Source of the DNA: Antedon mediterranea | Lineage: Eukaryota; Echinodermata; Crinoidea; Comatulida; Antedonidae | DNA: 64,000 nt | Direction of reading: 5' to 3' | Assembly (NCBI RefSeq): GCF_964355755.1 | Contig: NC_092671.1 | Coordinates: 4,723,001 to 4,787,000 of the forward strand | Part shown: in pieces, positions 1-64,000 of the stretch | How positions within the stretch are numbered: the first letter of the stretch is position 1 | How the letters are laid out: each line of letters opens with the position of its first letter | Notes under the pieces: model-generated | The model's database searches: none | Seen by the model: only the letters and a program-made list of their open reading frames with translations | What the model was told of the DNA's origin: nothing | Made by a program: the position numbers and the translations under genes

Positions 1-149
1 GGGAAATTGTATTCTATATTTTCTATTTATATTATTAGTACTGTAGAACGTCCTTTACACTCTTTTTGAAAAACAATATTGTGTTATAAAACAAGTCAAA
101 ACTAATCAAATATTAAAAGTAAATTGTACCATTATAGGATGAAAATTGA

Positions 150-280
150 ATAGCTACTTCGAAGTATCTTTGCATTAAACTTTCGACGTAATTAAAATCA
201 GTCATTCTCGAGTGGACCTCGAACCCATGACCTCCGGATAACTGGAATTCATACCTTTAAACCACCGATGTTGCATCGAT
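150..280 (-). repeat. tRNA-derived SINE head (candidate)
   Basis: On the minus strand the segment has an A-box-like GGTGGTTTAAAGG near 268 and, about 40 bases on, a B-box-like GGGTTCGAGGTCC near 226-214. It does not fold cleanly as a tRNA, so a SINE head is more likely than a working tRNA gene. Confidence 0.4.
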
Positions 281-455
281 GATTTAGTTTTTATTGTTAT
301 TATTCATGTTGGTGCAGTATCCGCTGCTTCTTTAGACTTGAATCTAACCCCTAGAAAATCTAACTTACTACATTTACATCAGAATTATGGCAAACATTTG
401 ACCAATTATTATTGTATTATATGTTCAAAATGGGAATTAATCTTTCAAAACTTAC

Positions 456-614
456 CAACATCCAACATTCTAATTTGAAATCGTATAAAAGATCCTCGCC
501 TGCTTGATATCTGATACAAACAGTACTCATTGTCGTCGTACGGACTTGGATTGTTCACAGATTTTAATTCGATATTGCCACCATCAGGAATTACTAACTT
601 GTTCTGAACACAAC
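456..614 (-). CDS. Exon 30: first half of CUB domain 10 (gene continues off the left edge)
   Basis: A 159-nt exon, phase 1 to 1, with CAG acceptor and GTAAGT donor. It encodes CVQNKLVIPDGGNIELKSVN, NEYCLYQISSRRGSFIRFQI, RMLDVG: the front half of a CUB of the CUB5 type, which also breaks in phase 1. The matching second half is not visible in 1-455, so it should lie beyond the window start. Confidence 0.75.
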
Positions 615-3600
615 CTGTTAAATACACATACATACATGTTTAATCTTACTGTACTGTTCTATTTTAATGTTGTGCCACAAAGGCATACAATCTATAACAA
701 ATTCATTCAATTCTCAAGTGCTGACTGACATTTCCTATCATCCTAAACAATATTTAATTAGTTTCATATCATATGTGGTATCACATGTGGTGTCTGTATC
801 ATGAAATGTTAGGTTAAGGGTTAGGCTAGGGTCTATGATACAAGGTACCAATGCTGTATCACACATTTTGCCTATGATACTGGACCCAACCAAGTTTCTT
901 CTTAATAGAAGATACGATATAAGATATTTTCTATTCTAAGCAGCACAAAAACTCTAATAACACATTCAACGTTTTCAAGAATCTGATAAACACTAGGTCT
1001 ACTAACTGGGCTTGCTGTACACAGACAAATCAAATCCGCCAGCAGTAACCGAGTCATCAGAAATTAACTGTATCCAGGCATTATTGCCATCCACAACCAT
1101 TTTGGAGGGTAAATTTGGACCGCTGAATCTACCAACAATTGATGCGACATCCAACTCGTCATCTCCTACACCAACCAAAATATAATCATAACTGAAAGAA
1201 AAGAAAATTTAGAAAATATTGAGTGAATTTTGATATCATTTGTTTATTATTTTATGTGATGAATGCACATTAAAATCTGAAATCTTTATTTTCAAATTTA
1301 ATAAGAATAAATAATAATATAAACATAAAAATCTATTTGATTTTAAAGCCTTTTCTACACTATCAAACTTTATGTGACAAAAAATGTGATGTGCCCATAT
1401 ATGGACATGATGATGTCATATTACTACCATATTTGGGTACATCACACTTTTTTTGTCAAACTAATGTAGAGAACTTAAGATAAGTTCCCACACAAAAATG
1501 TTAACAATAGATATCTATTGCTTACCCATATTCTACATCAAATTTATTAAATTGTATAACGATTCCGTTGTTTTCAGATCCCATGATTTTCCAGACACAG
1601 TTTACATTGTTTTCATAATTGTTGGGATACAATGGACTAGTAATATCCTGAGAGCCAACAGTAACATTTACTGTGCTTCCACATGTTGCATGTGGCTTTT
1701 GTGAATCTAACATGGTTATAGTCTTGTCAGTAATAAGGTCTAAAATAGAAAAACAAACACGATTAATCACAATAATTGATTTGATCAACTTTGTTTTAGA
1801 AATATATGACATCTACAAAATAAAAAAAAGCAGAAAACATTATAGAGGTCACTAAAAATGAGATTTTCTCCAATTTAAGATATATATAAACATACGTTTT
1901 TATTTTAGATAATTGCAACTCCTTATGATAAATGCGTAAACAGATTTGCCGATATATATATATACTCTATTTTTTGGTAAAATCAAGAACCTGAATATTA
2001 GGGATATCGGTAATGATTATGTTATGGATAGTTGTGACAAATTTGACGAAATATAATTACCTTTCACCATTCACCTCATGGCATTATTTGTACCATTCAA
2101 CCCATAATCATTCATTATTTGTATATTATTTCATTTATTTAGCATTATACTCACTGGGGTCAACCTGCTCAGCAGACAAGCTAAATCCTCGTCCAGTTAT
2201 TGAATAATCTGACGTCATGGTAAATGTAAGGACATCAGATGTGGAAAAGATGGTTTTAGGAAGAACATCTCCTGTCACGACAGTCTGTCCATTAAATGAC
2301 AATCGATCATACGCGGGTTCAAGATCAAGGTCAAAGAAGTTGACAGCGATGACGTCACTGCTTTCACTTGCCGTTAAAGTCCATGTGCAGTTCTCGTAAT
2401 TTGGATATTGGTTTGGATAGCTGGATGACTGGATGCGTAGCGATGTACCAGATTTTAACGTAAACGCATACTGACATTGTTTACTCAACGGAAGTTCTAA
2501 TAAAGAAAAGTTAGTTTAACTTTGCTATCTATGCATAATAAGCCAGTGCACAACATAATTTAAATTACTATAATTGATTTTTTTCTATTCTGCATTGTTT
2601 ATTCCTTATGGACCTTGTAAAAGAACACACATTTATTTTTAAATGTCTAATTAATTAAATGAAATATACAAAGACAAACTTTTTTCGTGGGCCCGAAAAA
2701 GATGCGAGAGTGATATTGGGTAAGGGACAGTGAGAGTCATTGGTTCAAGAGCTGTCTGTGTCATATAGCTTGTAAGTCAAGATACTTTTAATACTGTCAA
2801 TGCCCTTTCCTTCAGATGGGATGTAAAGCTGTTAGTGCTGTGCTGTACACTATATTTAAGTAGAGATGAGGGTCATCATCTCTCCTATGCTGCACTGTGG
2901 TTAATTGCATACGTAGAGGATATGTAGAAATTTTCCACCTAAACAGAGGATACATTTACATTAAACTTGCTCAATAATATTTACCTGCTTCGTCTTCTTT
3001 ATAAACGATCCAAAACCCAGTTCCTTGGGTGAGAGACGATCCAGAAACAAAACGAACTTCAACGGAATTGCTCATGCTGAGGTAATCTTTAGGGATGTTT
3101 GTACCACTTAATGTCTACAAAATTAAACAGTTTATAGAATTAAAGGTTTGCTTTGCTATGGGCGAATATCTTTCTGTTTTACCTTGATGTAGAGACTTAA
3201 TACAGCTGCAGCTTGTGTGTACCTCCCAGGTCAAAATTTAAATTACATTACATGTAAATGTGTGTGATGCAGTGTTGGAATTCACATGATGGGGAGTTTG
3301 AGGCCAACGCTCTTACAATGCTTGTGTTCTTAAGCAAAACACTTTCTTTACGTTTGCCTCCATCCACCCAGGTGTACAAATGGGTACCTGGTATAGTTAA
3401 CCACTACTAATTACTAGCTGCAACATTATAGGAACAGACGTGTTTGATCCAATCCAATAATGTAAACACCCTTTGAGGTTTTGAGCAGTATTGACAAATT
3501 ATTATTATATATCTATCCTGGCCTTTTCAATTATTGAACAAATAACTCAGTAATAATAAAAAACCGGATCTCACCAACATCTGCGGGCTTTCAACTCCAC

Positions 3601-6600
3601 TGTTTAAATCTGTGATTATTAAGGAATCGTCCATACCAATAAGATCGATATCCATGAAACTCAACCTCACACGAGACTTGGCATCGGTAAGTGTGACTTG
3701 GTAAGCACAGTTCGCATTCGGTGGGTAGGGACTTGGAAAGTTAGGAGAGGTTATGTTGCCAGTACTATCTGTAAAGGGCGGCTGACCATTACAAGCATCT
3801 AAAAAGAAATACAGTTATTAATAAGGAAGGGATCATGTAAAATTATTCTACTACTGCAGTAACAGTTTACTACAGTTTTAACCTGTTCCTGCAATTATTT
3901 GGCAAATGTATTTTTGGGTAATTAATCATACACATTGTTTATTGCAGTGACTGCCTTATTGAACCAATTTCAATGTATGAAACAATTGAATAAATTTCAA
4001 CAAATTTATTGCAGTAAACAAAAATATTTTTGACAGTCACGATCACTAAGTTAGTGTTAATGCTTATATTGAATAGCATACTAAATAGTGTAAATTTGTT
4101 GAAAAAAATATTATAACTACTGCAAGTACTGGAATTTTAAAATGGTTACATTGGACGAAATTGGCACATCGGCAACAGGATACCCCAGTACAAATATTAT
4201 CCACTAAAAACTGGTATTCTAATTTGATATAAATTTGATGCCACTTTTGAAAGTAGAAACACCAAGAAAATATAATATTAGTGATCCGGAATGTATACAT
4301 GTGAAGAATTAAGTCTTATCTTTACCATTTCAAGCTGCAGTATTCAAAATTTGCTTTAAAAAATAATAAACCAAAAACAAACCGTTGGTAAAATTCTGTG
4401 TAGCCACTGTGATAGCCTCACTGTATCCAACATTTCCCCATGCTGTGAAAGCGCTGATGCTAAACATATACATGGTATTAGACTGTAGCCCATCAATGAC
4501 GGTCATGTCACTGTCCTTGCCAGGAATTACGGTTTGGATAGAAGGGTTGCTGTACATGATTCTATACTCTAGTACTTCACAATTTTGTGGTGATGGTGTC
4601 CACTGTAATGTTACACTGAAGGCAGACGTTGCCTCACCAGAGAAACTTCTTGGGTTGATATCATAATCTAAAAAAGACACGAACATTTTTTATTCTAAAA
4701 AGGGTAGAGGTAAGAGAGGCGAAAGAGGAATAGATGGCACTCAGATGTTTGCTTTGAAAGTGAGTTAGGAACACTTTGTTAGTAAATGTACACCTGTTAT
4801 GTCATTGTTAAAGCTCTGCCAACACTATCAAATTGTATTTGTGCCCATATATGGATATGATGATACCCTATCACTACCATATTTGGGTATATCACACATT
4901 TTTGTCAAACTATTTTGATAGTGCAGACAAAGCTTTAATGTACTATCAAAAAAATAATTTCAATTACAGCATTTACCAAATTCTACAAATTCGCAAACGT
5001 ATTTGTTAATTTGATCACATGACTTGACATTCCAGGTGCCAGATGACATCATCACCACGCAGTCTTGATCATCTTCTTCGTTAATTGGTTCGTCGGGACC
5101 CCATTGCTGCTGTTGCCATGGTGATGTGACGTTGCAGTCACCCCAAAAGAAACTACCCTCCTCAACTTGGTCATTTAGTCCTAAAAAGAATTGTATGATT
5201 ATGGTTTAATTTTCAATAATATTTTAAAGAACTTAAAAGAACGATTGACTGATGGCATTAAATATTCTATAGTGGAACAAATGTTATCATCTGAATACCA
5301 AGAAACATGCAGAATGGGCAGATATATGAAGTGGTCTACAAAATAACACAAATATTCCAAAATTGGAAAGATTTTTTTTTTTACTTTCTTCTAGCCACAA
5401 TAAAATACTATACAAAGTCATTTAATATAGCATATTCATTATCATTACCCAAACATTATTGTAATGGATAACGGATTCATATTTTTAATGCACTTTCTAC
5501 AATGACAACAGTCTAAAAAATTAAATGTTGCAAAAACTTTCATCTTTCTTGAAGTATACCAATAATGTTTGGTTTTCTAAATAGTCTAATTTGTCAAATG
5601 CAATTTATGCCAATTCAATTATACAAAATGTGAATATTGTGTAAATTACAAAGACCTACCAATCCAAAGATCTCCACTTGTCCTGTCCATCAGCATGGTC
5701 TTCTCTTGTTCATCTTCAATAATTACAAGAACCGCATCATCTTCCATACACTTTCTCTGAGCATCTGTCCATGTTACTGACTCGCTGCTAAACTTGTAAC
5801 ATACACCATTGATCTTCTCATATTTATACGGACACTCTCCCTCTGGTAAAAAAACGACTTATGATTATAGTAGTGAAATATGTGTGCAATTTAGGCTTAA
5901 AATATCAAATAATTATCCAAACCAAAAGTAAAAGAAAGTACTGAAAATTCATTAAATAGAGTACAACTAAACAAATTTTCAAGCATTTAATAAATAATTA
6001 CTAATATTTTGGCTTTTGGTTTATTCAACATTCATACTAAAGCTCTGTCTACACTATCAAACTATTTTGAAAAAGAAAGTGTGATGTGCCCAAATATGGT
6101 AGTGATATGACATCATGTTCATGAGCACATCACACTTTTTTGTCAAACTAGTTTAATAATGTAGACAGAGTTTTAGGCCCATGGTGGAAAAAGGGAAATG
6201 GAAGAACTGGCACCAACACCTCAAATGCATTCAAGCAAATCAGAAAAATGTAATAGGTCTTTTCTATTATGTAAAGATACTGTACCCACATGTATTGTCA
6301 AAACTAAAAGAAACATTGAACATAAAGGAAATAATAAAAAATAAATAATAATAAAATAATATATTGATGTATCATTTAATTTTTTTTTTCATTCATTTTA
6401 AAATATGTATCTCTCTGGGCATACCTGCTTTAACAAAAGTTGTTAATCTAACTGACTCGTTTGCTACAAGAGGCAGGTCATCATAAAATGCTTTTGCGTT
6501 GATCATAAACGTGTAGTTACTTTCTGGTTCCAACCCTGAAACCATACCATAACTTGCATTGCCCCCTGCTATGAAATGAGTAACAGGATCGTCCCCTCCT

Positions 6601-9600
6601 TCTGTAATGGTATAGCCGATGACGTCACATCTTTTAGGGGAAGGAGTCCATGTTAAGTTGACGCGGTTGTATGAAATAGTTGTACCGTCGAGCATGCTAG
6701 GGTTTTGCATCTTGGTGTCAATCCCTGTAAACAAATACCGTTCAAATATTATTAAAGATGCATTGTTTGTACTCCAAAAACATAATAAAATCAAACTTAT
6801 TATCAGATTATGCCATTTTGTAGTTTAAATAAAGTTATTCACCTCCGTCAAACTATTATGTGACATTAACATATTTGCTAAAAACATTTTTCTTTTTTAA
6901 TCTTTAATGCTAAATTCTATAGTAGTACAGTAGGCCTACTATAATTTATACTTTTTCACTAAATATATTTTTTATTTCAACTTAGAAAAAACAGAAGCCT
7001 TGCCGGTTGCACAATGATTTAAAAAATTTACAACTATAGCTCAATCCGATTCTTTTTTTTATTTTTTTTTTTCCCGTAGGATCATCCACCATTATTGCAT
7101 TTTCTTCTCCATTTCATAAACATAACATACTATAAGTGCTAATATAAGTTTTGTATACCAATCTATAACAATTCTTTAAACCGAGGTATACTGTAAAATC
7201 CCATAGTAATTTTCATTTATTCTACATTTATTTAGTCATCAATTACAGTACATCATAATTACAGTACAACTGAAAACAGGGATCCTGCATAAAAAAGCTG
7301 TAGCTTCGTTTTTTTGTAGGACCCTTTTACATAAGAACAAGTATATAGAACTTAAATAAAACAAAGGTGTTGTTAGTCAGCATATAGTGATAAAAAGTAT
7401 TTTTTGACCTGTTTTTTTATACATTCATTTTGTTTCTTTAAAATAACCAGGTTTATTACCACCATTTCAAGTAAATTCTTTCCACAATTTTGGTCCATAT
7501 ATGTTGTACCTATGTTGATGTTATGATAATGTTAATAATGTTAAAATAAATGTTGAATTAAATTGACAAACCTTCTTTTGGAATTTCACAGATGTAATAA
7601 TTGGTACGTCCACAATTAGCATCATTCCACTGACCAGTAATGGTTAATTCACCACAGTGTTCGATGGTATTCAAATTTCCTGGTTGACCTGGTGCCCAGT
7701 TGCTTTCTTGCCATGTATTGGACATTGAGCAATCAGACCAGTACCAACTGCCTTCGGAAACGATGTCATTGAAACCTTTAAAAAAACAAGTTTACCAAAT
7801 TATAAATAAGGATAAGAAAGACTTTAATTACTAGCAAAAATTTTAGTAAAAATTGTTATAAACTTTCACTGAAAATCATATTGAAAAAAAAAACAATGTT
7901 TTCATAATTAATTTTTTAAAGATATTACTTTGTTTGGAAAGGTACTCTTCATTATATGTATTATTATCCATTTATTATTAATTTATTTATTTTCAGTCAC
8001 ATTCGACAGCCACCAATGGAACGGATTCAAAATATTTATAACAATATAAAATATTTAAAACATTATAACAATTTTAAACAATATCACATATCTTATTACA
8101 AAAACATTGATAACTATCCAAAAAAGTGTCAATGAAATTATCTTTTTCAATTTTTTAATTTATTATTCATTGTATTAAACATTATTTCTATTTATTAATA
8201 TCGTTTGCATATAGAAAAATACAAAAGAGTGCAAAGTACAACAATCTAGACAACACAAAAGAAATAAAAAAATAAAACAAACATCGTACCAATCCAATAG
8301 GTGTCCGTCAGGGTGGTGCGTCTAACGTACAGAAGCTCTACATTAGTGTCAATGTTGATAAGGTAGGCCCCATCTTCTGAACAATCATTCCTAGCTTCCT
8401 CCCAAGTGACAGCCTCCTTCACAAACTTATAACAGCTGTAATCATTTCCTTCATCATAGCCTAAGGGGCACATAACACCTGTAAAATAATCATATTTAGT
8501 ATGAAAGATTATGATTTGTTTAATATTATAAAGATTTATAACGCATGCAAAAGGAGAGACACAAGGTTATTGTTGACTGTTAAAAGTAAGTTTAAAAAAT
8601 AATATTTATACAAAATAAAATTAAAATTCTATTTAAAAAAAAAAGGGGGAATACACATTAATGGTAAAGTATGCCACAAATATTAATCATGACAAAAAAA
8701 GAAGCCACAAATATTATATATACATACCGGTTAAAACTCTTTCTACACTGTCCGCTGGTAAGGTTCCGTAGGTCACAGTTTTTGCTGATACGGAAAATTC
8801 ATATTCCGTAAGTGTGTCAAGTTTAAAAAACACTTTAGCGTTGCCCCTTGGATCATCTACGTCATAGTAGGTAGGTGATTCCCCAACTTTAGTGTTATTA
8901 ACAACGTAGCCAAGTACGTCGCACAGTCGGATAGATGGCGTCCAGTACATCTGCACAGTCGTTGGCTCCAAGAGATCCACACGAACAAAGTTTGGATTAA
9001 CAGAAGTTTCGTTTGAATCTAAAAAATAACGTTTTTTATCATAAATATACCGTAAAAAAAGCCAAAGGCGGCTCCTTTTTTTAGTGTTCTTGGGTGAGCT
9101 TCTTTTTAAGATGAGCTCCTTTTCGAAATAAGCTTCTTTTTTAGATTACTTTTGCAAACTAAAGAGGGGGCTTCTTTTCGAAATGAATGCTGTAAATTTT
9201 GTGAATTGCTACCACAATAACATGATTACCTGTCCATTTTACAATCACCATTGTAAACTGCAAAATAAATGTATGATATAAACTACATTATATCTGCATC
9301 ACAAGTTATCTCTGCATTAAATCACCTTGTTTCTTTGATATTCAAAATAGTCTATGTCGAAAAGAAGCCCATACTATCTTGGATTTTCAAAATAGGGTTC
9401 TTTTCGAGATTATTTTTACAACACAGTAGGCCTGTATATTGCATCTAGAACATTAGTGTTATTGAATGTTATGTATTTGTTGAATGGGCAGAATATCTGT
9501 TGAAAGATTTATTGTCCTATTTAACTCAGCTCTGCATTGAACAGTCAATCTTTCAAGTAATGAAAATATTCTCCCTATTCAACTTATAAACATTCATTAT

Positions 9601-12600
9601 TTCTGTACTGTTAAATGGTTACTTTACCTCTAGGAAAATATTCACATACGAATGCATTAGTTTCATTGCATGGTTGAGAATCCCAGCCATTGGCATCCAG
9701 CATCACTGCACAATTAGGTTCTGTATATGTATAATTAAGCTGAAAGTTGTCATATGCTGGACGTTGACAAGTGTTGATTTGTGACCATGTGTTGTCAGCA
9801 TCCCAATCATAGAGACCTATTGATATGGAAAGAAATAATACACAAATAATGAATGTTTTATTTAGGTGAAATATGAAACGTGATATGAGGCGAAGCTGAG
9901 TGAAAATAAAATATTAATACAACAGTTATTATAACATAATACTGTATAATGACACTAAGAAATTAAAGAAACGTTACCAATATAATATTTCTTTAAATTC
10001 CTATTATTTTTTGTATATATTTTTTTAACATGTAATAGTAATAATTTGAGATCAACCATTATTACTTACCAAACCAAATATCAATGTTGTTTGACTCTAA
10101 AATTGCATTAAGATTATCTTCAGCTTCTTCTGAATCAATAATAACTAGATCAGCATCGTGTGTCTGTAGACACTGCCGCCTTGCCTCTACCCATGTCAAT
10201 TCATCTTGATTCACTTGGTAGCATTTATTGTTTAGCACATTGAGTTGATAATTCAAAGGACATTCTGAAGAAAAAATACATGAGATAAGCTCTCGGAAAC
10301 TGAGTGAAATACTCGGCAATGTGTAGATAGTGACAGAGGGCGTGCTATTGAATATTTCGAACAATAATTATTGAAGATATAGAAATCTCAAGATTTTAAC
10401 AAAGCTTTTGTAATAATACTAGATTTTTCTAAAAATTAATAGGAATCTTTTCATATACATGTTTCCAAAAATTCAGGACAAAAACTTATTGATGTTGATA
10501 ACTTTTGACATTATTGTGCAAAAAACATACATACAGTACATACATACAAAGCAATTAGTAAAATAATTGGCAAATGTATTGCAAGCATTTTGGCTAATAA
10601 CATAGTAATAGTGGAATAAAAGAGAAAAAAGATAGCTTTGGAAAGCATAAGGAAAAAGGTTTACCTAGTTGGACATCAGTGGCATCTAAAAGTTTCAAGC
10701 TGCCCTCTAATGGACCCTCTACGAAAGCATAAGTGATTAGCTCAAAAGAGTAGTTGGTGGCAGGCGTTAGATTGCTTAACCTTGCTGAGGTCACTGTAGG
10801 CTCAAACATCTGGTCTGACACAATTGAACCATTGGATGATGTTATGAGTTGATATCCAGAAACATAGCAACCAAGCGAAGAGGGCGTCCAAGACAGATTG
10901 ATTAGATGTGCGGTTTTAGATGAGACCATAAAACGTGAAGGGTTTTGTTCATCACTACCAAAACCTAGATAAATGAAAAATATCATAGGAAAAAAAAATC
11001 ATTAATTCATGCCCTGAAACGATGAATACAGAAAATTTGGATCTGTCTAGTGCTTCCAACCAAGGGTTCATTGAAAAAAAAAAAATTTCATTTTAATCAA
11101 TTATCAATCAATTATATAAGTCAAAGATGCTCTCCAGTTGGCATGCCATCATGAGATGAGAGCGCGTCGTCTTGTATTAATTAGTCTGTACAGTTTTTTT
11201 TTTATTTATACATAATTTTACTTTCTATGGACCAAAGACTTCGAAATAAAAGATTGAATTTAATACCTTTATCTTCTTTGCATATGTATGGGAAAGTCTG
11301 ATTACACATATCATCAGTGTATTGTCCATCCATATTGAAGCGTACACAGTTCTCTACAGTGCTGTTTGTCGGTTCAGTCACAGCCCAGGATAAGTTACCA
11401 GCAGGAACGTATTGGCAATCCACCCAAACCCACGATCCTTCCTCCGGTAGGTCACTCAAGCCTGCCAAAAAAAATTGTAATTATAGTTTTTGACATTAAT
11501 TGGTTAGTAAATTTACTTAATATGTATCAAGGTTGAAACAAATGGAATGAATATTATATGAAGGACCTTATTAACATAATTGAATAATTTGAAAATATAA
11601 CAATAGGGTTAGTAATAATGTGATTTATTTATTCTCCTTGAGCATTTCAAATTCAATTTTAATTATAAACAGGAGTTTTATTATCATTTTTGCACAATTG
11701 GAAAAGAAAATGTTTGTTTTCTTTTTTGCACAACATTACTACTAAAGTCAAATATAGAAAATATCATTTACCAATCCACCAGTCTTGGTTAGCCTCAGTC
11801 ATGTAACGTTGTATGTATGCAGCCTCTGCTGCATCTTGTATGACAACAAGATCACTATTAGGTGTTTGAAGACAGTCTTGTCTGGCTACAACCCACGTGT
11901 TTGGTTCCTCTACAAACTTGTAACAAGTCTCACCATCATTACCAGCAATGTAACCATCAGGACAATTGTCTGTAACAATAAAATTTATCTAGTATTAAGA
12001 TTTATGATTTCTTTAAATATAATAATTAGTTGTGTTTATGTTTATGGGGTTCTTAGGAATTCTGTTAAATAAGATTTTATAAAACTTAAAATAAAAACTT
12101 TATATTATGTATATCTTTATACACCTTAATACATTTAAGAAAATAATTGGATGATGAAATTAATGTTCGAAGGCTCGAATCGAACCCCAACCAACATCAG
12201 AGTGGTCAAGAGGTATGCCAGATGCCAGAATGAATGTCATGGGTTCGATTCTCACTGAAAATGACGCATTTTTCACAATTCATAATGTAGTAGGGCCGAG
12301 TATGGCAAACATCTGGCCAAGAAAATGTTACTTACAAATCACTCGGTAGCTGATGTTAAAACCTTTAGCGTTGTTTGTACCATCACTTTCAAATCGTAGA
12401 GACAAACCATTCAAGTTACTATAAACATCATCAGGTAGACTGTTTCCAGAAAACTCCTAAAATACAAACACATATTAATGATTTCACAGGTAAAAATCTA
12501 TCTAATGGTCGTTTTGGAATAATATCTTAGTCAAGGCTAGCTTTGACTTTAGATTGATAGGAAAACCAATATTTGTTTGACTTTTTAAAAAAAAAAATCC

Positions 12601-15600
12601 CTGTAGCCTACTAGTTTTCCATTTTTGTAGTAAATTAAACTAAAAGTAATACAATTTTCTCTCTGGACAAAAAGCCCAGTTTTTTCAGTACAGTACTTTA
12701 GTGTATATTCTGTATACCAAATAAATAAAAAATATAATCTCAAAACACATCAATAATAATGGTTGATATTGTCATTCACACCAAATATTCTCTGTTTGAT
12801 CCGTCGCTGACACCACCGACAAACAACCGATCATAATACGATTCCGTCTCAAAATCATGGAAAGTAAGATGAACTCTGTAAAGTCCAGTGATTTGTATGA
12901 TCCAGATGCAGTCGGCATCATTAGGATAAGAAAGAGGATAGCTTGGTGAGGTTATTACGCCATGATCTTTAAATAAACTTTCAATTATACAGCCATCTGC
13001 AAAGAAAAAAGATATATAGGCCTATAAATTGAAACAATACAAAGAAAGCCCATTCCACTGCGCTTTGATGCGATTTTCACTGCCAGGATTTTAACCTTTA
13101 AAGTTATTTTTTCCAAAAAAGGGGCAAAAATCAGCTTGGCATGCATCACTGTCCTTAAGCTCTATCTACACTATCAAACTAGGTTGAAAAAAATATATAT
13201 AAATATGGATGATGTCATTGTGTCAATATATGGGCACATCACATTTTGTTGTCACATAAAGTTTGATAGTGTAGACAAGGCTTTAAACAGTATAATCTAA
13301 AGCTCTGTCTCAACTCTTACAGTCGTTTGTCATGACAAAGCTGACTTTGTATATATTTTGTATTTGTTTTTCTGTCGAATTTTTTCTTTACTGTCTACTT
13401 GCACATTAAGATATAAAAGAGATATAATAAAGTTCAGTTTAGTTCAGTACTGTTTATTTAATCCATTTATTTTGTAATTTTATTAAAAATCATGCACAAA
13501 CGCATTTTGATTGCTCACCATCAGAGACTTGAAACTTGAAGCCAGACACACTGTCTCTGATTGTAGCAGCAACCCACAGAGTGCTATCAGAAATGAGGAA
13601 CGATCCAACACTGTTCCTCCCTGTCAGAACCCTTTGCCGTGATGCCACATTAGCAGGGTTAGAGCCGGTTCCAAACTCAAGTGTTTCATACAGGTTTTCT
13701 ATCAAAGAAAAATATAAATACATGCAATTGTTATGATAACCAATCGCAATATAGCCAGCAACAATGTGACTTTTACATAACTACTTTGAAGTAGCTTTAC
13801 ATTAGGGAGCCACAGTTAATTGGTTAATGTTTGCCCAGCATCAGAGTAGGGCAAGCATTGACCAATTAGGAAGACGTGATTTTTTGACTGTTTTTACTTT
13901 ACTCTGCAATAGGGAACTATTAATCCTTTAGTTGCTGTGCATGTGGAAAGCTTTGTGATGCAGCATTTCTTCATATGTTACAGGCCTCACATATGATAAA
14001 TATGTGACACTGTAACACAGACCTTGCCAATGATACTGAACGAATTACTGATTAATATATTACTATACAGTAGAACACCTCCTTTGGGACACTACTATTG
14101 AGGGGATACCCTAATAAGATTCTCATGAAACAAATGAAGGGCATTATTTGCTTTAAAAGGGGACACTATTTAGACTCAAATGCGTCCCCTTAATAGGAGA
14201 CCTACTATTAATACAATTATATTACAATACCTAATACCAAATCTGTGAAACCCAACTGTATATGTTTGCCACGTGGTGCCTTTATAATCCACTGACAGTA
14301 GCCTTTGTCAGTTGACGCATAACTAACATCATATTTCTCTCCAGATGTCAATGTATACTCATGGATACAATCTAGAAAAAAGAAATATAATTTTAACTTT
14401 GACAAAAGAGATTAAATTAAAAACAATTTTTACACTTAACCCTGAACATTTTCTATGTTAATGTCAAATTAAATATTCAACGATAACCTTCTTATTTTGT
14501 CCAGGTACGACTGATTTGCGCTAGAGTGTTCTTCACAAAGGTATGCCAAGTGCAGATACGAAACAAGTTGGCAGTGACCACACTCTCTGCCATAATCATC
14601 TGTCAATGACAGCCCACAGCTCTTCTAAAGGACCAGGGTTTCAACTTCAATGTAAGTTCTTACAATGTGTCAGATTTTCTTTAATTAATGTTCAAGTTTG
14701 TAGCCAAATTTGTGCAAAGCCAAAGCATTAAAGGACAACTTAACCAAGAACCATATTTTGACAACGTATTAGGGATGTACATATAATTTCAGAACAATTG
14801 TGAGATTTACGATATTTCTGCGCGCAGCCTTAGAACCAACGGCGTAAATTGTGCTTAACAAATTCTACCTCATGAGTTTATTTTATGGTTCTTGGTAAAG
14901 TTGTCCTTTAACTCTCTACATGATAATTTTACTCTCAACTACCTCTATTTTTCTATTTAACTCTCCAAGATTTAACGCCATAACTACACACTATGCATCA
15001 TAACTCCAGAATATTAACTTACCAACTGCCGGAGACACTGTTAACATAAATCCTTTTCTCGAACCAGAAGAATCCGCATTAAATTGAATCCAGGCATTCT
15101 CAGAATCCAGGACAATGTCTTCTGGTAGATTTGAACCCGTGAAGATGGCGTACCTTGATGCCATGTTGGATGGATCGTTACCAGTTCCAATCACCAACAC
15201 ATCATAACTGTAAATGGTAGTTAAACAGAAGTATTATCATTATTTGCAGTAGAATTCCTAATAAGGGGACACCTTCAGGCCCCTAAAAAGTGTAGGATGT
15301 TCACTGAATTGTTAAAGCATAATAAAAATGGAAAATGGCCCCATAATAGGATTGATCCAAAGGGGGTGGGGGATTCTACTGATGATGATGAAATGGCCAG
15401 ATGGCCAATGTTATTGATCTATGTTTCCCCTATGTTACCTTTTTTTAAAAATTAAATAAACACTTTAACAGTTAAATCCCTATCCATATTTATAAATATA
15501 GAGGGGCGTTATCTTGTAGTAATATATCTTGAGTTTTTAGTATATTTATTCAACTTCACATGATGAAAAAGTTCTACTATAATCAACTTAAGATAAGGCA

Positions 15601-18600
15601 GAAAAAGTTGCAGGTCTAAAAACATAAGCAGTGAGTCAAGTCAACTTAACCTACAATAGGGACTTTATGAAACAGGAAGGGAAGACGGGAAGCCATAGGA
15701 TAGTGCTCAGGAAAAATTTATGAGCTTTAACAAAGTGGGCGGAGCTTAGCGTGAAATTCCTTCTTAACTTTTTGAGAACGATAAAGTTGTCATTTTCCCA
15801 TTTACGGAAAACTAGAAATAAAACTCTAAACAATATTTAGGAAATGCAAAAACAAATTTGACTGTCTTATCTATGAAATGTTGGATATCAGACAATTAAA
15901 ACCTAGTCTGAATAAACAAAGTGACTCTGTAAAAGCTAAGCTTTTCATTTGACAGGATGTTAGACAATAGGTCTTTTGTTATTTAAACTTTGACCCTTGG
16001 CTTGTGCTACTTAATTAGTTGTTGTTTTATATTTTATTCATTGGACTTGATAATGACCACATGATGGAGTCGAAACGTCGTTCTCTTTTAAGCGTTATTT
16101 TTATATTATATAAATATTTGAACTTCTAATTTAATTGTTTAATGAAATAACATTTTTATTCGGTTAAAATGGCTCTGTTAAAAGCATCGTTTAAATGCAA
16201 GGCCCTATAGCTAGGCCTACGCTATCACCAGAGCCAAGCAATTCAGAAGAGGATGGATCGGAGAAATATACTGCTGGTCAACGGGTGCGTAACTAATAAA
16301 CGGCTATGTTGACTGTATATGATTTTACGCTCTAGCGAACACCGGACATTCGTCGTCCACTTCCTAACCGTCGTGTAATACTTACATGTACTCAATATAA
16401 AAATCAGAGAAGTCTATTTTGAGTCTCTGCTCAGGATTTCCAATCAACAACCAAGTGTATACAATATCATTAGGATATTGATTAGGATACTCAGGACTTT
16501 TTATTACAACTGTGAGACAAAAAAAGAAAGAATCATTCAGGATTTATAAAACAGTAAATGAATACTACAAATAAACTGATCCAAGTGTTTACAGTGCGTG
16601 CCGTCATGTGTCGCAGCAATTTGATTTTAATATGTGATGTGATATTCTTGCCTTTTAAATATTAAATATTAACTAGAATTTAATTCGTCACTTTGACGAA
16701 TTATAGGTGATCATTTTTATCATTTTAATGAAATTAACATTTTTTAAACATGCATGTACGTTAACATGCGATCGTAAAAAGTTGATGTACGCCATCCTAT
16801 GACATGATGCATATACACTTATAGTGCTGAGTTGTACCTATTATGTGTCATATACAATATGTACAGTATATACTGTATATCTATATACAGTGTAGCATAG
16901 GTGAAATTATGGGACCCACATCATGTTCTAATTTTTTGGTATGATGGAATTATCGTAATAAACTCGAAGATGACAATTTCGAAAGATAATGAATTGAGCA
17001 AATAAATATACGGATTGGAAGAGAATTTGACACGTAGAAGCGCAATGCGCGCTCTTTGAAATTTGTATAAATTTGACGAAAGAGAGAAAAAAACTACTTT
17101 TTAACTTCAACTGACCATTTCATAATGTCACAACATCCGATAGGCCTAATTTTTATATGAATTCATATCTACATTTCATCAGCTTTTATAATAAATTATA
17201 ATCTTCAAGGTCACCTTTAATTCTGAAGAGCTGTAAGATATTCAAATATATGGTGTAGCTGAAAATACACGACCTAGGTTATTCAGGTTTTTACGCATGA
17301 TGCCGTCATCAAAATGAAAATGTTGACAACTCATGAGAAAGTTAATTAATTGAGCAAGCACATACTAAAATTTGTGCAAAAATTGGGTTCAAATAACGGA
17401 GATGCGCTCTATTGAATGTGATAACCCACACAAAAAGATAAAAATTACTAATTTTTTAATTCAAGTGGCCTTTTGATGACGTCATACCATTTTGTACGTC
17501 TAATGTGTATATACATTTATATCTACAACTCATTTGCTTCCATATTAAGTTAAAAAAATTGGGGGGTCATCTTCCATTCTGAAGAGTTATATTCATTTTA
17601 AAAAGGCCCTACTTTTTACCATTTTTAGCACTTTTGTACAATTAATGTGCGCATTTTGTCATTTTTAACGTGCTCGTATAGCGTTATTTTAAGTCTAAAT
17701 GGACTAAAAAACGGTGAATGTACTAAGGATGGTGCGTAAAATGGGATTTATATATCAAATTTTATTTTTTACGCTTTTTAAGTAACGCGCGCGCAAAAAC
17801 GTGTTTTTGCGCAGTAATTTTTAGGAACACGCAAATGGCCTAATTCATGCCCTAAATTGATCAAAACTCAATTTTGAGCTTTTTAAATTTTAAACACGCA
17901 ATTTCACGTGGATGACCTTGTAACACGTAAGTTTTTATTTGATAATATTTTTACCCTTCACCTGAACTTTACGTATAGTGAATTTTATTGATATGTAATA
18001 AAGAGTTATCGAGATATGATTGATAGTGTAATTTCACAAAATCGCGTATTAATGACGTCACGGTTAAGTGATCACGCTGAAAAGCTTATTATGGCTAAGT
18101 TAAAGTATTTGAAAGACATGGTGAAATTTTTGTGATCGTTGCCATTCAACTTTTTGAGATATTTGTTACACAAATTTGTACAGAGAGAAATAAATAATAA
18201 GAAAGAGAAGACTAGATTTGAACTCGTCACTTTGACGAGTTCGGGTTATCCGCGCATACGCAACATGCACATACTTTAAACTATATGAACCTCGACAATT
18301 ATTATGCCATCCTTTGACATGAAATAAATATGTTTACAGTGCTGAATTGTACCTATTATGTAGCATACATCATATTACAGTATTTTACAGAATAAACTGT
18401 ATGTTATATACAGTGTAGCATAGACGAAATTACGAGACCCATCTTTTAAATCCAATTATTAACACGATAACATCATCAAATTGACATATAAAGATAACCA
18501 TTTTAGAAGATAGTTATCTAAATAATTACATTAAAACAAATTTGAAGAATTTTGGGCACGTAAAAGCGAGATGCGCTCTAATTAATGTGATGAGCAATAA

Positions 18601-21600
18601 CGAAAGAGTAAAAAACTCTATATTTTACATTCGTGTGGCCATACGATGACGTCATAACATCCGAGGGGTAAAAATTCTGCATGAATTCATATCTACAACA
18701 TATCTACTTACATATAAAATTTAAAAAATTGGGGGTCGTGGATGATCCTGAGGAGCTATAATAGATTAAAAATAAGCATAATTTTGACAATATTTTGTAA
18801 CTTTTTCAACTAAAACGCACGCAAATGGTATAAATCAACGTGTTCGTATGACGTCATTTTAATTTGAAATGATGTCAATCTTTTTTAAAATGACTAGGAA
18901 AGACTGTAAAATTATAATTCAAGAGAAAAACACACGATTTTTATGCTCCGTGCGCACCTTACGCGTAATTTTTTTCGCGCGCGTGGGAATTTTTTACATG
19001 CTCAAAATCTCATGATCAGCGTAGAAAGTTGATTAGAAATTAATTTTGCGCATTTTTAAATTTTAAATGCGCGTGCGCGCGTAACTTCTTGTAAAACATG
19101 CCATTTTTAATCCATAGAAAGTTTGCCCAAGATATGACTTAAATTTTCACCAAGTGTCAATACAAAATAACTTTTGGTTTATAATCTATGATCAATCATT
19201 GAAATTCATAAAATCGCGCGTAACTTACGCTGCGCGACTCTAACGTCATATAACGAAGTTTCTTGCACATCTACACATACAGGTCAATCTTTTGACAAAG
19301 TTATACAATCTTATGTTCACAAGTAATAGAGATATGCTGGTCACAAAAATCCGGGAAAGAAAGAAGAACTAGACATGAAACTCGTCACTTTGACGAGTTA
19401 GTTATCCACTCGACAAACGTCACGTGCACGTCATACGTTAGAATATTGCACACAGAAAAATATTAAGGCATTATGAACTGAACTGAAGAATATGATATGT
19501 TGTTATTTCTGAATTCTGTTATTTTGTGTCATATACATAGTAACAGTACAATCTGTATACATTATCACAAACAGTGTAAAATAGGTGAAATTACGGGACC
19601 CGTATTTTATTGTAATTTTTAACATCTTGACGGTTTCAAAATGAAATGTAAAAGTAGAAATTTCTGAATGAAATTATCTCAGCAACAACGTATTAATGTG
19701 TAGAAGAAATTTGAATACGTGAAATATTGATGCGCGCTCTTTTAAATGTAATGAAATATAATGCAAAAGATGAAAATACGACTTTTTTTATTTAACTGGC
19801 CATATGATGACGTCACAACATTCAATTGGCACAATTTACACATGATTTTGTATCTACAATACAATAGCTTCCTGAAAACGTTTTAATTGTGATTATCACA
19901 TTTTATTCTTACGAGGCATAACAGATTAAAATTTACTGTAAAGATGAAATTAATGACCAACGTAATTTAAATTTTTAGGCATAATGACGTTAAAAAAATT
20001 AAAAAATTTTTAATTCATGCAAAAGATAGTTGATAGATCTAGAATATATTAAAATCGGAATGAAAATGGACAACGAATAAGTGGAGATGCGTTCTATTAA
20101 ATGTGATGAGCTATGACGAAAGAGACAAAAATCCTATATTTTATATTCGCGTGGCCATACGATGACGTCACAATGTCCGGTTAGCCATATTAATGCATGA
20201 TCAGATATCTACAACTCATCAACTTCCAGAATATGTAATTAAAAAAAAAGTTCTCCATGTAGTTTAGAATCTATGACTGTTTAAAAATAGGCATAATTTT
20301 GACGAATTTTGGAACTTTTTCACCAAATACGCGTGCAAATTATCTAATTCGACGTGCTCGTATGACGTAATTTTAAGTCGAAATTGTTTAAAATTTGGTA
20401 ACATTACTAGAAAAGGCTGAAAAAACATAAATCAAGCGAAAAAAATATGTTTTTAACGCTACGTGTGCACCGCGTGCGTAAAAATGTTCGCGCGCGTGGG
20501 AATTTTTGACATGCTCAAAATGACATGAAACGCATAGAAAGTTGATTAGAAGTTTATATTTCGCACGTTAAAATTTTAAACGCGCGTGCGCGCGTAACTT
20601 TTTGTGAAACATGCTATTTTTAATCCATAGAAAGTTTGCGCTTGATATGACTTAAATTTTCACAAAGTTTCAAAACAAAATTATGTTTGGTTTTTAGTCT
20701 ATGATCAATCATTGAAATTCATAAAATCGCACGTAAGTCACGTTGCGCAACTCTGACGTCATTCAAAAATAGGAGGTGCACAAGTTCACGTAAATGTCGA
20801 TATGTTGACAAAGTTACGATATGTTCTGTCTACACGTTTTAGAGAAACGCGACGCACAAAAATGACAGAAAGAAAGAAGTACTAGACATGTAACTCGTCA
20901 CTTTGACGAGTTAGTTATCCGCTCGACAAACGCCACGTGCACGTCATACGTTAGAATATTGCACACAGAAAAATATTAAGGCATTATGACCTGAACTGAA
21001 GAATATGATATGTTGTTATTTCTGAATTATGTTATTTTGTTGTCATATACATAGTATACACAGTACAATCTGTATACATATCACAAACAGTGTAAAATAG
21101 GTGAAATTGGGACCCGTATTTTATTGTAATTTTTAACATCTTGACGGTTTCAAAATGAAATGCAAAAGTAGAAATTTCAGAATAAAATTATCTCAGCAAC
21201 AACATATTAACGTGTAGAAGAAATTTGAATACGTGAAATATTGATGCGCGCTCTTTTAAATGTAATGAAATATAACGCAAAAGATGAAAATATGACTTTT
21301 TGTATTTAACTGGCCATATGATGACGTCACAACATTCGATTGGCACAATTTTCTTATGATTTTGTATCTACAATACAATAGCTTCCTGAAAACGTTTGAA
21401 TCGTGATTATCACATTTTATTCTTACGAGCTATACCAGATTAAAATTTACTGTAATGATGAAATTAATGACCAACGTAATTTAAATTTTTAGGCATGATG
21501 ACGTTAAAAAAATTAAAAAATTTTTAATTCATGCAAAACATAGTTGATAGACCTAGAATATATTAAAATCGGGGTGAAAATGAACAACGAATAAGTGGAG

Positions 21601-24600
21601 ATGCGCTCTATTAAATGTGATGAGCTATGAAGAAAGAGACAAAAATCCTATATTTTATATTCGCGTGGCCATACGATGACGTCACAATGTCCGGTTAGCC
21701 ATATTAATGCATGATTCGATATCTACCACTCATCAACTTCCAGAATATGTAATTTAAAAAAAGTTCTCCATGTAGTTTAGAATCTATGACTGTTTAAAAA
21801 TAGGCATAATTTTGACGAATTTTTGAACTTTTTCACCAGAAACGCGTGCAAATTATTTAATTCGACGTGCTCGTATGACGTAATTTTAAGTCGAAATTGT
21901 TTAAAAGTTGGTAACATTACTATAAAAGGCTGAAAAAACATAAATCACGCGAAAAAAATATGTTTTTAACGCTACGTGTGCACCGCGTGCGTAAAAAGTT
22001 TCGCGCGCGTGGGAATTTTTGACATGCTCAAAATGACATGAAACGCATAGAAAGTTGATTAGACGTTGATTTTTCGCACGTTAAAATTTTAAACGCGCGT
22101 GCGCGCGTAACTTTTTGTGAAACATGCTATTTTTAATCCATAGAAAGTTTGCGCTTGATATGACTTAAATTTTCACAAAGTTTCAAAACAAAATTATGTT
22201 TGGTTTTTAGTCTATGATCAATCATTGAAATTCATAAAATCGCACGTAAGTCACGTTGCGCAACTCTGACATCATTCAAAAATAGGAGGTGCACAAGTTC
22301 ACGTAAATGCCGATATGTTGACAAAGTTACGATATGTTCTGTTTACACGTTTTAGAGAAACGCGACGCACAAAAATGACAGAAAGAAAGAAGTATAATAC
22401 AGAAAAAAACTAGATTTGAACTCGTCACTTTGACGAGTTCGGGTTATCCGCGCATACGCAACATGCACATACTTTAAACTATATGAACCTTGACAATTAT
22501 TATGCCATCCTTTGACATGAAATAAATATGTTTACAGTGCTGAATTGTACCTATTATGTAGCATACACCATATTACAGTATTTTACAGAATAAACTGTAT
22601 ATATGTTATATACAGTGTAGCATAGACGAAATTACGAGACCCATCTTTTAAATCCAATTATTAACACGATGACATCATCAAATTGACATATAAAGATAAC
22701 CATTTTAGAAGATAATTATCTAAATAATTACATTAAAACAAATTTGAAGAATTTTGGGAACGTAAAAGTGAGATGCGCTCTCGTTTAAACGCAATGAACT
22801 TTGACGCAAGAGATGAAAATATGACTTTTTGAATTCAACTGGCCATATGATGACGTCACAACATCTGATTGGCAAAATATTCACATCAATTCGTATCTAC
22901 AATCCAATAGCTTCCAGAAAACGTTTTAATCATGATTATCACTTTTTAATCTGACGAGCTATAACAGATTGAAATTTACTGTAAAGATGAAAATAAGTGA
23001 CCCAAGTTATTTACGTTTTTAGACATGATGACGTCATAAAAATTAAAATATTTTTAATTCATGCGAAAGATAGTTGATTGACGTAGACAATATTATAATT
23101 TCGGGGGAAATGGAATACGTATAAGCGAGATGCGCTTTGTTGAATGTGATGAGCAATAGCGAAACAGTAAAAAATCCAATATTTTACATTCGTGTGGCCA
23201 TACGATGACGTCATAACATCCGAGTGGTAAAGATTCTGCATGAATTCATATCTACAACATATCTGCTTACATATTAAGTTAAAAAAATTGGGGGTAACGG
23301 TTGATCCTGAGGAGCTATAATAGATTAAAAATAGGCTTAATTTTGACATTATGTTGTCACTTTTGCAACTAAAACGCGCGCAAATGGTGTAAATCAACGT
23401 GTTCGTATGACGTCATTTTAATTTGAAATGATGTCAATCTTTTTTAAAATAACTAGGAAAGACTGTCAAATCATAATTCAAGAGAAAAACACATGATTTT
23501 CGTGCTCCGTGCGCACCTTACGCGTAATTTTTTTCGCGCGCGTGGGAATTTTTGACATGCTCAAAATGTCATGATCAGCGTAGAAAGTTGATTAGAAATT
23601 AATTTTGCGCATTTTTAAATTTTAAATGCGCGTGCGCGCGTAACTTTTTGTGAAACATGTCATTTTTAATCCATAGAAAGTTTGCCCTTAATTTAACTTA
23701 AATTTTCACAAAGTGTCAATATATAATGACTTTTGGTTTATAATCTATGATCAACCATTTAAATTCATAAAATCGCGCGTAACTCACGCTGCGCGACTCT
23801 AACGTCATATAACGAAGTTTCTTGCACATCTACAGCTACAGGTCAATCTTTTGACAAAGTTATACAAAGTTATGTTCACAAGCAATAGAGATATGCTGGT
23901 CACAAAAATCCGGGAAAGAAAGAAGAATAACTAGACATGAAACTCGTCACTTTGACGAGTTAGTTATCCGCTCGACAAACGCCACGTGCACGTCATACGT
24001 TAGAATATTGCACACAGAAAACTATTAAGGCATTATGACCTGAACTGAAGAATATGATATGTTGTTATTTCTGAATTCTGTTATTTTGTGTCATATACAT
24101 AGTATACACAGTACAATCTGTATACATATCACAAACAGTGTAAAATAGGTGAAATTATGGGACCCGTATTTTATTGTCATTTTTAACATCTTGACGGTTT
24201 CAAAATGAAATGCAAAAGTAGAAATTTCAGAATGAAATTATCTCAGCAACAACATATTAACGTGTAGAAGAAATTTGAATACGTGAAATATTGATGCGCG
24301 CTCTTTTAAATGTAATGAAATATAACGCAAAAGATGAAAATACGACTTTTTGTATTTAACTGGCCATATGATGACGTCACAACATTCGATTGGCACAATT
24401 TTCACATGATTTTGTATCTACAATACAATAGCTTCCTGAAAACGTTTTAATCGTGATTATCACATTTTATTCTTACGAGCTATAACAGATTAAAATTTAC
24501 TGTAAAGATGAAATTAATGACCAACGTAATTTAAATTTTTAGGCATGATGACGTTGAAAAAATTAAAATATTTTTAATTCATGCAAAAGATAGTTGATTG

Positions 24601-27600
24601 ACCTAGAACATATTAAAATCGGGGTGAAAATGGACAACGAATAAGTGGAGATGCGCTCTATTAAATGTGATGAGCTATGACGAAAGAGACAAAAATCCTA
24701 TATTTTATATTCGCGTGGCCATACGATGACGTCACAATGTCCGGTTAGCCATATTAATGCATGATTCGATATCTACAACTCATCAACTTCCAGAATATGT
24801 AATTAAAAAAAAGTTCTCCATGTAGTTTAGAATCTATGACTGTTTAAAAATAGGCATAATTTTGACGAATTTTTGAACTTTTTCACCAGAAACGCGTGCA
24901 AATTATTTAATTCGACGTGCTCGTATGACGTAATTTTAAGTCGAAATTGTTTAAAAGTTGGTAACATTACTATAAAAGGCTGAAAAAACATAAATCACGC
25001 GAAAAAAGCATGTTTTTAACGCTACGTGTGCACCGCGTGCGTAAAAAGTTTCGCGCGCGTGGGAATTTTTGACATGCTCAAAATGACATGAAACGCATAG
25101 AAAGTTGATTAGAAGTTGATTTTTCGCACTCCAAAATTTTAAACGCGCGTGCGCGCGTAACTTTTTGTGAAAGATGCTATTTTTAATCCATAGAAAGTTT
25201 GCGCTTGATGTGACTTAAATTTTCACAAAGTGTCAAAACAAAATTATGTTTGGTTTTTAGTCTATGATCAATCATTGAAATTCATAAAATCGCGCGTAAG
25301 TCACGTTGCGCAACTCTGACGTCATTCAAAAATAGGAGGTGCACAAGTTCACGTAAATTTCGATATGTTGACAAAGTTACGATATGTTCTGTTTACACGT
25401 TTTAGAGAAACGCGACGCACAAAAATGACAGAAGGAAAGAAGTACTAGACATGAAACTCGTCACTTTGACGAGTTAGTTATCCGCTCGACAAACGCCACG
25501 TGCACGTCATACGTTAGAATATTGCACACAGAAAAATATTAAGGCATTATGACCTGAACTGAAGAATATGATATGTTGTTATTTCTGAATTCTGTTATTT
25601 TGTGTCATATAGTATACACAGTACAATCTGTATACATATCACAAACAGTGTAAAATAGGTGAAATTACGGGACCCGTATTTTATTGTAATTTTTAACATC
25701 TTGACGGTTTCAAAATGAAATGTAAAAGTAGAAATTTCTGAATGAAATTATCTCAGCAACAACGTATTAATGTGTAGAAGAAATTTGAATACGTGAAATA
25801 TTGATGCGCGCTCTTTTAAATGTAATGAAATATAATGCAAAAGATGAAAATACGACTTTTTTTATTTAACTGGCCATATGATGACGTCACAACATTCAAT
25901 TGGCACAATTTACACATGATTTTGTATCTACAATACAATAGCTTCCTGAAAACGTTTTAATTGTGATTATCACATTTTATTCTTACGAGGCATAACAGAT
26001 TAAAATTTACTGTAAAGATGAAATTAATGACCAACGTAATTTAAATTTTTAGGCATAATGACGTTAAAAAAATTAAAACATTTTTAATTCATGCAAAAGA
26101 TAGTTGATAGATCTAGAATATATTAAAATCGGAATGAAAATGGACAACGAATAAGTGGAGATGCGCTCTATTAAATGTGATGAGCTATGACGAAAGAGAC
26201 AAAAATCCTATATTTTATATTCGCGTGGCCATACGATGACGTCACAATGTCCGGTTAGCCATATTAATGCATGATCCGATATCTACAACTCATCAACTTC
26301 CAGAATATGTAATTAAAAAAAAAGTTCTCCATGTAGTTTAGAATCTATGACTGTTTAAAAATAGGCATAATTTTGACGAATTTTGGAACTTTTTCACCAA
26401 ATACGCGTGCAAATTATCTAATTCGACGTGCTCGTATGACGTAATTTTAAGTCGAAATTGTTTAAAATTTGGTAACATTACTAGAAAAGGCTGAAAAAAC
26501 ATAAATCAAGCGAAAAAAATATGTTTTTAACGCTACGTGTGCACCGCGTGCGTAAAAATGTTCGCGCGCGTGGGAATTTTTGACATGCTCAAAATGACAT
26601 GAAACGCATAGAAAGTTGATTAGAAGTTTATATTTCGCACGTTAAAATTTTAAACGCGCGTGCGCGCGTAACTTTTTGTGAAACATGCTATTTTTAATCC
26701 ATAGAAAGTTTGCGCTTGATATGACTTAAATTTTCACAAAGTTTCAAAACAAAATTATGTTTGGTTTTTAGTCTATGATCAATCATTGAAATTCATAAAA
26801 TCGCACGTAAGTCACGTTGCGCAACTCTGACGTCATTCAAAAATAGGAGGTGCACAAGTTCACGTAAATGTCGATATGTTGACAAAGTTACGATATGTTC
26901 TGTCTACACGTTTTAGAGAAACGCGACGCACAAAAATGACAGAAAGAAAGAAGTATAATACAGAAAAAAAATTTGATGAAACAGGACGATTACAAGGAGT
27001 TATCCGCTACTAAGCGGATAACTAACTAGACCTGAAACTCGTCACTTTGACGAGTTAGTTATCCGCACGACAAACGCCACGTGCACGTCATACTCGTTGG
27101 AATTTTGCACACAGAAAAAGATAATGGCATTATGACCTGATCTGATCTGAAGAATATGATATGTTGTTAGTGCTGAATTCTGTCAATTTTGTATCATAGT
27201 ATCAGTATAAACAGTATAATCTGTATACATATTACATACAGTGTAGAATAGGTGAAATTACGGGACCCGTCATTTATACCATTTTTTAACATGGCGACGG
27301 TATCAAAATGAAACACTAAAATAACAATTTCGGAAGGATATTATCTCAGCAACAACATATTAACCTGTAGAAGAAATTTGGATACGTGAAATATAGATGC
27401 GCGCTCTTTTAAATGTGATGAACTATGACGCAAAATATAAAAATACAACTTTTTTTATTCAACTGGCCATATGATGACGTCACTACATCTGATTGGCAAA
27501 ATGTTTACATGAATTCGTATCTACAATCCAATAGCTTCCAGAAAACGTTTTAATCGTGATTATCACATTTTATTCTTACGAGCTATAACAGATTAAAATT

Positions 27601-30600
27601 TACTGTAAAGATGAAATTAATGACCCACGTAATTAAAATTTTTAGGCATGATGACGTCATCAAAATTAAAATATGTTTAACTCATGCGAAAGATAGTTGA
27701 TTGACCTAGACAATGTTAAAATCTCGGTGAAAATGGAAGATGGATAAGCGTGATGCGCTCCATTGAATGTGATGAGCAATAACTAAAGAGACAAAAATCC
27801 TATATTTTACATTTGTGTGGCCATATGATGACGTCACAACATCCGTGAAGAAAAAATTCTGCATGAATTCATATCTACAACATAACTGCTTTCATATTAA
27901 ATTAAAAAAATCAGGGGTAACGGTTGATCCTGAGGAGCTATAATAGATTCAAAATAGGCATAATTTTGACAATATTTTGTAACTTTTGCAACTACAACGC
28001 ACGCAAATGGTCTAAATCAACGTGTACGTATGACGTCATTTTAATTTGAAATGATGTTAATCTTTTTAAAAATGACTAGGAAAGGCTGGAAAATCACAAT
28101 TTAATAGAAAAAAACATGATTTTCATGCTGCGTGCGCACTGCACGTGTAAAATTGTTCGCGTGCGCGGGAAATTTTGACATGCGCAAAATGTCATGAATG
28201 GCGTAAAAAGTTGATTAGAAATTAATTTTGCGCATTTTAAAATTTTAAATGCACGGGCGCGCGTAACTTCTTGTAAAACATGCCATTTTTAATCAACAGA
28301 AAGATTGCCCTTGATATGACTTAAATTTTCAGAAATTGTAAAAAAAAAAATTATGCTTGGTTTTTAATCTAAGATCAATCATAAAAAATCATAAAATCGC
28401 GCGTAAGTCACATTGCGCAACTCTGACGTCATTCAAAATAGGAGGTGCACAACTTCACATAAATGCCCATGTTTTGACAAAGTTATGAAATGTTATGTTT
28501 ACCCATTTCAGAGAAACGCGTCTCACAAAAAGGAAGGAAAGAAAGAAGAATAATACAGAAAAATATTGATCCAATACAATCACAAGGAGTTATCCGCTAC
28601 TAAGCGGATAACTAACAAAGAAGATGATGAAGAAAAAGATATTTACAATCACAAGGGTTATCCGCAACTTAAAGTTGCGGATAACCAAAAAATTTGATGA
28701 AACAGGACGATTACAAGGAGTTATCCGCTACTAAGCGGATAACTAATAATACAGAAAAAAAATTTGATGAAACAGGACGATTACAAGGAGTTATCCGCTA
28801 CTAAGCGGATAACTAATAATACAGAAAAAAAATTTGATGAAACAGGACGATTACAAGGAGTTATCCGCTACTAAGCGGATAACTAAATAACAAAGAAGAT
28901 GAAAAAAGATATTTACAATCACAAGGGTTATCCGCAACTTTATAAGTTGCGGATAACCAAATAAAGATTTCATACAATAACAATAGGTGATCATTTTATT
29001 CTAAATGATCACCTAATAAGGTAAAAGGTATGTGAGTCATGTGAACATAGATAAATGAACTGTGTGGAGATCGTAATGCCTCAGAATTGGTTGGATGGTC
29101 ATTTTCCCCTTAACCTCTCTATATTAATTTTTAAGTAGGTGCTCATTTACCCGTTGAGACTGGTGTTTTTATCGGGAATTGAACCTGGGTCTTCTCCTAT
29201 ATGATAGTGAATTGTCCTAACCACTCTGAATGATATCACATTTTAAACAGACGAAAAAAATGATAGTAAATTGAACTTTGCCCTTAATTTTCTACACCAC
29301 CAAGGAAAAATTGCACTACACACTGGCTATTAAACAATCAGATAGCACGAAATGTATTATTTGAAATTAATCCTACCTCCATTTGCTGGAACATTGTATG
29401 TATAATTATTAAGTGTTGCTGTTGGAATTGCATCAGATGGCTTGTTGTTATGAACTTCTGGAAAAAAGAAGAAATTTGACAGTTAGAAATGTGTCAACCA
29501 TGATAGCTCTAGCACAATTAACAAGTCCCTAACCATGTGTAGATTGAGGGTTCAAACACCCACCCCCCACCCCCTTTTTTTGCTTGAAGCTTTTTTCTTC
29601 TAGAGACAAGCAGCGGAAGTATGGGTTAAACATGCCAAATCCCTGTAAAAATCCGGGGGTCTTTCAATCCATGACACTTCACAAGGGCTTTTAGCAAACA
29701 CAGATATTTCTTGCAACCACCTAACTTTAATTGTAGAGCTCTACGGAAGTTGTATGTCATGTTCCACCCATCCTCTGTCTACACTGTCAAACTCTATGTG
29801 ACAAAAAGTTTGATATGCTCATTATATATTAATATAAATATTTATATCTGTAACTCTGACAGAGTGTTCTAGATGGCATAAATAAATGCTGATTCAAAAT
29901 AAGCTATGAGTTGTTAATGAAGGCTTGTCTGACCATTCCAACATATGGACATAATGGTGTTATAGCACTAGCATATTTGGCCATATATTTGGGCATCACT
30001 TCCATATTTGGGCAAATCACAAACTATTTTGATAGTGTAGACAGAGGTAAGACCTTCTGTGCATTTAGGCCATATACTTTTTTTGAACAAAATGAAAATG
30101 CACATAAATATAAATATTTCAACCTACTGTTCGTAGTAGAAGTTTGATACACTTGTAATGTCAATGCAAACCCACGTCCACTGCTAGAGTAGTCACTAAC
30201 AAACGTAATAGTAACTTTGGAACCTTGTGTTCTTAACTGATCGTATACCACTTGATTTCCAGTAAATTGCAAATTCCCACCATTTTCGCTAGTAATATAC
30301 ATAACATCATACATGTTTTCCATGTCAATATCCAGTATATCAATCACAATTTGTTGACCAGAGGAAGCGGAGATTTCATATACAGATTGCATTAGATTTG
30401 GATAATTATTTGGATAGTTCGAGGAAGTCAAGCGTAACAATGAGCCGGTCTTAAGTGTTTCTGTTATTACATTTTGTTTACGATCTGGAACTGTAAAGAA
30501 AATAATAGATAACATATTAGTAATCATAACACACCTAAGAACATTCTTACCATTTGATTGCTTCGAATTCAAATAGTGGCATTCATAATTTCAGTCTATT

Positions 30601-33503
30601 CAATGGAAATGTTCTGCTAAATTATTCTATTCAACAGCCAGATTGTTGTACAAATGTTGAGGTTGTTGCAACGCAGGCCAATAAACCAATCTATAGTAAG
30701 CTATGGATTATCATTTAGCATCTGATTTTTGTATATAGTACTTAATAGTGTATTTCTATTCAATTACCAACCTCCTGGACTGTCCTCTATGTGCATTCGA
30801 AACCCAGATCCACTTGTAGATCCCATTGAGTAGAAAGTTACATAAATCACACTAGCACTGGTCACATAATTTTTAGGTAGATTTTTGCCATTAAGGCGCT
30901 GTAAAAAAAAAAACATATGAATATTGACAATAGTACAATTTGCATTTTAAACAAAAAGAGAAAAGGTTCAAGCTAACAGGCAAATAAAAAAAAACATGAC
31001 AAACACAAACCACACAAAATGCAGGTAAAAACTCTAGAGATTGTTGAACCAACACTCTTAACCACCCAAAATGGTAATGACGCAACAAAAACAACATTTG
31101 TTTACCAAATACTTATCTGGATAGCTGTCATCCTCAATCTGTAGATAGTCATCACTACTGATGTCAAAGGCATCAAAGACAAATTCAAGTCCACTGGTGT
31201 CATCTGATGAATGTAGCATATATGTGCAGTTAATCTGTTCAGGATAAACATCGGGCCAAAATAAAGATGAAATATTTGCTGGGCTACGGAAGTGTAGAAG
31301 CTCATCACAGTCAGTTTTGACTACAAAAGAAATAATTAGTTACATAACATTACATAACACAAACACACACATTGTTGCATTATTGCTGTTGCAGTGAGTA
31401 ACCTTAATGGATGGACCCTTCACAGTATTTTTGAAATAAATGGATACATTAACATACCTAGCCTAGGCTATGCCTAGAACTGTAGTAGTACTAACCTAGG
31501 GGAATCCCTAACCTAGTAGGTCTAGGCATAACTAGTTTAGTAGTAGTCCACGGTCTATCTAGCTCTCTGGCCTATCTTTGCTAGTTCTAGATAGAGTAGC
31601 CTACTAGCTAGGCCAAGCAAGGCCCTATCGTAATAGCCTCGTCCTGGTTGATACTATAGGCCTATACTACAGACAGGAGCAGCATTAATAACTATGATGG
31701 TATCCTTTAAATCAAGTCTTAATCTTATTTTATATAGGCCTAACAACGTCAAATATTAAATTAGCAGATTTATAAAGATTATAAAGATATATGAAAAGAG
31801 CGGTCAAATTAAAACCGAAAAACAGTCATGCTCTGCTAAAAAAAATCTATTTTAAAGAGGGCGCAATAACAAATAGTAAAAATAATATTCGGCAAAATTT
31901 GATTAACATAAATAAAAGTACATAGGCCTCAGAGTAGTCGACCAAACCAAGTCAGAAAATATTTAAAAATGGATTGTTTACTACATTAAAAATACATGTA
32001 ATTAAATTGTTTTTGGTGTTCATGCCATTTTTACTAGAAAACTTACATGAAAAACTGTAATTTAAAGAAAAAAATAGTCACAAGTTTGGGTTTTGGTTAT
32101 AAATCCCATTATTTGGTCTTTTTTGTAAGTTTTTTAAATAACTTAATTAAAATTGCCTATTTCAAAGTATGATGTTATTAATCTGGATCCCCATTGTGAA
32201 AATACATTATAAGCAACAATACATTTAAATTTGGTAAGTTTCAGACTGCTGACCATGGGTGAAGCTCTGTCTACACAAAATTTATGTGACAAAAATGTGA
32301 TCATTTGCCCATGATTACATATTTGGGCATATCACTACCATATTTGGCCACATCACACTTTTTTGTCAAACGAGTTTGATAGTGTAGACAGAGCTTAAAT
32401 GTGCTCACATGGACTGACATTTAAGAATAGTTTTTAATAGTAGGTCTATAACATTTAGACTAAAATAGCGATTGTTATTTCTTTAATGATAGGAATCTTT
32501 TAAAACGTCTGTACCTGAAGTATTGTACGATAACGAGAATCCCTTTCCATTGATAGATTTATCCGTGATAAATCGAAACCAAACTTCTCGGCCGTTTAGT
32601 TCCAAAGTATCTGGGATATTGCTGGTAGAATCATCTCCTGTTAGATACTCGGCATTTTCAATATCACTGGAATCGCTACCAATACCATAATACAAGATGT
32701 CCAACTTATTTTCCAGTTGAAAATCTGTAATTGTGACTGTATACTGGTACGCTAACGGAACGTCAATGACGTATGTGCAATCTAGGTTATTGTCGTAACC
32801 ACCAGCCGGATTATTTGAAATATCACCTGTAGATTCAGTGTAGGTTCCACCGCATGACGATTGCCCTGAAAGAAAAAGCCATAATAGTGAAGACAGTACG
32901 CAATCATTGTTTCTCTCTACAGATATCCGGCCCTGCTGTAGGCCTAGTAATGAAGAATTCTGACCTAGAGAACTTGGTCGAAATCCTGCTCGAGAATTAT
33001 CAAATAGACTCATACTATAAAGGCCTATAATAAATATTTATAATATACGCATTAATTAGGCCTTCCGTTCGATTATGTGCAACATATATAACATCTAGAT
33101 CACTAACAATAATGATGACTATAATTATGCATAGAGCACCTATTACATCAACATTTTTTAAAGAAAAAACATTAATGCATTATTTATTTTGCATAGTGGA
33201 TCACAGGTAAAAGGGTTGATAGATTTAGTTTTTTTAATTTCAAATTAGTTAAAAAAAATTCCCTTAGTCCATAATCAAGTGTAACACTGTATTCAATCTT
33301 ATCTTACTTAGATCTTACTTTCTATATGCTTAGAAAGCGTGCTAGAGGCTTAAAACAAGTAAAAATGAATCAAAACAAATACATTTGAAGAAGAAAAAAA
33401 GATTATAAAACTACATACCGTTACTAATGGGAACATTAATAAAGTTTAAAATAACTCCAATTATCAGTAACCTGTAACCCAACATTCTCGTCGGTTCCTT
33501 CAT
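456..33503 (-). CDS. Large secreted CUB / C-type lectin / FN3 multidomain protein (3' end beyond window)
   Basis: Thirty coding exons can be joined with intact reading phase into about 2,058 residues. The order is signal peptide, CUB1-3, a 27-residue linker, CUB4-6, (CTLD-FN3) x4, CUB7-10. Every domain is bounded by phase-1 introns, the usual mark of exon-shuffled extracellular modules. Each CTLD, and seven or eight of the CUBs, are split by one further intron. There is no membrane segment in the visible part, so a secreted protein is likely, but a C-terminal anchor could lie off the left edge. CUB domains bind proteins, often through Ca2+, and CTLDs bind glycans or proteins; an adhesive, matrix or innate-recognition role is inference. 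I recognise the domains but no named orthologue. Intron 6 (about 12.9 kb) holds a nested transposon pile. A few donors are weak (GTTGGT, GTTTGT), so individual boundaries could shift slightly. Confidence 0.85.
1007..1739 (-). CDS. Exons 28-29: CUB domain 9
   Basis: Exons 1,526-1,739 and 1,007-1,191 are joined in phase 2, as in CUB4. Motifs are ATCGSTVNVTVGSQDITSPL, YENNVNCVWKIMGSEN, FNKFDVEYGYDYILVGVGDD, AWIQLISDDSVTAGGFDLSV. If the GTTAGT donor at the exon end were not used, the frame would stop two codons later (TAG). The next exon continues in phase, so splicing on is preferred. Confidence 0.78.
1345..1478. mobile_element. Short inverted-repeat element, family A (copy 1)
   Basis: Ends resemble TTAAGCTCTGTCTACAC and its complement; the inside has the family's TGTGATGTGCCCATATATGG and TTTGGGTACATCACACTTTT words in inverted order. 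It lies in the intron between exons 28 and 29 of the CUB gene. This is a diverged copy. Confidence 0.6.
2155..2496 (-). CDS. Exon 27: CUB domain 8
   Basis: An uninterrupted 342-nt exon, phase 1 to 1, like CUB1 and CUB3. Motifs are QCQYAFTLKSGTSLRIQSSS, YPNQYPNYENCTWTL, VNFFDLDLEPAYDRLSFNG, MTSDYSITGRGFSLSAEQ. Both Cys of the first pair and the Glu/Asp/Asp Ca2+ set (LEPAYD, TSDYS) are present. It is the closest in layout to CUB3. Confidence 0.87.
2985..3798 (-). CDS. Exons 25-26: CUB domain 7
   Basis: Exons 3,575-3,798 and 2,985-3,114 are joined in phase 0. The first encodes DACNGQPPFTDSTGNITSPN, PPNANCAYQVTLTDAKSRVR, FMDIDLIGMDDSLIITDLN. The second encodes TLSGTNIPKDYLSMSNSVEV, QGTGFWIVYKED. 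The first disulfide pair is kept. The half-domain intron lies in the same place and phase as in CUB2 and CUB6, which points to a common ancestor for those three. Confidence 0.82.
3285..3480 (+). repeat. SINE-like fragment
   Basis: It carries words typical of dispersed marine-animal SINE bodies: AAGCAAAACACTTTCTTTAC, CCATCCACCCAGGTGTACAA and ATGGGTACCTGG. It lies in the intron within CUB7. Family assignment is from memory of the motif and is tentative. Confidence 0.4.
4383..4667 (-). CDS. Exon 24: FN3 domain 4
   Basis: A 285-nt exon, phase 1 to 1. Motifs are FSVTLQWTPSPQNCEVLEYR, IDGLQSNTMYMFSISAFTAW and YSEAITVATQNFTNG. The conserved single Cys is in PQNC. The donor is GTTTGT, which is weak, but it gives a correct join into CUB7. 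Confidence 0.84.
4809..4937. mobile_element. Short inverted-repeat element, family A (copy 2)
   Basis: About 130 bp, with inverted ends AAAGCTCTGCCAACACTATC and GATAGTGCAGACAAAGCTTT. It lies in the intron between FN3-4 and CTLD4. There is no coding capacity, so it would need a transposase in trans. Confidence 0.75.
4977..5842 (-). CDS. Exons 22-23: C-type lectin-like domain 4
   Basis: Exons 5,660-5,842 and 4,977-5,180 are joined in phase 1 after LWIG. Landmarks are GECPYKYEKINGVCYKF, WTDAQRKCMEDDAVLVIIED, GSFFWGDCNVTSPW, WGPDEPINEEDDQDC, GTWNVKSCDQINKYVCEF. Seven cysteines occur. EPI replaces EPN and WNV replaces WND, but the acidic EEDDQD run keeps several possible Ca2+ ligands. Confidence 0.87.
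6039..6174. mobile_element. Short inverted-repeat element, family A (copy 3)
   Basis: About 136 bp, with ends AGCTCTGTCTACACTATC and a matching complement ending GTAGACAGAGTTTT. The interior reads CCAAATATGGTAGTGATATG. It lies between CTLD4 and FN3-3. Confidence 0.78.
6425..6724 (-). CDS. Exon 21: FN3 domain 3
   Basis: A 300-nt exon, phase 1 to 1. Motifs are NRVNLTWTPSPKRCDVIGY, VSGLEPESNYTFMINAKAFY and SVRLTTFVKAG. It has the same isolated cysteine (KRC) as the sister repeats. Sequons are NLT, NAS, NYT and NES. Confidence 0.86.
7572..8478 (-). CDS. Exons 19-20: C-type lectin-like domain 3 (best Ca2+-site match)
   Basis: Exons 8,290-8,478 and 7,572-7,775 are joined in phase 1 after YWIG. 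Landmarks are MCPLGYDEGNDYSCYKF, WEEARNDCSEDGAYLINID, GSWYWSDC, WAPGQPGNLNTIEHC, GQWNDANCGRTNYYICE. Seven cysteines occur. It has QPG in the EPN/QPD position, a following Glu, and an intact WND, so it is the copy most likely to bind Ca2+ and perhaps a galactose-type sugar. The QPG variant makes specificity uncertain. Confidence 0.88.
8728..9018 (-). CDS. Exon 18: FN3 domain 2
   Basis: A 291-nt exon, phase 1 to 1. Motifs are VQMYWTPSIRLCDVLGYVV, LDTLTEYEFSVSAKTVTYG and VERVLTG. The single Cys (RLC) sits at the position shared with FN3-1, -3 and -4. The sequence of the C and C' strands is the most divergent of the four repeats. Confidence 0.84.
9050..9425. repeat. Inverted-repeat stretch with AAAGAAGC/GCTTCTTT words
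   Basis: Words such as GGGCTTCTTTTCGAAAT, GAGCTCCTTTTCGAAATAAG and, in opposite sense, TCGAAAAGAAGCCCATA recur over about 370 bp. They suggest a decayed foldback or MITE copy inside the intron between CTLD2 and FN3-2. Termini are not clear. Confidence 0.4.
9628..10264 (-). CDS. Exons 16-17: C-type lectin-like domain 2
   Basis: Exons 10,070-10,264 and 9,628-9,816 are joined in phase 1 after IWFG. Landmarks are ECPLNYQLNVLNNKCYQV, WVEARRQCLQTHDADLVIID, WSQINTC, YTEPNCAVMLDANGW, PCNETNAFVCEYF. Seven cysteines occur, as in the other three copies. An EPN triplet is present, but the loop before the next Cys is very short and WND is replaced by WDS, so this copy has probably lost normal sugar binding. 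Confidence 0.86.
10665..10964 (-). CDS. Exon 15: FN3 domain 1
   Basis: A 300-nt exon, phase 1 to 1, encodes a fibronectin type III fold: the B-strand Trp (INLSWTPSSLGCYVSGYQL), then a Leu-Pro-x-x-x-Tyr-like turn (LSNLTPATNYSFELITYAF). One cysteine lies in the B-C region (SSLGC), at the same place in all four FN3 repeats here. Sequons are NGS, NLS, NLT and NYS. Confidence 0.85.
11267..11969 (-). CDS. Exons 13-14: C-type lectin-like domain 1
   Basis: Exons 11,772-11,969 and 11,267-11,461 are joined in phase 1 directly after WWIG. Landmarks are NCPDGYIAGNDGETCYKF, WVVARQDCLQTPNSDLVVIQ, WWIG, GSWVWVDC, VENCVRF, DDMCNQTFPYICKE. Seven cysteines occur: the six of a long-form CTLD plus the one in WVDC. 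In place of EPN and WND it has EPTNS and YTDD, so canonical Ca2+-dependent mannose binding is doubtful. Sequons NLS, NST and NQT suggest glycosylation. Confidence 0.88.
12195..12330 (+). repeat. tRNA-derived SINE (candidate)
   Basis: An A-box-like AGTGGTCAAGAGGTATG is followed, about 35 bases on, by a B-box GGGTTCGATTC. Then comes a non-tRNA body with GTAGTAGGGCCGAGTATGG and CAAACATCTGGCC. It lies in the intron between CUB6 and CTLD1. Confidence 0.45.
12336..12996 (-). CDS. Exons 11-12: CUB domain 6
   Basis: Exons 12,782-12,996 and 12,336-12,456 are joined in phase 0. Residues include DGCIIESLFKDHGVITSPSY, DADCIWIIQITGLYRVHLTF, ESYYDRLFVGGVSDGSN and NAKGFNISYRV. The first disulfide pair and the YD Ca2+ motif are kept. 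This is the last CUB before the lectin/FN3 block, and its final phase-1 junction leads straight into CTLD1. Confidence 0.82.
13154..13286. mobile_element. Short inverted-repeat element, family A (copy 4)
   Basis: About 133 bp, flanked by TTAA on the left and TTTAA on the right. Ends are AGCTCTATCTACACTATC and GATAGTGTAGACAAGGCT. It lies between CUB5 and CUB6. Confidence 0.75.
13519..14371 (-). CDS. Exons 9-10: CUB domain 5
   Basis: Exons 14,231-14,371 and 13,519-13,698 are joined in phase 1. The first has CIHEYTLTSGEKYDVSYAST and GYCQWIIKAPRGKHIQLGFT, giving the Cys pair. The second has NLYETLEFGTGSNPANVASR, VLTGRNSVGSF, LWVAATIRDSVSGFKFQV. The half-domain exon structure and the GTG...ASR motif match CUB4, so the two probably arose by tandem duplication. 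Phase is 1 on both outer sides. Confidence 0.82.
15023..16509 (-). CDS. Exons 7-8: CUB domain 4
   Basis: Exons 16,386-16,509 and 15,023-15,207 are joined in phase 2. The first reads VVIKSPEYPNQYPNDIVYTW and DFSDFYIEY. The second reads IYDVLVIGTGNDPSNMASRY, FTGSNLPEDIV, AWIQFNADSSGSRKGFMLTV. No cysteine is present. The GxGxDPxxxASR...TG insertion after the second Ca2+ Asp recurs in CUB5 and, more loosely, in CUB1 and CUB9. This is the first exon downstream of the transposon-filled intron. Confidence 0.82.
23931..25444 (+). mobile_element. Nested element 6 (type i 5' end; own 3' tail not found)
   Basis: CTAGA at 23,931, hairpin at 23,941-23,961, tag AGTTATCCGCT. About 1.5 kb of body ends at GACAGAAGGAAAGAAGTA, where element 7 begins. 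Type-i starts and ends are equal in number over the pile (five each), but the inner group has one tail too few and the outer group one too many. Confidence 0.5.
25445..27022 (+). mobile_element. Element 7: uninterrupted type-i copy
   Basis: CTAGA at 25,445, hairpin at 25,455-25,475, tag AGTTATCCGCT, continuous body, tail ACAGAAAAAAAATTTGATG and 3' hairpin at 26,999-27,022. At 1,578 bp it gives the intact length. The body holds two diverged halves, each with GGCCATAYGATGACGTCAC, showing an internal duplication of about 350-400 bp. Confidence 0.6.
27026..28612 (+). mobile_element. Element 8: uninterrupted type-i copy, more diverged
   Basis: CTAGA at 27,026, three bases after the end of element 7; hairpin at 27,036-27,056, tag AGTTATCCGCA. 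Continuous body to a type-i hairpin at 28,589-28,612. Its tail (CCAATACAATCACAAGGAG) differs from element 7's. At 1,587 bp it confirms the unit length. Confidence 0.6.
28744..28883 (+). repeat. Tandem copies of the 70-bp type-i 3' tail and hairpin
   Basis: Two identical 70-bp units (28,744-28,813 and 28,814-28,883) each contain ACAGAAAAAAAATTTGATG, ACAGGACGATTACAAGGAG and the GTTATCCGCT / AGCGGATAAC hairpin. They follow a third copy ending at 28,743. One unit is one more than the outer elements require. Confidence 0.7.
29150..29235 (-). repeat. tRNA-like SINE head (candidate)
   Basis: On the minus strand TCAGAGTGGTTAGGAC (29,229-29,214) resembles an A-box and GACCCAGGTTCAATTCCC (29,191-29,174) resembles a B-box, with about 22 bases between. 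The stems do not close into a good cloverleaf. Confidence 0.4.
29377..29457 (-). CDS. Exon 6: short linker exon
   Basis: An 81-nt exon, phase 1 to 1, encodes 27 residues (KVHNNKPSDAIPTATLNNYT and a short tail), rich in Asn, Pro and Thr with one N-glycosylation sequon (NYT). It sits between CUB3 and CUB4, just upstream of the very large intron. Splice signals are good (CCAG acceptor, GTAGGA donor). It resembles no folded domain and could be an alternatively used spacer. Confidence 0.55.
29771..30047. mobile_element. Short inverted-repeat element, family A (copy 5, enlarged)
   Basis: Ends CTCTGTCTACACTGTCAAAC and TTTTGATAGTGTAGACAGAG match family A. The inside is twice the usual length and repeats the ATATTTGGGCAAATCAC-type words, suggesting an insertion or internal duplication. 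It lies just downstream of CUB3 in the intron. Confidence 0.65.
30128..30490 (-). CDS. Exon 5: CUB domain 3
   Basis: This uninterrupted 363-nt exon encodes a CUB core: LRLTSSNYPNNYPNLMQSVY, then IDILDIDMENMYDVMYITSE and VTITFVSDYSSSGRGFALTL. The NYPNNYPN and SDYSSSGRGF motifs are diagnostic. No cysteine is present, so the conserved disulfides are lost while the Asp/Glu Ca2+ positions (DIDMENMYD) remain. Phase is 1 on both sides. Confidence 0.85.
30772..31320 (-). CDS. Exons 3-4: CUB domain 2
   Basis: Exons 31,106-31,320 and 30,772-30,898 are joined in phase 0. The first holds CDELLHFRSPANISS, then INCTYMLHSSDD and FDAFDISSDDYLQIEDD; the second holds RLNGKNLPKNYVTSAS and a GSGFRMHIED ending. 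Together they give one CUB of about 114 residues with a single disulfide pair. The donor of exon 4 reads GTTGGT, which is weak, but it is the only site that keeps frame with CUB3. Confidence 0.8.
32262..32397. mobile_element. Short inverted-repeat element, family A (copy 6)
   Basis: About 135 bp, ends AAGCTCTGTCTACACAA and GATAGTGTAGACAGAGCTT followed by AA. It lies in the intron between CUB1 and CUB2. Confidence 0.75.
32515..32865 (-). CDS. Exon 2: CUB domain 1
   Basis: This single 351-nt exon, phase 1 to phase 1, encodes residues about 29-145. It opens SCGGTYTESTGDISNNPAGG, followed by NLDCTYVIDVP, so the first CUB disulfide pair is present. The core reads DFQLENKLDILYYGIG, where Glu and Asp fall at usual CUB Ca2+ ligand positions. 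It closes with VWFRFITDKSINGKGFSLSY. The second disulfide pair of a four-Cys CUB is missing. The acceptor follows a TTTTTCTTTCAG tract and the donor is GTACAG. Confidence 0.85.
33419..33503 (-). CDS. Exon 1: start codon and signal peptide of the CUB/CTLD/FN3 gene
   Basis: The ATG is at 33,501-33,503 on the minus strand. The 28 encoded residues have a basic start (MKEPTRMLGYR), a hydrophobic core (LLIIGVILNFINV) and a polar end (PISN), which is a textbook signal peptide. The exon ends in phase 1 at a GTATGT donor and joins CUB1 in frame. A second Met (MLGYR) six codons in could serve as an alternative start with a cleaner signal sequence. Confidence 0.75.
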
Positions 33504-34290
33504 TGCCAAACGTTCCGAGAGTGCGTGTGGATAAGATCACGAGAACGTTACAAGTACAGCTAATAGGCGTAGGTCTACACATTGTTCTAAACTCTTATTG
33601 AACTAAGTCAATCCTATCTAATTATTATCTTTTTAAAAAAACATCCCAACCCAATGGTATCTTACCCATTATGATAACAATTTGATTTTGGCAAGCATTA
33701 TCGATTAGCTATTCTCCCAATGTAAATAACTAAACCTCAGTCATACCAATTTTGAACTCCCGCAAATATTTTGACTTGGACTTCGAACAAACTTTGTGAA
33801 CACACTATTAAATTAGCAGAATCATCATTAGTTGTGATGACAGTGTCTGGTACCAGCCCTAAAAGCACACCTTGTGTTGATGGTTTCAATTAAAAAACAT
33901 TTAGTTAAGATAAATTCCACCCTAGATTATAACCAGTGAGATGATAATGGCATGGCGTATGTACAAAAGGTAAATGCAGTCAGTTGATTTATCAGACAGT
34001 TATCTAAAAAGGCGCGTTACATAAAACGAACTCAACTTCCAATTTCATAACGGTTTTGCACATGTTATCTTTTTGTTAACCACTTAAAATTTAATCTACA
34101 CGTTAATATCAAACATTATTAACATCAATGGTATTTCATTTTATCAGACAACATACCTTTCTCATTGAAATACACCTCAACAAACGTTTCTCTCTCTCTC
34201 TCTCTCTTTTTAAACAAGGCAATTAGGTATATGGATTTAATCATTTAAAAAATGTTTCAATAAATATACAGGATAGGCCTACTGATGTAA
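33504..34290. other. 5' flank of the CUB/CTLD/FN3 gene
   Basis: AT-rich sequence upstream of the minus-strand start codon. No clear TATA box or CpG-rich promoter can be picked out by eye. It contains a short CT microsatellite (about 34,190-34,207). Confidence 0.35.
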
Positions 34291-34420
34291 AGCTCTGTCT
34301 ACACTATCAACATACCAATTTGGACATGATAATGTCGTATCACGACTATATTTGGGCATATCACTACCATGGGCACATCACACATTTTTGTCAAAGTTTG
34401 ATAGTGTAGACAGAGCTTAA
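34290..34420. mobile_element. Short inverted-repeat element, family A (copy 7)
   Basis: About 131 bp, ends AAGCTCTGTCTACACTATCA and GATAGTGTAGACAGAGCTTA. The interior carries TTTGGACATGATAATGTCG and the family's CATCACACATTTTTGTCAAA. Confidence 0.75.
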
Positions 34421-34930
34421 GAGTAGCTATAATGTAGTATAATAAGTAAAGTTCCATTTACATGAAACGCCAAAATGTCTTTAGGAACAAAGGCAAAACT
34501 CCAAAGATCCATAGCACACAACAAAAACTACTGTAGTCTTTGGCGAGTATAGTTGAAGAAGTCGTGAGAAATAAAATACTGATCTGACAAGATTTGAAAC
34601 CCAAGACCCAATGATCGGTAACCAAGCATTCAAACCACCGGGAAATTCCACTCCATTATGCTGACAAAGCGAAACATGAAAGAGGATAAGTGTGAACTGC
34701 AGGTTTAAAATTATTTTTATGAGATATTAAAAAGTGCAATCATATTGATGACTTCCAGTTTTTTAAGACTTGAACGCCATTTTAAACAGGACTGCACAAC
34801 TTTGTTTGTCATGTGTTAAAATTGGAATTTCTTTTATTTTAATTATGATAATAATCGTTAACCTGGAATATTATTATGTTATGTATTATTATATATTATT
34901 ATGGTCAATTATTTGGTTTCCTAGATTTAT

Positions 34931-35090
34931 GAAAATAACGATTGTGAGGCATTTGATAAAAAAGCAAACTGCCTTGAAATGTCTTGACATGTTTCGAGAA
35001 ACTATTCTCATCATCCGAACAGAAAACAACGCAGAGACATTTTAAGTCAGTTTGCCTTTTTATCAAATGCCTCACAATCGTTATTTTGAA
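34931..35090. repeat. Inverted repeat with 40-bp arms
   Basis: The left arm (34,931-34,970) begins AAAATAACGATTGTGAGGCA. Its near-exact complement occupies about 35,049-35,088. The loop of about 78 bases contains, on the minus strand, GGATGATGAGAATAGTTTCT followed by CGAAACATGTC. This is a short hairpin followed by GAAAC, as in hammerhead-like repeats seen elsewhere in the window. Confidence 0.7.
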
Positions 35091-37239
35091 AGTTCGGTGG
35101 AATCATATGATTTATTTATAAAAATTCTTACAATTTGCATGAATTTTGTTGTAAATTTGTGTAATTCTTAAACTTCAGGAATAATTAATTATGTAGTTCC
35201 CATTGCAGAGTGTTGGAAATGTTAAGCTACTCCAGCTGGTTGCAATAATACATTATTCAACTTGTAGGCGTTACATAAAACAAACTTCACTTTCAACACA
35301 CGTTTATTTGCACATTTTAATCATAATGATCACGTTGATCGTTTTATCTATACAAATGAAACGTCTCTCACCATGATTGAAAGTGATGTGTTTGATCGAC
35401 TGTACACAACCAATAATTCGTTATATAAGGAAAATCTTGCATGTTTGATGTTAACAAATTACCATGACTACAAAAAGTGCCATCTCCTTGGTAAATACGT
35501 TTATTTGTTAATTACAAAACTTGGACTTTGAGAAAAGTAGCAAAAACTTTATTATTGCTATAGAATGTTTTGGTTTAAAAATTAATCAAAGTAATTGTAG
35601 ACTCTAATGCATGACTTGCACTTTTTCCTAAGTGACGTTTTACAAATAAACGCCTAAAAGATATCAAGAAAACACGAGAAGACCAAACTAGACTCAATTG
35701 TAAATCTTTACAATATCATATCTTATTTTGTAGTATTTAATTTGAATACATAGCTATTAATCGTTGATAATTCGTTTTCTCATAATTATCCTCTTTTTTT
35801 AACATTATTTTCTGTACATAATATCTGTAGATAATAATTATTATAAAATTCAATACAGATAATACATTTACAACTGTGATGTAACAAATAACAAATATTT
35901 CGTTTGAAATCGATTCTCCAAAATTTGGAAAGTTTTCCATTCGAGATTTCTGATTAGGTCAAACTCACTCTCAGAAACTGAACCAAAATATTTGTCAAAA
36001 TAGTGACAGAGGGCACACAATTTAATATTTCGGCCCATGTTGAAAATACAGATAATTTAGTAGGATTTTATGACGTCATCAACATATCGATATTGAAAAT
36101 AGTTATGCAAAACAAAACAGATAAAACAAACATAAAAACAATTAATACATTTGGCATTAATTTATTGTACAATGTACTGGGACATTATTACTTCAAGAAA
36201 TTAAGTAACATTTTAAATATGATTTAACATTATTTATTAAAAGATTTGCACAATTATAACTTTCAAATTATAATTTAGGAAAATTTATTCATATTAATAT
36301 ATAAATCCAAAGGCAAATTACTGAAAAAATGACAATGCTGTCATATATTAATATATATATGCATATTTCATATACCAACAAAATTTTAAGAATCAACAAT
36401 AATAGAAACCTTAAACTTTCCAACCATAATTTAGACAAATTTAATCATAATTATATTTACATATTATATATAAGTAGTATATTTAAAATAAACAAACAAT
36501 TTCATCATATAATTTAAAATTATTTATTAAAAGAATTAGCATAGAATTGCATAATAACCTGTTTAAATTAAGTCAGTATAAACCTTTAGTTTAGGCAAAT
36601 TTATTTTATAATTATATTAACATTACTGTAGTTTAAAATGTGGCCAAGAAACAGCATCATATTATTTTTTCACAACAGTGGTTCATTGCATTTGACTACT
36701 CCTAAAAAGGCGAATTCACAACATACTTCTGGAGCTGAAAATATTATCAATGAATATTTTTATAATTACAGTCGAATTACACGACTCTAAAAAGTGTAAA
36801 CCATTTAGAAAAATCTTTTCTTTTCTTTAAGCTCATTTTTCACTACATAAACTTATTTGCACAAATCGAAAGAATCAGCTTATATGCATGCATGCTATGT
36901 TTCCAAATCCCTTTCTGCAACAAATTCTAGTTCTAGTTTTTGATCCAGTGAATAGTTTTAACAGCAAAGAAACTATTATTTGTCACACCTATTAGCATGC
37001 AATTCAAAATCTCATGAAATGAAAATGCCAGCTATTCGCTCTTATATTGGAAAGAATAGCGTGATCTTTGATTATATTGAATTCGTGCCAATAAATTTGC
37101 CAGGTGAAAAACAGACTCAGGTTCCAAAAGGTTATATGTTTCAACGTTATTACAGAAGATTATATTTTTCAATTAACAATATAAATTTTAAACCCGGAGC
37201 TACCCTTTAAGAGAGATGACTGCAAAATGAACTGCACGG
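35091..37239. other. AT-rich intergenic DNA with diverged tandem repeats
   Basis: No gene is supported. Between 36,230 and 36,620 three diverged units share ATTATTTATTAAAAGA and TTTAGNNAAATTTATTNAT words. Short open frames here have no recognisable protein features. Confidence 0.5.
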
Positions 37240-39896
37240 TTACTTAGCAACTTCTGTGTCAAGGTAGTAGCCAAGGCCGTGTCTCGCTTGCTCTAGAATG
37301 CTGGCAATCTTAACAGATTCTTCATGATTCATTGTTGGATGCTCTTTCAAACCTGTGAATAATAAAACAAATTTAAGGCTATGTTCACTAAGGCTACGTT
37401 CTGTTATCTGGAAATACTGTAGTCATTAAATCAAATAATTGACTCACCTTGCTGTAAGCAGTCTCTGACAGCTTGGGCTTCAAAGCGCATTCCAGTACTG
37501 TTGTCAAAGTTTAAAGGTTTACCTGGTTTTGGTAAAATAAAACTAAGGTTCTCCACTCCTTTCTCATCTGCAATTTGAAGATGGGTTGGGCACCAAAATG
37601 GAAAAAATATCTGGAAAAAAAAACGGTATTTAATGGTGTAATGCCATATGCTCCTCCAACAATTGCTCGCGTACAGCTTATGGGTTGTTCAGACATGCAA
37701 CAGTAATGGTGTTGTAATTAAAGCAAGTCATAAACTAACAGTGGCAAACAAAACTTGGTAAAGTTTGCTATTGTAGGCATAATATTCATTAGTTATCATT
37801 GCATACCCTCATTCTACCTCTGGTACCGACAATATCAGCTTCGTTTGGCAGAGTACATGTACCGGTGCATGTTAGAACTGCAATGCCATTGTTAGGAAAT
37901 AATAACGTTGTTGTACTTGTCTCATCCACTCCTATAAAAATATTTAATAATATTTATCATTTTTATACATGCGTAACCCCCCCCCCCCCCCCCACAAAAA
38001 AAAGTGAAGTAACAGAATACCTGATTCTGCTAGGAATCCTTTAGTTGTGACAGATAATGGCATCTGACCTGAAAATACCATAAGTGCAAGCTGCACTGTG
38101 TAAATACCAAGGTCTAATAGAGTACCTCCTCCCAATTCTGTAAAAGCAAAATATATTTTTTTTTTAGATTTTAAAAGAAAATTATACACAAAATAAATAG
38201 TTTATATTCACACTTTGGCAACTGAAATACATTATACAGTAGAACTTTTTTTTAAATGATAAGCAGGAAAGCATTCTCTGATAAAAACTAATTTGCATAG
38301 GATCACTAATTTGCATAGGATCACTAATTTGCATAGTATCACTAATTTGCATAGGATCAATAATTGTCATAGGATCACGAATTTGCATAAGATCACTCAT
38401 TTGCATAGGATCACTCATTTGCATAGGATAACTAATTTTCATAGGAATACTAATTTGCATAGGATTACTAATTTGCATAGGATTACTAATTTGCATAGGC
38501 TAACTAATTTGCATAGGATCACTAATTTGCATAAACCACTATAGATTTCCCACACCTTTGCTTGAAACTCTTGATACTCCCATGAGTGGGTACCCAAATG
38601 ACGCCATCACACACTTAATATCGCCGATTCTTCCTGAAGAAATAACTTCTCGCACTTTATTATAAACTGGAAAAAATCTGCTCCACACAGCCTGCAAAAT
38701 ATTCAAATGAAATACTACAATTGAAACAAAATTATTGGTATTTGAGTGAGAACCAAAAAAATCAGATTCAGTAAAACCATGGGATACACCTATAAGAAAT
38801 ACCAATATAAAGTGGACATTATCCTGTAAAACGAACAAACTAGGATAATATATGTTTTAACAGCCAATCTATATTCAGGGGACACCTGTTGTATCCTAAA
38901 GATGTTCCCTTATAAGGAGTTCTACTGTATCTCTTTTCTCACGTACTGCTTGGTGCTAGAGACGCAACACAAGAATGTTGGTGCAACATAAGTAATTTGA
39001 CCAATCACAAGCGATGAATTAATATTCAAACGGTAACTTGTCATTGGTCAACTCTCTTGCATTGCATCTACGTAACATTTTTGCATTGCGTCTCTAGTGG
39101 GAACCAAGCTTAAACAATATTTATATATATTTAAACTGGATTTTGTTTTTATTCGGAATAAATTCTGATGGGCTGACTATGAAATGAGAAAAAAGCTGTA
39201 TGGAGACACTATATTTTTTTCCCATGAGATGACAAATAAATGAATGTTGTGTATATATGACAAGAAAAAATTGTAAAAAAATATTTTATACTTGCAGCAT
39301 TTCTTTTATATAGCGACATTTTGATTATTTGTTTTCAGAGAGCATAGTAAATCTAAATTCTACACTGCATTTTGACTTAATATAGGTAAAACATATGGCA
39401 CACATACGAATAAATACTTGAGCTGGGCAGACAAAAATCGATTGGTGGGCATAACATAAATAAGACAATAACTACAAGGGGAATGCCTACAAGTGTAGGT
39501 ATATGAAATGCAATGTGTGCCTATATAATTTTCCTAAATTAATATAAATCCAAATTGCAGTCTAGAACCTAGACAACCAAACTGTATCTTGATAAAGCCT
39601 TGTCTACGCTATCAAACTAGTTTGACAAAGTGCATATTATGGTAGTGATATACCCAAATATGGTAGTGATATTCCCAAATATGGTACTGATATGACATCA
39701 TCATATCTATATATGGCCACATCACATTTTATTTTCACGTAAAGTTTGATGACGTACACAAAGATTAAGAATACATAGTCTGTTTGAACTTCCTATTTGT
39801 TTGATAATGAATGATTAACAATCTGTGGTGCTAATAATAATATAATGTCGAAATACAAATAAAATATACATCATTTTAAAGATTTTAGGTCTCAAG

Positions 39897-39936
<40 letters not shown>

Positions 39937-42163
39937 GTAAGCAGATAAAAAAAACCAGAAAACAAAGATGATAAAGATCTGTTTTCCTCCTTTATAGGAT
40001 AAACAAACCAAATCCTACATTAATGTCATATTAAGTTTAACTCATATCATGTGGAAGCTTACAAACTGGAAAATCAAATTTACACACATTTTAAAACTCA
40101 AATTCTGGTTTGCAACTCTTGTATTTTTAAATGGGACTTCCCAAATAACCACACATCAATCTTACAACATCAAAGTCAACTTTATTGTCTTATTTAAAGT
40201 CTACCATCTATTGTTTGCCTTCACCTTTCACCTTTATGTCTGGTTTAGAAAAGTATTTTCAGTCTGCACAATTTCTAACTACGAAAAAATCCGCTAAACT
40301 TGTTTATTTTTAATATGGGAAACTTCACAAAAAAACCCTACTGTATATAATCAGTCTCCAATAATATATTGTAGCAGGAAAGAGTGAAATTTCACTCTCT
40401 CCTGATTGTAGACAGTACCTAGAAAACAAACAATCATGAAAAATCATGACGCCTCTTACCAAAAGTTAGGATGGGTTGATTGATTGAAATATATATTTAT
40501 ACTGGGTAACCTCTTCAGTCAAAGACTGGTCTCCCAGAGGGCCCAGTTGGTGATCAGTGGCTGTGATGTACTAATACACCGGGGTAACCCCCTACTCGTC
40601 TCAAAAGATGTACTAGGTTCTTTAAAGTGCACACGAGCAAGTTGTGTACACTGGACCTACGGTTTATAGTCCTTATCCGAGAAGACTCGTTCTACCACCA
40701 GAACCATGGAGTGAGTGAGCCTCGAACCTCTGCCGATGTTATGGCTACGTGATTACGGTTCCACTGTCTTAACCGCTCGGCCACTCACTCACTTATACAT
40801 GCCCCGACTGGAAAGTGTTAAATATCAATTTAAATTTCTTTAAGCTGTTCCTGAGACCAGGCTGGATTAGATCAATGAATCGTTTTCACATGAATTGATG
40901 AAAATATATCGATGGAATGCTCCAAACGAAAGTCATTACAGAGATATGCTGATTTTGATAACTTATGATTGAAATGATAATGATCAATAATGAAAAAATA
41001 AAAGATTGAATTGAATTAGATAATATTATGATGGCGATGATTATTGTCATAATGATGAGGAAGAAAAAAATGATGGCAGCAATGCGAGTAAAAATTATTT
41101 TCTTTGCTGCCTTGATTTTTTATTTTGTTGGTCTTTTTCACAGCTTTTCAATTACTCAAGGGCCAAATGAGAAAAAACAAATTAGAAATTTGAATTAGAA
41201 ATTAAAATTAATTTTATCTATTAATACAGCACTTAAAAGTTAAACCTGATAGGAAACACACTTTTTTTAGGCATGAAAATGAGGAACAAAAATGAAGATG
41301 ACGGGAAACAATGTCATTAAAATGTATGGATATGAAGTGAGTGATGAAAGGATGGATAATGAAATTGATAAATGAAATAAATGAAATGTGTATGGATAAA
41401 GTTATACCTCCATCATGAAAAGGTTTTTTTCTTTAGCTAGTTCAGTTATTTCTTTGACTTCATCAGCATTCATACCAAGAGGCTTCTCGCATAAGATGGG
41501 TTTACCATGGTTCAGAAAAAGCTTGCATAAACTTAAGTGCTGAGTATTAATAGAACCTATGTATATGACATCTGTGAACAAACAGTAAATTATAACAATA
41601 GAAAAGAATGTTAACGCGAGAAGTTTTTTAAGGAATGTTTTAAGAAAGAAGCTCATTCCAATCCATAAACCTTTGACTTCACAATGCATGCATTGCGATT
41701 GATATTTGCTATTTTTTTTAAATAATTTATATAATCATAATGCATCTGCTCTGTTGGAAGAAACAATTAACAATTACTATACAATATACTTTTATAGAGT
41801 TATTGTGCTTTAACACTGTTTATTGTTTTCTTTTACAATAAAAATGGTACATTTTTAAACAACATTAAAATAAATAATTCGCATTGAAAATAAATAATTC
41901 GCATTGGAATTAGTTTAAACGAGGAACCTATTCAAAATCTAAGCTAAGGTATTATACTTACCAACATTGGCGTCCATAGCCAATTCTTCATATGTCCCGT
42001 AGGCAGATTCGATCTTGTGATTACCAGCAAAAACCTTTGCATTTTCCAGTGATCTGGCAGCAACTGCAGTGACTTTGTGCTCTTCAGAATCCAGCGTTCT
42101 GAGGGCTACAACAAAATCATTTGAAATTTTACCAGCACTGCAAATTCCCCATTTAGTTGACAT
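37240..42163 (-). CDS. DHDH: Dihydrodiol dehydrogenase (trans-1,2-dihydrobenzene-1,2-diol dehydrogenase), complete, 7 exons
   Basis: Exons 41,962-42,163, 41,408-41,571, 38,556-38,691, 38,021-38,137, 37,807-37,931, 37,448-37,610 and 37,240-37,352 join to 339 residues plus TAA, the family's normal length. The family is Gfo/Idh/MocA. The enzyme oxidises aromatic trans-dihydrodiols (also some sugars) with NADP+ in the cytosol. An N-terminal Rossmann start (KWGICSAGKISNDF) is followed by LCEKPLG with Lys97, MEAVWSRFFP with Trp125 and LLDLGIYTVQL with Asp176 and Tyr180. His79 is in NTQH. The residue numbers fall where I recall the active-site residues of the mammalian enzyme. The C-terminal part (NFDNSTGMRFEA) also matches the family. 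Arg148 and Arg202 of the mammalian form are Lys and Phe here. Intron 3 holds an octamer minisatellite, and the gene is head-to-head with DAP. Confidence 0.93.
37975..37995. repeat. Poly-C run
   Basis: About 16 consecutive C residues lie in DHDH intron 4, just downstream (minus sense) of exon 4. The length in this assembly is likely unreliable. Confidence 0.8.
38288..38535. repeat. 18-bp minisatellite with the octamer ATTTGCAT, inside DHDH intron 3
   Basis: Fourteen units of consensus AGGATCACTAATTTGCAT run end to end. Twelve keep ATTTGCAT, the complement of the POU-factor octamer ATGCAAAT; the exceptions read ATTGTCAT and ATTTTCAT. Because 18 is a multiple of three, both strands stay open as spurious frames (HRITNL and MQISNP repeats). 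It begins about 20 bp from the exon-3 donor on the minus strand. Confidence 0.9.
38945..39113. mobile_element. Short inverted-repeat element, family B (copy 1)
   Basis: Ends GCTTGGTGCTAGAGACGCAA and GCGTCTCTAGTGGGAACCAA are imperfect complements. The interior holds GACCAATCACAAGCGATGAA. No coding capacity. A second copy is at 48,287. Confidence 0.7.
39594..39768. mobile_element. Short inverted-repeat element, family A (copy 8)
   Basis: Ends AAAGCCTTGTCTACGCTATC and AAAGTTTGATGACGTACACA. The centre repeats CCAAATATGGTAGTGAT two to three times, so the copy is longer than usual (about 175 bp). It lies in DHDH intron 2. Confidence 0.68.
39900..39934. repeat. Poly-A run
   Basis: About 33 A residues in DHDH intron 2. 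It could be the tail of an old retroposon, but no body is recognisable beside it. Confidence 0.8.
40480..40792 (-). repeat. tRNA-headed SINE, near full length
   Basis: On the minus strand it starts GAGTGGCCGAGCGGTTAAG (A-box, Leu/Ser-tRNA type), then a B-box GAGGTTCGAGGCTCAC about 45 bases on. A body follows with GTGTACACAACTTGCTCGTG, TGCACTTTAAAGAACCTAGT and GAGACGAGTAGGGGGTTACC. The head and conserved-body layout is typical of metazoan tRNA SINEs. It lies in DHDH intron 2. Confidence 0.75.
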
Positions 42164-42705
42164 TTTTAATGTACTATACAGGTAGTTTGATGTTAAAATA
42201 ATTGAGTTTAGCTCAGTTGGGTTGGAAGGTTGTTAGGTTCTTGGTTGTAATAGGCGTGAAAAGAACAAAATACAGTACACACATGATGATCAAAGGTCAA
42301 ATTTCGTTATGCTTGATCGAGTCATCTAGGTCAGTAAATGACCTTTCAAGCAACCCTGGGGGATGGCATAGCCCATCATATCGTGGATCGGGATGTTTTT
42401 GAGGTGGACGATTTATTCTAGAAAATATGTGAAGCTAATAGTTCCGAATTTTGGTACTAGAGTTTAGAGTGTTCTAAAAAAAAGAATGGGTTTAATCTTT
42501 GGAGTTTTTGAATTACGTACAATTTAACACGTAGACCTAGTACTTGATAAGAGTATCAACCCCGTGATCGCAGCTGTTTGTTTTGATTCGACGATGTGCA
42601 TCAGTCTATGTCCCCGTGTAATTCGTCACAAATTTAATCATTTTTTATCTGCAACGTGTATGCAATCTGTTACATTTATACTGTTTTAAACAACAAAAAT
42701 CAGTT
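42164..42705. promoter_or_regulatory. Divergent intergenic region between DHDH and DAP (likely shared promoter)
   Basis: Only 542 bp separate the two start codons, which point away from each other, so both core promoters and 5' leaders must lie here or inside upstream introns. No canonical TATA box is placed confidently for either gene. Leaders with an extra upstream non-coding exon cannot be excluded. Confidence 0.5.
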
Positions 42706-44894
42706 ATGTCGGCAGCAGAACAAGCTGAATTAAAAGGTGGACATCCACCGGCAGGTTAGGTTATTTTGTTTTTATAAAAACGTGTAATATAACGTGTAAT
42801 ATAAAAGACGTGTATTTGTGATTTAAATTTGTCTTAACGCTAGCTAGGCCAGATGGAAGACACTGTCTTTGCAACTTTCTGACACGCTAGCCTTAATCAG
42901 CTAGGCTAATGGACAGTCCGACACACACCCTGGGCCTCCATAAAAAATTGGAAGACTAATGCGTTTGGATACTGTTGTGCCTGTATTATTTAATAAACCC
43001 CCTACTACTACTAGGCCTAGCTAGCTAGTTTTGATTCATTCTGGTTGGAATAAATCTATGCATTATATTTTTATTTTAAATAAAATGATAAATTAATTAT
43101 TTTTATTGTATATATAAATTATATATTAATATAAAATATAATTATTAAATATCGAATTACCAAGAGTGTATTTAAACGTTGTATGCCTATAACAGTTGAT
43201 ATATTTCATTGTTTTTAGTGAAGGCTGGTGGCATGAGGATAACACAAAGTGGCAAGCAAGCTTATGAAAAACCTGAAAAAGATGAAGATGCTGATGACTA
43301 TGTGGAACCAACAAGGTCAGGATGATCCCTGCTACAACAACCTCAACCACTACTGACCAGCACCTCCCCCCCCCCCCCCACCCCCAAATAATTTGCCAGT
43401 CCCCCTCCCCTCCATTAATTAACACTGTCCAGATATAGTAAAAGGCACCCCTCCCAACTCAACTTGAAGCCCCTCAGATCTCCATATAACCCCCATAATC
43501 TCCCACCCACCCTCCTCACCATGCATCTGCACAACCTGTGCCCTGCCACTCCCATCCACACATACTCAACTATTTGAACCTCTACTTAACACCATCTCTA
43601 ACCTACCATGCCAGTTCTCCCTCCTGGCCGCGATTTTTTTTTTTCGTACATAAGTTGGGGACCCCATCATGAAACGTCACAAAATAAACATGAATAATTC
43701 ATCAGTTAAATTTTCTTGTTCCGTGTGCACCCAAGCGTATAGCAACAAGAAGTGATTACACAAGTGCGGTACGATTCTAGGCCTATCTCCGCTGCGCTGT
43801 TGAAGAATAGCGGCGTTTTGTGTGGATTGTCGAAATAATCGGCCTTTAGTTTATGGTGTTTTTAATATAATTTATTACTAAAGAATTACGTGTTAAAATT
43901 ATAGTTTCTATTAATACTATTAGGCCTAATTATTAGTCTCTAAACCCATGTCTATTCTAGTAGTAGCTGTGTGGATGTGTGTGACGTGTGTGTGTGTTAG
44001 GTATGACCAAAGATAGTTACACTATCTTTGGTATGACACAATCCGAGTAATAAGTCAGCAAAATTAAACAATAAACATTACACAAAAATACATTTTTTAT
44101 TCTCGTGGGTCAAATCTTCCCATCTCATGTGTTCATATACGCGCATTTTTAAAGTTCCTTTGAGTACATGCATATTGTTTGATAATAAAATAGCAGAATT
44201 AAAAAATACAGTACACAAATTATACACATTCTTTATTCTTGTGGGTCTAAGCTTTCTTTGGGCTATGTCCAATGAATTACTACTTAGTTTAATGTCTTGC
44301 CGTACTTGCTTGCCTAGCTGTCAAATAGCCTCGACTCGACACATTTTGTGTGAAGAAGAGTGCGCGAAGGCAATCGCGTGAATTTACTTAGAATCCTAGG
44401 CCTACTGTAGAAAGTATTGTATCGCAGTTGTGTAATCGCTTCTTGTTGCTATAATACGCTTGGGTGCACACGGAACAACACATTTAACTGATGAATTATT
44501 CATGTTTATTTTGTGACGTTTCATGAGGGGGTCCCCAACTTATGTACGAAAAAAAAAATCGCCTCCTGGCCCCCACTTTGTTAAACATACATAGCACCCA
44601 TACTCAATCACTTAAATCTCCACTTTCGTGACCCAGACCCTGCCAAACCCCCATCCCAACTTTATTATTAATTCATCCCCACACAAGAATTTCTCTATTA
44701 AATTCCTTCACATTTTGTTCCTCAGTCCACCACAAGCCAATAACGTGCGTCTGTTAATCTCTGGTGCAGTCACTAAAGGGAATAAAGATTTCCCGACGGA
44801 AGCTGTCAAGAAAACACACGATAAGCCACAACCGACACATTCCAAGCATGTGGATACTAAACCAAAGCATAATGTACAACAGCCCCGCAAGTAG
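42706..44894 (+). CDS. DAP: Death-associated protein 1 (DAP/DAP1), complete, 3 exons
   Basis: Exons 42,706-42,754, 43,219-43,315 and 44,726-44,894 join to 104 residues plus TAG (human about 102). The N-terminus reads MSAAEQAELKGGHPPAVKAG, then GMRITQSG; the C-terminal half reads LLISGAVTKGNKDFP, then HNVQQPRK at the very end. These GHPPAVKAGGMRI, GDKDFP-like and QQPRK blocks are the DAP1 signature. The family is small, basic and mostly disordered. In mammals DAP1 is an mTOR substrate that restrains autophagy. The Ser-Pro-Pro after the acidic stretch (Ser49 here) matches mammalian Ser51. The N-terminal Ser3-Pro is replaced by Ala3-Ala4. Intron 2 contains a 933-bp transposon. Start choice is by homology to the family N-terminus. 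Confidence 0.95.
43360..43390. repeat. Poly-C tract
   Basis: A C-rich run interrupted by single A residues, within a C-rich part of DAP intron 2 (43,320-43,620) whose composition is unlike the surrounding AT-rich DNA. Confidence 0.75.
43630..44562. mobile_element. 933-bp inverted-repeat DNA transposon (non-autonomous) with 9-bp target duplication
   Basis: The element is bracketed by CTCCTGGCC at 43,621-43,629 and again at 44,563-44,571. Terminal inverted repeats are about 150 bp, starting GCGATTTTTTTTTTCG and continuing ACATAAGTTGGGGACCCC, GAAACGTCACAAAATAAACA and TCCGTGTGCACCCAAGCG. A 9-bp duplication with long TIRs suggests a Mutator-like (MULE) element, though Merlin-type is possible. The inside has a diverged direct repeat of about 70 bp (near 44,055-44,120 and 44,190-44,260) and no transposase. 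It lies in DAP intron 2. Confidence 0.85.
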
Positions 44895-45490
44895 AGGGCG
44901 TAATTTGCATTTTCTGGCCGCTGACATAGTATATGACCCACTATTGGGGAATCTGAATGTCGATTTACAGAATGGCAAATATATCTGAATAAGGTTAAAA
45001 ATCATGGAAATTAACATTTTATTTGAAAATGAAATTTAATTAGATGATTTTCTAAGTAGTATACATGTATTTTAACACATACTAAGAAATTAATAGAGGA
45101 TATATTTTGGGGGGACATATTCACTGTTTAAGTACATATAATGAATCTATAGGGTAAAGCATGGAGGTATAACATTAAACTGAAGAGCTTGTATTAGCTA
45201 ACCGAAATTCGTGTCCTAAAACAACAAATTAGATATTTTGTCTATAGAGTTAAATTGCTTATATAATAATTTGTTTTCTGTTTTTGTTCAACAGCAGCAG
45301 CATTACACACTTCATTGTTTATGTAACCTTAAAAAAAGAAATTATATATAGACATTGTTATGGTACAGTGAGCTTATTTAATGTCAACAATTTATCAAGG
45401 ATATAGTCATTATTAAAGGTTACAATTATTAAACAGTGTTTTGGAAATTGTTACATTTACTGTAGAATATTAGAAATAAAGCAAATTTAA
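44895..45490 (+). other. DAP 3' untranslated region (inferred)
   Basis: AT-rich sequence after the DAP stop codon. AATAAA at 45,475-45,480 is a possible polyadenylation signal. The true end cannot be fixed from sequence alone. Confidence 0.3.
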
Positions 45491-46548
45491 ACACTGTATC
45501 TAGATTACCCAAGGCAAACTAGCAACAGGATGCTGAGCTCCAAAGATCAAATGGTTTATCTCTGGCTGCGACACAATCAGTTCCACGCATCTTAATATAT
45601 AAATAATGTATATGTACTGTAATAGAATATGTACATAGTACAGTACTGTTGGTGTTTGTCGCAGCCAGGCATAAGATCAAAAGACTGTTACAAGTTCCTA
45701 TCTTGGCATGGCGAACTCAGCGTCCTGTTGTTAGATTGCCTTGATTTCACACAAGAACAGTGTGCCTACTGTATGTATTCATCTTTTTGCACAGTCATGT
45801 GTATAACAGACTATATAATTATCAACACACCCACACACGCAAATAATAATTTTGGTTTATGAATATATTACTACTACTTAGTATATCAAGTATACTAGTA
45901 TATTACTACTACTGTATTAGGAAATAGGATAACAAATTTTAACATTTTTGTAAAAATTATGAAATCATATATGGCTTTTTTGCTGTGGACCAAAATTAAA
46001 AGTACATACTGTATTTATTTTAGGAAATTTTTCTTCTAATTTAGTCATGAAGTTACAAAAATGAGGTTGGAAGGTTATTTTATTTTGGTAGACTTGCTAC
46101 CTGGCATAACTTAACACTATTAAGTTTGTATTTTATGGATAATTCTTTGAAAAATAGCATAAGGCTAAGACTATTTCATAGTAAAAGTAATTTTGAAAAG
46201 GATAATTTACTAACACAATACTTAAAAATGTTCAATATCCCATTATGTATTATCATTGGAAGCAAAATTTTCTTTCCTTATTGTAAGTAATTGAATGTTT
46301 GGGTTATTTTAGGGAACGAACGTAATATTTTAAAAGAAATGTTTTCTTAAGGATAATGATTCCTATTTTGAATGAAAAAAAACAGTCTTGTGATATTCTT
46401 ATTCAATCTGATATATTTGTTTTAATTTGAATAAAATACAATCAAATGTACTAATATGATGTTTAGAGTTTGATGTTACCTGCAAAATCAACTTCAAAAA
46501 TATTTGCCAGACAATTTCCCATGAAAAATTAGCCAACTACACAAAGGT
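45491..46548. other. Intergenic, nothing recognisable
   Basis: AT-rich DNA without splice-bounded coding potential or clear repeats beyond short simple sequence. Confidence 0.5.
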
Positions 46549-46691
46549 TAGCTCTGTCTACACTATCAAACTTGTTCCAACAAAATAAGTGTGATGTGCC
46601 CAAATATGGTAGTGATGTGACATCATGTCCATATATGGGCACATCACATTTTTTTGTCACATAAAGTTTGATAGTGTTGACAGAGCTTTAA
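46549..46691. mobile_element. Short inverted-repeat element, family A (copy 9)
   Basis: Ends TTAGCTCTGTCTACACTATC and GATAGTGTTGACAGAGCTTT. The interior reads CCAAATATGGTAGTGATGTG and CATATATGGGCACATCAC. It is one of the best-preserved copies. Confidence 0.8.
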
Positions 46692-46869
46692 GTTTAGTTA
46701 AATAGTAATCATTAGGGTGAGGTAGTGGGTAGTAAGAATAGGAAATATGGTCAAAATTGTAATGAGGTGTACACGTCAATGAGGAATATTCTTTATTTAC
46801 CTATTAGATTACTTGGTTGCTATTTTGCTGGTGACAACTGTACCCGAGTGCCACCAGGTATGGAAATAT

Positions 46870-47525
46870 TGATATAAAGTTTGCAGTACACCACGTATGA
46901 AAAGAACTGTTGAGTTTCTCGATGTTTGATCAATATGCTTTGATCGTCCTTTAGGAGTGAGAAACGAGAACGATCAAAGCATATTGATCGAAATGTCGAG
47001 AAACTCAACAGTTCTTTTCAGAACTAATATACGTGGTAATACATTTCGATCAATATGCTCAGGAGTGAGAATGTGCATTCTTATTTGACAGGCACTCCTG
47101 AGGACGATCAAAGTATATTGATCGAAATGTCGAGAAACTCAACAGTTCTTTTCAGAACTCATATACGTGGTGTACCGCAAACTTTATATCAACATTTGAT
47201 TTCGCCATGCAATCCTTCTAACAATATATGGAAATATTGTATGGTGAAAATTGAAATGACATATGTATGTATACATCAATGATGTTAATGTAATATATTG
47301 TTTGAAGGTTTGCATGGTGAAATCAAATGTTGATATAAAGTTTGCGGTACGACACCACGTGTATTAGTTCTGAAAAGAACTGTTGAGTTTCTCGACATTT
47401 CGATCAATATGCTCAGGAGTGAGAATGTGCATTCTTATTTGACAGGCACTCCTGAGGACGATCAAAGTATATTGATCGAAACGTCGAGAAACTCAACAGT
47501 TCTTTTCAGAACTAATACACGTGAT
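46870..47525. repeat. Hairpin-rich repeat in alternating orientations
   Basis: A unit containing GTCGAGAAACTCAACAGTTC and GATCAATATGCTCAGGAGTG occurs three to four times, some copies inverted. Each can fold on itself (CGATCAA / TTGATCG). Larger arms include AAATCAAATGTTGATATAAA near 47,321-47,340 and its complement near 47,185-47,204. No coding frame is credible. It may be a foldback element or a remnant of an element with ribozyme-like ends. Confidence 0.65.
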
Positions 47526-47779
47526 GTTAATGTAGGGGTTGAATGATGCGTCCCTCTTGTGTGTTCTTGCCTATTCTTTTCAAGATAAAAGAGAGTTCAT
47601 AATTTTATTTTGGCTGTCAAATGAGAATGCACAAAATGTAGATGAGTACAGTAAACAGTAAAAAACATCAACACTACATTCATAATATTGGTTTTGTTTT
47701 AATATCCTGTTATAGAAATCAACCACTTTCATAAAATCATTTGGTCTAGAAATTTAAAACCTATTGCTTATACTGTCTC

Positions 47780-48010
47780 TTAAGCCTGTTTTACACTAAG
47801 CAAGCTATTTTACTTTGTTTTTAAAGTCAAATGTTCATTTTATTGTAGTCCCAAAAAGTGACAATGTTCTACTACTTTGCCGTGATAAAAGACACAGCCA
47901 ATCAAATTCAAGCAAATCCAAGCGATCACCAAGCATTTTAAGGAAACTGCAAACACATTCTGATCGTTTCGTAGTGCACAACACGAAAATAACTTGTCTA
48001 GTGTAAACTC
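47780..48010. mobile_element. Short inverted-repeat element, family C
   Basis: Ends TAAGCCTGTTTTACACTAAG and AACTTGTCTAGTGTAAACTC are imperfect complements spanning about 230 bp; the interior is not repeated elsewhere in the window. Confidence 0.5.
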
Positions 48011-48285
48011 TTTATAAAATAATTTCCTTGACATAAATTGCAATAAAAATAAAACAATTACCAATCTCATTAAATGTTAAAATATCATTATGGCATCAAC
48101 ATTTCAACAATACTTTATATGATTTATTATTATATACCACCCTATTCTACAAAGGTATGTGGTACAATATCAGATGTTGAATAAATAGGCTAATATATCA
48201 CTCTAAAATGACATAAATAATCCGTTTTGATAAAGTTTCAAGCAAACTATTAACTGCGCATTTGAATTATTTTGACATGGTCCCT

Positions 48286-48417
48286 TAAGCTTGGTTCACA
48301 CTAGGACGCAATGCAAGGGTATAAGCGCAACTGAATTACCTGACCAATCACAAGAAATGGCATATCCAATCTGCGTTGTGCTTATGCAGTTGCATTGCAT
48401 CCTAGTGGGAACCAGTT
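48286..48417. mobile_element. Short inverted-repeat element, family B (copy 2)
   Basis: Ends AAGCTTGGTTCACACTAGGA and GCATCCTAGTGGGAACCAGT, with CTGACCAATCACAAGAAATG inside. It matches the copy at 38,945 in ends and interior. Confidence 0.72.
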
Positions 48418-49660
48418 AGGGTAAGAATGGTAAAATTTTTCCTGCTTCCTACAGTCTTGTGTGGCTGATTTTGCCATTTTCCCTTAACTGGACCCAAGCA
48501 TTTTTAGGAATTATGAATGTGGTATACCAGAAACTTTACTTCTTTTTGCCAATAAAATAGCAAGTCACACAGTATGTCTCAATGGTACAAAGCATAAGTT
48601 GTTTAACAATATAAAACTAAAATAAAACCTTTGAATAAAGCACATTATAAATCTTATTTATGTAACATAAATATAATAAAAGTATAAATTATATATTATT
48701 ATAACTGATATGAAACCAAAATTGCACATCCCGATATCTGCCTTAAATCACTTAATTTTTAAATAAAAAGGTAAATTGATGACAATAGAAGTAAAAAATC
48801 TGTTCTTATCTATTGGTGACAAAAGGATAAGCTTTCCTTTGGCACAAAAATGTCACACATGTAGCCAACATTATGGTTATAGTTTACACTAATGAGTACA
48901 CTTTAAATACTAAAACCGGTCTGAATAACATGTTCAGTTTTGTTACATCCAAATTTTCATTACATCACAATGTTGCTTTTAATAAAAAACATTTTTTTTT
49001 TAAATCCAAAAAAAAATTCCCTTATTTCAATACATCCATTAAAAAAAAAATACAAAAAGAACCTATTATATTATTTGGAAAGAGTATAGGGGTTAGGTTA
49101 CATTTTCAGTCCCTATCATCTGGCTAACAAACCCTACCAGTCCAATCACTCTATCTTACAAAAACAAGAGTGGCATGCCCCAATGGGATGAAAGATATAA
49201 GATAATATATTTTAAATTGGTCCATCATAAAACATGTTGGAAATTCATTTTCTAAATGGCTTACATACAAAGACTATAAATAAATGCATTCATTTCTACA
49301 TACTTTTTTCTACCTGCAATTATACTATCAAATATCATAATTGATTCTAATAATACATTAAAACTTGATACATATAAACTAATACATTATATAATAGTAC
49401 TTTTGTTTACAATATGTTTTAAATCTAAAACTATATATTCATATATTTTTTTATATTATGGAATTATTTTTACATGATATCACATTGAACAATATAAAAC
49501 AACAAAGCTGATAATGTTCTTCTCACTTTTCCTTCATTGTCATGTCCGTATACAATTAATCAATCCTAGAAAACTCTGCCATTGAGCAGAAAATCAATCG
49601 CTGTTATTGGCCAATTGTCACCTTACATCTCATAAACAGCAGAAGTTGTGTACAATATAT
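48418..49660. other. AT-rich intergenic DNA
   Basis: No gene or clear repeat is seen. The open frame at 48,873-49,127 is poly-Lys/Phe low complexity and is not credible as a protein. Confidence 0.5.
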
Positions 49661-49669
49661 GTACTACTG

Positions 49670-49920
49670 GAAATCAGGTGGATCCAGGTGTATGCACAAG
49701 CAGATTGCCAATGTGGATGTACAGGCATGTACTTTTGCATCCACCTGTGCATTCAAAAGTACATGCCCAGTTGAATTTTTAGATGATGTACAGGTGGATT
49801 TCCAGATGGATGCCTAGTTGGTTGCCCAGTTGGATTTCCAGGTGGATGCCCTGTTGGATGCCTAGTTGGTTGCCCAGTTGGATTTCCAGGTGGCTGCACA
49901 GGTGGATACATAGGTGGTGT
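49670..49920 (+). repeat. 12-bp minisatellite (TGGATTYCCAGG type)
   Basis: Degenerate repeats of GGTGGATGCCTA, GTTGGTTGCCCA and GTTGGATTTCCA run for about 150 bp from 49,780. The left part (49,690-49,790) is partly an inverted copy (CAGGCATGTACTTTTGCATC and its complement). The spurious frame reads RWMPSWLPSWIS repeats. Confidence 0.75.
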
Positions 49921-50136
49921 GTTATAAAACTACATACTGCACAGCAAATCCTTTTATATCATGCATAAGAATAAGGGTCTTTATAATAACCCTGAGAATT
50001 TAAATTCTAAATAAAAATTAAGTACCCTGAGAACTAATCAAGTTAGAAGATGGTTATAAAGCAAAAAAAATAAACATTTTGGTATTAATATCAGAAATGG
50101 ATTATTCCAAATTTTTCACAAATTTAGGATCCTTTA

Positions 50137-53113
50137 TACTCTAGTAGCTAGATCAACTTTCGTATGCACTTTGAGGTCCAGAGAATTTGACTTCAGAAAT
50201 TGGTTTAGGGTGGTCAAACAATCATTTTTGGCTTGGTTACACATTTTGAAAATGTGGCGAAAGGTCAAAAGGTCAGGGTCAAATGTTAGAAGATCAAACA
50301 CCATTATGTCTTTAAATCTCGACAACCACTGGTCACAGCGAGGTAATTTTGGTCTCAAATTGATCAGAAGGTATACATTCATATTCAGTCTAATGAAACA
50401 TTTTAGTCGAAAATGACCGGAAATGCCATTTCTGACCTTTGACCCATAAACCAGGGCATGTCTGTATCTCCGTAACTATTGGCCGTAGAGACTTTAATTT
50501 GGGCTCAAATTGTTCGAAATATACATTTAGTTATTTGTTACACATTTTGAACAATGTTACAAAAGGTCAAAAGGTCAAGGCCAGGGGTTATATGAATAAA
50601 CACAAATAGGTATTTGTATCTCGGCAACCACTGGTCACAGCGAGTAAATTTTGGTCTCAAAATGTTCAGAAGCTATACATTCATATTCAGTCTAATGAAA
50701 CATTTTAGTAAAAAATGAACGGAAATGACATTTCTGACCTTTGACATACATACCAGGGCATCTTTTTATCTCTGTAAGTACAGGTCGTAGAAACTTAAAT
50801 TTAGTATCAAATTGTTAGAAATACACATATTTACATTCATGATGATGAAGAAATACTATTAATTACTAATCTTTTAAATGAAAAACATATCTACCCAACT
50901 TATCATTAGACAGTAATGTTATGCAATAATTGATGCTTAATGATTTCATTATACTGTAGGAATTAAAACAAATCCTTTACTGTTTGTAATAATTGTACTT
51001 TTGCTTATAATAATGCTAGAAAGTATTGTTGACCCCCGAACATTCAAACATTTTGAGAATGCTAGAAGTAATTTACTGTAGTTACCCGAATAAAAGCCTC
51101 GGGTATTTATTTATTCAGGGAAGGCGTTTATTTTGTTGGGTGTAATAATGGTAACATGTATAATCAAATATACACCCCAGATATATATATATATAAAATT
51201 ATATATATAATAAGAATAATAACGGGATTAAACCTCATTCTATCCTGGTGGAAGTACAATCATGTAATAAAAGGTATCGGAGACCACAATAATAGATCAA
51301 GTCATTGTCATTATTACGTATTACACTGTTGCATAATAGTTTTGAATGTCAACGACAAAACTTACACATATACACGTCTGTTCCCAGTGTAGATAATAAA
51401 ACAATATATATTTCTGGAGATTTATTATCAATACCACTAGAAACGTTGACATGTTTTAGGTACTGAATGCATTGACAATAAAAGCATCAGAAGTTTATCA
51501 TAATAAAATCATACTACCACACTGTACTACAGTACACAAGGGTGTTTTCAGGAAAGCTGGACATATCGTACAATAGTAATGAAACTATGTATTGGCATTT
51601 AAAACTATGCAAAAGATTGTTGTCAAATTGTAGTTACAAACAAATAGATGATAGAATGAAGATCCATTATGAGTGCAATCGTGTCAGGATAATGATGTGT
51701 CATTGTTTTACTGGCACCTGGAGGAGAAGATCCATTTAATGGAATCAGATGGAATCTATCACTTCTATTTTAAAAGACAGAAACATTTCGTTAAAAAGCA
51801 TAAAGAGGAAAACGAATCATGTAAAGTACCTTTTATCAGTTGAGAAACGAAATACAATTATTAAAATTAGAGTATTCCTTCAAATAAACACCACCATTCC
51901 CTCCAATAGAACACCACGTGGAATAAACGCCCCGCCACATGCATTTACACAATAATTGTATCACGTCAACACATTTCATTAACTACCATAATCTACAATT
52001 TACCAAGCATTTTGACATAATTTTATCACTTTTTGATATTAATTGTGCAGTATTTTTTTACATCTAGGTGGTATTTATTTGATTATACATGTTACCATAT
52101 TATACCCCAAATAAAGATGCCTCCTTTCCCCCTAAAAACCCTTTTGAACAATAAATGCCTGGGGCGTTTAATTGGATACATATGGCAAGTTACTTCTAGC
52201 ATTCTGAAAAGAACTGCTGAGCTTAACGTTTCTATCAAAATGTCCTCGGGGACAGCAATAACTAGTACTTGAAATTAAAACAATTTAAAGTATCAGTTAT
52301 TGCATAACATTACTGTCTAAGGATAAGTTGTGTAGATATGTTTTTTGTTTGAAACATTGGTAATAGTATTTCTGTTCATCTTTTAACCACATTTTCTATT
52401 ACATTGAATGTAAATATGTATATTTTGAACAATTTGATACCAAATTTAAGTTTCTACGACCTGTACTTACAGAGATATGAAGATGCCCTGGTATGTGGGT
52501 CAAAGGTCAGAAATGGCATTTCTGATCATTTTTGACTAAAATGCCCCATTAGATGGAATAGAAATGCATGCCTTCTGAACATTTTGAGACCAACATTGAC
52601 GTGCTGCAACCAGTGGTTGCCGAGATACAAGTACCTTTTTTTATTTGTTCAAATAACCCTTGACCTTGACCCTTTGACCTTTTGTAACATTTTTCAAAAT
52701 GTGTAACAAATAACAAAACATATATTTCGAACAATTTAAAACAAAAATCAAGTGTCTACGACCAGTAGTTACGGAGATACATACATGCCCTGGGTTGTGG
52801 GTCAAAGGTCATAAATGGCATTTCCGGTCATTTTTTAATAAAATGTCCCATTAGACTGAATATAAATGTATACCTTCTGATTAATTTAAGACCAAAATTA
52901 CCTCGTTGTGACCAGTGGTTGTTGAGATTTAAGGACATATTTGTGTTTGGTCTTATGACCTTTCACCTTGACCTTTTGACCTTTCGCCACATTTTCAAAA
53001 TGTGTAACCAAGCCAAATATGATTGTTTGACCACCCTAAACCAATTTCTGAAGTCAAATTCTCTGGACCTCAAAGTGCATACGAAAGTTAATCTAGCTAC
53101 TAGAGTATTAAAC
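50137..53113. mobile_element. 3-kb foldback element with arms of about 0.8 kb
   Basis: The left arm (50,137-50,936) and right arm (about 52,290-53,113) are inverted copies. Outer ends are CTCTAGTAGCTAGATCAACT and its near complement; inner ends match at CAGTAATGTTATGCAATAAT. Each arm has an internal tandem duplication of about 300 bp with CCACTGGTCACAGCGAG and AGGTCAAAAGGTCA words. The 1.35-kb centre has no recognisable transposase; the frames at 51,542-51,955 look like chance. Long arms without coding fit a foldback-type non-autonomous DNA element. Confidence 0.7.
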
Positions 53114-53306
53114 AAAATGGAATTTACTGGTATTTGGAAATCACATTTTCTACATTCTAATGTATTCATAGTTCACCAATATGGTATATGGAATCATTTT
53201 ATTAAAGAAATTTATTAGAATGGCATTTTCTATTTTAACTGTTAAATAATGCTTAAACAGTATATACTGTATTTCTACTACACCTACTGAACCTCTCAAC
53301 AAACAG

Positions 53307-53403
53307 GGTTTCCATCACAATGACTGCAAGATCTTCCAGTCCTCAAAAAGAATCTCTAGTTCAATCAACTAAAATGGCACTGGTTAAAGATGGAACTTCC
53401 ACT
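53307..53403 (+). CDS. Possible isolated coding exon (unrecognised)
   Basis: A pyrimidine-leaning tract and CAG acceptor precede 97 nt open in one frame, followed by a strong GTGAGT donor. The frame reads VSITMTARSSSPQKESLVQS, then TKMALVKDGTST. I do not recognise the protein, and no partner exon is visible. It could be a real exon of a plus-strand gene or a chance match. Confidence 0.22.
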
Positions 53404-53759
53404 GTGAGTTAAATGTTTACACATATGATTCGATTTAAACATGATCTACAACATACTCAACATGTAGAATATCATCAAACATCCACATATTTTAAAATAA
53501 ATATGCTGTATACAAGCACCTATATTTCCAGCGGTATTGCAATAAATAAAAACAATTTGCTGAATACTTATGTTCACATGAATGTAGATAACACTGAATC
53601 TGAAAGTAAAGTCTGAATACTAGAGGTACAGTACATGTATTGCACTTTAGATACAACAGTAAATTTCAAAACTATTTCATAAGAATTTCTGCATAAAACA
53701 TTACATATACCAGTAATATCTTTTTTTCACAGATGTTAAATCTTGTTAACAATGGAGAA

Positions 53760-54250
53760 GTTATTGTATAGAAGAAACAACAATACTTCCAAGTTCCTTG
53801 ATAGTTTAAACTGGCTTTTCTTTCATGTTGAATTTGAACTTTTTTCAAATTAGAACAAGGTAACTCAAAAGTAAATTCTTCAATAAAGTGGAAAGCTGAA
53901 AAGTTATACAATGGTACTTTCAATTTGAACTTTAGCTAAAGATTTGATTTCCAGTTAAGTTAACCAGGATAGCTCAAAAGCAGTAAAGTACTTCTTTGAA
54001 GTAATACTGGAAGCTGAAAAGTTATACAGTAGTACGGTACTTCCAAATGAAACTTTAGCTTATGATTTGATTTTTTCCAAGTTCAACAAGGCGGCTCAAA
54101 AGCTATGCAGAATTTCTTCCAAAAAAAACTGGATAGCATAAGATTTTCTTTGTTCCAAATTAAGCAAAATGGCTCAAAAACTATTTCTTCCAAGTTGAAC
54201 TGCATAACTTAAAAGCTCTATGACTTTTGCAAGTAGAAGCATACTTGAAA
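53760..54250. repeat. Diverged tandem repeat, unit about 120-130 bp
   Basis: Three to four units share GGAAGCTGAAAAGTTATACA, AACTTTAGCTNANGATTTGA and GGCTCAAAAGC words. It lies downstream (minus sense) of the MPPED stop codon and may be part of its 3' untranslated region. Confidence 0.55.
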
Positions 54251-54493
54251 GTTAAAAGTCTTTTTACAAACTGCTACAACAAAGATTTCTTTCCATTTTA
54301 AATTAAAAAGAGATTCAGTGAAGAAAAAACAAATTCTCTTAAAATTACATAGATTGATTATTGAGCAAAATAATCACGAAATTATTATTCAGCCTAGTAT
54401 TCAAGGTCTGTGAAATTGGATAAACGTTGAAGAAGACTGTTCTATTTGGTCCTTGTAACCATAAAAGTCATTTGGTCCTTAAAAGTGACAGTT

Positions 54494-54747
54494 TTATGTC
54501 TGCGTTTCTTCAGTCACGACATCCGATTCTGGTGTTGGCAGATCAAACACAATCGGTGCGTTTACTGGTGCGTACCTCAACGTACATGTACATGCATTAA
54601 TATATGTTGTTACACCATCGGTTGTCATTCCGTATGATTCATGGATATGGCCGAATACGTGGTATTTTGGTTTTATTCTTTTTTGTACAGTATTTAAAAG
54701 CTCAACACAGCCTGTACGGTTATTCCCACTTGTTACGTCACCATGCC
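54494..54747 (-). CDS. MPPED1/2-type metallophosphoesterase, last coding exon only
   Basis: Eighty-three C-terminal residues plus TAA. After an acceptor in phase 1 the frame reads HGDVTSGNNRTGCVELLNTV, QKRIKPKYHVFGHIHESYGM, TTDGVTTYINACTCTLRYAP, VNAPIVFDLPTPES. The GCVELL, HVFG-IHE-YG and NPPIVFDLP-like blocks identify the MPPED family (calcineurin-like metallophosphodiesterases). The metal-site GHIHE motif is intact here. Mammalian MPPED2 has Gly in place of that first His. Upstream exons should lie to the right, but none could be recognised before the satellites, so the gene probably extends beyond the window or has very long introns. Confidence 0.85.
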
Positions 54748-55330
54748 CTCAAAAGAAAAAATTTTAATTGATTTCAATAATCCAATATTACATATTTACA
54801 TCTATAATAATAAATGCATCTATTCCACATAGGCCCTACAAAAAAATGTTGTTTAAAACATACAGCGAACTATTTTGTGGTTTGGAGCCTTTCTAATGAT
54901 TTACACTTGATTCAGGTATATAAAATATACCAAATTGGCTAGTTGAGAATTCTCAACTATTACCGCAGTACGCCCAGCGTTGCCAGCGATAAAATTTAAA
55001 TTATGCCGTATCCTGTCTCAAATAATGCCAGATTGGGAAAAATAATGCCAGATCCCCAAAATGTGGCCCTAAACAGCGCCACCAACGGTTGTATGTCTAA
55101 TAAACGTTTGTAAAACCCCAACTGACACAAAATAGGGCCTAAAATTGTATCCCCATGTCCTACAAAATTTATATTTTTAGTTTTGTGAGTAATAACTAAT
55201 AATTCTCAATATCTGGGGTGCGAAAATGGTAATTGCAAATGACACCAACACCAACCCCCACCCCCTCCCCCCATCCAAAAAAAAAAAACCTGTTACAGCC
55301 ATGGAAATTTATAATTTTTGAGCTGAAATA
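54748..55330. other. MPPED intron start; ATAATGCCAGA-type repeats
   Basis: Holds an AT-rich stretch and, at 55,000-55,070, ATAATGCCAGATNNG words that recur at 57,430-57,545. This suggests that a larger insertion spans about 54,960-57,560. Confidence 0.4.
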
Positions 55331-55333
55331 TGC

Positions 55334-56466
55334 AATAGGGTTGGTGAAATTCAGTCCAAAATACGCAGAATTTTTTCCAAAATACGTCAAGTTGAGGGCG
55401 CTATACTAATCCAAAATACGCGAGTCTTTCCAAAATACGTCGACTTGGGGGCGCTATTCATTTTCCAAAATACGCGAATTGTCCAAAATACGTCAAGTTG
55501 AGGGCGCTAGTCATTTTCCAAAATACGCAATTTGTCCAAAATACGTCAATTTGGAACCGCTTGTAATTTTCCAAAATACGTCAACTTGAGAGCGCTATTC
55601 ATTTTCCAAAATACGCAATTTAAATAACTCCTTTACTTCTTCTAACCAATTAATTATTGATATTATTTTAATCACAATACCATATGCTTTTTATTATTAT
55701 ATATTATATGAAATAATTATTATGTTAGATTTCAGATTAGGTAACTTATTAGACCATAAGTACTGTACATTAAATTGAAAGCGATGTTTGTCTGTCGAGC
55801 TCGGGAAAAATATTGATTTTGTAGATCACCAAATATATAACACATACCTATGACTATACTTAAATACTATATACGTACATGCTGGTTTTGTAGCCGGTTT
55901 ATGCCGTACATCGTTCAGACATTATTAACGTATATTATAGGCACTGTCTATTGACTGATGTTGGCACATATTTGTTGTTTTTCAGTAATAAATGATTACA
56001 TTGAAAAATAATAATTGGCTACTCTACGACATTTTATTTACAAAAAATTCTGCCTTCTAATACTTTCATTTATAACTAAAATGTACTTGTTTGTTTTATT
56101 CCAAGAAACTTTTTTTGAATACATTAAACTGTAATTTTACCTTACACTCTCAATATGATACATTTGGAAAGGCTCTCGTATTTTGGAAAAAAAGTTTGCC
56201 GCCCTCAAGTTGACGTATTTTTGAAAATTACTAGCGGTCCCAAATTGCAAATTGACGTATTTTGGACAAATCGCGTATTTTGGAAATAAATAGCGCCCTC
56301 AATTTGACGTATTTTGGACAATTCACGTATTTTGGAAAATGAATAGCGCCCTCAAGTCGACGTATTTTGGAAAGACTCGCGTATTTTGGATTAGTATAGC
56401 GCCCTCAACATTGACGTATTTTGGAAAAAATTCTGCGTATTTTGGACTGATGTTCACCAACCCGAC
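55334..56466. repeat. Foldback repeat with tandem CCAAAATACG arms
   Basis: Left arm 55,334-55,640: tandem units joining CCAAAATACGTCAAGTTG and AGGGCGCTATTCATTTTCC. Right arm 56,160-56,466: the same units inverted, ending at the complement of GGTTGGTGAA. The spacer of about 520 bp is AT-rich, without a gene. Each arm is itself an array of five to seven alternating TACGTCAA and TACGCGA units. Confidence 0.75.
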
Positions 56467-56469
56467 TCG

Positions 56470-57060
56470 AAATATGAGAGCTGCTCGATGGCCGGGATCT
56501 TTGCACTTAATTTCAAATCTGAAAGGATCTTAGCCCACCATAATTCGAAAATGGCAATTATAATTTAAAATAGGAAATCAAAATATATATCAATTGTGTC
56601 TCCAGGACCTCAACCCCACCATGGTTGGGGCTGAGGTAAGAACATTTGAAAAATATAGAGCTGCTCAATGGCCGGAAATGGCACTTAATTTCAAATATTA
56701 AATAAAAATATATTTATTAGAGTACCTCCAGGATCTTAGCCCATGATAGTTTTGAAAGTGCCAATTATATTTTAAAATAGGAAATAAAAATATATATTAA
56801 GTGTTTCCAGGACCTCAGCCCCACCATGGTTGGGGCTGAGGTAAAACAAATTGGAAAAATAGAGCTGCTAGATGGCCGGAAATTGCACTTAATTTTAAAT
56901 AACAATGTATAAGAGTCCCTAGGACCTCGCCCCATCATGGTCACTGAGAGGTGAAGAACATTTGGAAATATAGGGTTGCTACGAAGATGCAAATGGAACA
57001 TAATTTGAAATATGGAAAACAAATTCTCTAGAAGAAATTCTTTTTAAAATTAGAGCTTCT
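56470..57060 (+). repeat. Tandem repeat of about 120-170 bp with a GGGGCTGAGG hairpin
   Basis: Four diverged units share GAGCTGCTNNATGGCCGG, CACTTAATTTCAAAT and CAGGACCTCAGCCCCACCAT. The last is followed by GGTTGGGGCTGAGG, making a near-perfect hairpin centred on CCATGG. Confidence 0.7.
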
Positions 57061-57835
57061 AGTTACCGGAAATTGCCATTTTAAGGGTTGGGGTAGAGGT
57101 GTGGCCGCTTATAATTATGAACTGAAAAAACAAAACCCCTTTCATAATGTTTTCGTTCAATTGTCTCTATATCTGGGGATCCAATAACCTGCATGGTCTC
57201 TGAAATAGAGCAACATAATTGGCCAATAGCTAGCCTCTTCGGATTTGTTGTGCTGCCTATATCGCACACACGGTAGTTTTCGAGCAGCCTTCCTATCCGA
57301 AGAGTCGATTAAGTCCGAAACGAAAGGATGGAAGAACTATTGTACGGAAAACCCGAACAGATCTGTTTTGTACGATATGATATTGTGTAAGGTGATTTTT
57401 GTTCTGTGGTATATTATTTTTTTGGTTGTTCAAAAAACACAAAATTATGCCAGATTATGCTAAAAACGGCTAAATAATGCCGCGGCATTATGCCAGATGC
57501 CGTGGGCCTCCAAATAATGCCAAAAAGCATAATAATGCCAGAAATGGCAACTATGAGTACGCCTGTAACGACGAAGCCTACCGGTATAATGGGATAGGCT
57601 GATTTCCTTGTTAACTTAAGGGGTAATTTAATTACTGAATTATGATTGGTAGTAAAGGAAATTTACTGGAATCCTATTGGATGGTAAGGTGGTAGTAGGA
57701 CCATGTCCATCCCATTGCAGTAATAAAGTTGAGCCACCTGCGACCATTACAATGTCCTACCATGCTAATGTAGGAGTGGGGAAATGTTATGCTTACTACT
57801 GTTTCTTTTAATAATTTAGTACAATTAATAAGAAT
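57061..57835. other. Intergenic or intronic DNA before the satellites
   Basis: ATAATGCCAGA-type words occur at 57,440-57,545; otherwise no gene or strong repeat is seen. Confidence 0.4.
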
Positions 57836-60770
57836 AAAGAATACACTTAACAATATACAACAAATAACATTAATGTACGATGTAGTTTAACACTGTTCTA
57901 AACTATAGTCATTTTGGTATACTTGAGCACATTGATAAAGAATAGGATAAACTTAACAATATACAACAAATAACATTAATGTACGATCCCGTTTAACACT
58001 GTTCTCAACTATAGTCATTTTGGTATACTTGAGCACAGTGATAAAGAATAGGATAAACTTAACAATATACAACAACAATGTACGATCCCGCTTAACACTG
58101 TTCTCAACTATAGTCATTTTGGTATACTTGAGCACAGTGATAAAGAATAGGATAAACTTAACAATATACAACAAAAAACATTAATGTACGATCCAGTTTA
58201 ACACTGTTCTCAACTATAGTCATTTTGGTATACTTGAGAACAGTTATAAAGAATAGGATAAACTTAACAATATACAACAAAAAACATCAATGTACGATCC
58301 CGTTTAACACTGTTCTAAACTATAGTCATTTTGGTATACTTGAGCACAGTGATAAAGAATAGGATAAACTTAGCAATATACAACAAAAAACATTAATGTA
58401 CGATCCAGTTTAACACTGTTCTCAACTATAGTCATTTTGGTATACTTGAGAACAGTGATAAAGAATATGATAAACTTAACAATATACAACAACAATGTAC
58501 GATCCCGCTTAACACTGTTCTCAACTATAGTCATTTTGGTATACTTGAGCACAGTGATAAAGAATAGGATAAACTTAACAATATACAACAAAAAACATTA
58601 ATGTACGATCCAGTTTAACACTGTTCTCAACTATAGTCATTTTGGTATACTTGAGAACAGTTATAAAGAATAGGATAAACTTAACAATATACAACAAAAA
58701 ACATCAATGTACGATCCCGTTTAACACTGTTCTAAACTATAGTCATTTTGGTATACTTGAGCACAGTGATAAAGAATAGGATAAACTTAGCAATATACAA
58801 CAAAAAACATTAATGTACGATCCAGTTTAACACTGTTCTCAACTATAGTCATTTTGGTATACTTGAGAACAGTGATAAAGAATATGATAAACTTAACAAT
58901 ATACAACAAAAAACATTAATGTACGATCCCGTTTAACACTGTTCTCAACTATAGTCATTTTGGTATACTTGAGCACAGTGATAAAGAATAGGATAAACTT
59001 AATAATATACAACAAATAACATTAATGTACGATCCAGTTTAACACTGTTCTCAACTAAAGTTATTTTGGTATACTTGAGAACAGTGATAAAGAATAGGAT
59101 AAACTTAACAATATACAACAAAAAACATTAATGTACGATCCAGTTTAACACTGTTCTCAACTATAGTCATTTTGGTATACTTGAGAACAGTGATAAAGAA
59201 TAGGATAAACTTAACAATATACAACAAAAAACATTAATGTACGATCCCGTTTAACACTGTTCTCAACTATAGTCATTTTGGTATACTTGAGCACAGTGAT
59301 AAAGAATAGGATAAACTTAATAATATACAACAAAAAACATTAATGTACGATCCAGTTTAACACTGTTCTCAACTATAGTTATTTTGGTATACTTGAGAAC
59401 AGTGATAAAGAATAGGATAAACTTAACAATATACAACAAAAAACATTAATGTACGATCCAGTTTAACACTGTTCTCAACTATAGTCATTTTGGTATACTT
59501 GAGCACAGTGATAAAGAATAGGATAAACTTAAAAATATACAACAAAAAACATTAATGTACGATCCAGTTTAACACTGTTCTCAACTAAAGTTATTTTGGT
59601 ATACTTGAGAACAGTGATAAAGAATAGGATAAACTTAACAATATACAACAAAAAACATTAATGTACGATCCAGTTTAACACTGTTCTCAACTATAGTCAT
59701 TTTGGTATACTTGAGAACAGTGATAAAGAATAGGATAAACTTAACAATATACAACAAAAAACATTAATGTACGATCCCGTTTAACACTGTTCTCAACTAT
59801 AGTCATTTTGGTATACTTGAGCACAGTGATAAAGAATAGGATAAACTTAATAATATACAACAAATAACATTAATGTACGATCCAGTTTACCACTGTTCTC
59901 AACTATAGTCATTTTGGTATACTTGAGCACAGTGATAAAGAATAGGATAAACTTAAAAATATACAACAAAAAACATTAATGTACGATCCAGTTTAACACT
60001 GTTCTCAACTATAGTCATTTTGGTATACTTGAGCACAGTGATAAAGAATAGGATAAACTTAAAAATATACAACAAAAAACATTAATGTACGATCCAGTTT
60101 AACACTGTTCTCAACTATAGTTATTTTGGTATACTTGAGAACAGTGATAAAGAATAGGATAAACTTAACAATATACAACAAAAAACATTAATGTACGATC
60201 CAGTTTAACACTGTTCTCAACTATAGTCATTTTGGTATACTTGAGAACAGTGATAAAGAATAGGATAAACTTAACAATATACAACAAAAAACGTACATTA
60301 ATGTACGATCCCGTTTAACACTGTTCTCAACTATAGTCATTTTGGTATACTTGAGCACAGTGATAAAGAATAGGATAAACTTAACAATATACAACAAAAA
60401 ACATTAATGTACGATCCCGTTTAACACTGTTCTCAACTATAGTCATTTTGGTATACTTGAGCACAGTGATAAAGAATAGGATAAACTTAATAATATACAA
60501 CAAATAACATTAATGTACGATCCCGTTTACCACTGTTCTCAACTATAGTCATTTTGGTATAACTTGAGCACAGTGATAAAGAATAGGATAAACTTAACAA
60601 TATACAACAAAAAACATTAATGTACGATCCCGTTTACCACTGTTCTCAACTATAGTCATTTTGGTATACTTGAGCACAATATACAACAAATAACATTAAT
60701 GTACACGATTCTGTTTAACACTGTTCTCAACTATAGTCATTTTCATATACTTGAGCACAGTGATAATATG
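57836..60770 (+). repeat. 106-bp satellite array, forward orientation
   Basis: About 27 head-to-tail monomers with GGATAAACTTAACAATATAC, ATTAATGTACGATCC, TTTAACACTGTTCTCAACTA and TCATTTTGGTATACTTGAGC. Monomers vary at diagnostic sites (CCAGTTT or CCCGTTT; GAGCACAG or GAGAACAG; a 7-bp deletion). A four-monomer block of 417 bp is repeated at once (57,953 and 58,370), and a rare AACTAAAG variant recurs 530 bp apart (five monomers), so there is higher-order structure. Edge monomers are degenerate. Confidence 0.95.
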
Positions 60771-62150
60771 AAAAACATAATAACACTATAATATTTGTAG
60801 ATGAATGACGCGGACACGTACATATGTTCATAAGTAATTGATATAAATTGACTTTTAAAAGTGGAATTAACACAAATGATTGTAGATAAATATGACGTGA
60901 ATTGCACGTACATAATGTTGATGAGTAGTATATTTATATAAATCGACTTTGAAAAGTGAAATAACACTAATATTTGTAGATGAATATGACGTGGACACGT
61001 ACATATATTGATTAGTATATTGATATAAATCGACTTTTAAAAGTCAAATTAACACTAATATTTGTAGATGAATATGACTTGGACACGATTTACATATGTT
61101 GATGAGTATATTGATATAAATCGACTTTTAAAAGTGAAATAACACTAATATTTGTAGATGAATATGACGTGGACACGTACGGTACATAATGTTGATGAGT
61201 ATATTGATATAAATCGACTTTTAAAAGTGAAATAACACTATTGATTGCAGATGAATATGACGTGGACAAGTACATTTATTGATGAGTATATTGATATAAA
61301 TCGACTTTTAAAGTGAAATAACACTATTAGTTGTACACTATTGATCATATATGAATATGACGTGAATTGCACGTACATATGTTGATGCGTAGGCCTATAT
61401 TGATATAATTGACTTCGAAAAGTGAAATAACACTGATTTGTAAATGAATATGACGTGGACAAGTACATTTATTGATGAGTATATTGATAAATCGACTTTT
61501 AAAAGTGAAATAACACTAATATTTATAGATGAATATGACGTGGACACGTACATATGTTGATGAGTATATTGATATAAATCGACTTTTAAAAGAGGAATTA
61601 ACACTATTGATTGTAGACGTGAATTGCACGTACATATGTTGATGAGTGTATTGATATAAATCGACTAAACGGTAAATAACACTATCTTGTACAAGTACCC
61701 TCACTTGCACTGATGAAGGGCTAGTGTTGCCCGAAAACTCTGCTAACTTTTCTGGCTGTTTTACTTTATCGTTTTGATTTAGCTTTTCGCTTCTTTTTTT
61801 TGTATCTCCATTGAGACCACAGCATTGTTATTATTTCAGTATTTTGCCTTTGGATTTACTAATATTAAAAGTGAAATAACACTAATGACTGTAGATGATA
61901 TGACATTTATGTTGATGTATATATTTTTGTATATATAATATGCACACGTACATACGTTGATAGGTATTGATATAAATAGATTTTTAAAAGTACGGTAATA
62001 GACACTTTATTTGTAGATGAATACGACATGGACAAGTTGCAATAAATTCTATCGTTATATCGTATGTTGATGAGTATTGATATAAATCGACTTTTTTAAA
62101 GTGGAATAACACTAAAATGTATAGATGGATATGGCCTCAACAAGTATTGT
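60771..62150 (+). repeat. Satellite array with ~88-bp monomers, interrupted once
   Basis: Around 13 units share AATAACACTAATATTTGTAG, ATGAATATGACGTGGACACG, ACATATGTTGATGAGTATAT and TGATATAAATCGACTTTTAA. Units from 60,771 to 61,680 are fairly regular; after an insert of about 180 bp the array continues to 62,150 in more degraded form. Confidence 0.9.
61680..61862 (+). repeat. Insert with a hammerhead-like core motif
   Basis: Unrelated sequence within the 88-bp array. It contains CTGATGAAGGGC, a seven-base loop and GCCCGAAAACTC. CTGATGA, a short stem and GAAA is the layout of a hammerhead ribozyme catalytic core, as found at ends of some Penelope-like and related retroelements. One unpaired A between CTGATGA and the stem departs from the consensus. 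Confidence 0.35.
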
Positions 62151-62590
62151 ATTAAGCGGTACTGTATATTGATAGACTTCATACCTGTAATGTCAATGGA
62201 ATCTGGCAACAAGAATTGTGTTTGATCCTCCTAATAGTATTCTAATAATCTTGGTTTGTAAAGGAGGCATGAAAAATCTAAACGCATAGCCAGGGGAGGG
62301 GTTGGAGTTTCGAACAAACTTCCCTGTGCCCGTCCTACGGTTTTTGTGAACTTTTTAGTTGCGTGCAAACGCGACTCTACAGCTCACTATGTCGATCGGT
62401 CGGTCGGTAAACACCAACTCAAATTTGAGCACGCGACTGCAGCCATGTATAGGCCTATGGCCTGTTTATACTAGAAATCAGCAGTGAAAGTATATGTAAA
62501 TAATATGTGTTAATATAGAATTAGTTTTTTTTATTTAATAAATAGTATTAAAGTTGATCTTATTCTTTATCTGTGATTAATTATACTCAA
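62151..62590. other. Spacer between satellite arrays
   Basis: About 440 bp of non-repeated sequence with GGTCGGTCGGT and GAGGGGTTGGAG segments. On the minus strand a short frame ends ITG at a GTATGA donor near 62,183, but it matches nothing I recognise. Confidence 0.45.
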
Positions 62591-64000
62591 ATGACTATAG
62601 TTTAAAACAGTATTAAACGGCATCTTACATTAATGTTATTTGCTGTTTATTCGAAGTTTATCCTATTCTTTATCACTGTGCTCAAATATACCAAAATTAC
62701 TATAGTTGAGAACAGTGTTAAACTGGATCGTACATTAATGTTATTTGTTGTATATTGTTAAGTTTATCCTATTCTTTATCACTGTGCTCAAGTATACCAA
62801 AATGACTATAGTTGAGAACAGTGTTAAACTGGATCGTACATTAATGTTTTTTGTTGTATATTTTTAAGTTTATCCTATTCTTTATCACTGTGCTCAAGTA
62901 TACCAAAATGACTATAGTTGAGAACAGTGTTAAACTGGATCGTACATTAATGTTATTTGTTGTATATTATTAAGTTTATCCTATTCTTTATCACTGTGCT
63001 CAAGTATACCAAAATGACTATAGTTGAGAACAGTGTTAAACGGGATCGTACATTAATGTTATTTGTTGTATATTGTTAAGTTTATCCTATTCTTTATCAC
63101 TGTGCTCAAGTATACCAAAATGACTATAGTTGAGAACAGTGTTAAACGGGATCATACATTAATGCTATTTGTTGTATATTATTAAGTTTATCCTATTCTT
63201 TATCACTGTGCTCAAGTATACCAAAATGACTATAGTCGAGAACAGTGTTAAACAGGATCATACATTAATGTTATTTGTTGTATATTGTTAAGTTTATCCT
63301 ATTCTTTATCACTGTGCTCAAGTATACCAAAATGACTATAGTCGAGAACAGTGTTAAACGGGATCATACATTAATGTTATTTGTTGTATATTATTAAGTT
63401 TATCCTATTCTTTATCACTGTGCTCAAGTATACCAAAATGACTATAGTCGAGAACAGTGTTAAACGGGATCGTACATTAATGCTATTTGTTGTATATTAT
63501 TAAGTTTATCCTATTCTTTATCACTGTGCTCAAGTATACCAAAATGACTATAGTCGAGAACAGTGTTAAACGGGATCGTACATTAATGCTATTTGTTGTA
63601 TATTATTAAGTTTATCCTATTATTTATCACTGTGCTCAAGTATACCAAAATGACTATAGTTGAGAACAGTGTTAAACTGGATCGTACATTAATGTTTTTT
63701 GTTGTATATTGTTAAGTTTATCCTATTCTTTATCACTGTACTTAAGTATACCAAAATGACTATAGTTGAGAACAGTGTTAAACTGGATCGTACATTAATG
63801 TTATTTGTTGTATATTATTAAGTTTATCCTATTCTTTATCACTGTGCTCAAGTAGGCCTATACCAAAATGACTATAGTTGAGAACAGTGTTAAACTGGAT
63901 CGTACATTAATGCTATTTGTTGTATATTATTAAGTTTATCCTATTCTTTATCACTGTGCTCAAGTATACCAAAATGACTATAGTTGAGAACAGTGTTAAA
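62591..64000 (-). repeat. 106-bp satellite array, reverse orientation, continues off the right edge
   Basis: About 13 monomers are the reverse complement of the array at 57,836-60,770: CTCAAGTATACCAAAATGAC, GTTGAGAACAGTGTTAAAC, GGATCGTACATTAATGTTAT. A subset carries GTCGAGAACAG and GGATCATACATT variants not seen in the forward array, so the two arrays have diverged in part. The first monomers (62,591-62,700) are degraded. Confidence 0.95.

Follow-up and report, generated by a model that had tools for sequence, protein, structure and literature searches.

Elements and end hairpins of the pile

The window (the whole 64,000-nucleotide stretch of Antedon mediterranea DNA analysed) carries a pile of hairpin-bounded elements between positions 16673 and 29016. 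As the original prediction had it, eight hairpin starts are present, at 16673 (class iii), 18212 (ii), 19369 and 20882 (i), 22410 (ii), and 23931, 25445 and 27026 (i), together with eight tag-built hairpins on the 3' side (hereafter closers), ending at 27025 and 28615 (i), 28688 (ii), 28746, 28816 and 28886 (i), 28960 (ii), and 29016 (iii). The tag counts are equal at the two ends, with five i, two ii, and one iii at each. The start core TCGTCANNNTGACGA, allowing at most one mismatch, occurs eight times in the window against 0.05 expected. The three tags claimed for these ends hold for the counts, but the exact i tag GTTATCCGCT is present in three of the five i starts only, since 19369 has GTTATCCACT and 27026 has GTTATCCGCA.

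Coordinates are given here on the forward strand, in the direction of the original prediction. The outermost element (class iii, tag AGGTGATCATTT, 16673..29016) has its start hairpin and tag at 16673-16716, its own body up to about 18211, and its tag hairpin at 28984-29015; under the published polarity, this element would lie on the minus strand. Its tail holds a class ii element with tag GGGTTATCCGC (18212..28960; own body 18212-19368, tag hairpin 28925-28958), in the tail of which lies the class i element with the mutated start tag (19369..28886; own body 19369-20881, tag hairpin 28859-28884). The next class i element, within the tail of the latter, has one start and two tag hairpins (20882..28816; closers 28719-28744 and 28789-28814), and its closer region belongs to a 70-bp tandem repeat at 28687-28886, perfect over 2.9 copies. 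A second class ii element is placed within the A-run of this copy (22410..28688; own body 22410-23930, tag hairpin 28655-28686), and its tail includes a class i element that has a start hairpin and, on the bracket parse, no closer of its own (23931..25444). Two complete, uninterrupted class i elements then adjoin each other, at 25445..27025 (tag hairpin 26998-27023) and 27026..28615 (tag hairpin 28588-28613). According to the hairpin calls, the pile terminates with seven stacked tag hairpins (28588..29016), in the order i, ii, i, i, i, ii, iii. The 27026 element is closed by the first, and the remaining six are the displaced ends of interrupted elements.

The closers had been described as following nearly the reverse order of the starts. 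Reading across interrupted tails by eye, most pairs are indeed nested (16673-29016, 18212-28960, 19369-28886, 22410-28688, 25445-27025, and 27026-28615), but the order is imperfect: start 23931 is unclosed, while 28746 and 28816 both close the single start 20882. Parsing the window strictly as a stack of same-tag pairs fails: four of the eight closers find a match, and four starts are still open. We read 23931 and 25445 as a composite block, in which two starts share one closer at 27025.

Six joins between the flanks of interrupted elements were tested in the window: two restore an intact tail exactly and two more within one edit. The flanks of the block 23931-28615 join exactly into an intact ii tail, the join at closer 28816 of element 20882 is also exact, and the joined flank of 19369..28886 lies at most one edit from an intact tail. 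The joined flanks of 18212-28960 and 22410-28688 had no match to an intact tail in the fetched sequence, perhaps due to the A-run length in the case of the latter.

Landing sites and tag matching in the genome

Landing in the GAAAGAAAG/poly-A tail of an older copy, as proposed for the window, was seen there and in three further piles. In pile P1 the brackets balance, all 13 starts being closed to depth zero. The strict parse of pile P3 gives 15 starts and 14 closers, with one start unclosed, and its flanks suggest one block that lacks two closers and another that has one too many; therefore, some P3 pairs in the following insertion and join counts are doubtful. The usable joins, after exclusion of pairs without a parent in the stretch or adjoining another element, were 25: the joined flanks restore the intact tail exactly in 16 (shuffled partners: mean 3.3, maximum 9) and within one edit in 20 (mean 6.7, maximum 13). 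The remaining five fail even when one edit is allowed, and four of these are in P3. In the 16 exact cases there is thus no target duplication.

In the piles examined, insertion is nearly always in the purine-rich tail just inside the older copy's tag-hairpin end, or at its edge. The strict parse paired 38 insertions in three piles: tail sequence received 29 of them, six adjoin a closer, and three are elsewhere. Each of the 38 has an A on its left; on the right, 19 have a T, 13 an A, and six another start. The restored site is most often A^T in the piles examined. The tail zone as drawn contains 9 of the 172 AT dinucleotides of one class iv element and 5 of the 185 of one class i element.

Random combination of 5' and 3' tags, which had been named as the outcome that would speak against paired ends, was not found on contig 1. 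Indeed, 87 of the 91 scored starts meet a same-tag closer among the matches listed (shuffle mean 34, maximum 52). This test used exact matches up to 29.79 Mb (405 of 442 typed events), with eight ii starts and no ii closers; 124 of the 215 starts had no closer as the next event within 1.8 kb and were hence unscored. Isolated start-closer pairs, that is, those with no second typed event within 3 kb, have the same tag in 25/25 cases among the matches listed. The four misfits were fetched, and three of them contain a fitting closer outside the search patterns. In the misfit at C1:7928350-7931300, the closer was parsed as iv, and we judge it to be probably ii from its likeness to the closers of copies L040 and L041. 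At C1:5797600-5799500, the sequence resembles a recombinant of iv and i.

Genome-wide exact counts of starts and closers are 508 and 513 for class iii (the palindrome counted once), 1153 and 962 for class i (a few near-palindromic closers may count on both strands), and 581 and 553 for class iv, and the reversed-pattern control gave zero for the starts and closers of all three. One search pattern, ending in H, did not cover class iv, and one set of 100 places comprises the first places on contig 1, not a random sample. No recognisable closer was found for the v-type starts L027 and L028 or for start L030. Predicted duplex energies separate iii from the other tags by ~9-13 kcal/mol; i differs from ii and iv by only ~1-3.4 kcal/mol, and ii hardly differs from iv. 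On these predictions the tags are unequally distinct, with iii far from the others and i, ii, and iv close together.

An autonomous relative and the known Helitron groups

A Rep-helicase element with like ends, looked for as a check on the original prediction, was found at C1:12346151-12324656. This ~21.5-kb element has a CTAGA-hairpin-tag start and a tag-hairpin end, in the same layout as the pile elements, and contains one open frame of 2,898 codons (C1:12335.9-12327.2 kb) with Pfam matches to OTU, DUF6570, Helitron_like_N (8.5e-33), PIF1 (2.3e-27), and Exo_endo_phos (6.4e-8). By Pfam match, the Rep domain, PIF1-type helicase, and fused endonuclease that define Helentrons are thus present in the one autonomous copy examined. 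Its frame is antisense to the usual orientation relative to the published ends, as is also reported for Helentron-Da-40 (PMC4067079). Classes i-iv share the hairpin and tag layout with this copy, but their 5' bodies do not match it, and its first 350 bases group with none of them; by sequence comparison, the bodies of i-iv appear not to be derived from the one autonomous copy fully read. The Rep frames listed include 39 of at least 2,800 aa. For a further Rep frame (C1:11518506, ~3,100 aa), a search of C1:11522400-11531700 for its 3' end found a pile of another subfamily instead.

On the basis of the end layout and of this relative with OTU, Rep, PIF1 helicase, and endonuclease, the pile elements are, with high confidence, non-autonomous Helentron-type (HINE-like) elements of the Helitron2 group, serially inserted into one another. 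The Helentron/HINE biology, serial nesting, and matched end tags originally put forward are therefore supported, but the polarity and the novelty claim are not. The published polarity runs the other way: the tag hairpin corresponds to the published 5' end, and the CTAGA hairpin to the published 3' palindrome, followed by CTAG. Matched end tags are already known, as ATIR (PMC3627910) or subTIR (PMC4067079). Short asymmetric inverted repeats of this kind occur here, palindromic at the published 5' end and subterminal at the 3' end, beside the palindrome.

The likeness to Helitron2 (Bao and Jurka 2013, PMC3627910) includes ATIRs of 8-15 bp (the 5'-ATIR forms a hairpin and lies 0-2 bp from the end, and the 3'-ATIR lies just inside a second hairpin), compensatory changes, by which two related elements there retain the end features, and a RepHel that is reversed in some of the members. 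Conversely, Helitron2 inserts between TTTT and T/C, whereas insertion here is after A (mostly A^T), and the accessible text of that account has no mention of deep self-nested piles. Helentrons and HINE/DINE-1 (Thomas 2014, PMC4067079) share the Rep-helicase fused to an endonuclease, the OTU protease, 12-15 bp subTIRs, a 3' palindrome, many non-coding derivatives, and clustering. Their reported insertion is into TT, without target duplication (PMC4067079, PMC5148889), whereas the target here is A^T or an A-run and not TT; furthermore, OTU is here in Rep's frame. FoHeli of Fusarium oxysporum (Chellapan 2016, PMC5148889) resembles the pile elements in hairpins, ATIRs, self-insertion, reversed frames, and several 5' termini with one 3' terminus, the duplicated stretch being typically <200 bp; the portions of that paper available to us give one nested example and some multiple termini, whereas dozens of nested copies in four piles were examined here. 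Cg_HINE of the Pacific oyster (PMC7492417) has the same layout of subTIR, microsatellite, and palindrome, and family-specific changes at both ends, but there tandem repeats lie inside one element, while here whole elements are stacked.

A canonical Helitron (Helitron1) has a 5' TC, a 3' palindrome then CTRR, A^T insertion, and no 5' hairpin. Such an element on the minus strand was hinted at by CTAG, the palindrome, and A^T, and was rejected because the other end is a hairpin that starts with TT, without TC. This TC-less hairpin end, together with the frame of the autonomous copy running in the direction of the original prediction, points to a Helitron2/Helentron layout with a reversed frame. 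Against the Helentron-type assignment speak the A^T or A-run target, the orientation of the frame (for which there are published exceptions), the mismatch between the bodies of i-iv and the autonomous copy, the brackets that do not balance strictly in the window and in P3, and the five joins that fail.

Self-insertion and multiple termini are already published for this group, while the scale, the landing zone of ~50 bp within an older copy, and the use of A rather than TT as the insertion site have no match in the literature covered. Among the open-licence papers that the searches listed, none describes deep self-nested Helentron piles in its title or abstract opening.

Origin of the piles and of the matched tags

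Following the published polarity, each element begins at the tag hairpin (the palindromic 5'-ATIR, two bases from the end) and ends with the 3'-ATIR, the 9-bp-stem palindrome, and CTAG. The Rep-helicase-endonuclease of an autonomous Helentron would mobilise the pile elements, and the pairing of 5'- and 3'-ATIR would pick the end point, as proposed by Bao and Jurka for replication (PMC3627910). A new copy landing in the tail of an older one displaces the tag hairpin of the latter, so that displaced hairpins stack like closing brackets. Missing or extra hairpins may reflect composite units, produced by read-through past the first 3' end or, alternatively, by initiation at an outer 5' end and stop at the first 3' end.

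Rolling-circle replication that skips end signals has been proposed as the source of tandem Helitrons, both for bats and silkworm (cited in PMC4067079) and for plant centromeres (cited in PMC5148889). The head-to-tail units of the array, their near-constant spacing (44 of 78 short spacings at 1500-1550 bp), and the units without one end, in composite-like blocks (two in the window and two in P3), could be explained by one such rolling-circle product. We consider this very improbable: the missing ends are mostly present and stacked in order, the displaced ends tend to resume the body's stop point (the 16/25 exact joins), and the window alternates units of different class that are 55-82% identical. 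Nor do the piles examined look like one recent tandem duplication, the other outcome named as refuting. Segmental or unequal-crossover duplication of one nested block as the source of most of the window pile is also improbable, if slightly less so. It draws on the near-identical pairs (19369 and 25445, 99.3%; 20882 and 23931, 97.8%), on the 94.9% identity of the two ii copies (22410 and 18212), on the 70-bp closer repeat, and on the apparent iv/i recombinant on contig 1. However, a single simple duplication would not put the pairs in opposite order (ii-A-B then ii-B-A); furthermore, the interruptions of the two ii copies fall at different points of the tail, and the same architecture recurs in the other piles examined. 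Body identity between 27026 and the remaining four i copies is 82-84%.

The tags could match simply through joint descent of both ends within a family, without a pairing function. This is plausible while falling short of being probable. The 5' bodies group by tag class, and only one clear mosaic (L034) was detected among 67 aligned copies, kept by length and class (seven further entries were left out; in one count, 9 of 64 starts were excluded by length). A pairwise scan had led us to expect more mosaics. That scan also favours joint descent, since the class i copies 27026 and L011 differ in their right half (0.62-0.80 per comparison window) as much as i does from ii or iv, so that the two ends are not demonstrated to have diverged together by class. 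Against joint descent, L034 combines iii ends on either side with a middle part nearest to i, and class i copies retain the AGTTATCCGC arms despite differing hairpin loops and 3' bodies. The claimed co-variation of tags beyond body similarity is no more than hinted at by the pairwise scan and the mosaic test.

A rather doubtful reading is that resident copies are homing sites: a transposase on the origin-like tag hairpin would open the adjacent purine-rich tract and steer incoming copies there, and tags as strongly different as iii and i/ii/iv would allow several families to use a common enzyme and to nest, none of them terminating at the signals of another. If so, the elements would stack on themselves and spare genes, and self-targeting could be viewed as a safe haven.

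Rolling-circle transposons leave few traces of how sites and ends are chosen. The matched brackets of the piles preserve much of the insertion order, and where a bracket is broken, replication may have read through an end or stopped early. Many natural events thereby become available for testing the end-pairing model of Bao and Jurka and the direction in which replication runs, and the piles show one way in which dispersed transposons can give rise to satellite-like arrays. The striking aspect is how often this genome repeats the self-nesting; more than two thousand starts were counted in it.

Tag agreement between starts and closers

In the window (C2:4723001-4787000), eight starts lie at 16673-29016 with the layout CTAGA-spacer-AAYTCGTCACTTTGACGARTT-tag, together with eight tag-built hairpins at the other end of the elements (closers), whose numbers per tag equal those of the starts, as had been read from the sequence. 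The hairpin core has 8 matches there versus 0.05 expected. In the genome searched (354 Mb, 18 contigs), the hairpin core with stems of class i, ii or iv occurs at 2,166 places with at most one mismatch and the reversed pattern at none; a variant of the hairpin whose loop is longer was found at 228 places (at most two mismatches). Among the matches listed, 91 of 100 core places (a non-random sample, because they are the first ones on contig 1) have a same-strand neighbour within 2 kb, and 44 of their 78 spacings below 2.5 kb measure 1500-1550 bp. Judged from the listed places without counting, class iii looks more dispersed than this core.

The genome-wide search for exact tags gave near-equal numbers of starts and closers for class iii (508 and 513) and class iv (581 and 553), and 1153 and 962 for class i. 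Pairing was scored among the matches listed on contig 1 up to 29.79 Mb, where the next same-strand event was a closer at most 1.8 kb away (91 of 215 starts). The claim that the 5' tag predicts the 3' hairpin held: 87 of the 91 starts have the same tag at the closer (27 i, 17 iii and 43 iv), against a mean of 34.1 and a maximum of 52 in 10,000 shufflings. Random combination of tags was not found on contig 1, where none of the 25 isolated pairs (8 i, 13 iii and 4 iv) is mismatched. The four misfits were fetched: in one the iv closer is present with a base change, in another the i closer is present with a longer loop, and in a third a ii start is followed by a GG-type closer that the parser labelled iv, the closer patterns including none for ii. 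The last is a iv start followed by an i closer and then a iv closer, for which a deletion between nested copies is the best reading.

Serial insertion and the landing zone

The near-reverse closing order described for the window pile stands in part. A strict bracket parse fails, leaving start 23931 without a closer and one surplus closer between 28689 and 28816. When the remaining partners were proposed by eye from interrupted tails (the purine-rich tract just inside the closer), two of the six joins tested were exact, two were within one edit and two were unmatched. On either side of the pile, domain matches mark two fibronectin III and two CUB frames (6393-6794, 10594-10986, 30024-30572 and 32483-33013, minus strand); the pile may lie between exons of animal extracellular-type genes.

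Three further piles were parsed strictly. P1 (C1:917800-940100) has 12 iv starts and one i start with an identical set of closers, and reaches zero balance at the final closer. The brackets of P2 match apart from one final start and two closers whose starts are absent from the fetched stretch. P3 (C1:13549200-13573650) has 15 starts versus 14 closers, and one start stays open. Judged from its flanks, P3 also seems to hold two blocks (C1:13568.8-13573.4 kb and near 13549.4 kb) with 190 bp of other DNA between them, one of three starts and a single closer and the other with an extra closer; both are likely composite transposition units.

When the flanks of nested elements were joined and the resulting 20-mer was sought uninterrupted elsewhere, 16 of 25 were found exactly, rising to 20 when one edit was allowed; with the partners shuffled, the means were 3.3 (maximum 9) and 6.7 (maximum 13), respectively. 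Across 38 insertions, with pairs taken from the strict parse, 29 lie in tail sequence and 6 abut a closer, in line with the prediction that new copies land in older tails; of the other three, two lie in non-element DNA and one 3 bases beyond a closer. The base to the left is A in 38/38, and to the right stands T (19), A (13) or another start (6). Of the 172 AT dinucleotides of one iv element, 9 fall in the tail zone, therefore A^T alone does not account for site choice.

Possible pairing function, shared descent and known systems

Co-variation of the tags beyond body similarity fared less clearly. It is favoured by one copy, L034, which has iii at both ends and a middle nearest to i, but this is the one clear mosaic among 67 aligned copies and the 5' bodies group by tag, so tag matching beyond shared descent is weakly shown. 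Between full elements of i and ii, and of i and iv, likeness is 80-96% in some stretches of the middle, compared with about 63-79% in the last and some of the first windows. The right halves of two class i copies, L011 and W27026 (starting at 27026 in the window), have a likeness of 0.62-0.80, thus the divergence on that side is not specific to a class. Predicted duplexes set iii apart from the other classes by roughly 9-13 kcal/mol, but i apart from ii/iv by only about 1-3.4 kcal/mol. This makes an end-pairing code plausible, one in which two classes, not three, stand well apart.

Diversified, matched end tags with serial nesting at one site had been taken as undescribed; the tags are a known feature found again, the ATIR, with a pairing model in print (PMC3627910), or the subTIR (PMC4067079). 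In the excerpted text of PMC3627910, Helitron2 has ATIRs of 8-15 bp, of which the 5' one folds into a hairpin and lies 0-2 bp from the terminus, and the 3' one adjoins a second hairpin; compensatory changes, an end-point pairing model and, for some members, a reversed RepHel are also described. The excerpt of PMC4067079 gives Helentrons and HINEs subTIRs, a 3' palindrome, an endonuclease fusion and clusters, and that of PMC5148889 describes self-insertion of FoHelis and multiple 5' termini with a single 3' terminus. The latter case resembles the one-start/two-closer block of the window, and its two-start/one-closer block fits read-through. The kind of transposon is ordinary and its habit is unusual, taken to an unusual degree; piles that keep bracket order, with their narrow landing zone, are the part deserving follow-up.

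An autonomous relative and other subfamilies

A Rep-helicase element with the same ends had been suggested; a relative with like ends was found at C1:12346151-12324656. It starts with CTAGATCTG-hairpin-TGGTTATCCGC and ends in a GGTTATCCGC hairpin, and the iii element whose tail it occupies also contains two i copies. One open frame of 2,898 codons encodes its OTU, DUF6570, Helitron_like_N, PIF1 and Exo_endo_phos domains. The frame is read from the CTAG end towards the tag end, the reverse of the polarity usually published. Starts with its hairpin loop, CTTGAGG, occur at C3:12453835-12476428 and other places, several serially spaced at about 1.56 kb, and are probably its short non-coding relatives.

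A profile search gave 87 genome matches to PF14214. Five more Rep frames on contig 1, chosen by eye (C1:3140090, 5738048, 22668439, 22701280 and 24450961), have starts on the same strand within about 30 kb; other Rep frames have no start nearby among the matches listed. Rep frames also cluster about 20-45 kb apart at C1:14509036, 14533260 and 14554478 and at C8:799805-936138. The three on contig 1 may have ends of a different series, since no listed start outside class iv comes closer than about 90 kb.

Downstream of a Rep frame, a further pile (L070:4380-8000; C1:11526.8-11530.4 kb) has units about 1.15-1.2 kb apart, hairpin loops ACTACGG/ACTTCGG and GGTTATCCGC tags at each end. Nine class-v starts among the matches listed, all on the plus strand, recur at intervals of roughly 30-70 kb over C1:8128282-8518302. 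The two copies read (L027 and L028) have the layout CTACAATTC...ATTTGTGATCATTGT and no recognisable closer; the class is perhaps a decayed copy within a larger repeated segment. Inside a iii-like element, two long perfect inverted repeats (L029:680-800; arms of 31 and 30 bp, loops of 3 bp) resemble fold-back duplications.
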